This document shows, in pieces, positions 1-64,000 of a DNA stretch of 64,000 bases. Within the stretch, counting starts at the first letter, position 1, and every line of letters starts with the position of its first letter. Made by a program: the position numbers and the translations under genes. Below the pieces are notes generated by a model that saw only the letters and a program-made list of their open reading frames with translations, searched no databases and was not told the origin of the DNA. The DNA is from Panicum virgatum. Taxonomy: Eukaryota; Streptophyta; Magnoliopsida; Poales; Poaceae. Where the stretch lies: NCBI RefSeq assembly GCF_016808335.1, contig NC_053145.1, positions 26,068,001 through 26,132,000 of the forward strand. The letters are read 5' to 3'.

Positions 1-1521
1 GGACGTGGGCGTGGTCATGGTCATTCTGGAGCTAGTGGGCAGCCTTCAGATGCTAATCCTACTCCTAAGCTGGTGCCACAGGCTGATGCTAGTCCAGCAC
101 AGTTGCTAGCTATGATGCAGGCATTGCAGAATGAGATTAGGAACTTGAGGCAGGGTGCTCCGACTGTTGGTGTTGCTCCTGCAAATGTTGCCCGTACTAC
201 TAATGGTCCAGTTGCTGGGGTTGGAGCTGCTCCTGAGATGTCTGTTCCTATTAGTGCCATATCATTGATGCAGTGGATGGGCATGAAGCTAGACACTTTT
301 GATGGTAGTGGTACCCCAGTTGAGGCAGCAGATTGGTTGACATATGTTGAGGATAAGATGGAAGTCTTTGACATGGTTTATCATGATTGCGTTCACTTTG
401 GTACACAACTGCTGAAGGGCGAGGCTTAGATTTGGTGGAAAGGTGTGCAGGCAGCCCACCCAACCACATACGGGCCATTGTCATGGCATGACTTTGTGAG
501 GCAGTTTGAGAGGAGATTCTACCCAGTCACATTTCTTGATAAGATGAAGATAGACCTGGATAACTATGTGCAAGATAAAAAGACTGTTGCAGAGTACGAA
601 GTGGGCTTCAACAAGATTGTCTGTTTTGTTCCTTATGTGGCTCGCAATGATGCGGAGAAGGCAAGACAATTCCGTCAAGGCCTCAAACCTTCCATAAGGC
701 ACATGTTAGGAGCCTTTCCATTAGTTGATTTCCGCACCACAGTGGAGCAAGCATTAGGAATTGAACTACAGGAGACATACACAGATGAGATTCACCAGTC
801 ATCTAGTAGAGATGATATTGAGAGCAAGGGCCAATCTAGTGGTCCTGTGCATAAGAAGGATAAGTCCCATCGCCATCAGCCTTATCGTGGCAACTCGGAG
901 CAGTCTCGCACTTCAGGACAGAATAGTCCTTAGTATCGTGCCATTCCTAAGCCTGGAATGGGGATGATATGTTTTCGTTGTGGTGATCCACACCGCCGTA
1001 GGGATTACACATGGTCGGGAGAGTGCTCTTTGTGTGGTCAAAACCATAAGGACGTAGTATGCAGGAAAAATCCTAATGGCAAGGTTCGGTGGGAGGAGAT
1101 ATCTTCTTCTGCTTCAAGTGGTACAGTGCAAATGTTAGCTACACCTCCTACCGCATACTTGCCAGCGTCCCTGACACAACAGTACTTGATGGCACCTCCA
1201 GTGACTTCCCCAATAGCGCCTACATTTCAGTCTGGTGGCTATTGGCTGCCTCACGCCACAACTCCTTCAGCACCTATGGTTCCATTCTATTCTACACCAA
1301 CTAGTTTCTCCACTGGAGCCACTCCATCATTGAGTATTTCCGGAGTGAATGCAACGGCGGCAAGTGATAGTAGAAACCATGAAGATGTGATCATAGGTAC
1401 CATACTAGTGATCCTTTGGTGTGGTACTCTTTCCTTGGTAGAATCAGTTTTGTTGTTTCTTATTGCTTCGGTGAGATACAAGATTTTCTTTTTCGTTATG
1501 TTAGTATCTTATGGTGTGAGA

Positions 1522-1539
1522 GAATTCGGGGACGAATTC
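1522..1539 (+). other. Hairpin upstream of R1 polypurine tract
   Basis: GAATTCG (1522-1528), loop GGGA (1529-1532) and CGAATTC (1533-1539) form a perfect 7-bp stem closed by a tetraloop of GNRA type. It ends one base before the polypurine tract. Element D has the same loop with a different but equally perfect stem at the equivalent place, which points to selection on RNA structure. Confidence 0.7.
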
Positions 1540-1540
1540 C

Positions 1541-1556
1541 TTAAAGGAGGGGAGAA
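1541..1556 (+). promoter_or_regulatory. Polypurine tract of R1
   Basis: The purine run AAAGGAGGGGAGAA lies directly before the LTR start TGTAACACCC. This is the place where plus-strand DNA synthesis is primed in Ty3/gypsy elements, and it shows that the following LTR is a 3' LTR on the plus strand. Confidence 0.85.
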
Positions 1557-3941
1557 TGTAACACCCGTGAATTAGCGTACAGCCGTTGACCGGACCCTTT
1601 GTAGAAAGACGGAAAAAATTGACTTTTTGAATGATAGCTCGTATGGATGATCCGAGACCGTAGATGCGTAGAGCTCGCAGAGACGAATCCATTTTACTAC
1701 TCATATGTTTCATTCGGACTTCACATGAAGACAATACCAGTGGATGAAGATTGGATCAGTTTGAAAAAAAAACAAAACTGGCCATTGATTGCCGTGAGTT
1801 TAATGGCCATTAGGAATCAGTTTCCTTTTCTCCCTCCCGTGGACTTTTTCTTCTTTTCACGTGTGTTCTCCTTTCCCCTAAATGCAGCTTTATTCTCTTC
1901 CCAATTATTTCCCCCCTCCATTAAAAACCAGCAACTCCTCTTTCCCTGTTTCTCTTTGTTTCTCATGTGCATCTCTCCCTTGCTGCCCTTGTCTCCCTCC
2001 CGATCTAAAACTGCTGCTGAGAGACTAGAGAGAGGAGAAGGTAGTAGGAGGAGAATGGAAAGAAGGACAGGGATGCACAAACCCTAGGCCTTGGGGGGAT
2101 CAAGGTGAGATGGTTTTGATCTAATCCCTTTATTCTGGATGAGATTTAGGGCCTGCAATTACAAACTTTTGTTGGATTAGATGGAGGATTAGACTTGATC
2201 TCATAGTAGTCTCTGCAGAACGTTGGATCGGGCAGTTTCTGTTCGTCGCATGTTTTGTCTACCATAGAGGCCGAACTAAATTCTTCACATGTGGAACTTT
2301 TTGTAGTGGATTCAGAGATCTTTCCACGAAGTCCTATTTCATAATTTTTAGCCTTATGGTTTAGGAGATATTGTAGTTCAAATATGACTGTTTTGTTCTG
2401 ACGAGTTTCTGGACAGTAGTAGATCTATTCTTTTCTTGACGTCTTTAATGGCTGAACCTGTTCTACATGTGACTACCAAAGTTGTAGAGATTTTATCAAC
2501 CTTTCCAGATTGGTATAGAACATAATTTTTTGTTGGATATAGCTCCAGATATAGTCTTCCTAATTGGACTGTTAGACTTTCCTGTCAGAATTACAAGTAG
2601 ATTTCATTGCCTGAATTGGAGTGAAGATAAGGGCAGATTAATCTCTGAATAAAAATAGTATGAATTATCTAACTTGTAGGGACTGTTCTGTAGATTTCAA
2701 AAAGGTATTTGTTTGCTAGCATTGCTTTTGTAGATTTGAAGTTACAAAAATAACAAGCAGCCGTGCTGCTGATAACCGAATCTGTATGCATTGTTTTGTT
2801 CTGTATGATGGGTTGCGAGTAGTAGCGCTATATTTGGTATTCATGTATATTTGTATGAATGCTTGTACTGAGATCACGATGCTAAACAGGTGGTGCACCA
2901 TTGGATCGTGCCTAGCTCAAAGTTGTCTAGATCTTTGCGAAGGCAAGTAAACGTAGCCGTGGTTTATGCTACAACTTTGACTTGTTATTCATTCTACCTA
3001 CACATTAAAAAAATTCAGAAAGTAATGTGATTTCATTATTTTTGTATTAAATTACTTTGTGCATCTATTCATGTTTTCATATGATAAGACTTGTGATTCT
3101 CCAACATGAGGTAAGTGGTATGTTCATATATGTGGTCGTGGGTGGCACAAATGAGGAGCATACTTGCAGTTGCACCATATCATTGCATCATATTGCATTG
3201 CACATCATTCAAGGATGTCGCCGTCTTATGGCCATGATCGTACCAGTATAGCTTCGTACGTTGCCCGAGGAGGAGTACAATGCAGCTTTATACCTTGTTG
3301 GGTATGGAGGCAGTGGACATGGCATATGCATTGCATTGCATTCATTGTGGTTTATCATTGTCATGAAAGTGTATATGCGGTTTTCTCTATTTTGTTCTGA
3401 AGTTCATAAGTGTTTGTGGTTATTTATTTATTTAATATGAGGAAGATCTTAAATATTTCAGATTTATCTTTCCTATCATATCTCTATGTTTAAATTGTTG
3501 TCTAATGAACTTGTAGTTTAAATAACTTGTGAAAGCAGTTTGCTTGCTGAGATTTATTCTCACACCCCTTTATCCTTCCAGGTGCTTGAGTGGATGCCTT
3601 GCTTGAAGGGATGGGATTAGCTGCACATCATCACATTTTTTTATCACACGCTTTTGTAACAATAATGACAAATTTTGTCTTGCTGTAATGAGTTTTGTTA
3701 GTAGACCTTCTGTTTTTTTTCATGGCTTCATAAGAATGAGTGTGGATTTCATTCGCTATTTATCTTTTGTTTATTATGCTCTTTAAATGCTACAATTTGG
3801 TTCATCTTTATATATTGTTTATGTGGTTGCTTCCGCGCTTTACTCTGTTTGTGGGGTTAAGCTGTCGAGTTTTTCAAACTGCAGCTTGTGGGAAGGGTGT
3901 TGAGTGACATCTTAGGCTTTTGTGGTGCCTGGGGTGTTACA
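1557..3941 (+). repeat. 3' LTR of R1 (2385 bp)
   Basis: It begins TGTAACACCC after the polypurine tract and ends GGTGTTACA, giving the TG...CA termini of an LTR. A pyrimidine-rich stretch with CAAACCCTAGG around 2085 looks like a leader, followed by a possible splice donor (AAG|GTGAGA, near 2104) and a possible acceptor (CCTTCCAG, near 3582); this leader intron is tentative. No protein is encoded. The next base, 3942, lies inside the protease reading frame of element A, so R1 inserted into A; its other duplication copy is outside the window. Confidence 0.88.
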
Positions 3942-4479
3942 CCACGTCACCAGTTGGCTTAACCGACGGTTGGCTTGGCATGTTGGAAGGCACCGACTCC
4001 TTGAGTGAGAGTTCCTTAGCAGCAGCAAGTATTTCACTGACAGAGCTGGGAACTCGTATTGTAGCAGCATGATCTATTGCTTCCTTGTCACACTCAAAGG
4101 ACTTGAGGAGGTCTCCGTGTAGAGAAAGCACTCCTGTGTTACCCGGCATCTTGCGGAGCAGGTACACATAATGTGGTACTACCATAAACTTGGCTAGAGC
4201 TGGTCTTCCCAAGATAGCATGGTAAGAAGATTCGAAGGCGACTACTTCAAACTTGATGTACTCCGTCCGGAAGTTCTGTTCTATACCGAATGTGACCGGA
4301 AGAGTAACAGAGACAATTGGTGTAGAATAATTTCCGGGGACGATGCCGTAGAATGGAGCCTTGCTTGGAGTGAGTAGGCTCATGTAGTTGAGGCCCATCT
4401 TGGGCAGTGTACTTGTGAAGATCAAGTTGAGCCCACTTCCGCCGTCAATGAGTACTCGAGTGAGCTTGGAGCCTTGCAC
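3942..4479 (-). pseudogene. Aspartic protease fragment of element A pol
   Basis: The fragment contains the retroviral-type protease motif LIDGGSGLN, with the catalytic Asp present, followed by SSYHAILGRPALAKF, the second conserved block of gypsy proteases with its ILGRP motif. The product would cut the Gag-Pol polyprotein. The frame is ended artificially by the LTR of R1 at 3941. On the other side it continues across the B insertion into gag at 14393. Compared with element C, whose protease has Glu in place of the catalytic Asp, this copy keeps an active-site-like motif. Confidence 0.88.
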
Positions 4480-4484
4480 GACTG
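4480..4484. repeat. Target-site duplication GACTG (left of B)
   Basis: GACTG directly precedes the LTR start TGTCAG and is repeated at 14388-14392 directly after the last LTR base CA. The match defines the outer ends of element B despite its three LTR copies. Confidence 0.92.
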
Positions 4485-4903
4485 TGTCAGACCCGGGGTA
4501 GCGGGACTGCTCATAGGTATAGAATATTCTAGAGTAAGGGATAGCTTATTGATGTACCTTACCTCTTTTGTAACTACCCGAATAGGCGTAGAACTAGCTG
4601 CAGTACAAAGAAAGCTACCCGATTGTGTTGTAGTAGGACTCCAACTGTACTCGGCTAGGACTTTCCATGTAACCCTGTCCCCCTGGATATATAAGGGCGG
4701 GTAGGGACCCCTCCAAACAATCATCAACACCTAAGGCAATACAAACCACCACACAGGATGTAGGGTATTACGCAACTCGCGGCCCGAACCTGTCTAAATC
4801 TTTGTATTCCTTGCACCATCGAGTTCCAGAGCAGTCGATCCCTACCTACAAACCTTACTGCTATAAGGGTATCCCTGAGCAGGCTTGGCGGTAAACACTG
4901 ACA
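4485..4903 (+). repeat. 5' LTR of element B (419 bp)
   Basis: It starts TGTCAGACCCGGGG and ends AACACTGACA. It has a TATA-type box (ATATATAAG, about 4688-4695) and the core TAGGGTATTACGC (4761-4773) followed by GGCCCGAAC, shared with every LTR of the A, B, C, E and F families here. The first LTR copy differs from 13449-13866 by a few percent by eye. Confidence 0.9.
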
Positions 4904-4905
4904 GC

Positions 4906-4923
4906 TGGCACGCCAGGTTGGGG
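4906..4923 (+). promoter_or_regulatory. Primer binding site of element B
   Basis: TGGCACGCCAGGTTGGGG lies two bases after the LTR. Elements A and F have TGGCGCGCCAGGTAG at the same place. TGG pairs with a tRNA CCA end; I do not assign the tRNA. Confidence 0.75.
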
Positions 4924-4949
4924 GTTCGGCGAGTTCATCGGCGAATTCG

Positions 4950-7017
4950 ATGGCCGGATCAAGCGACGCCAACAACATGCCGAAGGGCACGACTCTCGTT
5001 TTCGGTTCCTGAGCATGCACGGCTGACGGATCGGGATGTTTCTCTAGCCACCATGTCACGCCTGACTCACCTAAATCGAAAACCATCCTTCAACTCGCCG
5101 ATATCTGCGAGCCTGCGGATCTCGACGAAAAAGAGTTCTACCCGAACTCAACTCGGACAACCTAGGAAATGTGTCAACTCTAACTCGAAATCTTGGTTCA
5201 GTCGAGTTCGACACAAACTCTGATTCCGAAAAACTCCACTTTTCCAAAACTCTCGGAAAATACTTGACTCATCTCAAGACGATCAAACGCCCAAAGATCA
5301 AAAACTCAGAATTACTCGATGGAGTAAACCGAGTTTTACGATCAATAGAGGGCTGCATCAAACTCGCAGAAATTACTCTTGGCTCATCACAGCAGAACCA
5401 AGAAGCGTTGAACCCGCAACAGAAAAGGTCGGGTGATATACTCTCAGGGATCGATCGAGTGAATTCCAAGCTCGCCGATTGAATTAAGATAGCTGAAGGC
5501 ACCCTGCGAAACAAGGAGAAAAAATAGGAGGAGGAATCTGCGAAGGATCTGGTGAAACAAACCCCCGGCTTGTTCGGATGGGACCGTCTATCTCCAAGAT
5601 ACCTCAGAACCCTTCACCGAAACCTGCTCACATTCAGACTCCTGAACCAGCCTTGTCCTCGTTCGATCAGGACTTTGATCAATTCATGAACGGCCTCGAC
5701 AACTTTGAACCATTCGATGACCTCGAAGACTTGTCTGACAACGTTGACTTGTTCATGGACGCCATGGCCAATCCACCCAAGCATGCTGACACTCTTTGGG
5801 AACTGGCCAAGCTTAAAAAGGGGAAAGCCAAAGTTCCAGAACAATCCAGCAAGTCGATCTTCAATAAACCCTGGATTAAAGAACCAGAAGGGCTGACTCC
5901 CACTCAATCGTGGCTACACTGGATGAATGAGAACGCCCTCCGTGTAGAGATGGGCATTCCACTTCTCGCTCATCCAAAGCATACGTACTCTAAGATCGGT
6001 GGCCTAACCGATTCCAACTCCGAGTACTCCTCCAACTCGGAGAACGAGCTGGATGACCTAATCCAGTATAGCAAGCAAGTCGAATCCGACTCGGCTAAGA
6101 ACTCCAAGTCTGATCAGGATTCCCTCCCTAACTTGGTCATATATGCAACACCGCAAGGACGGACAGTGCACCTAAGGAAGACACAAGAGCTGAACACCTC
6201 CGGCTCGCAGCCAACAGATCTGCCCTTCCAGCAAAGCACCCCTCTAGACCCGTCCTCAAGCAAACAAGACTAAGAAATTCAAGATCTTTGCCGTGCAATC
6301 CTCATGGTTCGCATCTCTGAAGTCCAGGAACTTGAGGATGACCCCACGAAGCGTCTCAACCTCGACAACTACAATTCTGATGATTTCGACGAGTACCTTT
6401 CCAATAACATGGAAACTACTCCTCCCACAATCAGAGAAGCCCAAGCTGCTATCAAGAAAGATGCGCCTGCGCCTCCTCCAGCGGTGACAGTCACCGTGAA
6501 ATTGGAAGAGCAACAACCAGCAGAAGATCTCTACGAGCGTCACCGTCTGCTTAACCAGAAGAAAGTGTTTAGGGGCCAGCATTTGGCCAACAGCCAGCAG
6601 GAACAAAAAGGCGACAACTACGACTACTCAAATTGTGACCTCCGCAACATGATCAACATTGGTCGCGACGCGCGCAATGTCATCATCTCAAGGAGAAAGG
6701 AACGAGAGGAAGTCGAGGTTTACAGCCCTTCCTCCAACTACCGCATCCCAGCAAAGGCTTCCGCATCCTTCAAGAAGTACAAGCCGGTAAACACCCGTCC
6801 TCAGGGTAAACCGCGCACCCCACATCAAGAAGAAACATCTCTCGGCGGAGCCAGGGTCAACAAGATCCTACTCCACAAGTGCTTCATCCACCCAAAGTGC
6901 TCTCACACGATCTTCGAGTGCGACTCACTCCGCAAGGCCCTTGGGGCACCACTCCTGAAGGAGACTCTACCCAAAATCTTGTCGACCACTGTATCAACTA
7001 GTTTTACCTTTAAATAG
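4950..7017 (+). pseudogene. Gag-like region of element B
   Basis: The likely start is ATG 4950, where the peptide resembles the N-terminus of element A Gag (GTTLVFGS here, GATFVFGSW in A). A TGA interrupts it early; the duplicated leader at 13912 keeps TGG at that codon. Open blocks follow at 5171-5482, 5578-6273 and 6304-7017, the last two in one frame separated by TAA. The middle is acidic and Ser/Asn-rich. Near the C-terminus (about 6885-6945) is CFIHPKCSHTIFEC, a C-x2-H-x5-H-x4-C finger equivalent to the one in A Gag (CPIHPKSNHSMWEC). There is no protease after it. The region therefore keeps the two ends of a Gag but not a recognisable capsid core, and is decayed. Confidence 0.65.
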
Positions 7018-7254
7018 TTCTATTCAGTCATGTAAACCATTGCTCACATCTAATGGGCAAGGGGTAGGTTCTAAGAGTTAGAGTCTGTCACTTTACAACT
7101 ATTGTAATTTTGACAAATCCAAATAAAAATTGATTTCTCCCATAAATCGACTACTTGGATTTCACTCATATGACCAAAACTCCATGTCAAAAGTCACACT
7201 CAGCATTAGAGCAGCTATCGAGTAATTTTTATGGTTTACCCTCAAGTGCTTTTT

Positions 7255-8226
7255 CGACATTTACATCTTGGACAACCTGACAGGGTTCGTACCTAACAGT
7301 TTTGTCTTAAAAAGTTACTTTAGTCCTTGGTAAGGACACCTTATTCGCCTCGCTCGAGTAAGTTTTGGATATCTTTTCGACATTTATGTCTTGGGCAACC
7401 CAACGGGGTTCGTATCTAACAGTTCTGTCTTAAGGATTACTCTAGTCCGTGTTTAGGACACCCTACTCGCCAGCTCGAGTAGGTTTTGGATATCTTTTCG
7501 ACATTAACATCTTGGGCAACCCAACGGGGTTTGTATCTAACAGTTTTGTCTTAAGGATTACTCCAGTCCGTGTTTAGGACACCCTACTCGCCAGCTCGAG
7601 TAGGTTTTGGATATCTTTTCGACATTTACGTCTTGGGCAACCCGTCGGGGTTCGTACCTAATAGTTATGTCTTAAGGATTACTCCAGTCCGTGTTTAGGA
7701 CACCCTACTCGCCAGCTCGAGTAGGTTTTGGATATCTTTTCGACAGTTACATCTTGGGCAACCCGACGGGGTTCGTACCTGACAGTTCTATCTTAAGGAT
7801 TACTCTAGTCCGTGTTTAGGACACCTTACTCGCCTCGCTCGAGTAAGTTTTGGATATCCTTCTGACATTTACGTCTTGGATAACCCGATGGGGTTCATAC
7901 CTAACAGTTCTGTCTCAAGGATTACTCCAGTCCTTGGTTAAAGGACGCTCTACTCGCTGGACCGAGTAGGTCTTGGATACTCCTTCGGCATCTTCGTCTT
8001 GGGCAACCCGACGGGGCTCGTACCTAACAGACTTGCCCTAAGAGTTACTCCAGTCCTCAGGTAGGATACCTTACTCACCCTGCTCGAGTAAGTTTGGGAT
8101 ATTTCTAGAATATTTACGTCTTGGTTAACTCAATTGCGTTCAATCCTAACAGTCCCATTTAAGAAATCAGTCCAGTCCATGTATAGGACATACTACTCGA
8201 TAAGATCGAGTAGTCTGGGATATTTT
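7255..8226 (+). repeat. 121-bp tandem array inside element B (about 8 copies)
   Basis: Units begin near 7255, 7378, 7499, 7620, 7741, 7862, 7986 and 8106. Each runs CGACATTTACGTCTTGGGCA, an ACCCGACGGGGTTCGTA block, TCTTAAGGATTAC, TAGTCCGTGTTTAGGACA, then a CTCGAGTAG box. The middle copies are close to identical and the outer ones diverge, the usual pattern of an array grown by unequal exchange. It lies between the gag-like region and the antisense gene. Confidence 0.92.
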
Positions 8227-8834
8227 TCGCAACAGTTGTATACTATCTGGATGACCAATCAAGGCCTATTCTAACTGGTCAACTAATGAAATCCCTCAAG
8301 GAGTACGGACAAGTTCTTGATACTCTAAAAATAGGTTGACAAGAGCCTCCTGTTCACCTATCTATCAAGAAACATCTTAAGCTCCTTTCTAAATACTCGA
8401 TAAGAGTACTCTCCCCGTTGGACAACAAAAGTCCATATGAGCTTCGCTCTGATAAAGCATTTCCTTTGAAAAGGAAATTTGCTTAAAGCTACGACCTCCT
8501 AACATTCTTATAGTGCTTTTCCCACTTGGTTAATCCCGCAGGATTCAATCCTAACCGGTCAGCACTAGAATTTTGATTTAGAAACATACAACTCTATTCC
8601 ATAGGAGAATATTTTGCCTCCTAAGGCACCCACGGATACAATTCTTCGTATCTACTATTATAACTGAGTAGGCGCGGTGCTGCCAACACTCAGGACCTTC
8701 GAGTGCAACTACTCGACACATCAAAGGATTTCACAATCCTACAACAGAATAAGTACTTAAACATTACACAAATATCCAATATTTGTCCAAAAGTACTTTC
8801 GGCTCACATTCCAAAACTCAAATACATTCAAAGT

Positions 8835-11718
8835 TCAAGGGGACTCGGTCTTGCTCAGCGACTCCACTATTTGGCCTGCTACCAATGAGGTTTCTTGCAA
8901 ATACTGAGTGAACTGATCATCAGTACAATCAGACCTTGCGCCCTTCCCGAGTGCATCAAGAGGAGTGGAAGGCCAATAAGATTTCACCAGCCCGAGTACG
9001 TAACCCACGTACTGGCGGGTGATTGTGGAGATATATCTCTCGAAGGCCTCGGGTACTTTACGAAGTCTCCCCGCCAGTGAAAGCGGTTCATCTCCGTCCC
9101 TTTCGGGGATATCCATAACCTCGGCTACTTCTTGAGCAGCATCCTTGACTTCTCTCATCTCCACAAGCTCTCACTGCATCGAGTCCCGCGACTCTGAGAA
9201 GGTCTTGAGCTGTTGAAGAATTGTCGCTGCCTCCCGGTCGGAGTCCTCCTTGATCTTCTCAAGCTTCTCTATTTCATCTACTTTTAGGTACATAAGTATC
9301 TTTAGATCCAGTACCAAGCTTTCCTGAATCTTTAAAGATTTTGCACAAGCTGTGTACTCGGTTGAAAGAAAATCTTATAAACATCAAGCAGATCAACTAG
9401 TCGAATGCATAATATATGCTAAAGACTAACCTTTCTTGGATTGGGAAAGCTTCTTGAACTTCCCTTGGAGGGCAGCCTTCTCGGACAAGAGTGTCTTTAC
9501 CTTCTCTCTCAGAGCGACCAGCTCTGTATCGTCCTGGGCTTGGCTACCCTCTCGCCCCAGTGCTTCCTGCAGAAATATAAAGATCAGTATACTACTCGAT
9601 TTGCACTAAAGTATTCGAAGTATTCGATTACTTACTTCTAGTAGCTTGAAAGTAAGCTCCACCCTCTCTCGTGGCAAGACACTTCCCGCTTAGACCTGGG
9701 AAGTACTCGTCTGCACTTCAGACAAAGCCCTCTTGGGCACATCTTCAATCTTCCCTACAGTATTCCCTGTATTTTGGGAATCTAGAGGAACAATATGCTA
9801 CTTAATACAAGGTGGCACAAGTTTACTTGCAGGGGTCTCCTCATGCAGTTTATCATTGCCTCCCTCAGGAAGCTTCTCGCCATCATCTTTCTCGGGAAGC
9901 TTCTCGCTTCCACCTTCTTCTAGGAGCCTTTCATCGCTCCTCTCGATATTAGGAACTGGTGAATCCAGAAGCATGGCACCTACCATATCTCCTGCATCAC
10001 GAACACTCATATCTGGAGTATTCGGGGGCTTCTCCACCGCTGTCTTGGGGGCTGGGTCATCTTCAGATTACCCACTCGCCCCCAGAAATGTATCGCTGAA
10101 AATACAAAGTAGTTATAAACTACTCGATATAAATACAAATCCTACAATTACAAGTTTCGAGGAACTTACGTAGGAGCTCTTTTCAGAGCAAGCCCCTTGA
10201 TTCCAAATTTGCGGGCAGGCTTCACAACCAGGGCATGCTTTCCCGCATCAAAGGCTTTATTTACATCAGAACTACTCGCCGATAAAGTAGTCTCGGTCCC
10301 CTTTGATGGGTCCACTATGCTAGAAGGGACGGATTGTCCCACCACAGTATCATCCCCAGACGCTGAGGTCCGTGGCAACTTAGTCGCCAGACTTGAAAAA
10401 GAAAAACACAAATCAAAATTTGCAAATCGACAACGAGAAGTACTCGATTGAGCTACTTACCTGTCGCTAGCAGTGTGGGATGAGCTGCTACGCTTCCTCG
10501 CCACTGACCGAGTACCCTTTGGATGCCCGGTTTGGGTATCAGCACTCGGAGTAGGGTTGAGTTCCCTGTCACTCTCCCCAGCCACCTCATCTGCACAACC
10601 AAGATGAGACATTAGTACTATTTATATGAAATCTCATATGAACATACTAAGACTTGGTTAATAGATTAAAAAAATATTGAAAATCAAAAGGGCGAATAAA
10701 TACCTGGCGGTGAAGGACTACTCTTAAAACGCTCCATGTCCTCCTACAAAGAGCAAATCCTATCAGATTTATACTATGGTAAAGTACTCGATCAGTACGT
10801 ATCGACTACTCTTATCAAGTACCTGCTTCGGAGGACTCGCAGCAGAAAATGTATCAGGAACAACTAGGATTTTCTTTACATCCTTTAGCAGTCATTATAC
10901 TCGACTGAATGCTACCTCATCCGAGATCTCTTCCTCCGAGTACCTTGATGAGTCAGTTGTTCCTCGATACTGGAAACCAAGTGTTTCCCGAGCCTATAAC
11001 GGCTGGATCCTTCTTTTCATCCAGTCGAAAACGACTGCCTCTCTAGTCAAATTATTTTGCCTTAGAATGGCAATTCGTTCGAGCAGCTCAGGAATCTGAC
11101 TCTCGTCGACTGGTTTCTTATTCCACTCAGGCCACTGGATAGGAGGGCCTGGAGTAATTGGTGGGAAGCTGTCCCACTGGTTCTCGACATAGAACCACTT
11201 GGGCTTCCATTCGATTACTTTACTACTAAGACTATAAGAAATACACACTCTATCCTTTCTGTGCCTAAGTTGGAGACCTGCACCTCCTACTACATCTAAA
11301 ACAAAGGAGTCTGGCTGCAGTTTCAAGTGGAAAAGGAATCGAAAGAGTTCGAAATGGGGCTCGATGCCCAGAAAAGCTTTAAACAAATACACGGAGATGG
11401 AAATGTGAACAAAGGAATTAGGGTCAAGTGATGGAGCTGGACCCTATAGTAACGCAGGAGCCCAGAGAAGAAGGATGAACAAGGAAAACCCAATCCCCGT
11501 TCCAAATTAGGTGTGAAAGAAATAATTTTCCCCGTATTTTCATACGGATGAACTTTACCCAAGGCAGGACGCCATTGGATAACAGATCTGGGAACCAGAA
11601 GACCATCCAAAACTAAGGTTTCAAGGTCAGATTCAGAGCACTTACTCATGTTCCAGCCTTCTTCCCGGGTTGGCTCTGCAGTCGCACCTTTACCCTTGCT
11701 CGTTTTCTTGGGGGCCAT
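8835..11718 (-). pseudogene. Antisense seven-exon gene in element B (Transposase_28-like plus coiled coil)
   Basis: On the strand opposite to B. Proposed exons: 11718-10823, 10743-10704, 10590-10461, 10391-10170, 10095-9636, 9566-9431 and 9373-8835. All six introns (57-113 nt) are GT-AG and their phases agree, so one frame of about 807 codons results. Exon 1 starts MAPKKTSKGKG and contains the domain seen in many grass element proteins (Pfam-type 'putative gypsy transposon', PF04195): GFPCSSFFSGLL, then FLGIEPHFELFRFLFHLK. Exons 3-5 are Ser/Thr- and acid-rich with a short EKLPE repeat; exons 5-7 are charged and helical, coiled-coil-like; the tail contains YWPSTPLDAL. Exon 1 has a one-base deletion near 11432, and seven in-frame stops occur, each reachable from CAG, CAA or CGA by one C-to-T change. 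A TATAAAAT box lies near 11888-11895. The molecular role is unknown. Confidence 0.78.
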
Positions 11719-13435
11719 CCGAAAATCAACGGATCACTTCACGCGCATACAATGGCGGAAACACTAAGGTGAAATTAGGGAGCAAAGAGAAGCAACAGAT
11801 GTAGATCTGGGGGCTGGAAGGCAAGAACAGATCTAAAGTAGCGAAAGTAAATGGCGCCCGGTGGGGTAAAACCTAGTTACCGTTTCATTTTATAAGGGCT
11901 GTGGCAGCACAGCAAAAACACCCAACACGCCAATAGTCCGTTGCAAATCGCGGAAAAAATAGGATTTTCTGAGACATTCCTTTTTCTAAGATTACATTAT
12001 GGAAAAATAAAACACTCACATCCCTAGTCAACTACTTGATTTTTCTTTCCTCGACTGGGACTACATTCCAGAACAAATAAAGGTACTTGATACATTACAA
12101 CTACTCGATGTTACAACTCGAGTACTTTTTTCTAACTATTTATACAATGACTCGGACCTGCATGCACATCGCCTGGATCTCCTAGAGCTTCTAGTCAACG
12201 TCTGCTGTAGCTAGATCGGCCTGAGGCCATGACAAAGTATAAACTTGTTATTCCCACTAAGGGAATAATGATACTCGTACTCTGGAGAAAAGTTTCAAGA
12301 GTTTGGAGGCAGATTACAGTAATCACATCGCAAGTCCTCTTGTAGCATCTTGCGGAGAAATTTCTCCTTCTCCCAAAATACGTTGTGACAAGATTAAACC
12401 TTCCTGCCAGAGATGTCAGTTCTTGGGTACCCAGAAACAGGCAACCCCAAGGATGTGACACAACAAGACTCAATCAGACCACATTGAACCTGCCTCATTG
12501 GAAGATGCAAGGACATGATGTCCAGAATGGATCCAATGAGAGCATGGGAGTGGCAGAATGAGGTAGCAGGGACTTCTCTTGTCACTTGCAAGTTCTCTTC
12601 TAGCATCTTTTGTTGGAGAGGACTACATAAACTTCAGGAGGCTGAGAGCAAGAACACCAAGGATAAGCCATGGCCGCTAAACGATTGGTGCTTCTGGCAA
12701 AGGCCTCTCCCTCACCTTTTATAGCCGTAAGGGGGCTTACTGAAGGAGAACCCGAGACTCTACAGTGCATGCATTCACGGATGCATTCATGGCAGTATTC
12801 ATGGAGTGATTCATGGGTGCAATCAAGCACGCAATAATTCTCCAAACAGTAACGTCCCACGTGAGCACTGAATAAAGAGCCGTACATCCCGGGTTTTATT
12901 CTTGAAGTTATTTCGAGTGCAATAAGTGTGGCGTATCCAATTGTATCATTTTTCTGGGATTTTACCCAGAAAAGAGGTCTTTTCGGATTCTAGATCTAAT
13001 GAATCCTACAAATAATCTGAAGGATAAAATCTGATGCCACGTCTCAAATCCTTAATTCCAAATCTATGCTCGGGGGCTACCCGTTGTAAAAAGAATTTTG
13101 ATTTAAGGCTCGGGGGCTGCAGGATATGTGCATCAGAGATTTATTTTTCAAATTTTTTGGAAAATAATGAAGGAAAAAGTCTGAAGTGACCCTCAGCCTG
13201 ATTCTGCGATTCAACCTAAGGCTCGGGGGCAACTCCATATGGAGCGCGAGTACTTCGCGCACCATATATGACTAAGATTTCGGGGCTTGAGCACCACACA
13301 GCCTCGACGCAACATGAAGTATTTGGAGGACTACTCGACATACCTGAAGGAAGCAACCAGAAGGACGTGCTGACTACTTGAAGTACTCGAAGACGCCCAG
13401 CCAAGTATTCAACGCCTGCAGGACTCGGCTACGAA
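11719..13435. other. Non-coding 3' region of element B, including antisense promoter
   Basis: No supported reading frame. The first 180 bases upstream of the antisense ATG hold a minus-strand TATAAAAT box (about 11888-11895), fitting a promoter for the antisense gene. Further right are two diverged copies of a CTTCTAGCATCTT-type motif (12340 and 12600) and several CTCGGGGGC motifs (13075, 13110, 13225, 13435) that resemble polypurine tracts. Confidence 0.55.
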
Positions 13436-13448
13436 GAGCTCGGGGGCT

Positions 13449-13866
13449 TGTCAGACCCGGGGCAGTGGGACTGCTCATAGGTATAGAATATTCTAGAGTA
13501 AGGGATAGCTTATGGATGTACCTTACCTCTTTTGTAATTACCTGAATAGGCGAAGAACTAGCTGCAGTATAGAGGAAACTACCCGATTGTGTTGTAGTAG
13601 GACTCCAACTGTACTCGGCTAGGACTTTTCATGTAAACCTATCCCCCCGGATATATAAGGGCGGGTAGGGACCCCCTCCAAACAATCATCAACACCTAAG
13701 GCAATACAAACCACCACACAGGACGTAGGGTATTACGCAACTCACGGCCCGAACCTGTCTAAATCTTTGTGTTCCTTGCACCATCGAGTTCCAGAGCAGT
13801 CGATCCCTAACTACAAACCTTACTGCTAAGGGTATCCCTAAGCAGGCTTGGCGGTAAACACCGACA
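13449..13866 (+). repeat. Second LTR of element B (418 bp)
   Basis: It follows the polypurine tract, starts TGTCAGACCCGGGG and ends ACACCGACA. On its own it would be a normal 3' LTR, but primer site and leader sequence follow it instead of the GACTG target copy. Confidence 0.9.
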
Positions 13867-14160
13867 GCTGGCACGCTAGGTAGGGGGTTCAGCGAGTTCA
13901 TCGGCGAATTCGATGGCGGGATCAAGGGACGCCAACAACGTGCCGGAGGGCACGATTCTCGTTTTCGGTTCCTGGGCATGCACGGCTGACGGATCGGGAG
14001 GCTTCTCTAGCCACCATGTCACGCCTGACTCGCCTAAACCGAAAACCATCCATCAACTCGCAATAATCCGCGAGCCTGCGGATCTCGACGAAAAAAGAGT
14101 TCTACCCGAACTCAACTCGGACAACCCAAAAAATGTGTCAACTCTAACTTGAACTCTTGG
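13867..14160 (+). repeat. Duplicated primer site and gag leader after second LTR
   Basis: This matches 4904-5200: TGGCACGCTAGGTAGGGG primer site, ATG at 13912, and the N-terminal Gag frame of about 79 residues. It keeps TGG where the first copy has TGA. It stops abruptly at about 14160, joined to the middle of a third LTR. Confidence 0.88.
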
Positions 14161-14387
14161 CGGGTATATAAGAGCAGGTAGGGACGCCCTCCAAACAATC
14201 ATCAACACCTAAGGCAAATAGGCAATACAAACCACATCACAGGACGTAGGGTATTACGCAACTCGCGGCCCGAACCTGTCTAAATCTTTGTGTTCCTTGC
14301 ACCATCGAGTTCTAGAGCAGTCGATCCCTACCTACAAACCTTACTGCTAAGGGTATCCCTAAGCAGGCTTGGCAGTAAACACCGACA
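14161..14387 (+). repeat. Third, 5'-truncated LTR of element B
   Basis: It begins at the TATA-like box (GGGTATATAAGAGC) and runs through the TAGGGTATTACGC core to ACACCGACA, then GACTG at 14388-14392. About 190 bases of the LTR 5' part are missing at the leader junction. Confidence 0.88.
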
Positions 14388-14392
14388 GACTG

Positions 14393-16851
14393 GGTTGAGT
14401 ACTAGTGGGAACTTTCCAGGCTTAGAGAAGCTGGTCCATTGATCTTCCCTGTAGAAGGTAATGGGGACCTCACTGTATTTTAGTGACCTTTGAATTACTG
14501 GCTTGACTGAAAGGATCTCTCTGAGTAGGAGCTTTTCGGCTCACTTGGAGAAGCTGGGATCTCCTCCAAATATGACGTTGACGATGTTTTGTGGCTGTTG
14601 GAACCCATCAAGGTCGTTCTTGTCATCTTCGTCATCTTTGTTCTACTTTTTCTTAGGAGCATCTGCAAGTGCCGACTGGAAGGATTTGCGCAGGATCGTG
14701 CACTCCCACATCGAGTGGTTGCTCTTGGGGTGGATTGGACACCTTTTGTTGTGAAGGATCTTGTCGAACTGGTCTTGCGGTTTGTCACCATGCAGAGTGC
14801 GATCCATGGTGCTGACAGTGTCGTCAGGCTTGCGCTTACGCGCAGGATCCCATTGGTTACTGGGCCCTCCACAATCGTTGTGGCGCTTCCCATTGTAGCT
14901 GTTGTTGCAGCGTGGGAAGCGGCTGCATTCTTGCTCCTCTTCGTCTGCCCAACGTTGCATCATGTCTCGTAGCTCCACTACCATTTTGGGGCGATTGCGC
15001 CCGAAGTCACGGTATAAAGATTGGACAGTAATGCCGCTCTAGAAGTAGTCGATGACTTTGTCATCGGTGACGTTGGGGTTGGTGGCTCTTGTGTCGAAGA
15101 AGCGCTTGATGTAGGATCTGATCGATTCGCCTTGCTCCTGCTTGCACATGGATAGGGCGTGTCGAGTAGCTACTCGATGTAGTGACCCTTGGAAGTTGTT
15201 GATGAAGGCCTTCTTGAGATCATCCCATGAGTGTATGGACTCGCGTGCCAAGCTTTCGAGCCACGTGAGGGGTGCAGGCTCTAGGCCATCGGGAGTAGAG
15301 GACCTTGGTGTTGGTGTCTCCCCATGCAACACTAACAGCAGTCGAGTATAAACGTAACCATTGAGCAGGATCTTGCTTACCATCGTACTTTTTGATGTTC
15401 GTGGGCTTGAAATCCTTCGGGTACTCAATGTTGTCGAAGACTCTGCTGAGGGCTTGGAAGCGATCGGATTTGTCTGCAAGCTGCGATCTACGTCCTGCAT
15501 TGATGATGTCTCGTGCGTCCACTATGGAATCGGCTACCTCCTCCCTGTTGTGCCCGTGGTTGTTGTTGTTGTGATTTGGCTGAGGCCCAGGAGCTTGGTT
15601 TGCCGGTGGTTGGCCACCCCTGTGTCGATGAATGCTCATGACTTCCTGATCCTCCTGGTTTCTTTGATTTTGCTACTCCAGCTGTTGTTGACGATGGTGG
15701 CCTCCGGGAGTACGACTTGCCTGAGGTATGACTGTTGCGATGGCCCTTGACTAGGTGCCATGAAGCGAGGACAACGGGTTTTGTCTCTCGAGTTGTTCCA
15801 AAGCATTCTTGGCAAGGTGTATGACACATTCCATCTCTGGGTTTTGAGGCATCTACATGAGCCTCAGGGTTACTTCTGTCATCGCGGCGATTGGGGTTCT
15901 GAAGACTAGATCCGCGACGTTGTTGAATTCATTATTGAGGTTGCGCAGGGGAAGGCGATCTCGCTCAGCAGCTCGAACCCTGCGTTCTCCTTTACATTGA
16001 TTTCTTGCCCTGCGAGCTGTGTGAGTAGATTCATCCTCTTCTTGTGGAGCGTCTTGGGTCAGGTTGTCTTCTGAAATCTGATCCAAGGCTTCATTGGGAC
16101 CATGCTGACTGGGAGCACCTCCGGGTTATTGGATGATCACCGGAACCAAACATTTGGGGGAGAAGCTTTCCAGGTTTGATTCGTAATCAGCTAGGACAGT
16201 TCCTCCAGACCTAGTTTCTCTCTCGGTTACGAGGGGAGTACCGTGTTGAAACGGAAGATCATCAATGCTAGCAACTTCTTGAAGGTTGCCGAGTAGTTCT
16301 GCCAGAGTATGACTTTGGCAGAAGTCGAGTTGGATTTTTGCCAACGCATTGGTGATGAAATCCAGGCTATCTTGAGATGACTCAACTGGATCTGGGTATA
16401 CGTCGAAAATGGGTGCCTCCCGGCTAGCGATGACTGAGTGGTTCTCGACGTAGAGAAGATGATCCAAGCTATTTTCATAGATGGATCTGATCATCTATTT
16501 GTAAGTAGATGATGAATTGCGCAACCTGAAAACGGGTTGAGTAAGAGGAGTGCCAACCCGAGTAGAATTTAGTTTGAAATTGATCTGAGAACGAGTGGAA
16601 CTCGAGTTGTCTTCAAGTTTCGTCTCGATCTCCTTGGCGATGTCGGGAAGCAGCACGATGCCATGATCATCTGATCTGGCGAGCCTGTTGGAGCTTTTTG
16701 ACGTGGTGATCTTCAGTGTGGGTGAGTTGGTTAGGTAGCTGTCGAAGCCGCTCGAACCGTTGGCGACACAAACCCACGAGCCGAAGACGAAGGTGGCACC
16801 TTGAGGAGGCGCCACGGTGCTGAAAGCGAAAGTGGCCATCGAACTCACCAA
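14393..16851 (-). pseudogene. gag of element A
   Basis: It starts near ATG 16836-16838 (MATFAFSTVAPP; an upstream in-frame ATG lies at 16851). Recognisable blocks are the N-terminal GATFVFGSW, a charged RR-rich linker, the capsid-type core from about 15450 (KKYDGKQDPAQWLRLY, WLESLARESIHSWDDLKKAF, SIRSYIKRFFDTR), and the finger CPIHPKSNHSMWEC near 14690. The sequence between finger and protease (FGGDPSFSK, then LKYSEVPITF) is continuous into 4479 once B is removed. It is broken by in-frame stops at 16497-16495, 16128-16126, 15853-15851, about 15664, 15041-15039 and 14645-14643, a TGA near 14545, further damage around 15750, and a frameshift near 15300. Gag would form the particle; this copy is dead. 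Confidence 0.85.
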
Positions 16852-16865
16852 TAAACTCGCCGAGT

Positions 16866-16883
16866 CCTCTACCTGGCGCGCCA
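16866..16883 (-). promoter_or_regulatory. Primer binding site of element A
   Basis: On the minus strand TGGCGCGCCAGGTAGAGG follows the LTR end after two bases. It matches the element F site nearly exactly and the B site with a few changes. Confidence 0.8.
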
Positions 16884-16885
16884 GT

Positions 16886-17301
16886 TGTCAGTGTTTACCG
16901 CCAAGCCTGCTCAGGGATACCCTTAGCTGTAGGGTTGGTAGGTAAGGATCGACTGCTCTGGAAATCGATAGTGCAAGGAACACAAAGATTTAGACAGGTT
17001 CGGGACGCGAGTTGCGTAATACCCTACGTCATGTGTGGTTGTTTGTATTGCCTTAGGTGTTGATGTGTTTTGAGGGGGTCCCTGTAAGCCCTTATATATC
17101 CGGGGGGACAGGTTTACATGGAAAGTCCTAGCTGAGTACAGTTGGAGTTCTACTACAGCACGATCGGGTAGTTTCCTTTGTACTGCAACTAGTCCTACGC
17201 CTATTTGGATAGTTACAAGAGAGGTAAGGTACATCCATGAGCTATCCCTGACTCTAGAACATTCTATACCTATAAGCAGTTCCGCTGCCCCGGGTCTTAC
17301 A
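16886..17301 (-). repeat. 5' LTR of element A (416 bp)
   Basis: Minus-strand copy of the B-type LTR, starting TGTAAGACCCGGGG at 17301 and ending CACTGACA at 16886. It includes a TATATAAG box (about 17091) and the TAGGGTATTACGC core (about 17014-17030). The flank 17302-17306 is TACCA; the partner duplication lies outside the window. Confidence 0.9.
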
Positions 17302-17346
17302 TACCATGAACATCATACCCTAACCCCGCCCGTGGACCTTACAGTT

Positions 17347-18560
17347 TGTTATCGCCATAAATTAACAGGATTAATTTATGGGCTGAAAGCAAGATGGGCT
17401 TAAAGCAGAAGACTAAGAAGACTTGTAAATTGGCTCCTGCGTGAGCATCTGGGCCACATGGGCCATGTATCCTTATATTTAGTTTAAGATTAGAGATAGA
17501 GTCCGATCGGGACAAGATTAGTTTAGATTGTTTCCCAAGTCTCCGGACTATAAATATGTATCCTTTGTTATTCGTAAAACAGAGCGTCATCACGTCTCGC
17601 AAACAACAACTCTCGGCGCATCGCCACCCCTAATCTTAGGGTTTCATCCAAGTAAGTGCCATGCTGCCTTGATCGCTTTTTGCGATCAGGGCAGTATTGT
17701 TCTTGCTTTTACCTTGGTATTACTCGTACTGAAGCATTTTTTATGGCGAGTAGTACTAGTTATCCTGATGTTCGTAGCATGGCTTTTAGTAGATCTGTTG
17801 TGCTTCGTTGCTTATCATCTACGAATATCATGTTGTCTCTGTGCAGTCACATTTCAATCTCATGCTAGTTCTTGTCGCATAGAATTAGTTGCACAGAGGC
17901 AACACCCTGCTTCTTTTATGTCTAGTAGATCTAATTTGTTATGGTTTGCTCTTATCTTAAGAGTTGGCGTAATATCTGCTAGGTTAGGCCTTGCAAATGG
18001 ATTGGATGATCCGGTGGTGTAATAGATGCTTTATCTTGGCCTTGATAGGGATTGTTCCGGGAATCAGCTCTTGCTAGTTCTTAGGCCTCTGTTTTGGGTT
18101 GTGGTTTAGTTGTCTGTTATATTCATTAGGCCTAGTCACGTGTAGGATATTCCGATCTAGCAGTGAAGCTGTTACCATCGTGGATTAGATTAATTAGATT
18201 TAATTGAAGCAGCTTTATAGTTATTTGCTTTATTCACCAATATCTGGATGCAACAGATCCCATCTGACACCGGGACTCGATCGGCTCTTTAAAGCCGATG
18301 CAAGAGTTGTCCCGGGGAGCCGACCACGGCTCAGACTTACATTTACACGTGTCTTTGTATGTAGGAAACTGTTTGGAGCACGTTCGCACCCTCCTGATCG
18401 GGTATAGGTCAGGTGGCACGCCCGGCTTTCCACAGAATCTCTGGGCGCGTGACGGAATTGCGGGCCGTCGACGAGGGAGCAGTGCTTGCCAGCGCCCCGG
18501 TGACCTCCCGGCTCTTCGTGTTGCCCGTCGCTGCCCGCCGGTGGGTTTCGACTGACAACA
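17347..18560 (+). mobile_element. Solo LTR, copia-like (1214 bp)
   Basis: It starts TGTTATCGCC and ends TGACAACA, with TGTT...AACA termini. CAGTT at 17342-17346 is repeated at 18561-18565. A CTATAAATATG box sits near 17549, and the leader after it has CTAATCTTAGGG and GATCGCTTTTTGCGATC (a self-complementary stretch near 17672). There is no internal region, so recombination between two LTRs has deleted the body. Assignment to copia rests on termini and LTR style only. Confidence 0.85.
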
Positions 18561-18565
18561 CAGTT

Positions 18566-19060
18566 GCAGTATGTAATAGACATTCATCTCCTACAATCTC
18601 GCGAGTGATAGAAATCACTCGACTTTTATCGGACCTATCAGTAGAGCAACTACTCGAACATAACCTCTAGTATTCAGTACATGGATACCTAGGATCATGC
18701 AACTAGGGTTCCATTCAACTCCTGTAAACTTAAATGCACAGAGATATAAATAGGAGCATAAGTTGCATATAATTAAAATAATGGGATGGATGCTCCAAGG
18801 CTTGCCTTCCTGGGCAGTGTTAGTCAGGTGCTGAGACAAACTTTGGTTCGGGGGCCTTGGCGACTTCAGTCAAGTTCACTTGAGCTTCTTAAGGCTCTCT
18901 CTCATTCTCTGACACCGGTTCGTATGTTCCGTCAGCGAGATGCGTCAATTCTGTATGAATGCAAAGTGTTCAATATTACTTAGCGACAATTTTACTACTT
19001 TTCTTCATGATAAAGTTGTAGTCTAACAAAACATGGACTTTGTGATGAAGCATGTTAATT
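18566..19060. other. Unassigned repeat remnant
   Basis: AT-rich sequence without a usable frame. Read on the minus strand it looks like part of another LTR (CTCCTATTTATATCTCTGTGC near 18745). It is the continuation of 17302-17341 after the solo LTR insertion is removed. Confidence 0.4.
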
Positions 19061-21606
19061 ATATTTTACTGAGCATCGTTTATAGAGTAGTAATTAACTT
19101 TACCAGAGCACTTCCTTTCCAGAACCTTCCTCAGCCGAGCCCGGGATCGCGCAACGGCCGTGGAGCGTGATCCGCTTCCACCGCATGCCGTGATCATGGC
19201 CGGGATCTCAGCACAGAGCGCATGCACACCCAAGATCCTCGGTCCTGCCTTTATTTGGCCCCCGCGCACGCCCCCGAGCCCTACCCTGCCACACAGTGAC
19301 GCCACCGAGCTCCAGAGCCACCCGCCGTTCTGCTCCGCCGCACAGAGACCTCTGCGCCGCCGTGCACCCGCATGCCTAGGCCACCTCAGCCGCCCAGAAC
19401 CCCCGCAGGAGCTCCGCCCTGTGCCCTGGATCGATCCCGAGCCGGTCTTCCTCGGGATTAGCCCGTGCAACGGCCGGAATTCAGCCTGAGACCCGCCGCC
19501 GGTGAGTAGCTCCGCCTTTGCGATTCCTTGCCGCCGGCAATCCAGGACCTCCCTGACCCCCGTAAGACCTCCGCAGGTGTTCCACGAGTCGATCAATGGA
19601 TTCCTGGAGCCCGGAGGACCCCTTCATCGACCACCTCCCCGAGCTACACCCGTGCGCCCCGCCCGACCTCGACGCCGGCACCTCTGCACAGCGTCTCTGC
19701 TCGAATGCGAGCCTCGGTGAGCAACACCCCATCCTCCCCGTCCTTTTGCGCTAGATCTTGTAGACCCTAGCTCACCAGAATGGCTGGAACATTGCACGCC
19801 GGCGTTCCGCCACGGCGTAGGCACAGCCCTGCCATGGCGGGCACGCTGCAGCATAGCCCGACCCCGCGCACGCCCTGCACCAGGTTGCCCGCGCCTTGCG
19901 CGCGCTCCCTGGCCCCTTTGCACCCAGACTCGAGCCCCAGAGCAGCCCCGCGGACGCACGCCGGCGAGTCTCACCGTGCAAGTCCACCTCCGCCATGGCA
20001 CGCGCCGCCACAGACTTTCTCGAGCCCAGCTGAGTGCCCAGGTGGATCACGCATGGCATGATGAATAGTCTTAGCTTAGTTTTGTTGGCTGTTTTTATGT
20101 ATTGTTGTACTGTTTCTTAGTGTTTGCTCTTGTTTACATGTATGTGTATGTGCTGGACTTGTTTTGGCGTTGCGATCGTGAGTAGACATTGATCCTTCGG
20201 AGGAGTACCAGTACCAAGAGCAGCCACCATCTTCAGAGCAGTTTGGGCAGCAGGAGAACTTTGAGCAAGGCAAGTATAACATGAACATTCCTATCACCTT
20301 TAAAAACAATTTCATACTGCATTTTAATATTGTATGCCTATAAGGACTTTCCTAGCCACTTTATATCCTTTATATATATCCCTTGGGTTGCATTTTGGTT
20401 AGTTGTGCTAGGTGCCGCGCTATAACACACTTGGTCCTTTTTAATTAATCTGATTAATGGTATATGCAACTTAATTCTGAGAGTGACCCTCTGCGCGGTG
20501 TACTTGAGTGGCTCACGTCTCGTTAAAATGGGTTTTTCTAGAAACATGGTTTAGGGGGCCAGCACGGTGCTTAGTGCTGGGTTGGCCACTCTCCCTAAGG
20601 ATCGGTTCATAGATCGACAACCTAGGACAACAGCACTACCACAAGACTAGAATGGGACGGTCTTGGCTTACTAATTAGGTCTTTTTGATTTGGAGTAACT
20701 TACCTGCGGGGCAAGGGTGGTAAGCTTCAATCTTCCCTACTCCTCCGGCTTGGTCTGTGCTACGTGCTTGTACCCCCATGAGGTGGGCCCCATCGTCGCT
20801 GATCCAACTCTTCGCAGTTACGCCTTACCAACAAGATACTTTGTAACGGCCTCGTAGTGTGTTTGCTAGTCATCTCACCTAAGGAAGTGTGATGAACAAC
20901 TAGTGTAACTCACGACTTGTGGGTAAAGATGTGCAACCTCTGTAGAGTGTAAAACAGGTATACTAGTCGTGCTCACGGTCATGAGTGGCCCAAATCCTCC
21001 TTTTGATTAGTGGGGTTATCTTCCTTTGATTACGGGGGTTCCCTAGGTGGTTGGGTTTGGTTCTCAGTAGTTCATAATTAATTCTAATTAATTACTATGT
21101 AACTGGGGTATGGTAATTCATCAACTTGTAGTAAATAGCTTTAATAAAATTTTGCCAAGATTAAAAGCTAATGCAGTTAAGTCAGCCAACCGTAGAGCCT
21201 CATAGTTTGTGTTATACTTGTTGAGTACAAGTTGTGTACTCACTCTTGCCTCCTCTACTCTTTTCCTCTTGTTCTTTTGGGGATACACTACTGCTGCTCA
21301 GTTCCCGGTGATGTGGAGGAGTTCACCCGTAGCTACCAGGAGTATGAGGACTTCTAGGCGTTCGTCTCCCAGTCGACGTCCCTGTGGCGCCCAGCTTCCG
21401 TGTTTCGTACTTGTTTTATGCTTCCGCATACCATGTATCAGACATTTGTCATTAATGTAATAAATAACATTTGTACTCGCTTTATCATATCTTTTTACGT
21501 GATTTGTGCTGTGATATACTGTTCATTCTGTTGTATATACATGTGACTTGATCCTGGCACGTATATGATTGCTCGGTTTATGTCCTTTTATAAACTGGGT
21601 GTTATA
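19061..21606 (+). repeat. 3' part of a D-type chromovirus LTR, plus strand
   Basis: It ends TTATAAACTGGGTGTTATA, the counterpart of the end of the element D LTR, with the final CA changed to TA. GC-rich leader-like sequence (19120-20040) has the same layout as the D LTR, including TTTATTTGGCCCC and a donor-like CCG|GTGAG near 19500. From 20040 to 21606 it aligns with the D LTR throughout by eye, although it is the most diverged copy here. The start TGTAACACCC is missing, so the left border is approximate. Confidence 0.75.
20186..21357 (+). other. LTR mini-ORF exons B and C (diverged copy)
   Basis: Exon B, about 20186-20279, encodes an acidic Gln/Tyr/Pro-rich peptide (VDIDPSEEYQYQ, then PSSEQF) and ends at AAG|GCAAGT, a good GC-type donor. 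Exon C, 21302-21357, follows CTGCTCAG and reads to EEFTRSYQEYEDF and TAG. The phases join (one base plus two). Compared with D copies it has many substitutions and an in-frame two-codon length change, but no frameshift and the same stop position. Confidence 0.55.
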
Positions 21607-21631
21607 GTCCTACAGGCGTTGAGTACTTGGC
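21607..21631 (-). other. 25-bp island of A/B-family sequence between two LTR fragments
   Basis: GTCCTACAGGCGTTGAGTAC and the next five bases are the reverse complement of the 3' region of element B (about 13398-13424) with two mismatches. The island appears to be a leftover of an A/B-type element into which the flanking LTR sequences inserted. Confidence 0.6.
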
Positions 21632-22135
21632 TGTAACACCCTAATTTAAATTTCAATATTTATTAATAAATTTAATTGGCTTTATTTAAATTTCTAAGGT
21701 TTATTGTGTTAGTCTTGCATTTAATCTAGTTTTTGTTTCACAAGTAATTAAAATTTTCTTAGGTTTAACTTTGTTGATTGCATTCATGCTGGTGCATTGT
21801 TTTAATTGTTTGATTTCATAGGGGTTTGAATTCAAATTTCTTTTGAATTCAAATAGTTGAGCTTGAGTGAGAAATAGGATTAGAAAAGAGAAGTATAAAG
21901 TTTAGGAAACCCAAAACACAAAGCAACCCAGCCCACGAGGAGAAAAACCAAACCCAAAGCCACTACCCCCTTTCCTGCCGGCCCAGTCCGTTTCAGCCGG
22001 CCCGCTCCTCCCTCCCGCGCCAACAACTTTTCCCCGCGCGGCCCACTCCCTCTTCCCCGCTCAGTCCGGCCCAAAGCGCAGCGCCTCACCTCACCCCGCG
22101 CGCACGCGCCCCGGCCCGCTCCGCGCGTCACCCCG
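21632..22135 (+). repeat. 5' part of a D-type LTR, truncated
   Basis: It starts TGTAACACCCTAATTTAAAT and matches the start of the solo LTR at 35809-32514 (minus strand) through the GAATTCAAAT stretch into GC-rich sequence. It stops near 22135, where element C gag begins. The junction has no LTR end, primer site or duplication, so it is a deletion or recombination join. Confidence 0.8.
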
Positions 22136-23490
22136 CCATGCAAGCCCAGCAGCTGCGCGAGGACAACTCGGCCTACCACGCCCAGTCGAGCCACCACTCG
22201 ACACGACCCCATGGCGGCGATGGAGAGGTCAACCAAGGCGACCTTCGCCTCCAACTCAACCAGCAAGACCTGCGTCAGCGCATCAACAACCGTCATCGCC
22301 AACGCGACACCGCCGAGTGCGAGCGACATCGCTAGTACAATGAGGAACACGGCGACTCCGACGTCGACTACCAGAACCGCAGCAGCCGGGGCGACAACCA
22401 TCCACGACACCCCCGCCGCGACAACAACCCCGGCAACGACCTCGACGGCTTCTCCACCTTCTCCCGTCGGCTCCGGGCCATCCAGTGGCCTGCCACCTTC
22501 AAACCCATCGGGATCGAGAAGTACGACGGCGTGCGGCGACAACAACATCATGGCCGCCTACTTCCCGGTCATGATGGGTCCCCAAGCTCTCAACTGGCTC
22601 GAAGCGCTCCCCGCCGGCTCCATCAACAGCTGGCAAGATCTCTGCAATGCCTTCATCCAGTAATATCAGGCATCTTGCCCGAGTCCCAAAACCAGATGGG
22701 ATCTGGCCAGCGTCGTGCAACAACCGGATGAGTCCGCCCGCGACTACATCAAGAGGTATTTTGCTAATCGTAATACCATTACGGAAGCTGATGACAGGGA
22801 CGTCATCCACTACTTCAAAGAAGGCGTCCACAACATTGAACTGTGGAGGAAGATGTTCGAGACCTACCCCAAGACCGTGGGCGACATGATGACGGTCGTC
22901 AACAAGCATGCCGACATGGAAGAAGCCGAGCGGGCACACCGCCGGCACAAGAACGACTACTCCGAGCGTCCCCCTCAGCGGGACAATCGCTCGGAACGCC
23001 GCTGTGACGACCGCCCACCTCGCCACGGGAAGAAGCACGACCGTGCCGAGTCGTCCAAGAACCGGGACCGCAAGCGTGGCCCTGAGAATGCCGTCGCCGA
23101 AAGATCCTAGTTCCGTTCCACCCTCAACCAAGCGGATCTGGATCGGCTCCTGGATGGCAAGTGTCCTTGGCACAAGGACGCAAACCACACTACCCAGGAG
23201 TTCCGAGCACTCTCGAACGGCGTCATCAAGGGCGAGGACCCCAAGCGACCCCGCCGCGACGACCACGACAGGCCGGTTGGTTCCAGAACTACCCGGGTGC
23301 AACGAAGGTGCAACTCGCCCAGGCGAGACGACGACGAGCAGAGGGAAGATTCCCCACGGAACTTCCATGAAGAAGATAGGACCATCAACTTCATATACGG
23401 TGGTCCCAGCAAGCCATCATGCCGGCGCAAGCTCAAGTTGGACGATCGCGAAGTCAACATGGTGTTCAAACACTCAGTTGAACCCCTTCG
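22136..23490 (+). pseudogene. gag of element C
   Basis: The 5' end is lost at the LTR junction. Recognisable blocks: QDLRQRINNRH, a charged linker, IQWPATFKPIGIEKYDG (about 22470-22525), NWLEALPAGSINSWQDL, RDYIKRYFANRNT (about 22740), the Arg/Asp-rich stretch to 23105, and KCPWHKDANH near 23160, the counterpart of the C-H-H-C finger of A and B Gag but without its last Cys. Frameshifts near 22530 and 23490, a TAA near 22663 and a TAG at 23108-23110 break it. The fusion to an LTR fragment leaves no known promoter in the right place. Confidence 0.8.
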
Positions 23491-26400
23491 ACCGCCGCGA
23501 CCACTGGGTCCACCTACCCAGGCCGGGTGCCTACCCCCTCGTGGTCAGCCCGGTGGTGAGCCATGTCCGCCTGGCCAAGGTACTCGTCGAGGGCGGCAGC
23601 GCCCTCTACATCATCTTCGCCAGCACATTGCAGGGCATGGGCTACGACATGGCATCCCTGGTCCCATCCGACCAGGCTTTCTACGGCATCATCCCCGGAG
23701 CCGGGTCGACTCCGGTCGGCCGGGCAACTCTGCTGGTCACCTTCGGCTCCCGCGACAACTATCACACCGAGTACGTTAACTTCGAGGTCGCCGAGTTCGA
23801 GACCTCCTACCACGCCATCCTGGGAAGACCCTCCCTCGCCAAGTTCATGGCCATCCCCAACCACACATATCTTCTCCTAAAGATGCCAGCTCCAAAGGGG
23901 TCCTCTCGGTCTACGGAGATCTGCAGACCTCCTACGCGTGCGAGGCCAAGAACATCGAGCTCTCCAACACCCTGGAACGATCCAGGAACTCAGTTCTTGT
24001 TGCCCAGGCAGCAAAGAACCTCCCGGCGGACTAGCAGCTGATCCCCACCAAGGAGTCGACTTCCGAGTCGCAGCTCACGCCAGCCGTGGCGACCAAGACC
24101 ATCGTCCTCCGGGATGATGAATCGCACAAGACCGCCATGATCGGGGCCAGCCTCGACTCGGCGTAAGAAGGTGCGCTCACCTCCTTCCTCCGAGAGAATT
24201 TTGATATCTTCGCATGGAAGCCATCTGACATGCCCGGAGTCCCAAGGGAGGAGGCTGAGCACTCCTTAGATCTGGATAAGAAGGCGAAGCCCGTCAAGCA
24301 ACGGCTTCGTCGCTTCGCGCAGCATCGAAAGAAGGCTATTAGGGTAGAAGTAACCCGGCTCCTAGCCGCTGGTTTCATCAGAGGTCGCACACCCAGATTG
24401 GCTGGCAAACCCAGTCCTTGTGAAAAAGAAAAATGGTGAATGGGGAATGTGTGTTGACTATACCGATCTCAACAAACTCTGCCCTAAGGACCCCTTTCCT
24501 CTACCACGCATCGACCAGGTCGTCAACTCGACGGCCGGGTGCGTCCTTCTTTCTTTTCTTGACTGTTACTCAGGGTACCACCAGATAGCCCTCAAGGAGT
24601 CAGATCAAGAGAAGACTTCCTTCATCACCCCCTTCGGGGTCTATTGCTACAACACCATGATGTTCGACCTCAAGAATGCCGGCGCGACCTACCAGAAGGC
24701 CATTCAGAGATGCCTCCAGTGGCAGATCGGGCGCAACGCCGAGGCCTATGTCGATGACATTGTCGTCAAGACAAAATGTAATGACCAGTTCATTATAGAC
24801 CTCTCCGAGACATTTGAAAATCTCAAGAAATTCAAATAGAAGCTCAACTTGACCAAGTGTGTGTTTAGTGTCCTGTCCGAAAAACTACTCGGCTTCATAG
24901 TCAGTAGCCGGGGCATCGAAGCCAACCCCACCAAGGTCAATGCCATCAGGTTCATGAAGCCTCCCAGGAGCAAAAAGGACCTGATGAAGCTTACAGGGTG
25001 CATGGCTGCCTTGAGTAGGTTCATAAGTCGACTCGGCGACGGAGGCCTACCCTTCTTCAAACTTCTCCGGAAGTCTGACAAGTTCGAGTGGAACGACGAT
25101 GCTTCCAAAGCATTCCAGGAGCTCAAGGATTTCCTCACCTCACCGCCCGTCCTAACAGCACCAGTAGACGGGGAAGTCCTCCTCCTATATATTGCCGCTA
25201 CCACCAGTGTGGTGAGTACTGTCCTGGTTGTTGAGCGCTAAGAGTTAGGTCACATCTACAAAGTGCAGTGACCCGTCTACTTCATTAGTGAAGTACTCGG
25301 CGAATCGAAGACACGCTACCCTCAAGTGCAGAAGCTGTTGTATGCCATCCTCATTACATCAAGGAAGCTCCGGCACTACTTCCAAGCTCACAAGATCAAA
25401 GTGGCCTCATCATACCCACTCGGCGACATCCTGCACAACAAGGACACCAATGGCCAAGTCGTCAAATGGTCAGTAGAACTTGGCGCATTCTCGATCGAAT
25501 TCACACCGCGCTCCACCATCAAGTCTCAGGCGCTGGCCGACTTCATTGCCGAGTGGACCGAGATACAAGATCCTCCACCCGACACCAGATCCGAGCATTA
25601 GATCATGTACTTCGACAGCGCCCTCAACCGCGATGGAGCCGGCACTGGAGTCCTCTTCATCTCCCCGAAAGGTGAACAACTCAAGTACGTCCTCCAGCTA
25701 CTTTTCAAGGCTACCAACAACGCCGCCGAGTATGAAGCTCTTATTCACGGTCTCCGGATCACTGTCACGCTCGGCATCAAGTGTCTATTGGCATATGGCG
25801 ACTCTAAAGTCGTCATACAAGAAGTCAACAAAGACTGGTAGTGCACCAAGGAAAAGATGGACGCCTACTACAGGGAGATCAGGAAGCTCGAAACAAAGTT
25901 TTACGGTCTGGAGTTCCACCACGTCCCCAGGGACGACAATGTAGCGGCTGACGCATTGTCCAAGCTCGGATCCAAGCGGTCCATTGTACCACCCGCCGTG
26001 TTTGTTCAAGCACTCAATAGCCCTACGGTCAAGATGGAAGAGGAACCTCCCACAAAGCCTGACTTGGTTCCGGCCACAGGGCAGGAGGTCCTAACCCTCG
26101 ACACCGACTGGCGCTTCCCAATCATCAACTTCATCAACAACAACAAAAGCTACCCGAAGGGAAAGGAGCACGAGAAGCTTGCTCGCCGGTCAAGCAATTA
26201 CGTCGTCATAGGAACCGAGCTGTTCAGGCACTCGGCTTCCTCAGGAACCCTATGCAAATGCGTTGCATAGGATGAAGGAGTCCAACTCCTTAGCGATATC
26301 CACTCGGGTATCTGCGGCAACCACACGGGCGCCTCTACCCACGGCCCTGGCCAATGCCCGAAACATTGTCAGGCGATGTCCCGGGTGCCAGTTCTTCTCC

Positions 26401-27309
26401 AAGCAGCAGCACGTCCCGACTCAGGCCTTACGGACCATACCGCCTTCCTGGCCCTTCGCTTGCTGGGGACTCGACTCGGTGGGACGCCTAAAGACGGCTG
26501 TCAGTGGATACAGTCACATATTCATGGCCATCGACAAATTCACAAAATGGAACGAAGTCAAGCCAGTGACAGCCACTACAGCAGTCAAGGCAGCCGAGTT
26601 CATTGAAGAGATATCACACCGATTCGGGGTGCCTAACCGGATCATCACAGATCTGGGTATTTCATTCACAGGCTTCGAGTTCTGGGACTACTGCCAAGAA
26701 AGCTGCATCGACATCTATTATGCCTCCGTGGCACACCCCAGGTGCAATGGCCAAGTTGAAAGGGCCAACGGCTTGATCCTCCAGGGGCTCAAAGCCAGAA
26801 TATTCGACCCGATAGAAAAGTATGGTGCAAAGTGGCTCCAAGAACTACCCAGAGTAGTTTGGGGACTCCGCACGCAAAGAAGCCGGGCTACCGGCTACTC
26901 ACCATTCTTCATGGTGTATGGTTCTGAAGCAGTCTTGCCATCGGACATAGATTTTGGTGCTCCGCGCATCCAGAACTACGACGAGAATGAAGCCGAAGCA
27001 ACCCGATGCACCGACATCGACTCGGCAGAGGAGCACTGCCTGACGGCCTCCATCCAGCATGCGAGATATGAGCAGCAGCTCTGGCGCTATCATGATTGCA
27101 ATATTCACGAGCGTGACTTCAACGTTGGCGATCTGGTTTTGCGATGAATCCAGTCGACCACCGGCGCTCACAAGCTATCTTCCCCATGGGAGGGCCCCTT
27201 TGTAGTCAGTGGGATAGTGGTTCCAGGAACCTACAACCTACAGAGACCAGACTGTACAGATGTGGGCAACCCATGGAATATAGAACACCTACGACGCTTC
27301 TATCCGTAG
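23490..27309 (+). pseudogene. pol of element C: PR-RT-RH-aRH-INT
   Basis: Protease (about 23560-23880) has the ILGRPSLAKF block, but the catalytic motif reads VEGGSAL, with Glu for Asp. RT has CVDYTDLNKLCPKDPFPLPR (from about 24450) and YVDD at 24747-24758, then RNase H to about 25595. A second RNase H-like block (25605-25990) begins MYFDSALNRDGAG and holds NNAAEYEALIHGL; a second RNase H is typical of Tat-like elements. Integrase (26270-27309) has CPGCQFF, Asp at 26473, Asp at 26650 and Glu at 26758, the DD35E spacing, and the motif NPWNIEHLRRFYP directly before TAG 27307-27309. Frameshifts lie near 23893 and 24395. Stops occur at about 24032, 24837, 25240, 25270, 25599, 25839, 26268 and 27145. 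The polyprotein would copy and integrate the element; this copy cannot. Confidence 0.88.
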
Positions 27310-27584
27310 AAGCATAGGAAATGCAAAGCTATGTACCCATCTACTCATTCAATAAAGTTTGTTATATTTTAAATATTGCATCTTGCTTACTCTTCGTTCT
27401 TCACCGAGTCGTTTTCAACATGCTCGGGGGCTGTGTCTCGGCCACCGAGCCAGCCCCCACTCGGAGTCCGACCAGTCGGACAAGAACAACCCGGTTCGTC
27501 TTTACTGAACACAACCAAGTACGTTCAGGAACCACTCTGTGTCACCCTGACCAAATGCGCACATCGATGATCTACTCTCAAGCG

Positions 27585-29090
27585 CTAATCAAAGGGCTCA
27601 GAGAACTTCAGCCTCCGTGGCGCAGTCGGCGGAGTCCCTGAGCTAATGAGCGGGGGCGTCACCTCTCCGCACAGCTGGCCTACCACCTGGGTCGCCTCCT
27701 TCTCGACATGGGGGCCGGCCGATGCCGACCCCACCTCAGCGATGGCTGGGGGCGCTGACGCTCCCCGGACTTTGCTCGCCCCCTTCCGGGTTGAGCTCCT
27801 CTGCGTCCGCTGCGATGCCGCTAACCCAGCTTTCGATAGCTGGATCTTTTTGATGGTGCGGCGTGTCTTCCTCTTCAGGGCGGCCGACGGCGGTGGCCTT
27901 GAGGCCCCGGTGATCTCCACCTCTGGCTCACTCCCCATGGAGGAGTCGGAGGAGAACTCGGCCTCCTCCTCTGCCGGCTGGCGCAGCTCGGCGGGGGCGG
28001 CGGTGTCCTTCCCAGGGTCCCCCTTAGGCAGAGGAGCAGGGGACCAGTCCTCCAAGACCTTGGCCTATAGAAGAGCTGAGTTGTTATACAACCCAACAGG
28101 TGCACTCGAAAAAACAGAGCAAAAATAGAGGAAACGCCCCAGAACGAATAAAACAACTCGGCAAAGCTCAAGAATTCTTACTTCGTCGGTCGGCCGCTTC
28201 AGGCAGTGGGCTTTGAGACAGCCCTTGTCCCGGATCTGCCCCGCCATGATGCGGGCGACCCGGTTCACGATCTCATCCCGGGGAACCGTGCGTTCATGTC
28301 CCCGGGTGGGCTCCCGATGACCCCAGTATTTGAAGGCCGGGTGGACCCTCTCTTGGATCGGCTGTGTGAGCTGCCTGTAGAAGGAGATGGACACCGCGGC
28401 CCCCGTCAGGCCCCGCGCCAACAAGTCGGTGATCTCCTGGAGGAGGTGCTCCACTTGCGCCATCTCCTCGGTGGTTGGCGGCTCCTCCCAGCACGCCTTG
28501 TACTCCGGCGCGCAGCCGGTGCGCGTCGGGAGGCAGGGCGCCGAGTTCGCCACCACGAACCATTCCCGCGCCCACCCCTTGTTGGTGCCGCGGAGCTTGA
28601 AGTTGGGGTAGACGCTCCCCTGGTGCAGCGAGAAGGTGGCCCTGCCCTCAATGCTCTGGCGAACATTGGACTGGTGCCCCTTGAGGCGGTACAGAGCCCG
28701 CCACAGATTGAAATGGGAAGTGATGCCCAGGTACCCCTCGCAGAGGTGGATGAAGATGGCGATTTGTACAATTGAATTGGGCTTGAGATGAGTTACCTCG
28801 AGCCTGTATAAATGGAGAGGCCTGCGGAAAAATGCCCCCGCGGGCAGCGCGAAGCCCTTCTCGTAGAAGGACTTGAACACGACCGTCTGGTTCATGTCCT
28901 CCGACGGGAACTCCTTCCCGTAGCAGCACCGCCACCCGGAGATCTGCTTCTCCGGGAGGAGGCCGCGCTCCACAAGGTCTTGGATGTCGCTCTCTTGGAG
29001 CGAGCACTTCTGCTAGGATGACGATGGTGGCGGGGCCTCTCCGGAACTCACCGAAGTCGAAGACGCAGATGCAGCAGGTGAGGCGGCCAT
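27585..29090 (-). pseudogene. Antisense two-exon gene in element C (Transposase_28-like)
   Basis: ATG at 29090-29088, exon 1 to 28182, intron 28181-28065 (GTAAGA...CTATAG, phase 0, 117 nt), exon 2 28064-27585. After a Ser/Pro-rich start (MAASPAASASS) an in-frame TAG stands at 29015-29013. The domain follows: GWRCCYGKEFPSED, GFALPAGAFFRRPLHLYRLE, then IFIHLCEGYLGI. Exon 2 is low-complexity, Lys/Arg- and Ala-rich, with KRKTRRTIKK, which could act as a nuclear signal. Exon 1 is clearly homologous to exon 1 of the B gene and to the F gene. A TATTTAAATA box lies about 145 bases upstream (29231-29243). The gene faces the element's own 3' LTR, so its transcript would be antisense to the pol end. Confidence 0.78.
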
Positions 29091-29461
29091 GGCGGCGGTG
29101 GCGAAGCTCAGGCGAGGGATAAAATCGCAAGGGAGAAGAAGGTTGAGAGCTCTCGAGACTTGCCAACTTCACTAAGGCGGTGGAAAGCTCTGGTGCGATC
29201 GGGAATAGGGCGGTCGCTCTGCGCCGCCTCCCCTATTTAAATATCGAACGCCCTGCAACGGGCAGATCCAAAATTAGTGGCCGGATTCGATCGGGACGGT
29301 GATCTCACGGCGAACAAGGTAGGATAAACAATAACTTCCTTCTTTTTTACCGTTGCCTCTGACAACTCCGCTCCTCTGTCAGCTGTGACAGATCCGCGGG
29401 GAGAATAATGGTTGGATCTTTTTTACCCCAATGTGAATATGCTTCGAATATTCACAGAAAT

Positions 29462-30230
29462 GACTCGGCGTGTCTCCATGACCCAGCCAGGGCCTCAGGG
29501 CTCGGACGCCGTGACGACTCGGCGTGTCTCCGTGACTCCGCCAGCAACCCTGCTCGGGGCTGGGTGCCACATACGACTTGGCGTGTCTCCGTGACCCAGC
29601 CAGGGCCTCAGGGCCCAGACACTGTGACAACCCAGGGTGTCTCCGTGACCCAGCCAGGGCCTTAGGGCCCGAATGCCGTGATGACTCGGCGCATCTCCGT
29701 GACTCTACCAGCAACCCTGCTCGGGGGATGGGCGCCACATACGACTCGATGGGTCTGTGTGACCTAGCCAGGGCCTCAGGGCCCGGACGCCGTGACAACC
29801 CGGCGTGTCTCCGTGACCCAGCCAGGGCCTCAGGGCCCGGACGCCGTGACAACCCGGCGTGTCTCCGTGACCCAGCAAGGGCCTCAGGGCTCGGATGCCG
29901 TGAAGACTCGGCGCGTCTCCGTGACTCCGCCAGCGACCCTGCTCGGGGGCTGGGCGCCACATACGACTCGGCGTGAATTCGTGACCCAGCCAGGGCTTCA
30001 GGGCCCGAACACCGTGACGACTCGGCGCGTCTCCGTGACTCCGCCAGCGACCCTGCTTGGGGGCTGGGCACTACATACGACCCGGTGTGTCTCTGTGACC
30101 CAGCCAGGGCCCCAGGGCCCGGAAGCCGTGACGACTCGGCGTGTCTCCGAGACTCTGTCAGCGACCCTGCTCGGGGGCTGGGCGCGTCTACGACCTGGTG
30201 CGTCTCCGTAACTCAGCTAAGGCTTCAGGG
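29462..30230 (+). repeat. Higher-order 54/60-bp tandem array inside element C
   Basis: Two related unit types alternate. Type A (54 bp) contains GTGACCCAGCCAGGGCCTCA and GCCCGGACGCCGTGA. Type B (about 60 bp) contains GTGACTCCGCCAGCGACCCT, GCTCGGGGGCTGGGCGCCA and CATACG. Both start with ACTCGGCGTGTCTCC. Order from 29462: A B A A B A A A B A B A B, then decay to about 30330. It sits between the antisense gene promoter and the 3' LTR. Confidence 0.88.
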
Positions 30231-30598
30231 ACTAGATGTTTGGACAACTTAGAAAGTCTCAGTGACTTAACCCAGGGCTTCAGGGTCGGGGTTACCAAGT
30301 CAGGTTCGATCACTGTGGCAACCTCAGGGTGGCCAGACACTGATACCCTAAGGGGGGCAATATGACGGAAATATCAACTGGATATTTAGGAATCCGGATA
30401 GACGAGTTAAAGATCATTTCTTTGACCCTCGAAAAGCTTCTCCGAAACCTTCCGAGGCATAGGGGCTACACCCAACGAGTGCGCCCAGGGGCGCATCCCA
30501 TTCTATATCTGCAAACATGGTGGACAATCATCATGAGCACCGAAGGACTTCGTTCAAGCACCACAAAGTTCGACTCGGCCCTGCGGCACTCGGGGGCT

Positions 30599-31067
30599 TG
30601 ACGGAGGTAGATCTATGTACCTCCCTGCCAAGTGGGGTCCCCGAACCCGGGATACTACCCTGCTCGGTGACTCGGCTACAACTACTCGGCACGCAGAACT
30701 CGGCTGTGCACAGAGAGGATCCCTAGAGGATTAGGATGAGAGGCTCCAACTAGAGGCCCGGATATCGAGGGATCTTAACCGAACTCCTTCCTTGTAAACA
30801 ACTCGAGTATATCATTCCTTGTACCCCCTACGCCTCCTAGTCTATATAAAGGAGACGTAGGCCGACCCATAGACACTCTCCACTTTTCACAGCATTCCAC
30901 AAACCCTAATACAATCCCGAACAGAGGACGTAGGGTATTACGCTCATTGTGGCCCGAACATGTTTAAGTCCCTACGTCTTCGTGTTACTATCGAGCTCTT
31001 GGTCCTGAGATCCCCATCTTGAAATTCTACTACCGGGTACACCCCTGGTGGACTGGCCAGAATAACA
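30599..31067 (+). repeat. 3' LTR of element C (about 469 bp)
   Basis: It follows the polypurine tract CTCGGGGGCT and starts TGACGGAGG. TATATAAA is at 30843-30850 and the shared core GACGTAGGGTATTACGC at about 30926-30943. The right end (AGAATAACA, near 31067) is placed by the CA rule only, because the 5' LTR is missing. Confidence 0.75.
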
Positions 31068-31548
31068 ATTCAACATCAACCAAGCATAACTTGATTGACC
31101 TCGCCAAGAAGGCTTTTCCTACAAGCGAATCGAAGAACACAAGCAAGAAGATGTAAACACGCAATCTGATAATTGTAGATATGGATTAAGTGAATCACAA
31201 GAGGGGTTCAAGCACTCGAATCGAAAGGACTAATCAACACAATCGAGGAGGGCAAGAACAGGGGCTTTGGATCAATGTATAAGGACTTATCGCCACAGAT
31301 ACAATGATGCAATCTCTGTTTCTCGAAGGAAAACACAAGAACTAAACAAAACCCGAGTCTAAGCGGCAGTGGCTACTGAGTTTATGGAGGAACTAGGCGA
31401 CCTTCGGTTGGGGGCGAGTAGGGGGCGCCCACAACATGGGCTGAAGGCCCGACACGATACACAGGCCATTGGCCCAAAAGAGGTGGCACAACACCTTTCT
31501 AGATTCTGGATGTCGACTTGTTTCATGAATTTCCGTTGACTCCGAATA
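31068..31548. other. Left flank of the E/F insertion: unassigned repeat
   Basis: No supported gene. After removal of E/F and one GCTAT copy it is continuous with 63521 onward. I cannot name the family. Confidence 0.4.
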
Positions 31549-32513
31549 GCTATTGTCGTGGGATTTCTAGGCTACCCACAGCCGGGTGGCGGAACGCACC
31601 CGCCTATTCCCAGAGAGGGAGTGCTCGAGGAGGTACTAGGCGATTGGGTTGATCTAGCCCTGAGATAAGTACACAAGAACACACGATCTAGAGTGGTTCG
31701 GGCCGCCGGAGCGTAATACCCTACGTCCACTGGGAGAAGTTTTGATCTCTGTTGTGTATGAGTCTATCCTCTGCCGGGCCTTGGCTCTCACCCAGCTTGA
31801 GTTTCCTTCTAGCGGGCGCCCCCTTTTATAGACCAAGGGGGCGGATACATAGGACGTTGGGGCCCCGACAAGTGGGCCCAACGTGACTGCGCAGCATACT
31901 ACGCAGAGTATTTAGATGGGTACAGTGGTTACGAATCTTTCCTCCGATACGCTCCCACGCCCTGCTAGCGCTACAGTGGTCTTCTCTTGTCCCGGCACCA
32001 AGGTGTCCGTTGGGGGAGCGTAGCTTGCGGCGTAGCCTGTGGAGGCTATTATGTAGGCGTCATAATGGGTGAAGCCGAGCCGTCGTATCCATCTGTTATG
32101 GCAGACTTGGCAGGCGCGGCGTGGGCGGCGCCAGTAGCTCCACTATCTTGGTAATACGCGATCAATAGTGTCCCCTGGTCAAAGTATCGCCTCGGCTTCT
32201 GCTACATTAATGCGGATGTCCTCCTGTCGTAATGAATGCCGCGGTAGGTGAGCCTTAATAAGGAGACCAAGCGGCCTTATATACGCGTCTGGGCCTGTTG
32301 ACACGTGGTGGCCCCGGACCACCCTGAGGCGGGGTGACGATTCCTTTCCTTGGAGAGGGGTCCGGTTACTATATAGGGGGTCCCGGACCCCATGGGGGGT
32401 CCGGGATTCCCTGGGGATCCGGTCCTCTTCGGGAGGAGGTCCGGAGCTTCCAGCTGTTCGGGCTGACCGCCAGCTTTTCCCGGGACATGTGGTGCTCCCG
32501 GACCTTTCCTAAC

Positions 32514-35500
32514 TGTAACACCCGGTTTATAAAAGAGCATAAACCGAGCAATCATATACGTGCCAGGATCAAGTCACACGTATATACAACAGAATGAACA
32601 GTATATCATAGCACATATCACGTAAAAAGACATAATAAAGCGAATACGAATGTTATTTATTACAATAATGACAAAATGTCTGATACAGCGGAAGCGAAGT
32701 ACAAAATACGATAAAGCTCTCCGAGGCTGAAGCAGGGGGCCACAGAGACGTCGACTGGGAGACGAACGCCTAGAAGTCCTCGTAGTCCTGGTAGCGCTGG
32801 ACGAACTCCCTCGTGTCGGCAGGAACTGAGCAGCAGTAGCGTAGCCAAGAGGAAAAAGTAGAGAAGAGGCAAGAGTGAGTACACATCTTGTACTCAACAA
32901 GTATAACACAAACTATGAGGCTCTAGGCTGGCTGACTCAACTGCATTAGCTTTTAAGTGTTGGCAAAGTTTTATTAAAGCTATTTACTACGAGTTGATGA
33001 ATTACCATTAACCCAGTTACATAGTAATTAATCAAGTTTAAACATGTTACTACTGAGAACCAAACCAAAACCAAGCCACCAAGGTAAACCCCGAGAAGCA
33101 CCTCCCTCGTCGGAAGGAGATAACTTCACTAATCAAAAGGAGGATCTGGGCCGCTCATAACCGTGAGCACGGCTAGTATACCAGTTTTACACTCTGCAGA
33201 GGTTGCACATCTTTACCCACAAGTCGTGAGCTACACCAGTTGTTCATCACACTTCCTTAGGTGAGATGACTAGCGACTCACTACGAGGCCTTTACAAAGA
33301 ATCTCGTTGGTAAGGCGTAACCGCGAGAGTTAGGTCGGCGACGATGGGGCCCACCTCCGGGGGTACAAGCACAGGAGTGCAATCCAAGCACAGACCAAGC
33401 CGGAGGAGCAGGGACCATTGAAGCTTACTACTCTTGCCCCGCAGGTAAGTTACTCCAAACCAAAAAGATCTAATTATTACGCCAAGTCTATCCCATTCTA
33501 GCCTTGTGGTAGCGCTGTTGTCCCAGGTTGTCGCTCTATGAACCGGTCCTTATGGAGAGTGGCCAACCAAGCACTAAGCACCGTGCTGGCCCCCTAAACC
33601 ATGTTTCTAACAAAACCAGTTTTAACGAGAAGTGAGCCACTCAAGCCACACAGAGTGCCACTCTCAGAATTAAATTCAAGTAAACCATTAATCAATTTAA
33701 TTAAAAAGGACCAAGGTGTGTTATAGCGCAGCAACCTAGCACAACTAACCAAAATGCAACCCAAAGGTATATTTAAAGGATATAAACTGGCTAGGAAATC
33801 CTTATAGGCATACAGTATTAAAATGCAGTATGAAAATGTATTTAAAAGTGATAGGTTGTTCATGTTATACTTGTCTTCCTCGTACTACTCCTGCTGCTGC
33901 TCAAAGTGGTCAGAAGACGGGTGCTCCGGGTACTGGTACTGGGGCTCCTCGGATGGATCAACGTCTACTCACGAACACATGGCCAAAACAATGCACAAAA
34001 ATAAGCAGACAAGCAAACTCTAACAAAAGCTAAAGAACAGTACATCAATACAATAAAACAGCAAGAAAAACTAAGTCTAAACTGTTCTACTCGTTACAAC
34101 GATCGCGTGGACATAAAGAACGCCTAAAACGGAGCTAAAACGCATTTTCTAGGCTAAAAACAAGTTCTAGGGGCTTATTTGTAAGAAAACTGAAGTTTCA
34201 GGGGCTTTTCTGCTAAAACCGAGGGCTGAAATGTAATTAAACTAAAACTCTGGGGTCTAACTCGCAAAATTACCAAGTTAGGACGGCGGGTTCAATATTT
34301 AAAAAGCTCAGGGGGCTGTTTGCCAAATTCTGGGCCAAACTGCAAATATTTTTGAAAAGGGAGGGACTGCGGGTTCATTTCCAAGAAAGGCGAGGGCTCT
34401 TTAGCAAATGCGACAGGCCGAAGGGGTATGGTTGGATCTCAGTCGTTGGATCCGGATCTGATGGTCCAGATCTGATCGGTTTGGGGATCTAATCACGGGC
34501 GTCCATCTCGGATCGGATGGCCAGGGTTGAGAGGGGGCGACGGCGGCGGCGCTGGTCGCCGGGAAACCTTTCCCGCGGCGGCGCCTCGCCGGAGAGGCCC
34601 GAAACCGGTGTTCCCGTGGCCGATTTGCCTCGGATTTGGCCCTGGAATGATCACCGCGACACGCGTGATCCACCTAGGGCTACTGCTGGGCTCGGTAAGG
34701 GATCCTGCGGGGTTCGCCATGGCGCCGGGCGGCGCTAGCTCGCCAGCGGGCGGCGTTCCGGTGCTTCCAGGGGCTACGGGCCTAAATACCCAGCGCAAAG
34801 GAAAAGAGGGGCCAACGTGATGCTCACCGAGGGTGGAATCAGACGGATGGCGTGGCGCAGGGTGTCGGCGGCGTGAACCTGGCGGCGGAGCTCGACGGAG
34901 CGTGGCAACGGAGTCGACGCAGGGCGATTCCGGGTGCTGGACCGGCCGGAGGTGTCCGTGCGGGTCCTGCGAAGGTGTCCCAGGGGCCAATTAAGTCCGT
35001 AGTCACCGGAGGTGGCGAAATGAGATGGAGCAGGGGCTCACCGGCGTGGAGTCGCGGCGCTGCTCCGCTCCGAGCAGAGGCAAGGCGGCGGCTAGGGTTG
35101 TGCGGCGCTGCGGGGTGAGATGGGGGCGCAGGGGGGTGCGGCTGGGGTTAAGAAGGGCAGGGCCGGGAATCTCGGCGTGCGCGCCCGCGGGGAAAGTCGC
35201 GGAAATCTCGGGCGGGCGTTGCGGCTCTGCGGGGAAGACGGAGCTGGCAGCTGGGCCCGGACCGTCAGCGGGTTTGGGCAGCGGGCGACACTGGCGGGTG
35301 GGACCGGCGGGTCAGGGCGGACGACGCGCGGCGCGGGCGACGCTGGGCTGCTGCGTGACGTGGACAGGCGGGGCAGGCCGGGGAGGTGGGTTTTGGGCTG
35401 GATCCGGGGGAAGGGAAGCGGCCCGGGGAGGAGTGGGTTTGGGTCGGACGAGGGAGAGGTTGGGTTGGGCCGGACTGGGGAGAGAGGTGGGCTGCGGGTT

Positions 35501-35809
35501 GGGTTTTGTTTGGGTCCGGTTTGGTTGTGGGTTTGTTTTTCCTTTTCTATTTCTATTTCTATTCTATTTCTCACTCAAGCTCAACTATTTGAATTCAAAA
35601 GAAAATTTGAATTCAAACCCCTATGAAATCAAACAATGAAAACAATGCATCAGCATGAATGCAACACCAGAATTAAACCTATGATAAATTTTAATCATTA
35701 AGGAACCAAATTGAATTAAATGCCATACTAAACACAATAAACCTTAGAAATTTAAATAAAGCCAATTAAATTTATTATTAAATGCTAAAATTTAAATTAG
35801 GGTGTTACA
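32514..35809 (-). mobile_element. Solo LTR of the D-type chromovirus family (3296 bp)
   Basis: Left edge TGTAACACCCGG, right edge GGGTGTTACA, with CTAAC at 32509-32513 and 35810-35814. It lies inside the E LTR. It aligns with the D LTRs in its AT-rich outer parts, and the GC-rich middle differs. No internal region remains. Confidence 0.93.
32770..33964 (-). other. LTR mini-ORF exons B and C (copy in solo LTR, damaged)
   Basis: Exon B 33964 to about 33876 and exon C 32825-32770. Exon B carries one in-frame TAG, and the donor reads GAAGACAAGT instead of GAAGGCAAGT. Exon C and its acceptor CTCAG are intact and end in the conserved YEDF-stop. Confidence 0.5.
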
Positions 35810-35954
35810 CTAACCAGGGGAAGGTCCGGGACCGCTGTTGGGTGTGCAGGGCTCCGGACCGCAAGGGTCCGGCTGCTGGACGTAGTTAAGGATAACTACA
35901 AGGCTCTTGCCTAGGCGCAGCAAGAGGGGGTACCCCAGTCCTGGGGTACCGACA

Positions 35955-37685
35955 GTGGCCCCCGGGCCCACCTCGGGAGAGGCACGAACCCGCGGGTGGG
36001 GCCACTAACGAGATGTGTTTCCACGCAAACTTGATTGCGTTGGTGCGCTCATAAAGAGCGGGTGCTCCGGACCCCTGAGGCCAGTACACCGGTTGCCAGG
36101 TTCAGGCTCTACAGGGCGACGAAGGTGTAGGCTTAGGGTGCGGAACCAAGCTAAGCGGCTACACAGACCTCGGATCGCTCAGGGAGCATGCACCACCTTC
36201 CGGACCTGGCTCTAGGCGACCGTGGCGAGCGGTCTCCGCCGGAGCGGGCCACCGGAGTGGACTTGAGTCAACCGTGGCGAGCGGTCTCCGCTGGAGCGGG
36301 CCACCAGAGTGGACTTGAGTCGACCGTGGCGAGCGGTCTCCGCCGGAGCGGGCCACCGGAGTGGACTTGAGTCGACCGTGGCGAGCGGTCTCCGCCGGAG
36401 CGGGCCACCGGAGTGGACTTGGAGCGACCGTGGCGAGCGGTCTCCACCGGAGCGGGCCACCGGAGTGGACTTGAGTCGACCGTGGCGAGCGGTCTCCACC
36501 GGAGCGGGCCACCGGAGTGGACTTGGAGCGACCGTGGCGAGCGGTCTCCGCCGGAGCGGGCCACTGGAGTGGACTTGGAGCGACCGTGGTGAGCGGTCTC
36601 CGCCGGAGCGGGCCACCGGAGTGGACTTGAGGCGACCGTGGCGAGCGGTCTCCGCCGGAGCGGGCCACCGGAGTGGAGTTGAGTCGACCGTGGCGAGCGG
36701 TCTCCGCCGGAGCGGGCCACCAGAGTGGACTTGAGGCGTTGCTGATGATCCGATGAAATATATCACCGGACCTGAGAGTAAGGTGCGAGAAACCAAGCCT
36801 TATACTAGAAGGGAGCTTGGGACCTCTAAAGACAGCAGTTCTCGGATACTAGAGTACTTATAACAGGGTAGTGAAGTACGTAAACTTAGGGTACATTACC
36901 AGGCTAAGCTACGCGGAGCTTCTCTACCCCAGGATACGAGTACTACTTCTCCGGACCAGGTCCTTAGGGGTCCGAACTGCCTTCCAGCTTGAAGGGGTGT
37001 CCCCACCTGGCCACAAGCCAGCAACTTATCTTGGATTGTTAGCAATAATAGGAAGATTCCTTTTTAGAGGAAAGAAAAGCTAAACCAAGGTGAATAAATG
37101 TAATCAAGGTGGAGCCTAGATAAAACTGAGAAAGATCTGCTTTATTATTGTGTTTGTCACGGTATACATCAGAGGTCGGGATTACGAGGTCGGACCTCTA
37201 CCGCTCCGGACCGTAGCTTGCCTATTTGTGCGATAGGGCCAGAGGTCGGGTTTACAAGGTCGGACCTTGACCGCTCTGGACTCACACGTAGGCGCCACAT
37301 TATTACAAAGGAGGAATTTTCCCAGCCCTATTTTAGGAGTAACCTTCGGCTGCATTCTATACAGCATGTTCTTCTCCGGCTGGAAGTGGTACGGCCACTC
37401 CTGAATTCTTCATAGTCATCGGAGGCGAAGGCGCCTTAGATGTGCCTGAACTGCATCATCCAGCATCACCTCGGGAGCTCGGGGGACCACTCCTTACCTA
37501 AGAGCTGTCATATGCTTAGGTAGCATGAGACAAATTCTTTGGCTTTGAATGGGAGAGGCCCCCTGCCGCCGCCGTCGTCTGCCGATGGAAGCCAGACGCC
37601 CTTGCGTAGCAGAAGGACCGGTGCGAAGCTCGGAGACATAATAAATGGGACTGGCGGCGGGGCCTTGTCTGCAGCAGCACCAAGC
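35955..37685 (-). other. Element E internal region, 3' part (non-coding)
   Basis: It begins (minus strand, next to the LTR) with a GGGCCCGGGGGCCAC-type polypurine tract (35955-35977), identical in design to that of F (54482-54504). Then come the 52-bp array and CGGACCTCTACCGCTC blocks around 37185-37280 that match F at 59645-59760. No Gag or Pol motif is present. E is therefore a large non-autonomous derivative of the F family. The region is cut at 37685 by element D. Confidence 0.7.
36217..36736 (+). repeat. 52-bp tandem array, exactly 10 units
   Basis: Units start at 36217, 36269, 36321 and every 52 bases to 36685, ending at 36736. Each contains CGACCGTGGCGAGCGGTCTC, then CGCCGGAGCGGGCCACCGGA and GTGGACTTGAGT. 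Within a unit CTCCG-C-CGGAG is a short hairpin. Copies differ at one to four positions and none has an indel, so the array is young. Long frames here arise because 52 is not a multiple of three and the unit lacks stops; they are not genes. Confidence 0.95.
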
Positions 37686-37690
37686 TATGC

Positions 37691-40600
37691 TGTAACACCC
37701 GGTTTATAAAAGAACATAAACCGAGCAATCATATACGTGCCAGGATCAAGTCACACGTATATACAACAGAAGGAACAGTATATCACAGCACATATCACGA
37801 ATAAGACATAATATATCGAAATACGAATGTTATTTATTACATTAATGACAAAAATGTCTGATACAGCGGAAGCGAAGTACAAGTACGAATAAAGCTCTCC
37901 GAAGCTGAAGCAGGGTGCCACAGGGACGTCGACTGGGAGACGAACACCTAGAAGTCCTCGTAGTCCTGGTAGCGCTGGACGAACTCCCTCGTGTCGGCAG
38001 GAATTGAGCAGCAGTAGCGTATCCAAGAGGAAAAAGTAGAGAAGAGGCAAGAGTGAGTACACAACTTGTACTCAACAAGTATAACACAAACTATGAGGCT
38101 CTAAGGTTGGCTGGCTCAACTGCATTAGCTTTTAAGTGTTGGCAAGATTTTATTAAAGCTATTTACTACGAGTTGATGAATTACCATTTACCCCAGTTAC
38201 ATAGTAATTAATCAAGATTAAACATGCTACTACTGAGAACTAAACCAAAACCAAGCCACCAAGGTAACCCCGAGAAGCACCTCCCTCGTCGGAGGGAGAT
38301 AACTCCACTAATCAAAAGGAGGATCTGGGCCACTCATAACCGTGAGCACGGCTAGTATTCTAGTTTTACACTCTACAGAGGTTGCACATCTTTACCCACA
38401 AGTCGTGAGCTACGCCAGTTGTTCATCACACTTCCTTAGGTGAGAAGACTAGCGACCCACTACGAGGCCGTTACAAAGAATCTCGTTGGTAAGGCGTAAC
38501 CGCGAGAGATAGGTCAGCAACGATGGGGCCCACCTCCGGGGGTACAAGCACAGGAGCGCAATCCAAGCACAGACCAGCCGGAGGAGCAGGGACCATTGAA
38601 GCTTACTACTCTTGCCCCGCAGGTAAGTTACTCCAAACCAAAAAGACCTAATTAGTAAGCCAAGTCTATCCCATTCTAGCCTTGTGGTAGCGCTGTTGTC
38701 CCAGGTTGTCGCTCTATGAACCGGTCCTTATGGAGAGTGGCCAACCAAGCACTAAGCACCGTGCTGGCCCCCTAAACCATGTTTCTACAAAAACCATCTT
38801 TTAACGAGACGTGAGCCACTCATCCACACAGAGGGCCACTCTCAGAATTAAGTTCAAGTAAACCATTTATCAAATTAATTAAAAAGGGCCAGAGTGTGTT
38901 ATAGCGTAGCAACCTAGCACAACTAACCAAGATGCAACCCAAAGGTATATATAAAGGATATAAAGTGGCTAGGAAAGTCCTTAAAGGCATACAATATTAA
39001 AATGCAGTATGAAATTGTAATTAAAGGTGATAGGTTGTTCATGTTACACTTGCCTTCCTCGTACTGCTCTGGCTGCTGCTCAAACTGCTCCGAAGACGGC
39101 TGCTCCGGGTACTGGTACTGGGGCTCCTCAGATGGATCAACGTCTACTCACGAACACATGGCCAAAACAATGCACAGTAATAAGCATACAAGCAAACACT
39201 AACAAAAACTAAGAAACAATACATCAATACATAAAAACAGCAAGAAATACTAAGCTAAAACTATTCTACGCGTTACAACGATCGCGTGGACATAAAGAAC
39301 GCTAAAAACGGAGCTAAAACGCGTAAACTAGGCCTAAAACAAGTTCTAGGGGTTTATTTGTAATAAAAACAGGGTCCCAGGGGCTTTTCTGCTAAAACCG
39401 AGGACTAAAACGTAATTATACTATAGATCCAGGGTCTGACACATAAAACTGCCAAGGGTGGACGGCGGGTTCAATATTAAAGAAGCTCAGGGGGCTAAGT
39501 GCTAAAAACAGGACCTCTGCGTAAATATCTTTCTATACCAATGGACCGCAGGTTGATTTCAAGGAAGGTGGGGGTCTCTTATGCAAAAAGATCGGCCGAA
39601 CCGGTATCTTTAAATCGGGATCGTCGGATCTCAATCCGATGGCTCACGGCGGCTCGGTCCCAGATCTAATCTGGCGCGTTGATCCAAGATCTGGCGGTCC
39701 AGGGCAAAGGGGCGCGGGGGCGGCGGCGGAACGTCGCCGGAGTTCTCTGTTTCGCGGCGGCGACCTCGCCGGAGTTCGGCAAAAGGTGCTGCGATGCTTG
39801 ATTCGACGCGGGTTCGGGTCAGGGAGCTAGCGTGCGCTACGGCGAACTCATCTGGGCGAACTAGGGGGCGCATGGGGGCTCTGCCGGGGCGCGCAGCAGC
39901 GCCGGGCGGCGTTGCTCGGCCGCAGGCCCGCCGGCGTGCTATTGTGCGCCGGTCTGAGGGGAAACAGGGGGGTTAAAGGGGGTAGTGTGGTGCTCTTACC
40001 TCTGCGCAACGCGCAGGAGACGTGCAGAGGGGAGGAGCGGCGGTGCGGAGATGGATTCACAGCAGCACGGCGGCGCTCCGAGTTCGGCGGTCGTGGACGA
40101 GGTCGACACGGGGGTCGTGGTGGGGTGTAGCGGGCCCGGGGAAACTCCGGAGGTCGAGGCGGAGCCGGTACGCTTCCTTGGACGGTTCCTGGTGCGGTGG
40201 AGCGGCGACTCCGCGGCGGCGTAGAGTCCTCCTGGCGGCGGAGCAGAGCGGGGGCGGCGCTAGGGTTTTGCGGTGGCTGCAGATGGGAGGATGAGGGAGG
40301 CGCAGGGCTGCGGGGCCAATTAAAGGGGGGGCCCGGGCATCTAGGGGGAGCGTGCCGTGGAGGCGCGGCGCGATCCTCGGCGAGAAGGGCGGGGTTCGTT
40401 GGCGCGCTGGAGAAGGAAGGGGGAGGAGGGCGATGACAGGCGGGCTCCGGCTGACGGGTGGGCCCAGCGCTGGCAGGTGGGCCAGGCATAGTGGAGGGCG
40501 ACGCGGACGGCGAAGCGGGCCGGGGCGCGGCGCTGGCTGGCGAGCGGGAGGGAGCGGGGTTTTGGGCCGGGGAGAAATCGGCTGGGCCACGGGAAAAGGA

Positions 40601-40919
40601 TGGGCTGGACTGGGCTTGGGATTTGGGGGTCTTGGGCTGGATTAAGGGTTTGAGTCCTCTTTCCTTTTCTATTCTTTTCCAACACACTCAAACTAAATTG
40701 AATTCAAATTCAAATTTGAATTCAACTCTAGCACTCAATCAAATAAAAGAGATGCTCCAACATGATGCAACAACAAAAATTAAATCTATGATAAAATTTT
40801 AATTACTTAAGGAACAAAAATTTAGATTAAATGCAAGACTAACACAATAAACCTTAGAAAATTAAATAAAGCCAATTAAATTTATTGATAAATGCGGAAA
40901 TTTAAATCAGGGTGTTACA
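37691..40919 (-). repeat. 3' LTR of element D (3229 bp)
   Basis: It runs from TGTAACACCCGG at 37691 to GGTGTTACA at 40919. It lacks about 48 bases present in the 5' LTR around 52310-52360 (GC-rich, bounded by short GGCGGG/GCGGGC repeats, compare 40440). Minus-strand ATTAATGTAATAAATAAC, a likely polyadenylation region, sits near 37830. Confidence 0.94.
37948..39143 (-). other. LTR mini-ORF exons B and C (D 3' LTR)
   Basis: Exon B 39143-39054 (90 nt) encodes VDVDPSEEPQYQYPEQ followed by more Gln/Glu/Tyr residues and ends at GAAG|GCAAGT. Exon C 38003-37948 encodes ADTREFVQRYQDYEDF and a stop. In this copy the acceptor CAG has become CAA, so splicing here would fail. Confidence 0.55.
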
Positions 40920-40937
40920 TACCCTACCCCCTTAAAG
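40920..40937 (-). promoter_or_regulatory. Polypurine tract of element D
   Basis: Minus strand CTTTAAGGGGGTAGGGTA directly precedes the 3' LTR start TGTAACACCC, marking plus-strand priming. Confidence 0.9.
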
Positions 40938-40957
40938 AAATCTCGTCCCCGAGATTT
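40938..40957 (-). other. Hairpin overlapping pol stop of element D
   Basis: Minus strand AAATCTCG, loop GGGA, CGAGATTT: a perfect 8-bp stem with a GNRA-type tetraloop. It overlaps the TAA stop (40958-40956) and abuts the polypurine tract. R1 has the same loop on a different stem at the same place. Confidence 0.75.
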
Positions 40958-43900
40958 AGCTGGGCTGGCTAGCAAAGAGATCTGGATATGTCTTCTTCAA
41001 CTCATCTTCTCGCTCCCAAGTAGCCTCAGCTTCACTGTGATGACTCCACTGAACTCTGCACATCTTGATGCGCTTGTTCCGAGTAACCCTCTCTGATGTC
41101 TCCAGAATCTTCACCGGATGCTCAGTATAAGTCAGATCTTCCTGCACATCTACTCCATCCAGTGGTGCCTGCTCCTCGGGTACCCGCAAACACCTCTTCA
41201 GCTGAGATATATGGAATACATCATGAACTCCTGAGAGGCTGAGAGGTAACTCCAGGCGATAAGCAACTTCGCCTTTCCGCTCTAGCACCTTGAATGGCCC
41301 CACATACCGAGGTGCTAACTTTCCCTTGACATTGAATCTGCGAATTCCTCTCATCGGAGACACCTTCAGATACACATAATCACCGACACTGAAAGTCAGG
41401 TCTCTCCGTTTGCCATCTGCATAGCTCTTCTGTCTGCTCTGTGCAATCCTCAGATTTTCTCGCACAGCCTGAACCATCTGCTCTGCATCATCTATGATCT
41501 CAGGGCCAAAGAGCTGCTTCTCTCCAATCTGATCCCAATAGAGAGGAGTCCTACACTTTCTGCCATACAATGCCTCGAAGGGGGACTTCTTCAGACTGGC
41601 CTGGTAGCTGTTGTTATATGAGAACTCAGCATATGAAAGGCACTTATCCCAACTAGTACCGTACTGAATGGCACAAGCTCTCAGCATATCCTCCAACACT
41701 TGGTTGGTTCTCTCTGTCTGCCCATCTGTCTGAGGGTGATAAGCCGTACTGAAGCGCAGCTTCGTATCCAACGAATCATGAAGCTGCTCCCAGAACCGAG
41801 AAGTGAACTGAGACCCTCTGTCAGATATGATCTTCTTGGGCACACCATGCAAGCAGACAATCCGAGAGATGTACAACTCTGCAAGTCTAGCACCGGAGTA
41901 AGTAGTGTTCACTGGAATGAAGTGAGCAACCTTCATCAGACGATCCACTACTACCCATATGGAGTTGTACCCTTTCTGAGTACGAGGCAATCCCACAATG
42001 AAGTCCATAGTGATTTCCTCCCATTTCCACTCTGGAATCTTCAAAGGCTGCAATAGACCTGCTGGCCTCTGATGCTCAGCCTTGACACGCTGACAAGTGT
42101 CACAAATAGCCACGTACTCTGCCACTAAACGCTTCATCCCATACCACCAGAAACGTACCTTCAGATCATAATACATCTTCGTGCTGCCCGGATGGATAGA
42201 GTAAGCTGTATCATGGGCCTCACTCAGAATCAACTTCCGGAGATCCTTCACATCTGGAACACAGATCCGGTTCTTGTACCACAAGGTACCCTGATCATCC
42301 TCTCTGAAATGTGGGGCCTTGCCCTTCTTGAGCAACTCACGAATCTCCTGCAGCTTCTCATCTTCTTTCTGATGCTGCCTGATCTCTGCCTCTAGAGTAG
42401 GTACTGCCTCAAACGCTACACTCGAAGTATGATGCAAGATGCCCAAACTCAACTGCTCAAACTCCTCGCATAACTCTGGAGGCATCTGGAAAGCCACGGC
42501 CATGTTGACATAACTCCTTCTGCTCAGAGCATCTGCTACAACATTGGCCTTGCCCGGATGATAGTGAATCTCCAGGTCATAATCCTTGACCAACTCTAGC
42601 CATCTTCTCTGCCGCATGTTCAGCTCATTCTGCGTGAAAATGTACTTGAGGCTCTTGTGATCAGTGTAGATATCACACCGCTGTCCATACAAGTAGTGCC
42701 TCCAAATCTTCAGAGCATGAACAACTACGGCTACCTCAAGATCATGAGTGGGATAATTCAGCTCATGCCGACGTAACTGCCGTGACGCATAAGCTATCAC
42801 TCTGCCCTCCTGCATCAGAACACACCCAAGACCATCCTTCGAAGCATCACAATACACCGTGAACCTCTTCGTCTGGTCTGGCAGAGTCAGGACTGGCGCC
42901 GTAGTCAACCTTTTCTTCAGCTCATCAAAGGCCATTTGGCGCTCATCAGTCCATACAAAAGCCACATTCTTCTTCAGCAAAGAAGTCAAAGGCTTCGTAA
43001 TCTTGGAGAAATTCTCAATGAACCTCCGATAATATCCAGCTAAGCCCAAGAAAGACCTGACTTCCTTTACTGTCTGCGGTGTCTCCCACTCTAGCACACC
43101 CTTCACCTTACTCGGATCAACAGCAATGCCTCCCTGAGAGATAACATGACCGAGGAATGGAACCTCGTCAATCCAGAACTCGCACTTGCTGAACTTAGCA
43201 TACAACTGATGCTCTCTCAATCTCTGCAATACGAGTCTCAGATGCTCCTCATGCTCTTCTTCTGTCTTGGAGAAGATCAGAATATCATCAATGAAAATCA
43301 CCACAAAGACATCCAGATAATCCATGAAGACCATGTTCATCAGATGCATGAAGAAAGCCGGGGCATTAGTCAAGCCGAAGGACATGACTGTATACTCATA
43401 TAGCCCGTACTTGCAGGTGAATGCCGTCTTCGGAATATCCCCAGGACGGATCCTCAGCTGAAAATAACCCGAACGAAGATCAATCTTCGAGAATATACGA
43501 GCACCTCGAAGTAGGTCGAAGAGATCCTCAATACGGGGCAGTGGATGCTTGTTCTTGATAGTGACTGCATTCAGCTCCCGATAATCCACACACATCCTCT
43601 TTGAGCCATCCTTCTTATCTACCAGCAACAATGGAAAAGCCCAAGGAGAGAAGCTGCGACGGATATAGCCCTTGGCTAGCAACTCATCAATAGTCTTCTT
43701 GACTTCCTCATGCTCTATAGGTGCCATACGGTAGGGCCGCTTTGCAATAGGAGCTGTGCCAGGCAAGAGATCAATACAAAACTCAATGGCGCGTTCAGGC
43801 GGCATACCTGGCAGATCATCCGGAAAGACATTCGGGAATTCAGACACCACGCTAATACCATCCGTGGGTCTAGCCTCCATCTGATGAAGAAATCCAGAAG

Positions 43901-45531
43901 GCTCTACTGCACTGATAACAACCTCTTGGCCACTGGAAGCTGATAGCAAGACTGTCCTCTGAGCACAATCTATCCGGACTCCCCACTTGGCCAGAGTCTC
44001 CATTCCCAGAATGACATCAATGCCCTTGGTGTCTAGCACCATCAGATCAGTACAGAACTCTACTCCCCTCAAAGAAACACTGACTCTCGGGCAGTAAGTG
44101 TGAGACCTCAACTGTCCTCCCGGTGAAGATACTAACATGCACCTCTTTAATGTGCTAGTATGAATACCATGATGCTCGACAAAAGATTGAGTAATGAAGG
44201 AATGCGTAGCACCAGTATCAAAAAGCACTGTAGCTGGATATGAATTAACCATGAACGTACCAATAACCACGTTGGGAGCCTCGGCCGCTGACTCGGCCGT
44301 CACGTGGTTCACCCGACCCTGTGCTGGCGCCCTGGGCTGGGCTGGGCGCCCCTGTTGTCCCGCCTGCGCCTTTCGGGGGCAAGCGTTGGCGTAGTGCCCC
44401 GGCTGGCCGCAGTGAAAGCAGGTGCGAGGAGGTCCCTGAGCCTGCTGTCCGGTAGGAGCTGCCGGACGTGGAGCCTGCGGTGCTGGCGGAGCTGGTAGAG
44501 CAGTACGAGCCGGAGGTGCTGGTAACCTCGGGCCCTGACCTGCCTGCTGCTGTCGAGGCGGGTACTGCTGCGGTGGCCTCTGCTGGTACTGCTGAGGAGG
44601 CCGGTACTGCTGCTGGTACTGCTGGGGCGGCTGGAGGCGAGGACGAGTGTTGCTGCCGCTAGCAACGGGGACAATCTTCCTCTTCTTGTCCTCCATCTCC
44701 AGGTGCTTGCGCTCCGTGTTGAGCGCACTGTCAACCAGGTGGTTGAAGTTGTCGAAGCGGAGGTTGAGCAGCGTGTACTGGAGGTAGTCCTCAAGGCCCT
44801 CCATGAAGTGCTCCTGCTTCTTGCGGTCATCCGCAACATCGGCAGGGGCGTAGCGAGCCAGCTGAAGAAAACGATCACGATACTCCGTGACCGACATAGT
44901 TCCCTGAAGTGACAAAGATGGATAGATATCGAAAGATTAACTCAAGATTCATAAGGATAGAACAAGGGGCATTAGCTCAAAAGAAACCGCTGAATGATTA
45001 TATATTTAAGATTACCTGCTTCAGTGCAAGGAACTCCTTCTGCTTCATCTTCATAACGCCCGCGGGGACGTTGTGGCTGCGGAAACGCTCCTTGAACTGG
45101 AGCCAAGTAAGAGACTCGCGGTCATGAACTGGGTGGGACTCCCACCAGTCCAAAGCGGCCCCTCGCAGCTGTCCTGCTGCGTACAAGACGCGCTCACGAT
45201 CATCGCACTGGGCGATGTCCAGCTGACGCTCCACTGCACGGAGCCAGTCGTCAGCCTGAAGAGGGTCGGACGTGTGAGAGAACGTCGGCGGGTGACCCCT
45301 CAGGAACTCAGCACGCCTGTCGCGAGGCTGCGGCGGTGGAGGAGGCGGAGGCTAAGTGTGAGCCTGCTGAAGTGCCTGAACAGTGTTGTTCAGGGTAGCC
45401 ATCATCTGCATCTGGAGCTGGAAGTACTGCTCCGGAGTCAAAGGTGGCGGCATCGGGATCCCGGTCCCCTAGGTGTTCTGACCCTGGTTGTTCTGCCCCT
45501 GCTGGTCAGAACCACGCCTGGTGTTCACCAT
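40956..45531 (-). CDS. Gag-Pol polyprotein of element D, intron in gag
   Basis: ATG 45531-45529; exon 1 to 45016, intron 45015-44904, exon 2 44903-40956. Exon 1 has two in-frame TAGs (45471-45469, 45354-45352), then [14 protein letters not shown] and [20 protein letters not shown] of the Gag core. Numbering from the Met at 44915: zinc knuckle [14 protein letters not shown] 166-179; protease DTGA 233-236; RT FIDD 541-544; RNase H Asp690, Glu727, Asp752; integrase His901/His908/Cys938/Cys941 and Asp971, Asp1032, Glu1068 (DD35E); chromodomain 1263-1315. The chromodomain should guide insertion toward marked chromatin. Exon 2 (1316 codons) has no stop or frameshift and all catalytic residues; only the two Gag stops and the intron separate it from a complete polyprotein. 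It is the best candidate here for a source of trans-acting enzymes. Confidence 0.93.
44904..45015 (-). other. Predicted GT-AG intron in gag of element D (112 nt)
   Basis: Donor CAG|GTAATC at 45016/45015 and acceptor CTTTGTCACTTCAG|GG at 44904/44903, AT-rich between with a pyrimidine run before the AG. It is phase 0 and contains an in-frame TAA five codons in. Joining the exons places LALKQ directly before the [13 protein letters not shown] block of chromovirus Gag, the arrangement that R1 gag shows without any intron. Confidence 0.75.
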
Positions 45532-46087
45532 CTGATTTTGGACAAAAGATTTCACGAGTAAGGATATTGCAGGAATAAATTCAGATGGATACGATAACTC
45601 TTTGCGGAAAAAGACTCAGCCATGATAAAGTAGACAGGATAGAGTGGACTGTTTTACCCCCAACGATCTAACTCATTTTATTAATTAGTTAACTTTAATA
45701 TAAGAGTGGTTTTATTAAACAAATTTAAACTACTACGCTATGCAATCATTCAAAAATCCAAATCAAACATGTAGCATAATAACAAGCAGACAATTTTCAC
45801 GACTTAGCCGAGTTTAGCATACGACTCGACTAACACAACGCGTCGCGGATCGTGCTATCGTATTATTATAAAAAGGTCACCTAGCTATACTCATGGTGGT
45901 CAGATGACTGATTCAGGCCAAAATCTACGAAAACTATTCTTCATAGAGAGAAATCAAGGCAAGACGGGTAGAAAGTCAAAGAAGTCAAGGGGTATAATAG
46001 TAAAATAGTTTCAGCAGGCAAGGATTGGTGAGAAGAAGTCCTAAAACACGACCAGTTCTATCTAGGCTTCGTCCTACAGTCGATACG
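45532..46087 (-). other. Leader of element D
   Basis: AT-rich 5' untranslated region between primer site and Gag ATG. No supported frame, no repeats. Confidence 0.6.
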
Positions 46088-46099
46088 GCTCTGATACCA
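46088..46099 (-). promoter_or_regulatory. Primer binding site of element D (initiator Met tRNA type)
   Basis: Minus strand TGGTATCAGAGC, three bases after the LTR end TTACA. This is the well-known complement of the initiator methionine tRNA 3' end and fixes the direction of the element. Confidence 0.93.
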
Positions 46100-46359
46100 C
46101 TCTGTAACACCCGGTTTATAAAAGAACATAAACCGAGCAATCATATACGTGCCAGGATCAAGTCACACGTATATACAACAGAAGGAACAGTATATCACAG
46201 CACATATCATGAATAAGACATAATAAATCGAAATACGAATGTTATTTATTACATTAATGACAAAAACGTCTGATACAGTGGAAGCGAAGTACAAGTACGA
46301 ATAAAGCTCTCCGAAGCTGAAGCAGGGCGCCACAGGGACGTCGACTGGGAGACGAACAC

Positions 46360-47555
46360 CTAGAAGTCCTCATAGTCCTGGTAGCGCTGGACGAACTCCC
46401 TTGTGTCGGCAGGAACTGAGCAGCAGTAGCGTATCCAAGAGGAAAAAGTAGAGAAGGGGCAAGAGTGAGTACACAACTTGTACTCAACAAGTATAACACA
46501 AACTATGAGGCTCTAAGGTTGGCTAGCTCAACTGCATTAGCTTTTAAGTGTTGGCAAGATTTTATTAAAGCTATTTACTACGAGTTGATGAATTACCATT
46601 TACCCCAGTTACATAGTAATTAATCAAGATTAAACATGCTACTACTGAGAACTAAACCAAAACCAAGCCACCAAGGTAACCCCGAGAAGCACCTCCCTCG
46701 TCGGAGGGAGATAACTCCACTAATCAAAAGGAGGATCTGGGCCACTCATAACCGTGAGCACGGCTAGTATACCAGTTTTACACTCTGCAGAGGTTGCACA
46801 TCTTTACCCACAAGTCGTGAGCTACGCCAGTTGTTCATCACACTTCCTTAGGTGAGATGACTAGCGACCCACTACGAGGCCGTTACAAAGAATCTCGTTG
46901 GTAAGGCGTAACCGCGAGAGATAGGTCAGCGACGATGGGGCCCACCTCCGGGGGTACAAGCACAGGAGCGCAATCTAAGCACAGACCAGCCGGAGGAGCA
47001 GGGACCATTGAAGCTTACTACTCTTGCCCCGCAGGTAAGTTACTCCAAACCAAAAAGACCTAATTAGTAAGCCAAGTCTATCCCATTCTAGCCTTGTGGT
47101 AGCGCTGTTGTCCCAGGTTGTCGCTCTATGAACCGGTCCTTATGGAGAGTGGCCAACCAAGCACTAAGCACCGTGCTGGCCCCCTAAACCATGTTTCTAC
47201 AAAAACCATCTTTTAACGAGACGTGAGCCACTCATCCACACAGAGGGCCACTCTCAGAATTAAGTTCAAGTAAACCATTAATCAAATTAATTAAAAAGGG
47301 CCAGAGTGTGTTATAGCGCAGCAACCTAGCACAACTAACCAAGATGCAACCCAAAGGTATATATAAAGGATATAAAGTGGCTAGGAAAGTCCTTAAAGGC
47401 ATACAATATTAAAATGCAGTATGAAATTGTAATTAAAGGTGATAGGTTGTTCATGTTACACTTGCCTTCCTCGTACTGCTCTGGCTGCTGCTCAAACTGC
47501 TCCGAAGACGGCTGCTCCGGGTACTGGTACTGGGGCTCCTCAGATGGATCAACGT
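46360..47555 (-). other. LTR mini-ORF exons B and C (D 5' LTR)
   Basis: Exon B 47555-47466 and exon C 46415-46360, with acceptor CTCAG, donor GAAG|GCAAGT and stop all in place. Intron 47465-46416 (1050 nt, GC-AG). Phase: exon B ends with one base of a codon and exon C supplies two. Confidence 0.55.
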
Positions 47556-48388
47556 CTACTCACGAACACATGGCCAAAACAATGCACAGTAATAAGCATA
47601 CAAGCAAACACTAACAAAAACTAAGAAACAATACATCAATACATAAAAACAGCAAGAAAAACTAAGCTAAAACTATTCTACGCGTTACAACGATAGCGTG
47701 GACATAAAGAACGCTAAAAACGGAGCTAAAACGCGTAAACTAGGCCTAAAACAAGTTCTAGGGGTTTATTTGTAATAAAAACAGGGTCCCAGGGGCTTTT
47801 CTGCTAAAATCGAGGACTAAAACGTAATTATACTATAGATCTAGGGTCTGACATGTAAAACTGCCAAGGGTGGACGGTGGGTTCAATATTAAAGAAGCTC
47901 AGGGGGCTAAGTGCTAAAAACACGACCTCTGCGTAAATATCTTTCTATACCGATGGACCGCGGGTTGATTTCAAGGAAGGTGGGGGTCTCTTATGCAAAA
48001 AGATCGGCCGAACCGGTATCTTTAAATCGGGATCGTCGGATCTCAATCCGATGGCTCACGGCGGCTCGGTCCCAGATCTAATCTGGCGCGTTGATCCAAG
48101 ATCTGGCGGTCCAGGGCAAAGGGGCGCGGGGGCGGCGGCGGAACGTCGCCGGAGTTCTCTGTTTCGCGGCGGCGACCTCGCCGGAGTTCGGCAAAAGGCG
48201 CTGCGGGGCTTGATTCGACGCGGGTTCGGGTCAGGGAGCTAGCGTGCGCTACGGCGAACTCATCTGGGCGAACTAGGGGGCGCATGGGGGCTCTGCCGTG
48301 GCGCGCAGCAGCGCCGGGCGGCATTGCGCGGCCGCAGGCCCGCCGGCGTGCTATTGTGCGCCGGTCTGAGGGGAAACAGGGGGGTTAA

Positions 48389-51300
48389 TGTAACACCCGG
48401 TTTATAAAAGAACATAAACCGAGCAATCATATACGTGCCAGGATCAAGTCACACGTATATACAACAGAATGAACATTGTATCACAGCACATATCACGAAT
48501 AAGACATAATAAATCGAAATACGAATGTTATTTATTACAATAATGACAAAATGTCTGATACAGCGGAAGCGAAGTACAAATACGGTAAAAACTCTCCGAA
48601 GACGAGCAGGGCGCCACAGGGACGTCGACTGGGAGACGAACGCCTAGAAGTCCTCGTAGTCCTGGTAGCGCTGGACGAACTCCCTCGTGTCGGCAGGAAC
48701 TGAGCAGCGGTAGCGTAGCCAGGAGGAAAAAGTAGAGAAGAGGCAAGAGTGAGTACATAACTTGTACTCAACAAGTATAACACAAACTATGAGGCTCTAA
48801 GGTTGGCTGACTCAACTGCATTAGCTTTTAAGTGTTGGCAAAATTTTATTAAAACTATTTACTACAAGTTGATGAATTACCATTAACCCGGTTACATAGT
48901 AATCAGTCGAATTTAATCATGATACTACTGAGAACCAAACCGAAACCAAACCACCAAGGTAACCCCGAGAGGCACCTCCCTCGTCGGAAGGAGACAACCC
49001 CACTAATCTAAAGGAGGATCTGGGCCGCTCATAACCGTGAGCACGGCTAGTATACCAGTTTTACACTCTGCAGAGGTTGCACATCTTTACCCACAAGTCG
49101 TGAGCTACGCCAGGGGTTCATCACACTTCCTTAGGTGAGATGACTAGCGACTCACTACGAGGCCGTTACAAAGAATCTCGTTGGTAAGGCATAACCGCGA
49201 GAGATAGGTCAGCGACGATGGGGCCCACCTCCGGGGGTACAAGCATAGGAGCGCAATCCAAGCACAGACCAAGCCGGAGGAGCAGGGACCATTAAAGCTT
49301 ACTACTCTTGCCCCGCAGGTAAGTTACTCCAAACCAAAAAGACCTAATTAGTAAGCCAAGTCTATCCCATTCTAGCCTTGTGGTAGCGCTGTTGTCCCAG
49401 GTTGTCGCTCTATGAACCGGTCCTTATGGAGAGTGGCCAACCAAGCACTAAGCACCGTGCTGGCCCCCTAAACCATGTTTCTACAAAAACCATCTTTTAA
49501 CGAGACGTGAGCCACTCATCCACACAGAGGGCCACTCTCAGAATTAAATTCAAGTAAACCATTAATCAAAAAAATTAAAAAGGACCAGAGTGTGTTATAG
49601 CGCAGCAACCTAGCACAACTAACCAAAATGCAACCCAAAGGTATATATAAAGGATATAAAGTGGCTAGGAAAGTCCTTATAGGCATACAATATTAAAATG
49701 CAGTATGTAAATGTATTTAAAGGTGATGGGTTGTTCATGTTACACTTGCCTTCCTCATACTGCTCTGGCTGCTGCTCAAACTGCTCCGAAGACGGCTGCT
49801 CCGGGTACTGGTACTGGGGCTCCTCAGATGGATCAACGTCTACTCACGAACACATAGCCAAAACAAAGCACAATAATAAGCATACAAGCAAACACTAACA
49901 AAAACTAGGAAACAGTACATCAATACATAAAAACAGCAAGAAAAACTAAGCCTAAACTGTTCTACTCGTTACAACGATCGCGTGGATATAAAGAACGCTT
50001 AAAACGGAGCTAAAACGCATTTTCTAGGCTAAAAACAAGTTCTAGGGGCTTATTTGTAAGAAAAACAGGGTTCCAGGGACTTTTCTGCAAAAACAGAGGG
50101 CCTAAGCGTAATTAAACATTAGATTCAGGGGCTAACTTGCAAAAACTTCAAGCCTGGACTACGGGTTCTATTTCCAAAGAGCTCAGGGGGCTAAGTGTTA
50201 AAACCTGGACCTAAACCTAATTATTTATCAACAGGCTTGGACCGCGGGTTGAATATGAAGAAACACAGGGCCTCTTTTGTAAAGTGGTGGGTGCTGACCG
50301 TTACTTCTTTGTTTGACTCAGGCTGGCTCGGCTCTGGATCGTCCAATCGAGATCGGACGGCACGGGGAAAAGGACCGAGAGACGGCGGCGCTGGACCGCG
50401 CCGGTGGCGAGCGGCGGCGGCGGCGCTTCACCGGAGTTCGCCAGAACGGCTATCCAGGGCCCCATTTGACTAGATTTTGGTTCGTACGTGAAGTGCATGG
50501 CGTCACGAGCACTACCACGAGCTTGGCAAAGGGTTGTAGCACGTCAGAGCAGCCTGGCAACGGGGAGGCGGGGAGAGGCTACGCCGGCGAGCGATTCTCA
50601 CCGGACAGCGAGGGCGCGCATGGAAAAAGAAGCGCGAACGGCTTCCTTACCTTGGTGTGCGGCTTCGCGAGCGTGTGGTCAACGCAGAGGGGCAGCAGGG
50701 CCCCGGGTCCATGGCGGCGTGGTGGAGATCCAGCTTTGGGGCCCGGGCGTTGCAGGACTCTAGGTCGAGGAAGGAGGTCCCGGGGAGGCTTCTGGCGCCA
50801 AGGCGAAGTGGATGCGGAATCTGGCCGGAGCTGGGGTGCGGCGGAACGGAGTGGCCGCGGCGGCGCAGCAAACTCTGCTCTAGCGGAGCAAGGTGGGGCG
50901 GTGGCGCTGGGATGCTGTGGTGATGGTGGCGTGGCGAGATTAGATCACAGGAGAGGGCGCCGCGTGCTAAAAAAAGAGGAGTGAACCTGGACGTGGTTGC
51001 ACGGATGGAAGGCCGGCGAGAAACTCGGGATTGACTCCGTGCGCATGAAAAGCGGATCGTGGAACGGCTCGGCGTGATCTTGGCTCGGTGGGGAAGCTTC
51101 TAGAAGGGGAGACGCTCGGGTGAGGCTGGCCGGTAGGACCTGCAGAGCTGGGCTGACCCACGGGGCAGAAGGATCGCGGAGCAGGCCACGCGGAGCAGAG
51201 GCCATCGGCAGTGGGCTCGCGAAGGAAGGTAGGGGATGAGTCTGTCCTGTGGGACCGGGCTGCCAGCGACAGAAAAAGGAGGGAAGGCGCGGGGTGAGCG

Positions 51301-51839
51301 GCGCCGACGTGTGGGCCTGGGCCAGCGGGCGACGCGCGAGCGGCGTCAGCGCGCGGAGGGGGTGAGCTGGACTGCTGGGCCGAACGCGAGGTGTTTGGGC
51401 CGGTGCGGGGAGGAGGCGAGCGTGGCTGAGGGAAAGAGCTGGGGTGCGGGTTGGGCCGGGTGAGCTGCTGGGCCCGCGCAGAAGGAATTGGGCCGCGGGG
51501 AGAGAGGGAGAAGGGTTGGGCTGGTTTGGGTTTTGGGCTGGATTCTGGTTTCTGGTTTCTCCTATTTCCTTTCTCTTTCCTATTTCTTTTCTTTTCAAAC
51601 TTCACTCAAACTAATTGAATTCAAACTCCGATTTGAATTCAAGCCCTATGCACTCAACCAAATAAAACAATGCACCAGCATGAATGCACAAACAAATTTT
51701 TAAACTTAGACAAATTTTTAATTTCTTGAGGATCAAAAATTAGATTAAATGCAAGACTAAACAAATTAAATCCTTAGAAACTTAAATAAAGCCAATTAAA
51801 TTTATTATTAAATACTGAAATTTGAATTAGGGTGTTACA
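48389..51839 (-). mobile_element. Solo LTR (3451 bp) nested in D 5' LTR
   Basis: TGTAACACCCGG to GGTGTTACA, flanked by GTTAA at 48384-48388 and 51840-51844. Its AT-rich parts match the D LTR; the GC-rich centre (50300-51500) is a different version. It is younger than D at this site, giving at least four nesting layers here. Confidence 0.94.
48644..49839 (-). other. LTR mini-ORF exons B and C (nested solo LTR)
   Basis: Exon B 49839-49750 and exon C 48699-48644, with acceptor CTGAG on the plus strand (CTCAG in sense), donor GAAG|GCAAGT and stop intact. The encoded residues agree with the D copies, with a synonymous TAC/TAT change near the end of exon B. Confidence 0.55.
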
Positions 51840-52841
51840 GTTAAAGGGGGTAGTGTGGTGCTCTTACCTCTGCGCAACGCGTAGGAGACGTGCAGAGGGG
51901 AGGAGCGGCGGTGCGGAGATGGATTCGCGGCAGCACGGCGGCGCTCCGAGTTCGGCGGTCGTGGACGAGGTCGACGCGGGGGTCGTGGTGGGGTGTAGCG
52001 GGCCCGGGGAAACTCCGAAGGTCGAGGCGGAGCCGGTACGCTTCCTTGGACGGTTCCTGGTGCGGTGGAGCGGCGACTCCGCGGCGGCGCAGAGTCCTCC
52101 TGGCGGCGGAGCAGAAAGGGGGCGGCGCTAGGGTTTTGCGGTGGCTGCGGATGGGAGGATGAGGGAGGCGCAGGGCTGCGGGGCCAATTAAAGGGGGGGG
52201 CGGGCATCTTGGGGGAGCGTGCCATGGTGGCGCGGCGCGATCCTCGGCGAGAAGGGCGGGGTTCGTTGGCGCGCTGGAGAAGGAAGGGGGAGGAGGGCGA
52301 TGACAGGCGGGCCCGGGTGCGCAGGGAGACGGGGGCGGGGAACGTGTGCGGGCGACGCGGGCTCCGGCTGACGGGTGGGCCCAGCGCTGGCAGGTGGGCC
52401 AGGCGTAGTGGAGGGCGACGCGGACTGCGAAGCGGGCCGGGGCGCGGCGCTGGCTGGCGAGCGGGAGGGAGCGGGGTTTTGGGCCGGGGAGAAACCGGCT
52501 GGGCCACGGGAAAAGGATGGGCTGGACTGGGCTTGGGATTTGGGGGTCTTGGGCTGGATTAAGGGTTTGAGTCCTCTTTCCTTTTCTATTCTTTTCCAAC
52601 ACACTCAAACTAAATTGAATTCAAATTCAAATTTGAATTCAACTCTAGCACTCAATCAAATAAAAGAGATGCTCCAACATGATGCAACAACAAAAATTAA
52701 ATCTATGATAAAATTTTAATTACTTAAGGAACAAAAATTTAGATTAAATGCAAGACTAACACAATAAACCTTAGAAAATTAAATAAAGCCAATTAAATTT
52801 ATTGATAAATGCGGAAATTTAAATCAGGGTGTTACATATGC

Positions 52842-53267
52842 TGAGGCGGATCTCCGGTGCTGGCGACGGCAGGACGACACAGCCAACTTCTTCCGAGATG
52901 GCCGTCGGCTCCGGGCTCCATGTTGAGAGAAAGCCTTGAACCGACGTCCTGCCGCCGGAGAGGAAGCATGGCCGTTGCTTGAGAGAAAACCTTGAGCCGA
53001 CAATGGGATGGCGCAGGGCGGCACGCAACAGGCGTCGCCCCCGCGCACCACCGTGCCGGCTCTGAGGCGTCGCAGTGGCGACGCACAGCAGGCGCCGCTG
53101 CCGTGCACCGTCGCACCGAGGGCGCTGGTGCCACAGCGTAGTAACATGCGGCGTAGGTGCCACCATGCCTCTCTTCATCTTCTCGTTCGTCGTTGCAGAG
53201 GATGAACACGGCCCCAGAAGCCTGGAGATCCAGCCAGCGCCTGTTCCTCCCCACGGACGGCGCCAAA
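52842..53267 (-). other. Leader of element E with primer site
   Basis: Minus strand: TGGCGCCGTCCGTGGGG at 53265-53249, two bases after the LTR end. The first nine bases match the usual Asp-tRNA primer site, the rest less well; the site differs from that of A, B and F. The remaining leader is GC-rich without Gag motifs. Element D interrupts it at 52836. Confidence 0.65.
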
Positions 53268-53398
53268 TGTCGTGGGATTTCTAGGCTACCCACAGCCGGG
53301 TGGCGGAACGCACCCGCCTATTCCCAGAGAGGGAGTGCTCGGGGAGGTACTAGGCGATTGGGCTGATCTAGCCCTGAGATAAGTACACAAGAACACAC
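53268..53398 (-). repeat. Stub of the E 5' LTR
   Basis: 131 bp matching 31554-31684 (the sense 3' end of the E LTR), with few changes. The match ends in GAACACAC. Bases 53399-53410 (CCCCCTGAGAAA) do not match E and precede the F LTR. Confidence 0.88.
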
Positions 53399-53410
53399 CC
53401 CCCTGAGAAA

Positions 53411-54481
53411 TGTCATGGTGCTGCAACCACGGCCGGGTGGCGGAAGGCACCCGCCCTAGCCCAGAGGGTGTGTACTCGGGGGTTAGCTAGTCCCAGTTAG
53501 ATTTCACTCAAGAACACGATGAACACAGCAAGATTTAGAGTGGTTCGGGCCGCCGGAGCGTAATACCCTACGTCCACTGTGTGTTGTATTGCCTTTCCCC
53601 GAGAGCGAGCGAGCTCACCAGGGCTGGTGTGTGTGTGTGTGTAGAGCTTGAAGTCCGTCGTGCGCAGCGAGCGCCTCCCCTTTATATCTCAAGGGAGGCG
53701 CTTACATGGCTGTTGGGTCCCCGACAAGTGGGCCCAACGGTGTAGTATAAACTAACGTACTGTTCATACATCATGGCGTCGCAGGCAGCGGGGATCTCTC
53801 TTTTGTAGTCCCTTGCCTGCTCCTGGTGTCCCTTGTTCATCATGTCCAGGCGCCGTCTTGTCGGGACAATGCCAGACGTAGCTAGTGGCATCACCTGCCA
53901 CGTAGCTGAACAGCTGTGTAGGGAGCGGCGTAGGCGGCATGATGGAAAAGTGCCGTGCCGTCGTATCCATTTAATGCCGCAGACGGGCTCTGCGCGGGCG
54001 CGGCACAGGCGGCCGCACTGTGCACCTTGGTAATACGCGGTGCACGGTGAGGCCTGACAAAGGATATCCCGCATGCCCAGGCGACAGAGCACGCCTCAAC
54101 CATACGCATTAAATGCGGTGGGTGGGCGAGTCTCCTTGCGGAGGACTCGCGCACGAGCCCGCGCCCGTGCCACCGGGGCACGTGGCGGCTCTGGACCCCC
54201 ACACAGAAAAATGGGGGGGTCCGGATGGCGCAGGAGGTCCCGGACCCCTATGCAGGGGTCCGAGACCTCGGCTGCCAGCTCGGAGCTTCCCTTCCTTAGA
54301 GACACGTGGCATCTCCGGACCCAACCCCAGGCGGGGAGCGGGTCCGGGGCCGTTGGCCTGGTGAGGAAAGAGCCTGACCGGTGGGGCATGGCTACTCCGT
54401 CCTTACGCGTAGTTACAGATAACTACGCGGGTCCTGCCTTGCTGCGGTAAGAGTGGGTATCCCTGCTACAGGGTACCGACA
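53411..54481 (-). repeat. 3' LTR of element F (1071 bp)
   Basis: Minus strand: starts TGTCGGTACCC at 54481 and ends CATGACA at 53411. It carries the shared core GCGTAATACCCTACGTCC (about 53558-53575), a (GT)8 run at 53627-53642 and GGTCCGGACC-type palindromes. It is nearly identical to 62448-63515. Confidence 0.92.
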
Positions 54482-55074
54482 GTGGCCCCCGGGCCCACCT
54501 TGGGGGAGGTACGAACCCGCAGGTGGGGCCACTACTGGGATTTGGCTCTGCATAGCTCAAAGCTTCTTGCTGCAGAGGTCTTGACCGGCTTTTTGACTCA
54601 TCACATCGTGGCCCCCATCGCACATTGGCACACCTAGTCACGCGCGCGATGCTCGGCATTCTTGTGGCCGGAGTAAACGGATCATTTACTACTGGCGCAG
54701 TTCCCGAAAAGCTCGGCCATGCCAGCGCTTAGTACGCGCACGTCAGCTCGGCTTCCGCCTCGCTCCGCGCGTGCGCGGGCATTGGTTCAGATCCCGTCTT
54801 TTCGCACCCTTGTTGGTTACCCGCTCACCCCGACAGGTGAGCCTGGGCCCCCATGTCATGGACTGGGCGGTTAACACCAGGCGCGGGCGTCGCTTGGGTT
54901 CCGGCGACGGTTCCGGGGTGCGCCGGTTGAGTCAGGCTTTATAATGGGATGAACCGCATTCCGCGGTTACTTTCCCGCATTCGCCTTCTTCCTTCCAACC
55001 TTTGCGCCCCTTTACCTTCGAGCTTTCCTCGCCTCTTTCTCCCCCGCACAGGCTGCTTCTCACTCCACCGAGAG
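54482..55074 (+). promoter_or_regulatory. F polypurine tract and promoter region of the antisense gene
   Basis: 54482-54504 is the polypurine tract of F (minus strand GGGCCCGGGGGCCAC). CTTTATAATGGG near 54934 is a TATA-like box on the plus strand, about 140 bases before the antisense gene ATG at 55075. The rest has no supported frame. Confidence 0.6.
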
Positions 55075-58000
55075 ATGGTGTCCCTTGTTCATCCCCGCCG
55101 CTACCAGAAAGAGGGAAAGTTGAACACAGTGCGCCGTCTGCTGGGATGGAGTGCTCAAGAGACCGGCTGGGGGGTGTGAGCAGGCTCGGTTCCCTTGGCA
55201 ACCTCCGCGCGCGGGGAGTTTGTGCTATTTATCTCGCACATCTCCACCGGCGTGGGACTGCCGATTTCTTCATTCCTACTGCTGCTGCTGGAAGACTTCG
55301 GCCTCCAACTTTAGCATCTGACGCCACACTCCCTCCTCCTGACGTCCATCTTCGTGCATTTATGCGAGATGTTCGTGGGAGTTCGGCCCTGCGTCATCCT
55401 CTTCCGCTACTTCTTCATTCTGGTGAGGTCCGGAAGGAGCAAGGACGAGGTGGGGGGGTACTACTTCCAGGTGAGGAGTGACCTGGCGACTCCTTACATT
55501 CCCGGCCTTGCTGGCGGGAAGTGGGAGGAGTGGCGCAGGGATTGGGTGATCGCCACCACCGAAGCCAACGAGCGCCTCACCCTGCCGACCGAGGGGCCCG
55601 CGCCGACAAGGCATCCTGGAGGGCCAAGCCGTCGCTGCAGCCAGAGTTCGACTCCGTGCTGGACAAGATCAGGTCGCTGGCGGAGAGTGGCCTCACCTCG
55701 TGGCACATGCTCGGGGACTTCGTGAAGCGCCGGATCGCTCCCCTGAAGCAGCGGCCGCGTGCTGCGTGGAACTTCACCGGCCTCAACGACTGCAGCAGGA
55801 CCCAACGCGGAGAGGGGAGCGACCTGACCCAGGAGGCCTTGGAGGTTCTGGTGCGGAACGTGACGGGGGACGCCTTCATCCCGGAGAACCTGATCCTCCC
55901 ACAGAGCATAGTCCCCCTCTGCGAGGACTCCGCGAGGGTGGCGGTGCTGGCAACCCTGTCGACTCTGGACGACGGGGGACTGGCCCCATGCCAGACCAGA
56001 GGTGACGCGAACCGCGGGCTCCGGATCCCTGGTGCATCCAGGGATCAGGCTATGCTGAGCGCTGCGGGACCCGGCGCCACCACGAAGGGGAAGCAGGCCG
56101 CGGCTAGCAGCGCGGCCGCAGCCGGCTCCAGCCGTGCACAGGGCAGCTCCGGTACATCGTTGGGCGACGCAGGCCGGCGCAGGCTACTCCGGGGCGATGG
56201 GACCCTGGTCTCGGAGCCCGCCGTGAAGCGCCAGAGGTCTTCTGAGGGCGCAGGCCAGGGTAGCTCCCGGGCTGCCGGCCCCCACGGGCCCTCTGGGGCG
56301 ACTAGACCACCACCATCGCCGCCGAGGAATTCCTCCCGCCGGCAGCAAGAGCAGCAGCAGCAGCCGCAAGAGCAACGGCAGCAGGCACGCGGGCGGCAAC
56401 AGCAGCAACAGGTGCGACCCCGGGTTGCGCCCATGCCGCAGCCACAGGGACAGCAGCAGCGGGAGTAAGACCGGGTTGCGCCTGCATCGCAGCTGCAAGG
56501 GCGGCAGCAGCAACAGCAGCAGCCGCAAGAGAAGAGGCCCGGGCTCCGGGGACGCTGGGTACCCGGTACTTCTGGGTTAGTGTCATCCTGCTCTCTTCCC
56601 TTGCGCCGGTGCTCTGTTTTGTTTTTTGAAGGCTTTTCTGCTTTGTTACCAGGGCTCCTCGCCCCAGCGGTTCTTCTACCCTCGCCGGCACATCGGCAGG
56701 TGCCCAGGCGGCTTCGACAGCGACGGCGACAGCAGATGCGGGACCCTCTCTGGACGCCGCAGCCCCCGGCGCTGCGGCGGCGGAGGCGCCAGTGCTGGGC
56801 GCAGCCGCACCCGACACGGTGATGGAGATGCCAGTGCTGGGCGCAGCCGCACCTGACGCATCGGCGGCGGGGGCGCCGGTATTTGGCACAGCCGCACCCG
56901 ACGCGGCGGCGGCGGAGGCACCGGGGCAGGGCACGGCCGCGTCTGCCACGGCGGCAGCGGGGGCGCCGGAGCTGAGCTTGGCCGCGCTCGACACGGCGGC
57001 AGCGGGGGCCCCGGAGCTGAGCTCGGCCGCGCTCGACACGGCGGCAGCGGGGGCGCCGGAGCTGAGCTCGGCCGCGCTCGACACGGCGGCAGCGGGTGCG
57101 CCGGAGCTGGGCACAGCCACACCCGACGCGGTGGCAGCGGAGGCGCCGGAGACAAGTGCCGCAGCGGAAGCCCCCACCTCCAGCTCCAGTCCGGTTGCAG
57201 AGGAGGAGTTGGAGGTGGTCTTTGGCAGGCGGCTCCTGCAGCTCCAACTCCCAGAGGAAGATGCGACTCCCCTTCCTCAGGTGCTGTTGCAGGTTCGGCG
57301 GTCGATCGAGGAGGCAACCTCCTCCGCCGAGGTGGCCTTCCGGCGGGAGTGGTCTGCTCTGGAGAGCGAGTGCCAGCGCCTCTCCGACTAGCACACCCGC
57401 CTGGAAGCGCACACGAAGGCTGAAGCCTCCCGCGCTGCGGAAACTCGGTCAAAGCTCAAGGCGGACCAAGAGGCCTACCGAGCCAACCTTAGGAAGGTGT
57501 TTGACCGAGAGTTTGCAGTGTCAAACCGAGAGAAATCCTTGGCGCAGCGGGAGCAGGACTTCACCCTGGAGGTTGTTGGCTTCGCTACTCAGCGGTCCGA
57601 CCTCGAGGCTCACCTCGCAGCTCAACAGTCCGAGCTGGAGACTCGCAGCGAGGACCTCGAGGTCCGGAGGCAGGAGCTCGACGTCTTCTCTGCGAATCTG
57701 CAGGGATGGCGTGAACAACTGCAGGAGAGAGCCCGCCAGCTAACTGCCGACGAGGCGGATTTGGAGGAGGGCCGGAAGTCCCTCGCCAAGCGGGAGGCTC
57801 ACGCCACCGCCATAGAGAAGGAACTTGGGCGCCAGCGAGACTCGCTCAAGAAGCTGAAGGAGTGGGCGGAGCAGAGGGAGGCCAAGCTCGAGGAGAGGTC
57901 CCGCGTGCTCGAGGAGAGGTCCCGCGAGGTGAAGGTGGCCAAGGCGGCCCTGGACACCCGGGTGCAAGAGGCGGTCCAGGAGGCGGTCCGGAAGCACCAG

Positions 58001-58387
58001 GAGGACCAGTGCGCGGGAGCCCAGCGGATCGCGGACTGGGCGGCCGAAGCGAGCCTCGCACTGGTGCCATTTGGAATGAGCCCGATCCAGGTGGCGGAGC
58101 CGCCAGCTTCGATAGCTGACGCTCTCCCAGTGCTGAGCTCTACTTCGGATAGGCTCCAGCGCCTGGGGCCGGTCCTTGCTGGACAGCTCGAAACCGAGGG
58201 CCGCGAGCTAATCCGGATGGTGGCGGAGCACATCCGGACCTGCCTCCGGAGCCACGACCCGACCATCTCGTTGGCACCCGTGGTCGATGGCCCTGTAGCG
58301 GAGACGGAGATCGCCGCTCGGGACAGCGTGCGAGAGGTCATTGACTTCGTTGCCGCCTACTTCAACCGGGAACCTGCGGACCCTTGA
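55075..58387 (+). pseudogene. Antisense gene in element F (Transposase_28-like plus coiled coil)
   Basis: Antisense to F. The chosen start is ATG 55075 (MVSLVHPRRYQKEGK). Domain blocks: GVGLPISSFLLLLLEDFGL (about 55250-55310), IFVHLCEMFVGVRP (55345-55390) and WVIATTEANERL. Then come a helical stretch (LTSWHMLGDFVKRRIAPL), a Gln-rich low-complexity part (56340-56530), a predicted intron 56576-56652 (GTTAGT...TTACCAG, 77 nt, phase 2, frame restored), an Ala/Pro-rich repeat with LDTAAAGAPELSS units (56960-57110), and a long Glu/Arg-rich coiled coil (57300-58000) ending at TGA 58385-58387. Breaks: TGA 55177-55179, TAG 55312-55314, one-base loss near 55600, TAA 56466-56468 and TAG 57389-57391. Layout agrees with the B gene: N-terminal domain, low-complexity middle, coiled-coil tail. 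The function is unknown. Confidence 0.77.
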
Positions 58388-59795
58388 GCGGGGCATTGTA
58401 CCTTTTTCCTTTTGCATTATGTAACAAACTTTGTATTAGCTGAAATTTTTGAAGTAGAAGAAACTTCAACTTAGCTGTTTGTCAGTTGTTAATTTGCGGT
58501 ATGCAGCACCCCGGTGCCCTGGCCCCCTGGCGGATAGGTGCAGTTGCTTGGACCTGTCTGCCACTTGAGGCGTAGAAGATACTCCGGACCTTGTTGGGCA
58601 TGGGGCTGCATAGTTTGTAAGACGAGCAAGCGCCTTGTTCCCTATGTAGCATACAGAACTACAGAGAAAAGAATCAAGCTCACTTATACAGTAGCAATGA
58701 TACTGCAACTTAGCTGCTTGACGCATGCAGAATCCGTTCGTGATGTGTGGAACAAAGCGGATGCTCCAGGCCCCCTGGGAGATAGACTCAGTTGTTTTGA
58801 GTCTGTCTACCATTGAGACTGGACCTTGATCTGCATGAAGGCTTTGAAGCAGATGCTAGGACCCCCTGGTAGGTAGGCTCAATGGTTTGAGGCTGGCTAC
58901 CACCAGTCAGGGCTTAACCTGTGTACCACTTCAAATTTACAGCTTAGTAACAGGCCCACGGGACTCATCCGTGACCAGTGCCAGGCTGGTACAAGGTCCG
59001 GGGCTCTAGATGCGCAGGTCCAGGTTGCTCAGCGCTTGTTACAGAGTGGTGGAGTGTGTAGGCTTAGGGTACGGGACCAGGCTAAGGCGCTACACAAGGC
59101 TCCGGACCATTCCAGGAAACAGCACGATCTTCCCGGACCTGGCTTCATCATCCCAGGCCTCTCGCAGTAGTGGCAAGGTCACTTTGTTGTACTCGATCTT
59201 TTGAGATATAGGACTGGACATGCCGTGTTGGGTACTCTTGAGCTGGAACGGGGTCCGGGCCCTTAATTACCCGACTCCAGGTACTAGAGTACTTGTTACA
59301 GGGTGGTGGAGTGTGTAGGCTTTTGGGTACGGAACCAGCTAAGCGGCTACATAGGACTCCGGACCACCCCAGGAAACAAGCACCCGCTCTCCAGAGTAGG
59401 TCCCTAAGGGTCTGGACTCTTCTCCAGCAGCAAGAGGGTCCGGATCTGTACGGCAGTCCAGCAACTCAGCTCAGATCTTAGTTGTAGCAACAAGGGCAGA
59501 GGTCCCCGCGGGGGTTAGAGAGGTAAAAACTTGAGAATCGGCATGCGAATTTAAATTTTGACACAAAGACAGAACTGGGAGAAATTATTTTCTTTGCAAT
59601 CTTGTTGTACATGGCTTGCGTGATGGATGCCAGAGACCGGGTTTACGAGGTCGGACCTCTACCGTTCTGGGCCGCGCGTTAGCCGACGGTGCGATGGATG
59701 CCAGAGGTCAGGTTTACGAGGGTGGCCCCCAACCGCTCTGGGCCGCGCGGTAACTCTATCTTATTACAAAGGAAAGGATTATTTTCCGGCTCTGC
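58388..59795 (-). other. Element F non-coding region between antisense gene and integrase
   Basis: No supported gene. It contains imperfect repeats with CTACACA, CTCCGGACC and a TGTAGGCTTAGGGTACGG-type motif (59056, 59316), which also occur in E (36120, 36890). The CGAGGTCGGACCTCTACCG blocks (59645-59760) match E at 37170-37280. Confidence 0.6.
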
Positions 59796-62390
59796 CTAGG
59801 TGTAAAACATACGCAGATGCTCTATGTTCCATGGGTTGGGCAGCGGCACTCCATCTTCTGTGGCGAGGCGAATGCATCCGGGCCGGCATACCTCTGTAAC
59901 CTTGAAGGGCCCCTCCCAGCTGGGGGAAAGTTTGTGGAGCCCTGCTCGGCTCAGGATCCGTCTGAGGACGAGGTCGCCAGCCCGGAGCTCCCTGCCGTGC
60001 ACGAACCGTTGATGATAGCGCCGGAGCGCCTGGTTGTAGCGTGCATTTCGGATTGCTGCTCGCCACCTTCGCTCATCAACGAAGTCCACGTCGTCGCGCC
60101 GCAGTTGTTCCTGCATGGATTCGTCAAAGGCCTGGACCTGTGGTGAGCCCAGGTGAATTTCTGGGGGAAGGCATGCTTCAGCCCCGTAGACCAGGAAGAA
60201 CGGAGTCTCCCCGGTGGCTCGGCTGGGTGTGGTCCGATTGCCCCATAGCACGCATGGAAGCTCGTCAACCCATTTGGCACCATGCTTCTTCAAGCAGTTG
60301 TAGGTGCGGGTCTTGAGTCCCCTGAGGATCTCTGCATTCGCTCTCTCAACTTGTCCATTGCTGCGAGGATGTGCTATGGATGCGAAGCATAGCTGGATGC
60401 CAATGTCCTCACAGTACTCTTGGAAGAGTCTGCTTTTGAATTGGGTCCCGTTATCCGCGATGATGCGGCTTGGGATGCCAAATTTGCATACAATGGACCT
60501 GAGGAAGGTGACTGCTGATTTCTTAGTGATATTCACCACAGGGGTAACTTCCGGCCACTTGGTGAACTTGTCGATGGCGACATAGAGGAACCGGTACCCG
60601 CCAACAGCCCGGGGGAATGGCCCCAGGATATCCACACCCCACACAGCGAATGGCCATGAGGGCGGAATCATCTACAGAGCTAGAGCCGGGGTGTGAATTT
60701 GCTTTGCATGGAATTGGCATGCTTTGCAGGACCTTACCAGCTCAGCCGCATCCTGGAGTGCTGTTGGCCAGTAGAAGCCATGCCGTAAGGCCTTGCCAAC
60801 AAGCGTGCGAGAGGAGGAATAACTTCCGCACTCGCCTCCATGGATCTCCGCGAGCAACTCGCGGCCCTCTCCCTGGGAAATGCACCGCATGAGGACACCG
60901 TTGGCGCCATGGTGGTAGAGATCCCCTTCTACCACCGCATAGCGTTTAGCCAATCGGACTATGCGCTCAACGGACACATCATCATCAGGGAGGATGTTAT
61001 CTTTCAGGTAGTCCCGGATCTCGGAGATCCATGCATCAGGAGCTCCCTGAGTAGGTGGGTGTGGCCCTGTGAGGTCACCAGGATCCTCAACAGGGCACAC
61101 GGCCCAGCTTGGGCACCACAGGTGGAGTGCTGCCGGGACCGCTGGCTTTGAGGTGCTAGCTTGATCCCCTTCACCCAGCTCGGCAGGCTGGGCGGTAGGT
61201 CTCAGCAGCCGTCTTTCGAAGACACCCTCGGGCACGGGAGCCCAGGTAGATGCTCTCGCAGAGAGATCATCTGCTGCTGAGTTGTGCTCGCGGGGAACAT
61301 GTTGTAGTTCCAAGGCGTCGAAGTCCTTCTCGAGCATCTTCTCGTCACGTACCCCCTGGTGGAAAGCAGTGATAATGGATGCATCTGAGATACGAGGAAT
61401 GGTACCCCGTACCTTGGTGAAGCGCGAGATGAAGGCCCGGAGCGTTTCTCCGGGTTTTTGCCTCACGGCGTGGAGGTGTGCCTCCACACCATGCTGCTGG
61501 TACGCACTGGCGAAGTTCGCTGTGAACCTCGCACAGAGCTCTTCCCAGGACTGGATCGTCCCAGGTGTGAGGTTCATGAGCTAGGTCCGGGCTGGCCCAG
61601 ACAAGGCTACATGAAAGTAGCTTGCCATGACGGCGCCATTACCACCAGCCGCTGTGATGGCAGTAACGTACACCTGCAGGAACTCCGACGGGTTAGTGGT
61701 ACTGTCGTACTTTTCCGGCAGGTGGGGGCGGAACTTGGATGGCCACGCCACTGCTCGGAGGTGGTCCGCCAGCGCAGCGTAGCCCACCCCAGCAACTGGT
61801 GCGCCTGGCTGTATCCGGGCGTTCACCGGGGGCTTGGGTGCCACCACGTCCAAGTCGGCGTTGAGGTTACGGCCCTCAATGTTAAGACGGCGCTCTCGCG
61901 CCCTCTCAACGGAGACGCGGGCATCCTCTCCCGCGCGCTGGCGGTTGAGCTCCGCCCGCAGGTCTTCTGTTCGTGCACCCCTCACGGTAGGGGAGCGCAC
62001 GGACGCCGATGCACCGCCCTGACGCTGGTGGTAAGGTACCACCACGTTGCCGGGCGGAGGTCGTTGCCTAGTCCTTGCAGAACTGGGGGAGGCCTGAGCC
62101 AGGTGGAGGAGACGGTCAACGTTGTCCCGCCACTGCTTCAGGGCGTCTGGCGAGGCTGCCTCAGCCGGGGGGTTGCGAAGCAACTCCCTAGCCGCTGCCA
62201 GCGCTCCGCCGCTCGCAGCTTGTGAGGGGGCCCTTGATGGGCGCCCTGACTCTTGCCGGCGAGCAGTGCGCGCTGCCGCCGACGGTGGCTGCTCCGCAGG
62301 CACAGTTGCCCCTAGAGTAGGAACGCGAGAGGCATGTGGCGTGGAGGACGCCACACCCTCCGTCATCTCCACATCGTCCACGCGAACCAT
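59796..62390 (-). pseudogene. In-frame Gag-integrase fusion of element F
   Basis: One frame from ATG 62390 to TAA 59796, broken only by TAG at 61583-61581 and 60674-60672. Gag part: acidic start (MVRVDDVEMTE), RARERRLNIEGRNLNADLDV, PEKYDSTTNPSEFLQVYV, then TIQSWEELCARF and FHQGVRDEKML. At about 61325 the frame passes directly to LELQHVPREHNSAADDLSA, the last segment of RNase H, so protease, RT and most of RNase H are missing with no frameshift. Integrase follows: H-H-C-C region with SCKACQFH, Asp 60632-60630, Asp 60455-60453, Glu 60347-60345 (DD35E), and the closing NPWNIEHLRMFYT. The copy cannot reverse transcribe, but apart from two stops it could encode a Gag with a complete integrase. Confidence 0.88.
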
Positions 62391-62427
62391 GGGGCGAAGA
62401 AGAGATGAACTGCGACCAGCTAAGGCT

Positions 62428-62445
62428 CCCCTACCTGGCGCGCCA
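62428..62445 (-). promoter_or_regulatory. Primer binding site of element F
   Basis: Minus strand TGGCGCGCCAGGTAGGGG, two bases after the LTR end CACGACA. Same site as element A, different from element E. Confidence 0.8.
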
Positions 62446-62447
62446 AA

Positions 62448-63515
62448 TGTCGTGGTGCTGCAACCACGGCCGGGTGGCGGAAGGCACCCGCCCTAGCCCA
62501 GAGGGTGTGTACTCGGGGGTTAGCTAGTCCCAGTTAGATTTCACTCAAGAACACGATGGACACAGCAAGATTTAGAGTGGTTCGGGCCGCCGGAGCGTAA
62601 TACCCTACGTCCACTGTGTGTTGTATTGCCTTTCCCCGAGAGCGAGCGAGCTCACCAGGGCTGGTGTGTGTGTGTGTAGAGCTTGAACTCCATCGTGCGC
62701 AGCGAGCGCCTCCCCTTTATATCTCAAGGGAGGCGCTTACATGGCTGTTGGGTCCCCGACAAGTGGGCCCAACGGTGTAGTATAAACTAACGTACTGTTC
62801 ATACATCATGGCGTCGCAGGCAGCGGGGATCTCTCTTTTGTAGTCCCTTGCCTGCTCCTGGTGTCCCTTGTTCATCATGTCCAGGCGCCGTCTTGTCGGG
62901 ACAATGCCAGACGTAGCTAGTGGCATCACCTACCACGTAGCTGAACAGCTGTGTAGGGAGCGGCGTAGGCGGCATGATGAAAAAGTGCCGTGCCGTCGTA
63001 TCCATTTAATGCCACAGACGGGCTCTGCGCGGGCGTGGCACAGGCGGCTGCACTGTGCACCTTGGTAATACGTGGTGCACGGTGAGGCCTGACAAAGGCT
63101 ATCCCGCGTGCCGAGGCGACAGAGCACGCCTCAACCATACGCATTAAATGCGGTGGGTGGGCGAGTCTCCTTGCGGAGGACTCGCGCACGAGCCCGTGCC
63201 CGTGCCACCGGGGCACGTGGCGGCTCTGGACCCCCACACGGAAAAATGGGGGGTCCGGATGGCGCAGGAGGTCCCGGACCCCTATGCAGGGGTCCGGGAC
63301 CTCGGCTGCCAGCTCGGAGCTTCCCTTCCTTAGAGACACGTGGCATCTCCGGACCCAACCCCAGGCGGGGAGCGGGTCCGGGGCCGTTGGCCTGGTGAGG
63401 AAAGAGCCTGACCGGTGGGGCCTGGCTACTCCGTCCTTACGTGTAGTTACGGATAACTACGCGGGACCTGCCTTGCTGCGGTAAGAGTGGGTATCCCTGC
63501 TACAGGGTACCGACA
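62448..63515 (-). repeat. Right-hand (5') LTR of element F (1068 bp)
   Basis: Minus strand: starts TGTCGGTACCC at 63515 and ends CCACGACA at 62448. The shared core is at about 62595-62612 and a (GT)7 run at 62664-62677. It is nearly identical to 53411-54481. GCTAT follows at 63516-63520, matching the left end of E and not the base composition left of 53411. Confidence 0.92.
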
Positions 63516-63520
63516 GCTAT

Positions 63521-64000
63521 GGACCTTAATCTGGTGGCGTTGGAAAGGTTATAAAATTTTATTTCCAACCATATAAAGATCTCCTTAAACGGACTCCGTA
63601 TGTGTCCGTGGCGTCGATTTTGGTGCAGACTGTTTCTGAAATCCGAGAAGGAAACGAAGTCCAAGTTGAAGATGAGTCGGACTTCAACGTGTACGTATCC
63701 GATGCAGCTATGTCTTCATTAGCCTCCCCTTCTTGAATTGGAGTCGTCCTCGACTCCATCCCATTATCAAACTCCTGCAAAAGGTTAGTGACAGTAGGAA
63801 GCATTGTGCAAGACATAGGAGCATTTGGAAAAGATTCATATCGGCCAAGCATAGTATAGCAAGGTGCATCATGATTATCACAAAAGCTCAGCAGCAGTAG
63901 ATGTAGTAGCAATATAAACTCCTTCTTTCAATTTAATTCCATTTGTTTTAGCATCAAAAGATTCGTTACTAATATTTTCAGCAAGCTCTTTAAAATGTTT
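63521..64000 (-). other. Right flank of the E/F insertion: unassigned repeat
   Basis: A minus-strand frame of 117 codons (63912-63559) encodes a peptide with MESRTTPIQEG in a Ser/Asp-rich context. The stretch looks like the end of a grass repeat, and no domain is recognisable. I do not claim a gene. The region runs past the window end. Confidence 0.35.

What the first reader, a model, noticed from the sequence alone, without database searches (positions are those of the whole stretch)
8835..11718. Seven-exon gene hidden antisense inside a retrotransposon
On the strand opposite to element B, six GT-AG introns with agreeing phases join seven exons into one frame of about 800 codons. An element copied through an RNA intermediate would normally lose introns. 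A gene lying antisense keeps them, because the copied RNA carries the introns as complements that are not spliced. The exon borders can be read directly. Antisense extra ORFs are known in some Tat-like plant elements (for example in the maize Grande group), but an intron-rich example with this layout deserves description.
Basis: partly seen in the sequence, partly recalled or inferred. Interest (0 to 1): 0.88.

Follow-up and report, generated by a model that had tools for sequence, protein, structure and literature searches.

The report
Intron-rich antisense gene in plant retrotransposon
A plant jumping element carries, on its back strand, a now broken accessory gene whose six introns fit together cleanly; this kind of gene is known, but its intron-rich build was not mentioned in the papers seen and would explain how introns survive in an element that copies itself through RNA.

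Summary
The exon-intron layout is real, but this copy is dead. Seven antisense exons (11718-8835) are separated by six GT-AG introns (69-113 bp) whose phases all agree. The joined length, 2399 nt, is not a multiple of three: one frameshift lies inside the PF04195 domain and seven in-frame stops follow, so the 800-codon frame is not literally there. PF04195 passes its cut-off on both sides of the shift. Five of six introns have donor and acceptor among the top 11 of 169 GT and 262 AG sites. Relatives conserve exon 1 up to the predicted donor and exon 7 from the predicted acceptor. A roughly 30% identical antisense gene in element C has a phase-0 intron in the same column as intron 1. Antisense PF04195 genes are a known hallmark of Retand elements (Vicient 2025); the word intron is absent from that paper and from the 2020 review. 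The carrier has no detectable pol. Splicing itself is not shown: no listed relative shows a spliced junction. New variant of a known kind.

The parts
4485..4903 (+). 5' LTR of element B, followed by a PBS-like stretch; preceded by the 5-bp duplication GACTG (4480-4484)
   Evidence: LTRs 94.5% identical over 420 columns
5497..7017 (+). gag-like remnant (two ORFs, no significant Pfam match to gag); a 35-residue zinc-knuckle-like match to the host element's gag region
7251..8124 (+). 121-bp tandem repeat array, 7.2 copies
10823..11718 (-). exon 1: PF04195 domain; holds the frameshift and three in-frame stops
10744..10822 (-). intron 1, GT-AG, 79 bp, phase 0; shared with element C
10704..10743 (-). 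exon 2
10591..10703 (-). intron 2, GT-AG, 113 bp, phase 1
10461..10590 (-). exon 3
10392..10460 (-). intron 3, GT-AG, 69 bp, phase 2; best donor of the region
10170..10391 (-). exon 4
   Evidence: no stop in model frame, 7 and 4 in the others
10096..10169 (-). intron 4, GT-AG, 74 bp, phase 2
9636..10095 (-). exon 5; three in-frame stops
9567..9635 (-). intron 5, GT-AG, 69 bp, phase 0; best acceptor of the region
9431..9566 (-). exon 6
9350..9430 (-). intron 6, GT-AG, 81 bp, phase 1; weak acceptor in this copy (rank 120 of 262)
8835..9349 (-). exon 7: long helix (probably coiled coil) and conserved C-terminal part; one internal stop; terminal stop at 8837-8835
11889..11894 (-). TATA-like box upstream of the gene (promoter role inferred)
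13449..13866 (+). 3' LTR of element B
28182..29012 (-). element C: antisense PF04195 gene, exon 1 (open stretch)
28065..28181 (-). element C: GT-AG intron, 117 bp, phase 0, same alignment column as intron 1 of B
27588..28064 (-). element C: open stretch that follows in frame once the intron is removed
55213..58387 (+). element D: decayed antisense relative, open across the intron-1 position, one candidate linker intron starting near 56576
   Evidence: no Pfam match

Best explanation
The feature is a decayed copy of the antisense accessory gene (TRP28 gene) of a Retand-type LTR retrotransposon, built as seven exons and six spliceosomal introns. In working relatives it would be transcribed toward gag from its own promoter near the 3' LTR (inferred; an own promoter is stated for maize Grande gene23), spliced, and translated into a protein of about 800 residues: the PF04195 domain in exon 1, a variable linker in exons 2-5, and a helical, probably coiled-coil part with a conserved C-terminus in exons 6-7. 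The introns persist through reverse transcription because the packaged RNA is copied from the other strand, where they read CT...AC and are not spliced (established splicing logic). The protein is probably a nuclear factor acting in trans on the element's DNA or RNA (inferred). The carrier lacks a detectable pol but kept the gene's architecture, so it presumably moved with enzymes of an autonomous relative (inferred). Shown: anatomy, phase agreement, PF04195 match, conservation of exons 1 and 7 up to the predicted splice sites, the matching intron in element C, the lesions.
For: Six GT-AG introns with agreeing phases and A+T-rich content; donors in the top 11 of 169 and five of six acceptors in the top 11 of 262; PF04195 above cut-off on both sides of the shift, 29.5 and 36 bits against 26.2. 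Of 120 listed exon-1 relatives (405 found), 16 match my pattern for the end of exon 1: 14 read on with valine (GT in frame), 2 end there. Of 120 listed exon 6+7 relatives (570 found), 119 start to align at or after the junction residue; among 17 with upstream residues, by my reading 9, 4 and 1 read the intron in three different frames and 3 cannot be called, while exon 7 stays in frame. Element C: phase-0 GT-AG intron in the same column at about 30% identity, ending in an in-frame TAG. Antisense TRP28 in all but two of 63 Retand clusters (PMC11963269).
Against: No spliced sequence was seen in any listed relative. Seven stops and a frameshift in this copy. The free splice-path search recovered exactly only 3 of 6 introns. 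Intron 6 has a weak acceptor here (rank 120 of 262). Exons 2-5 have no support from relatives, and the full joined query found nothing. Element D is open across the intron-1 position. B has no RT, so Retand membership rests on PF04195, LTR kinship and layout.
Confidence: 0.78

Rival explanations
1. No spliced gene: a short antisense ORF with PF04195 plus unrelated downstream ORFs; the joining introns are a chance fit found by looking for GT-AG pairs.
For: No spliced relative seen; a free search fits other introns equally well when stops are punished; exons 2-5 without relatives.
Against: All six phases agree; splice sites rank near the top; conservation stops at the predicted borders; independent intron in element C in the same column and phase.
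Confidence: 0.1
2. A recently captured host gene with its introns, lying antisense in one element.
For: Intron-rich genes are typical of host genes, and LTR elements do capture genes (PMC7264820).
Against: 405 relatives at E up to 1 for the exon-1 piece and PF04195 or a relative also antisense in elements C and D; the reviews report no TRP28 or aORF similarity outside TEs.
Confidence: 0.05
3. The antisense transcript matters as RNA (double strand with the genomic RNA, silencing or interference), not as a protein.
For: This role is discussed for antisense aORF transcripts by Vicient and Casacuberta 2020; this copy cannot make the whole protein.
Against: Amino-acid conservation of exons 1 and 7 among relatives and kept splice phases argue for a protein in the family at large; dN/dS could not be computed because only proteins were reachable.
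Confidence: 0.07

Closest known systems
Antisense TRP28 (PF04195) aORFs of the Retand lineage, with Retand ORF4 and the antisense aORF of rice RIRE2 (Vicient 2025, PMC11963269; Vicient and Casacuberta 2020, PMC7264820)
   Same: PF04195, antisense to gag, toward the 3' LTR, tandem array nearby, 5-bp target duplication, non-autonomous members known.
   Different: Described there as ORFs; the word intron does not occur in either text. Here six introns in a carrier without detectable pol.
Maize Grande gene23 (seen only through PMC7264820)
   Same: Antisense gene in the long 3' internal region, own promoter, nuclear protein.
   Different: No sequence of gene23 was compared here; its exon structure was not seen.
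HTLV-1 HBZ (PMC1459196, abstract and outline only)
   Same: A spliced gene antisense in an LTR retroelement.
   Different: Works alike at most; no kinship tested or claimed. HBZ starts in the 3' LTR and has two splice variants.
Sense introns of Ogre and EVADE (PMC12786077 and PMC6317226, passages)
   Same: Introns in plant LTR retrotransposons.
   Different: Those lie in the sense RNA; here the introns lie on the other strand.

Membership tests
Retand-type antisense TRP28 accessory gene | PF04195 domain above its curated cut-off | tested here: met
   29.5 and 36 bits against 26.2, in two pieces either side of the frameshift
Retand-type antisense TRP28 accessory gene | Antisense to gag-pol, between pol and the 3' LTR | tested here: inconclusive
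   Antisense to the gag-like remnant and before the 3' LTR, but no pol is detectable in B
Retand lineage (element B) | Reverse transcriptase in the Retand clade | not testable with these tools
   B has no detectable RT
Retand lineage (elements C and D) | Reverse transcriptase in the Retand clade | not tested
   C has a Pfam RT; no tree was built
Retand lineage (element B) | 5-bp target duplication, tandem array, long 3' internal region | tested here: met
   GACTG at 4480-4484 and 14388-14392; 121-bp array, longer than the 8-100 bp units of the survey
Spliced antisense gene | GT-AG introns with agreeing phases | tested here: met
   six of six
Spliced antisense gene | Spliced transcripts | not testable with these tools
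   no RNA data; no spliced junction among the listed relatives
Working accessory gene (this copy) | Open reading frame through all exons | tested here: not met
   one frameshift, seven in-frame stops

The most novel reading that the evidence does not exclude
Intron-rich antisense accessory genes are a general and old property of Retand-type elements: the PF04195 ORFs and the separate antisense Smc or coiled-coil ORFs listed in surveys (104 antisense ORFs in 63 clusters) are often exons of one spliced gene, at least one intron of which predates the split of elements B and C, and antisense orientation is what protects these introns from loss during retrotransposition. Pol-less elements that keep the gene would make its product a trans-acting factor.
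Probability: 0.45. Interest if true: 0.75.

Novelty: new variant of a known kind. Interest (0 to 1): 0.55.

Why it matters
A 2025 review states that plant LTR elements generally lack introns, naming Ogre and EVADE as exceptions (PMC12786077, passages), and the 2020 review of additional ORFs asks that spliced antisense transcripts be looked for (PMC7264820). A six-intron antisense gene model with one intron matched in a diverged element gives something concrete to map reads to. If true, scattered antisense ORFs would become one protein with a PF04195 head and a helical tail, and the family would be a natural test of how introns escape loss during retrotransposition.

Tried and rejected
Full joined antisense protein as one query: nothing at E 0.001 among 7991 scored candidates; shorter pieces worked. 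DNA of relatives was sought in viral contigs and prokaryote genome contigs: each of the five scans had pattern matches but no confirmed relative. AlphaFold model of the exon-1 region (50 sequences): mean pLDDT 42.8, too poor for a fold search. Exon-7 model (34 sequences): mean pLDDT 73.1, a confident long helix and a less certain helical end; no fold search was run, because a single long helix matches much. The free splice-path search is kept only as a chance control. Recent host-gene capture was rejected because of the many relatives. Paper searches gave no report of introns in antisense aORFs in the titles, abstract starts and passages seen; the original Grande gene23, RIRE2 and Retand papers and the Steinbauerova extra-ORF survey were not read, so absence from print is not established. 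The third protein search went to exons 6+7, so exons 2-5 were never searched apart.

Full report
What was claimed.

What is there. The exon borders can be placed exactly: exons 11718-10823, 10743-10704, 10590-10461, 10391-10170, 10095-9636, 9566-9431 and 9349-8835, introns of 79, 113, 69, 74, 69 and 81 bp. The phases are 0, 1, 2, 2, 0, 1 and agree at all six joins (frames, joined reading). Introns are 65-73% A+T and exons 42-54%. The joined coding length is 2399 nt, which leaves a remainder of two. A frameshift lies inside exon 1, between two pieces in different frames that each match PF04195 (E 8.7e-7 and 8.6e-9), and seven in-frame stops follow: three in exon 1, three in exon 5 and one in exon 7. 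This copy is a pseudogene, and the single 800-codon frame is not literally present.

More than chance? Frame openness is separate evidence: for exons 4, 5 and 7 the model frame has 0, 3 and 2 stops (the 2 for exon 7 include its terminal stop), while the other two frames have 7 and 4, 14 and 6, and 11 and 8; for exon 6 it is 0 against 2 and 1; exons 2 and 3 are also open in a second frame. A free search for the best spliced path through 10993-9174 scored 7.2, against a mean of -110.9 and a maximum of -30.7 in 60 shuffles, and a maximum of 6.5 in 78 other window segments (best of three frames each), the two best of which start at 42001 and 43501, in a region with a long gag-pol ORF. That search also warns against over-confidence: because it punishes stops, it added introns to skip them and returned exactly only introns 2, 3 and 5.

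Relatives. The protein database evidently holds plant-type DNA caught in metagenomes (inferred from PF04195 hits on short contigs). The exon-1 piece found 405 proteins at E up to 1, the top hit 87% identical (120 listed). Of the 120, 16 match my pattern for the end of exon 1; 14 continue with valine, the codon that a GT donor gives when read through in phase 0, and 2 end there; none shows the spliced junction. Exons 6+7 found 570 proteins at E up to 0.001 (120 listed). Their alignments start at query residue 46, the junction residue, in 15 of 120, inside exon 7 in 104, and at residue 37 in one. Seventeen carry residues upstream of the acceptor; by my reading 9, 4 and 1 of these read the intron in three different frames while exon 7 stays in frame, and 3 are too short or too diverged to call. 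This is what a non-coding stretch before a coding exon should look like. It does not show splicing, because the proteins look read from unspliced DNA by gene finders that favour open frames. Exons 2-5 have no such support, and the full joined query found nothing.

A second gene in the window. Element C has a reverse transcriptase match at 24366-24839 and an integrase-like ORF at 26212-27147 on the + strand (the integrase match, 25.5 bits, is below its cut-off of 32.6, but the ORF is 52% identical to the integrase of element D). Antisense to them lies a PF04195 gene at 29012-28182 (E 2.2e-22). Its exon-1 protein is only about 30% identical to those of the B family, yet C has a GT-AG interval 28181-28065 (117 bp, phase 0) in the same alignment column as intron 1 of B (PPKE|V against PTDE|V; the column match is explicit for relatives P0051 and P0080, while the alignments of P0050 and P0118 end earlier). 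The last codon of that interval is an in-frame TAG, so it must be removed for the next open stretch (28064-27588) to follow in frame. Its splice scores are moderate (donor second of 87, acceptor seventh of 134), and C also has an in-frame stop upstream of the PF04195 part. Element D (LTR-like repeats 53408-54482 and 62445-63516, integrase on the minus strand) has a decayed antisense relative at 55213-58387, found by tblastn but without a Pfam match in the four pieces scanned. It is open across the intron-1 position and has one candidate linker intron starting near 56576 (its phase agreement was worked out by hand). So intron 1 looks old but is not universal.

The carrier. Element B runs from 4485 to 14387 with LTRs of 419 and 418 bp, 94.5% identical, plus a tandem leader-and-partial-LTR piece (13867-14387), flanked by GACTG. 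It holds a gag-like remnant (5497-7017) without a significant Pfam match to gag, a 121-bp tandem array and the antisense gene. tblastn with RT, integrase, gag and protease-like pieces of other elements in the window gave one match below E 0.1, a 35-residue zinc-knuckle-like stretch. B is therefore most likely non-autonomous; a diverged pol outside the reach of these queries was not excluded by a profile scan. It interrupts a minus-strand element whose LTR with about 50 bp of leader is 89% identical to its own, which has a Pfam gag and a stretch 56% identical over 117 residues to the gag-protease ORF of C. That family is a candidate helper (inference). A TATA-like box lies at 11894-11889 on the antisense strand; that it is a promoter is inference.

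How it most likely works. Inferred from anatomy and literature: transcription from an internal promoter toward gag, as stated for Grande gene23; splicing of six introns; a protein with the PF04195 head and a helical, probably coiled-coil tail (confident long helix in the exon-7 model); nuclear action in trans on the element.

Compared with what is known. Antisense TRP28 ORFs occur in all but two of the 63 main Retand clusters, and 32 have tandem arrays (PMC11963269; parts 1-3 of 5 read, and passages). The word intron does not occur in that paper or in the 2020 review (parts 1-2 of 3 of the review read); the review asks for spliced antisense transcripts to be looked for. Neumann 2019 found PF04195 in 23% of Retand elements, with an extra-ORF cut-off of 250 codons (passages), which would split or miss multi-exon genes (my inference). 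A 2025 review says plant LTR elements generally lack introns, except Ogre and EVADE (passages). The layout resembles the spliced antisense HBZ gene of HTLV-1 (abstract), with no kinship claimed. The original gene23, RIRE2, Retand and Steinbauerova papers could not be read, so introns may already have been noted there.

Verdict. New variant of a known kind.

Noticed in passing
13867-14387: After the 3' LTR of B come a second copy of the leader (to 14160) and a third, partial LTR (14161-14387): a tandem or recombined insertion, with the duplication GACTG after it.
   Followed up: partly
3937-4484 and 14388-17301: The element that B interrupts lies on the minus strand, with an LTR 89% identical to B's (17301-16834) and a Pfam gag: B appears to have landed in its own kin.
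   Followed up: partly
55213-58387: Element D's antisense relative: open across the intron-1 position, with long low-complexity and repeat-rich stretches and an open 331-codon stretch at its end.
   Followed up: partly
40956-44936: A 1326-codon open gag-pol ORF on the minus strand, far less decayed than its neighbours.
   Followed up: no
46102-50252: Two repeat copies of about 2.3 and 1.9 kb lie head to tail, 93% identical, and match 37690-39976 (98.5%), 32513-34594 and, inverted, 20063-21607.
   Followed up: no
11861-11977 and 12174-12275: Proteins P0037 and P0069 join peptides matching these stretches upstream of the gene to inner parts of exon 1: deletion copies, or perhaps spliced leaders.
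   Followed up: no
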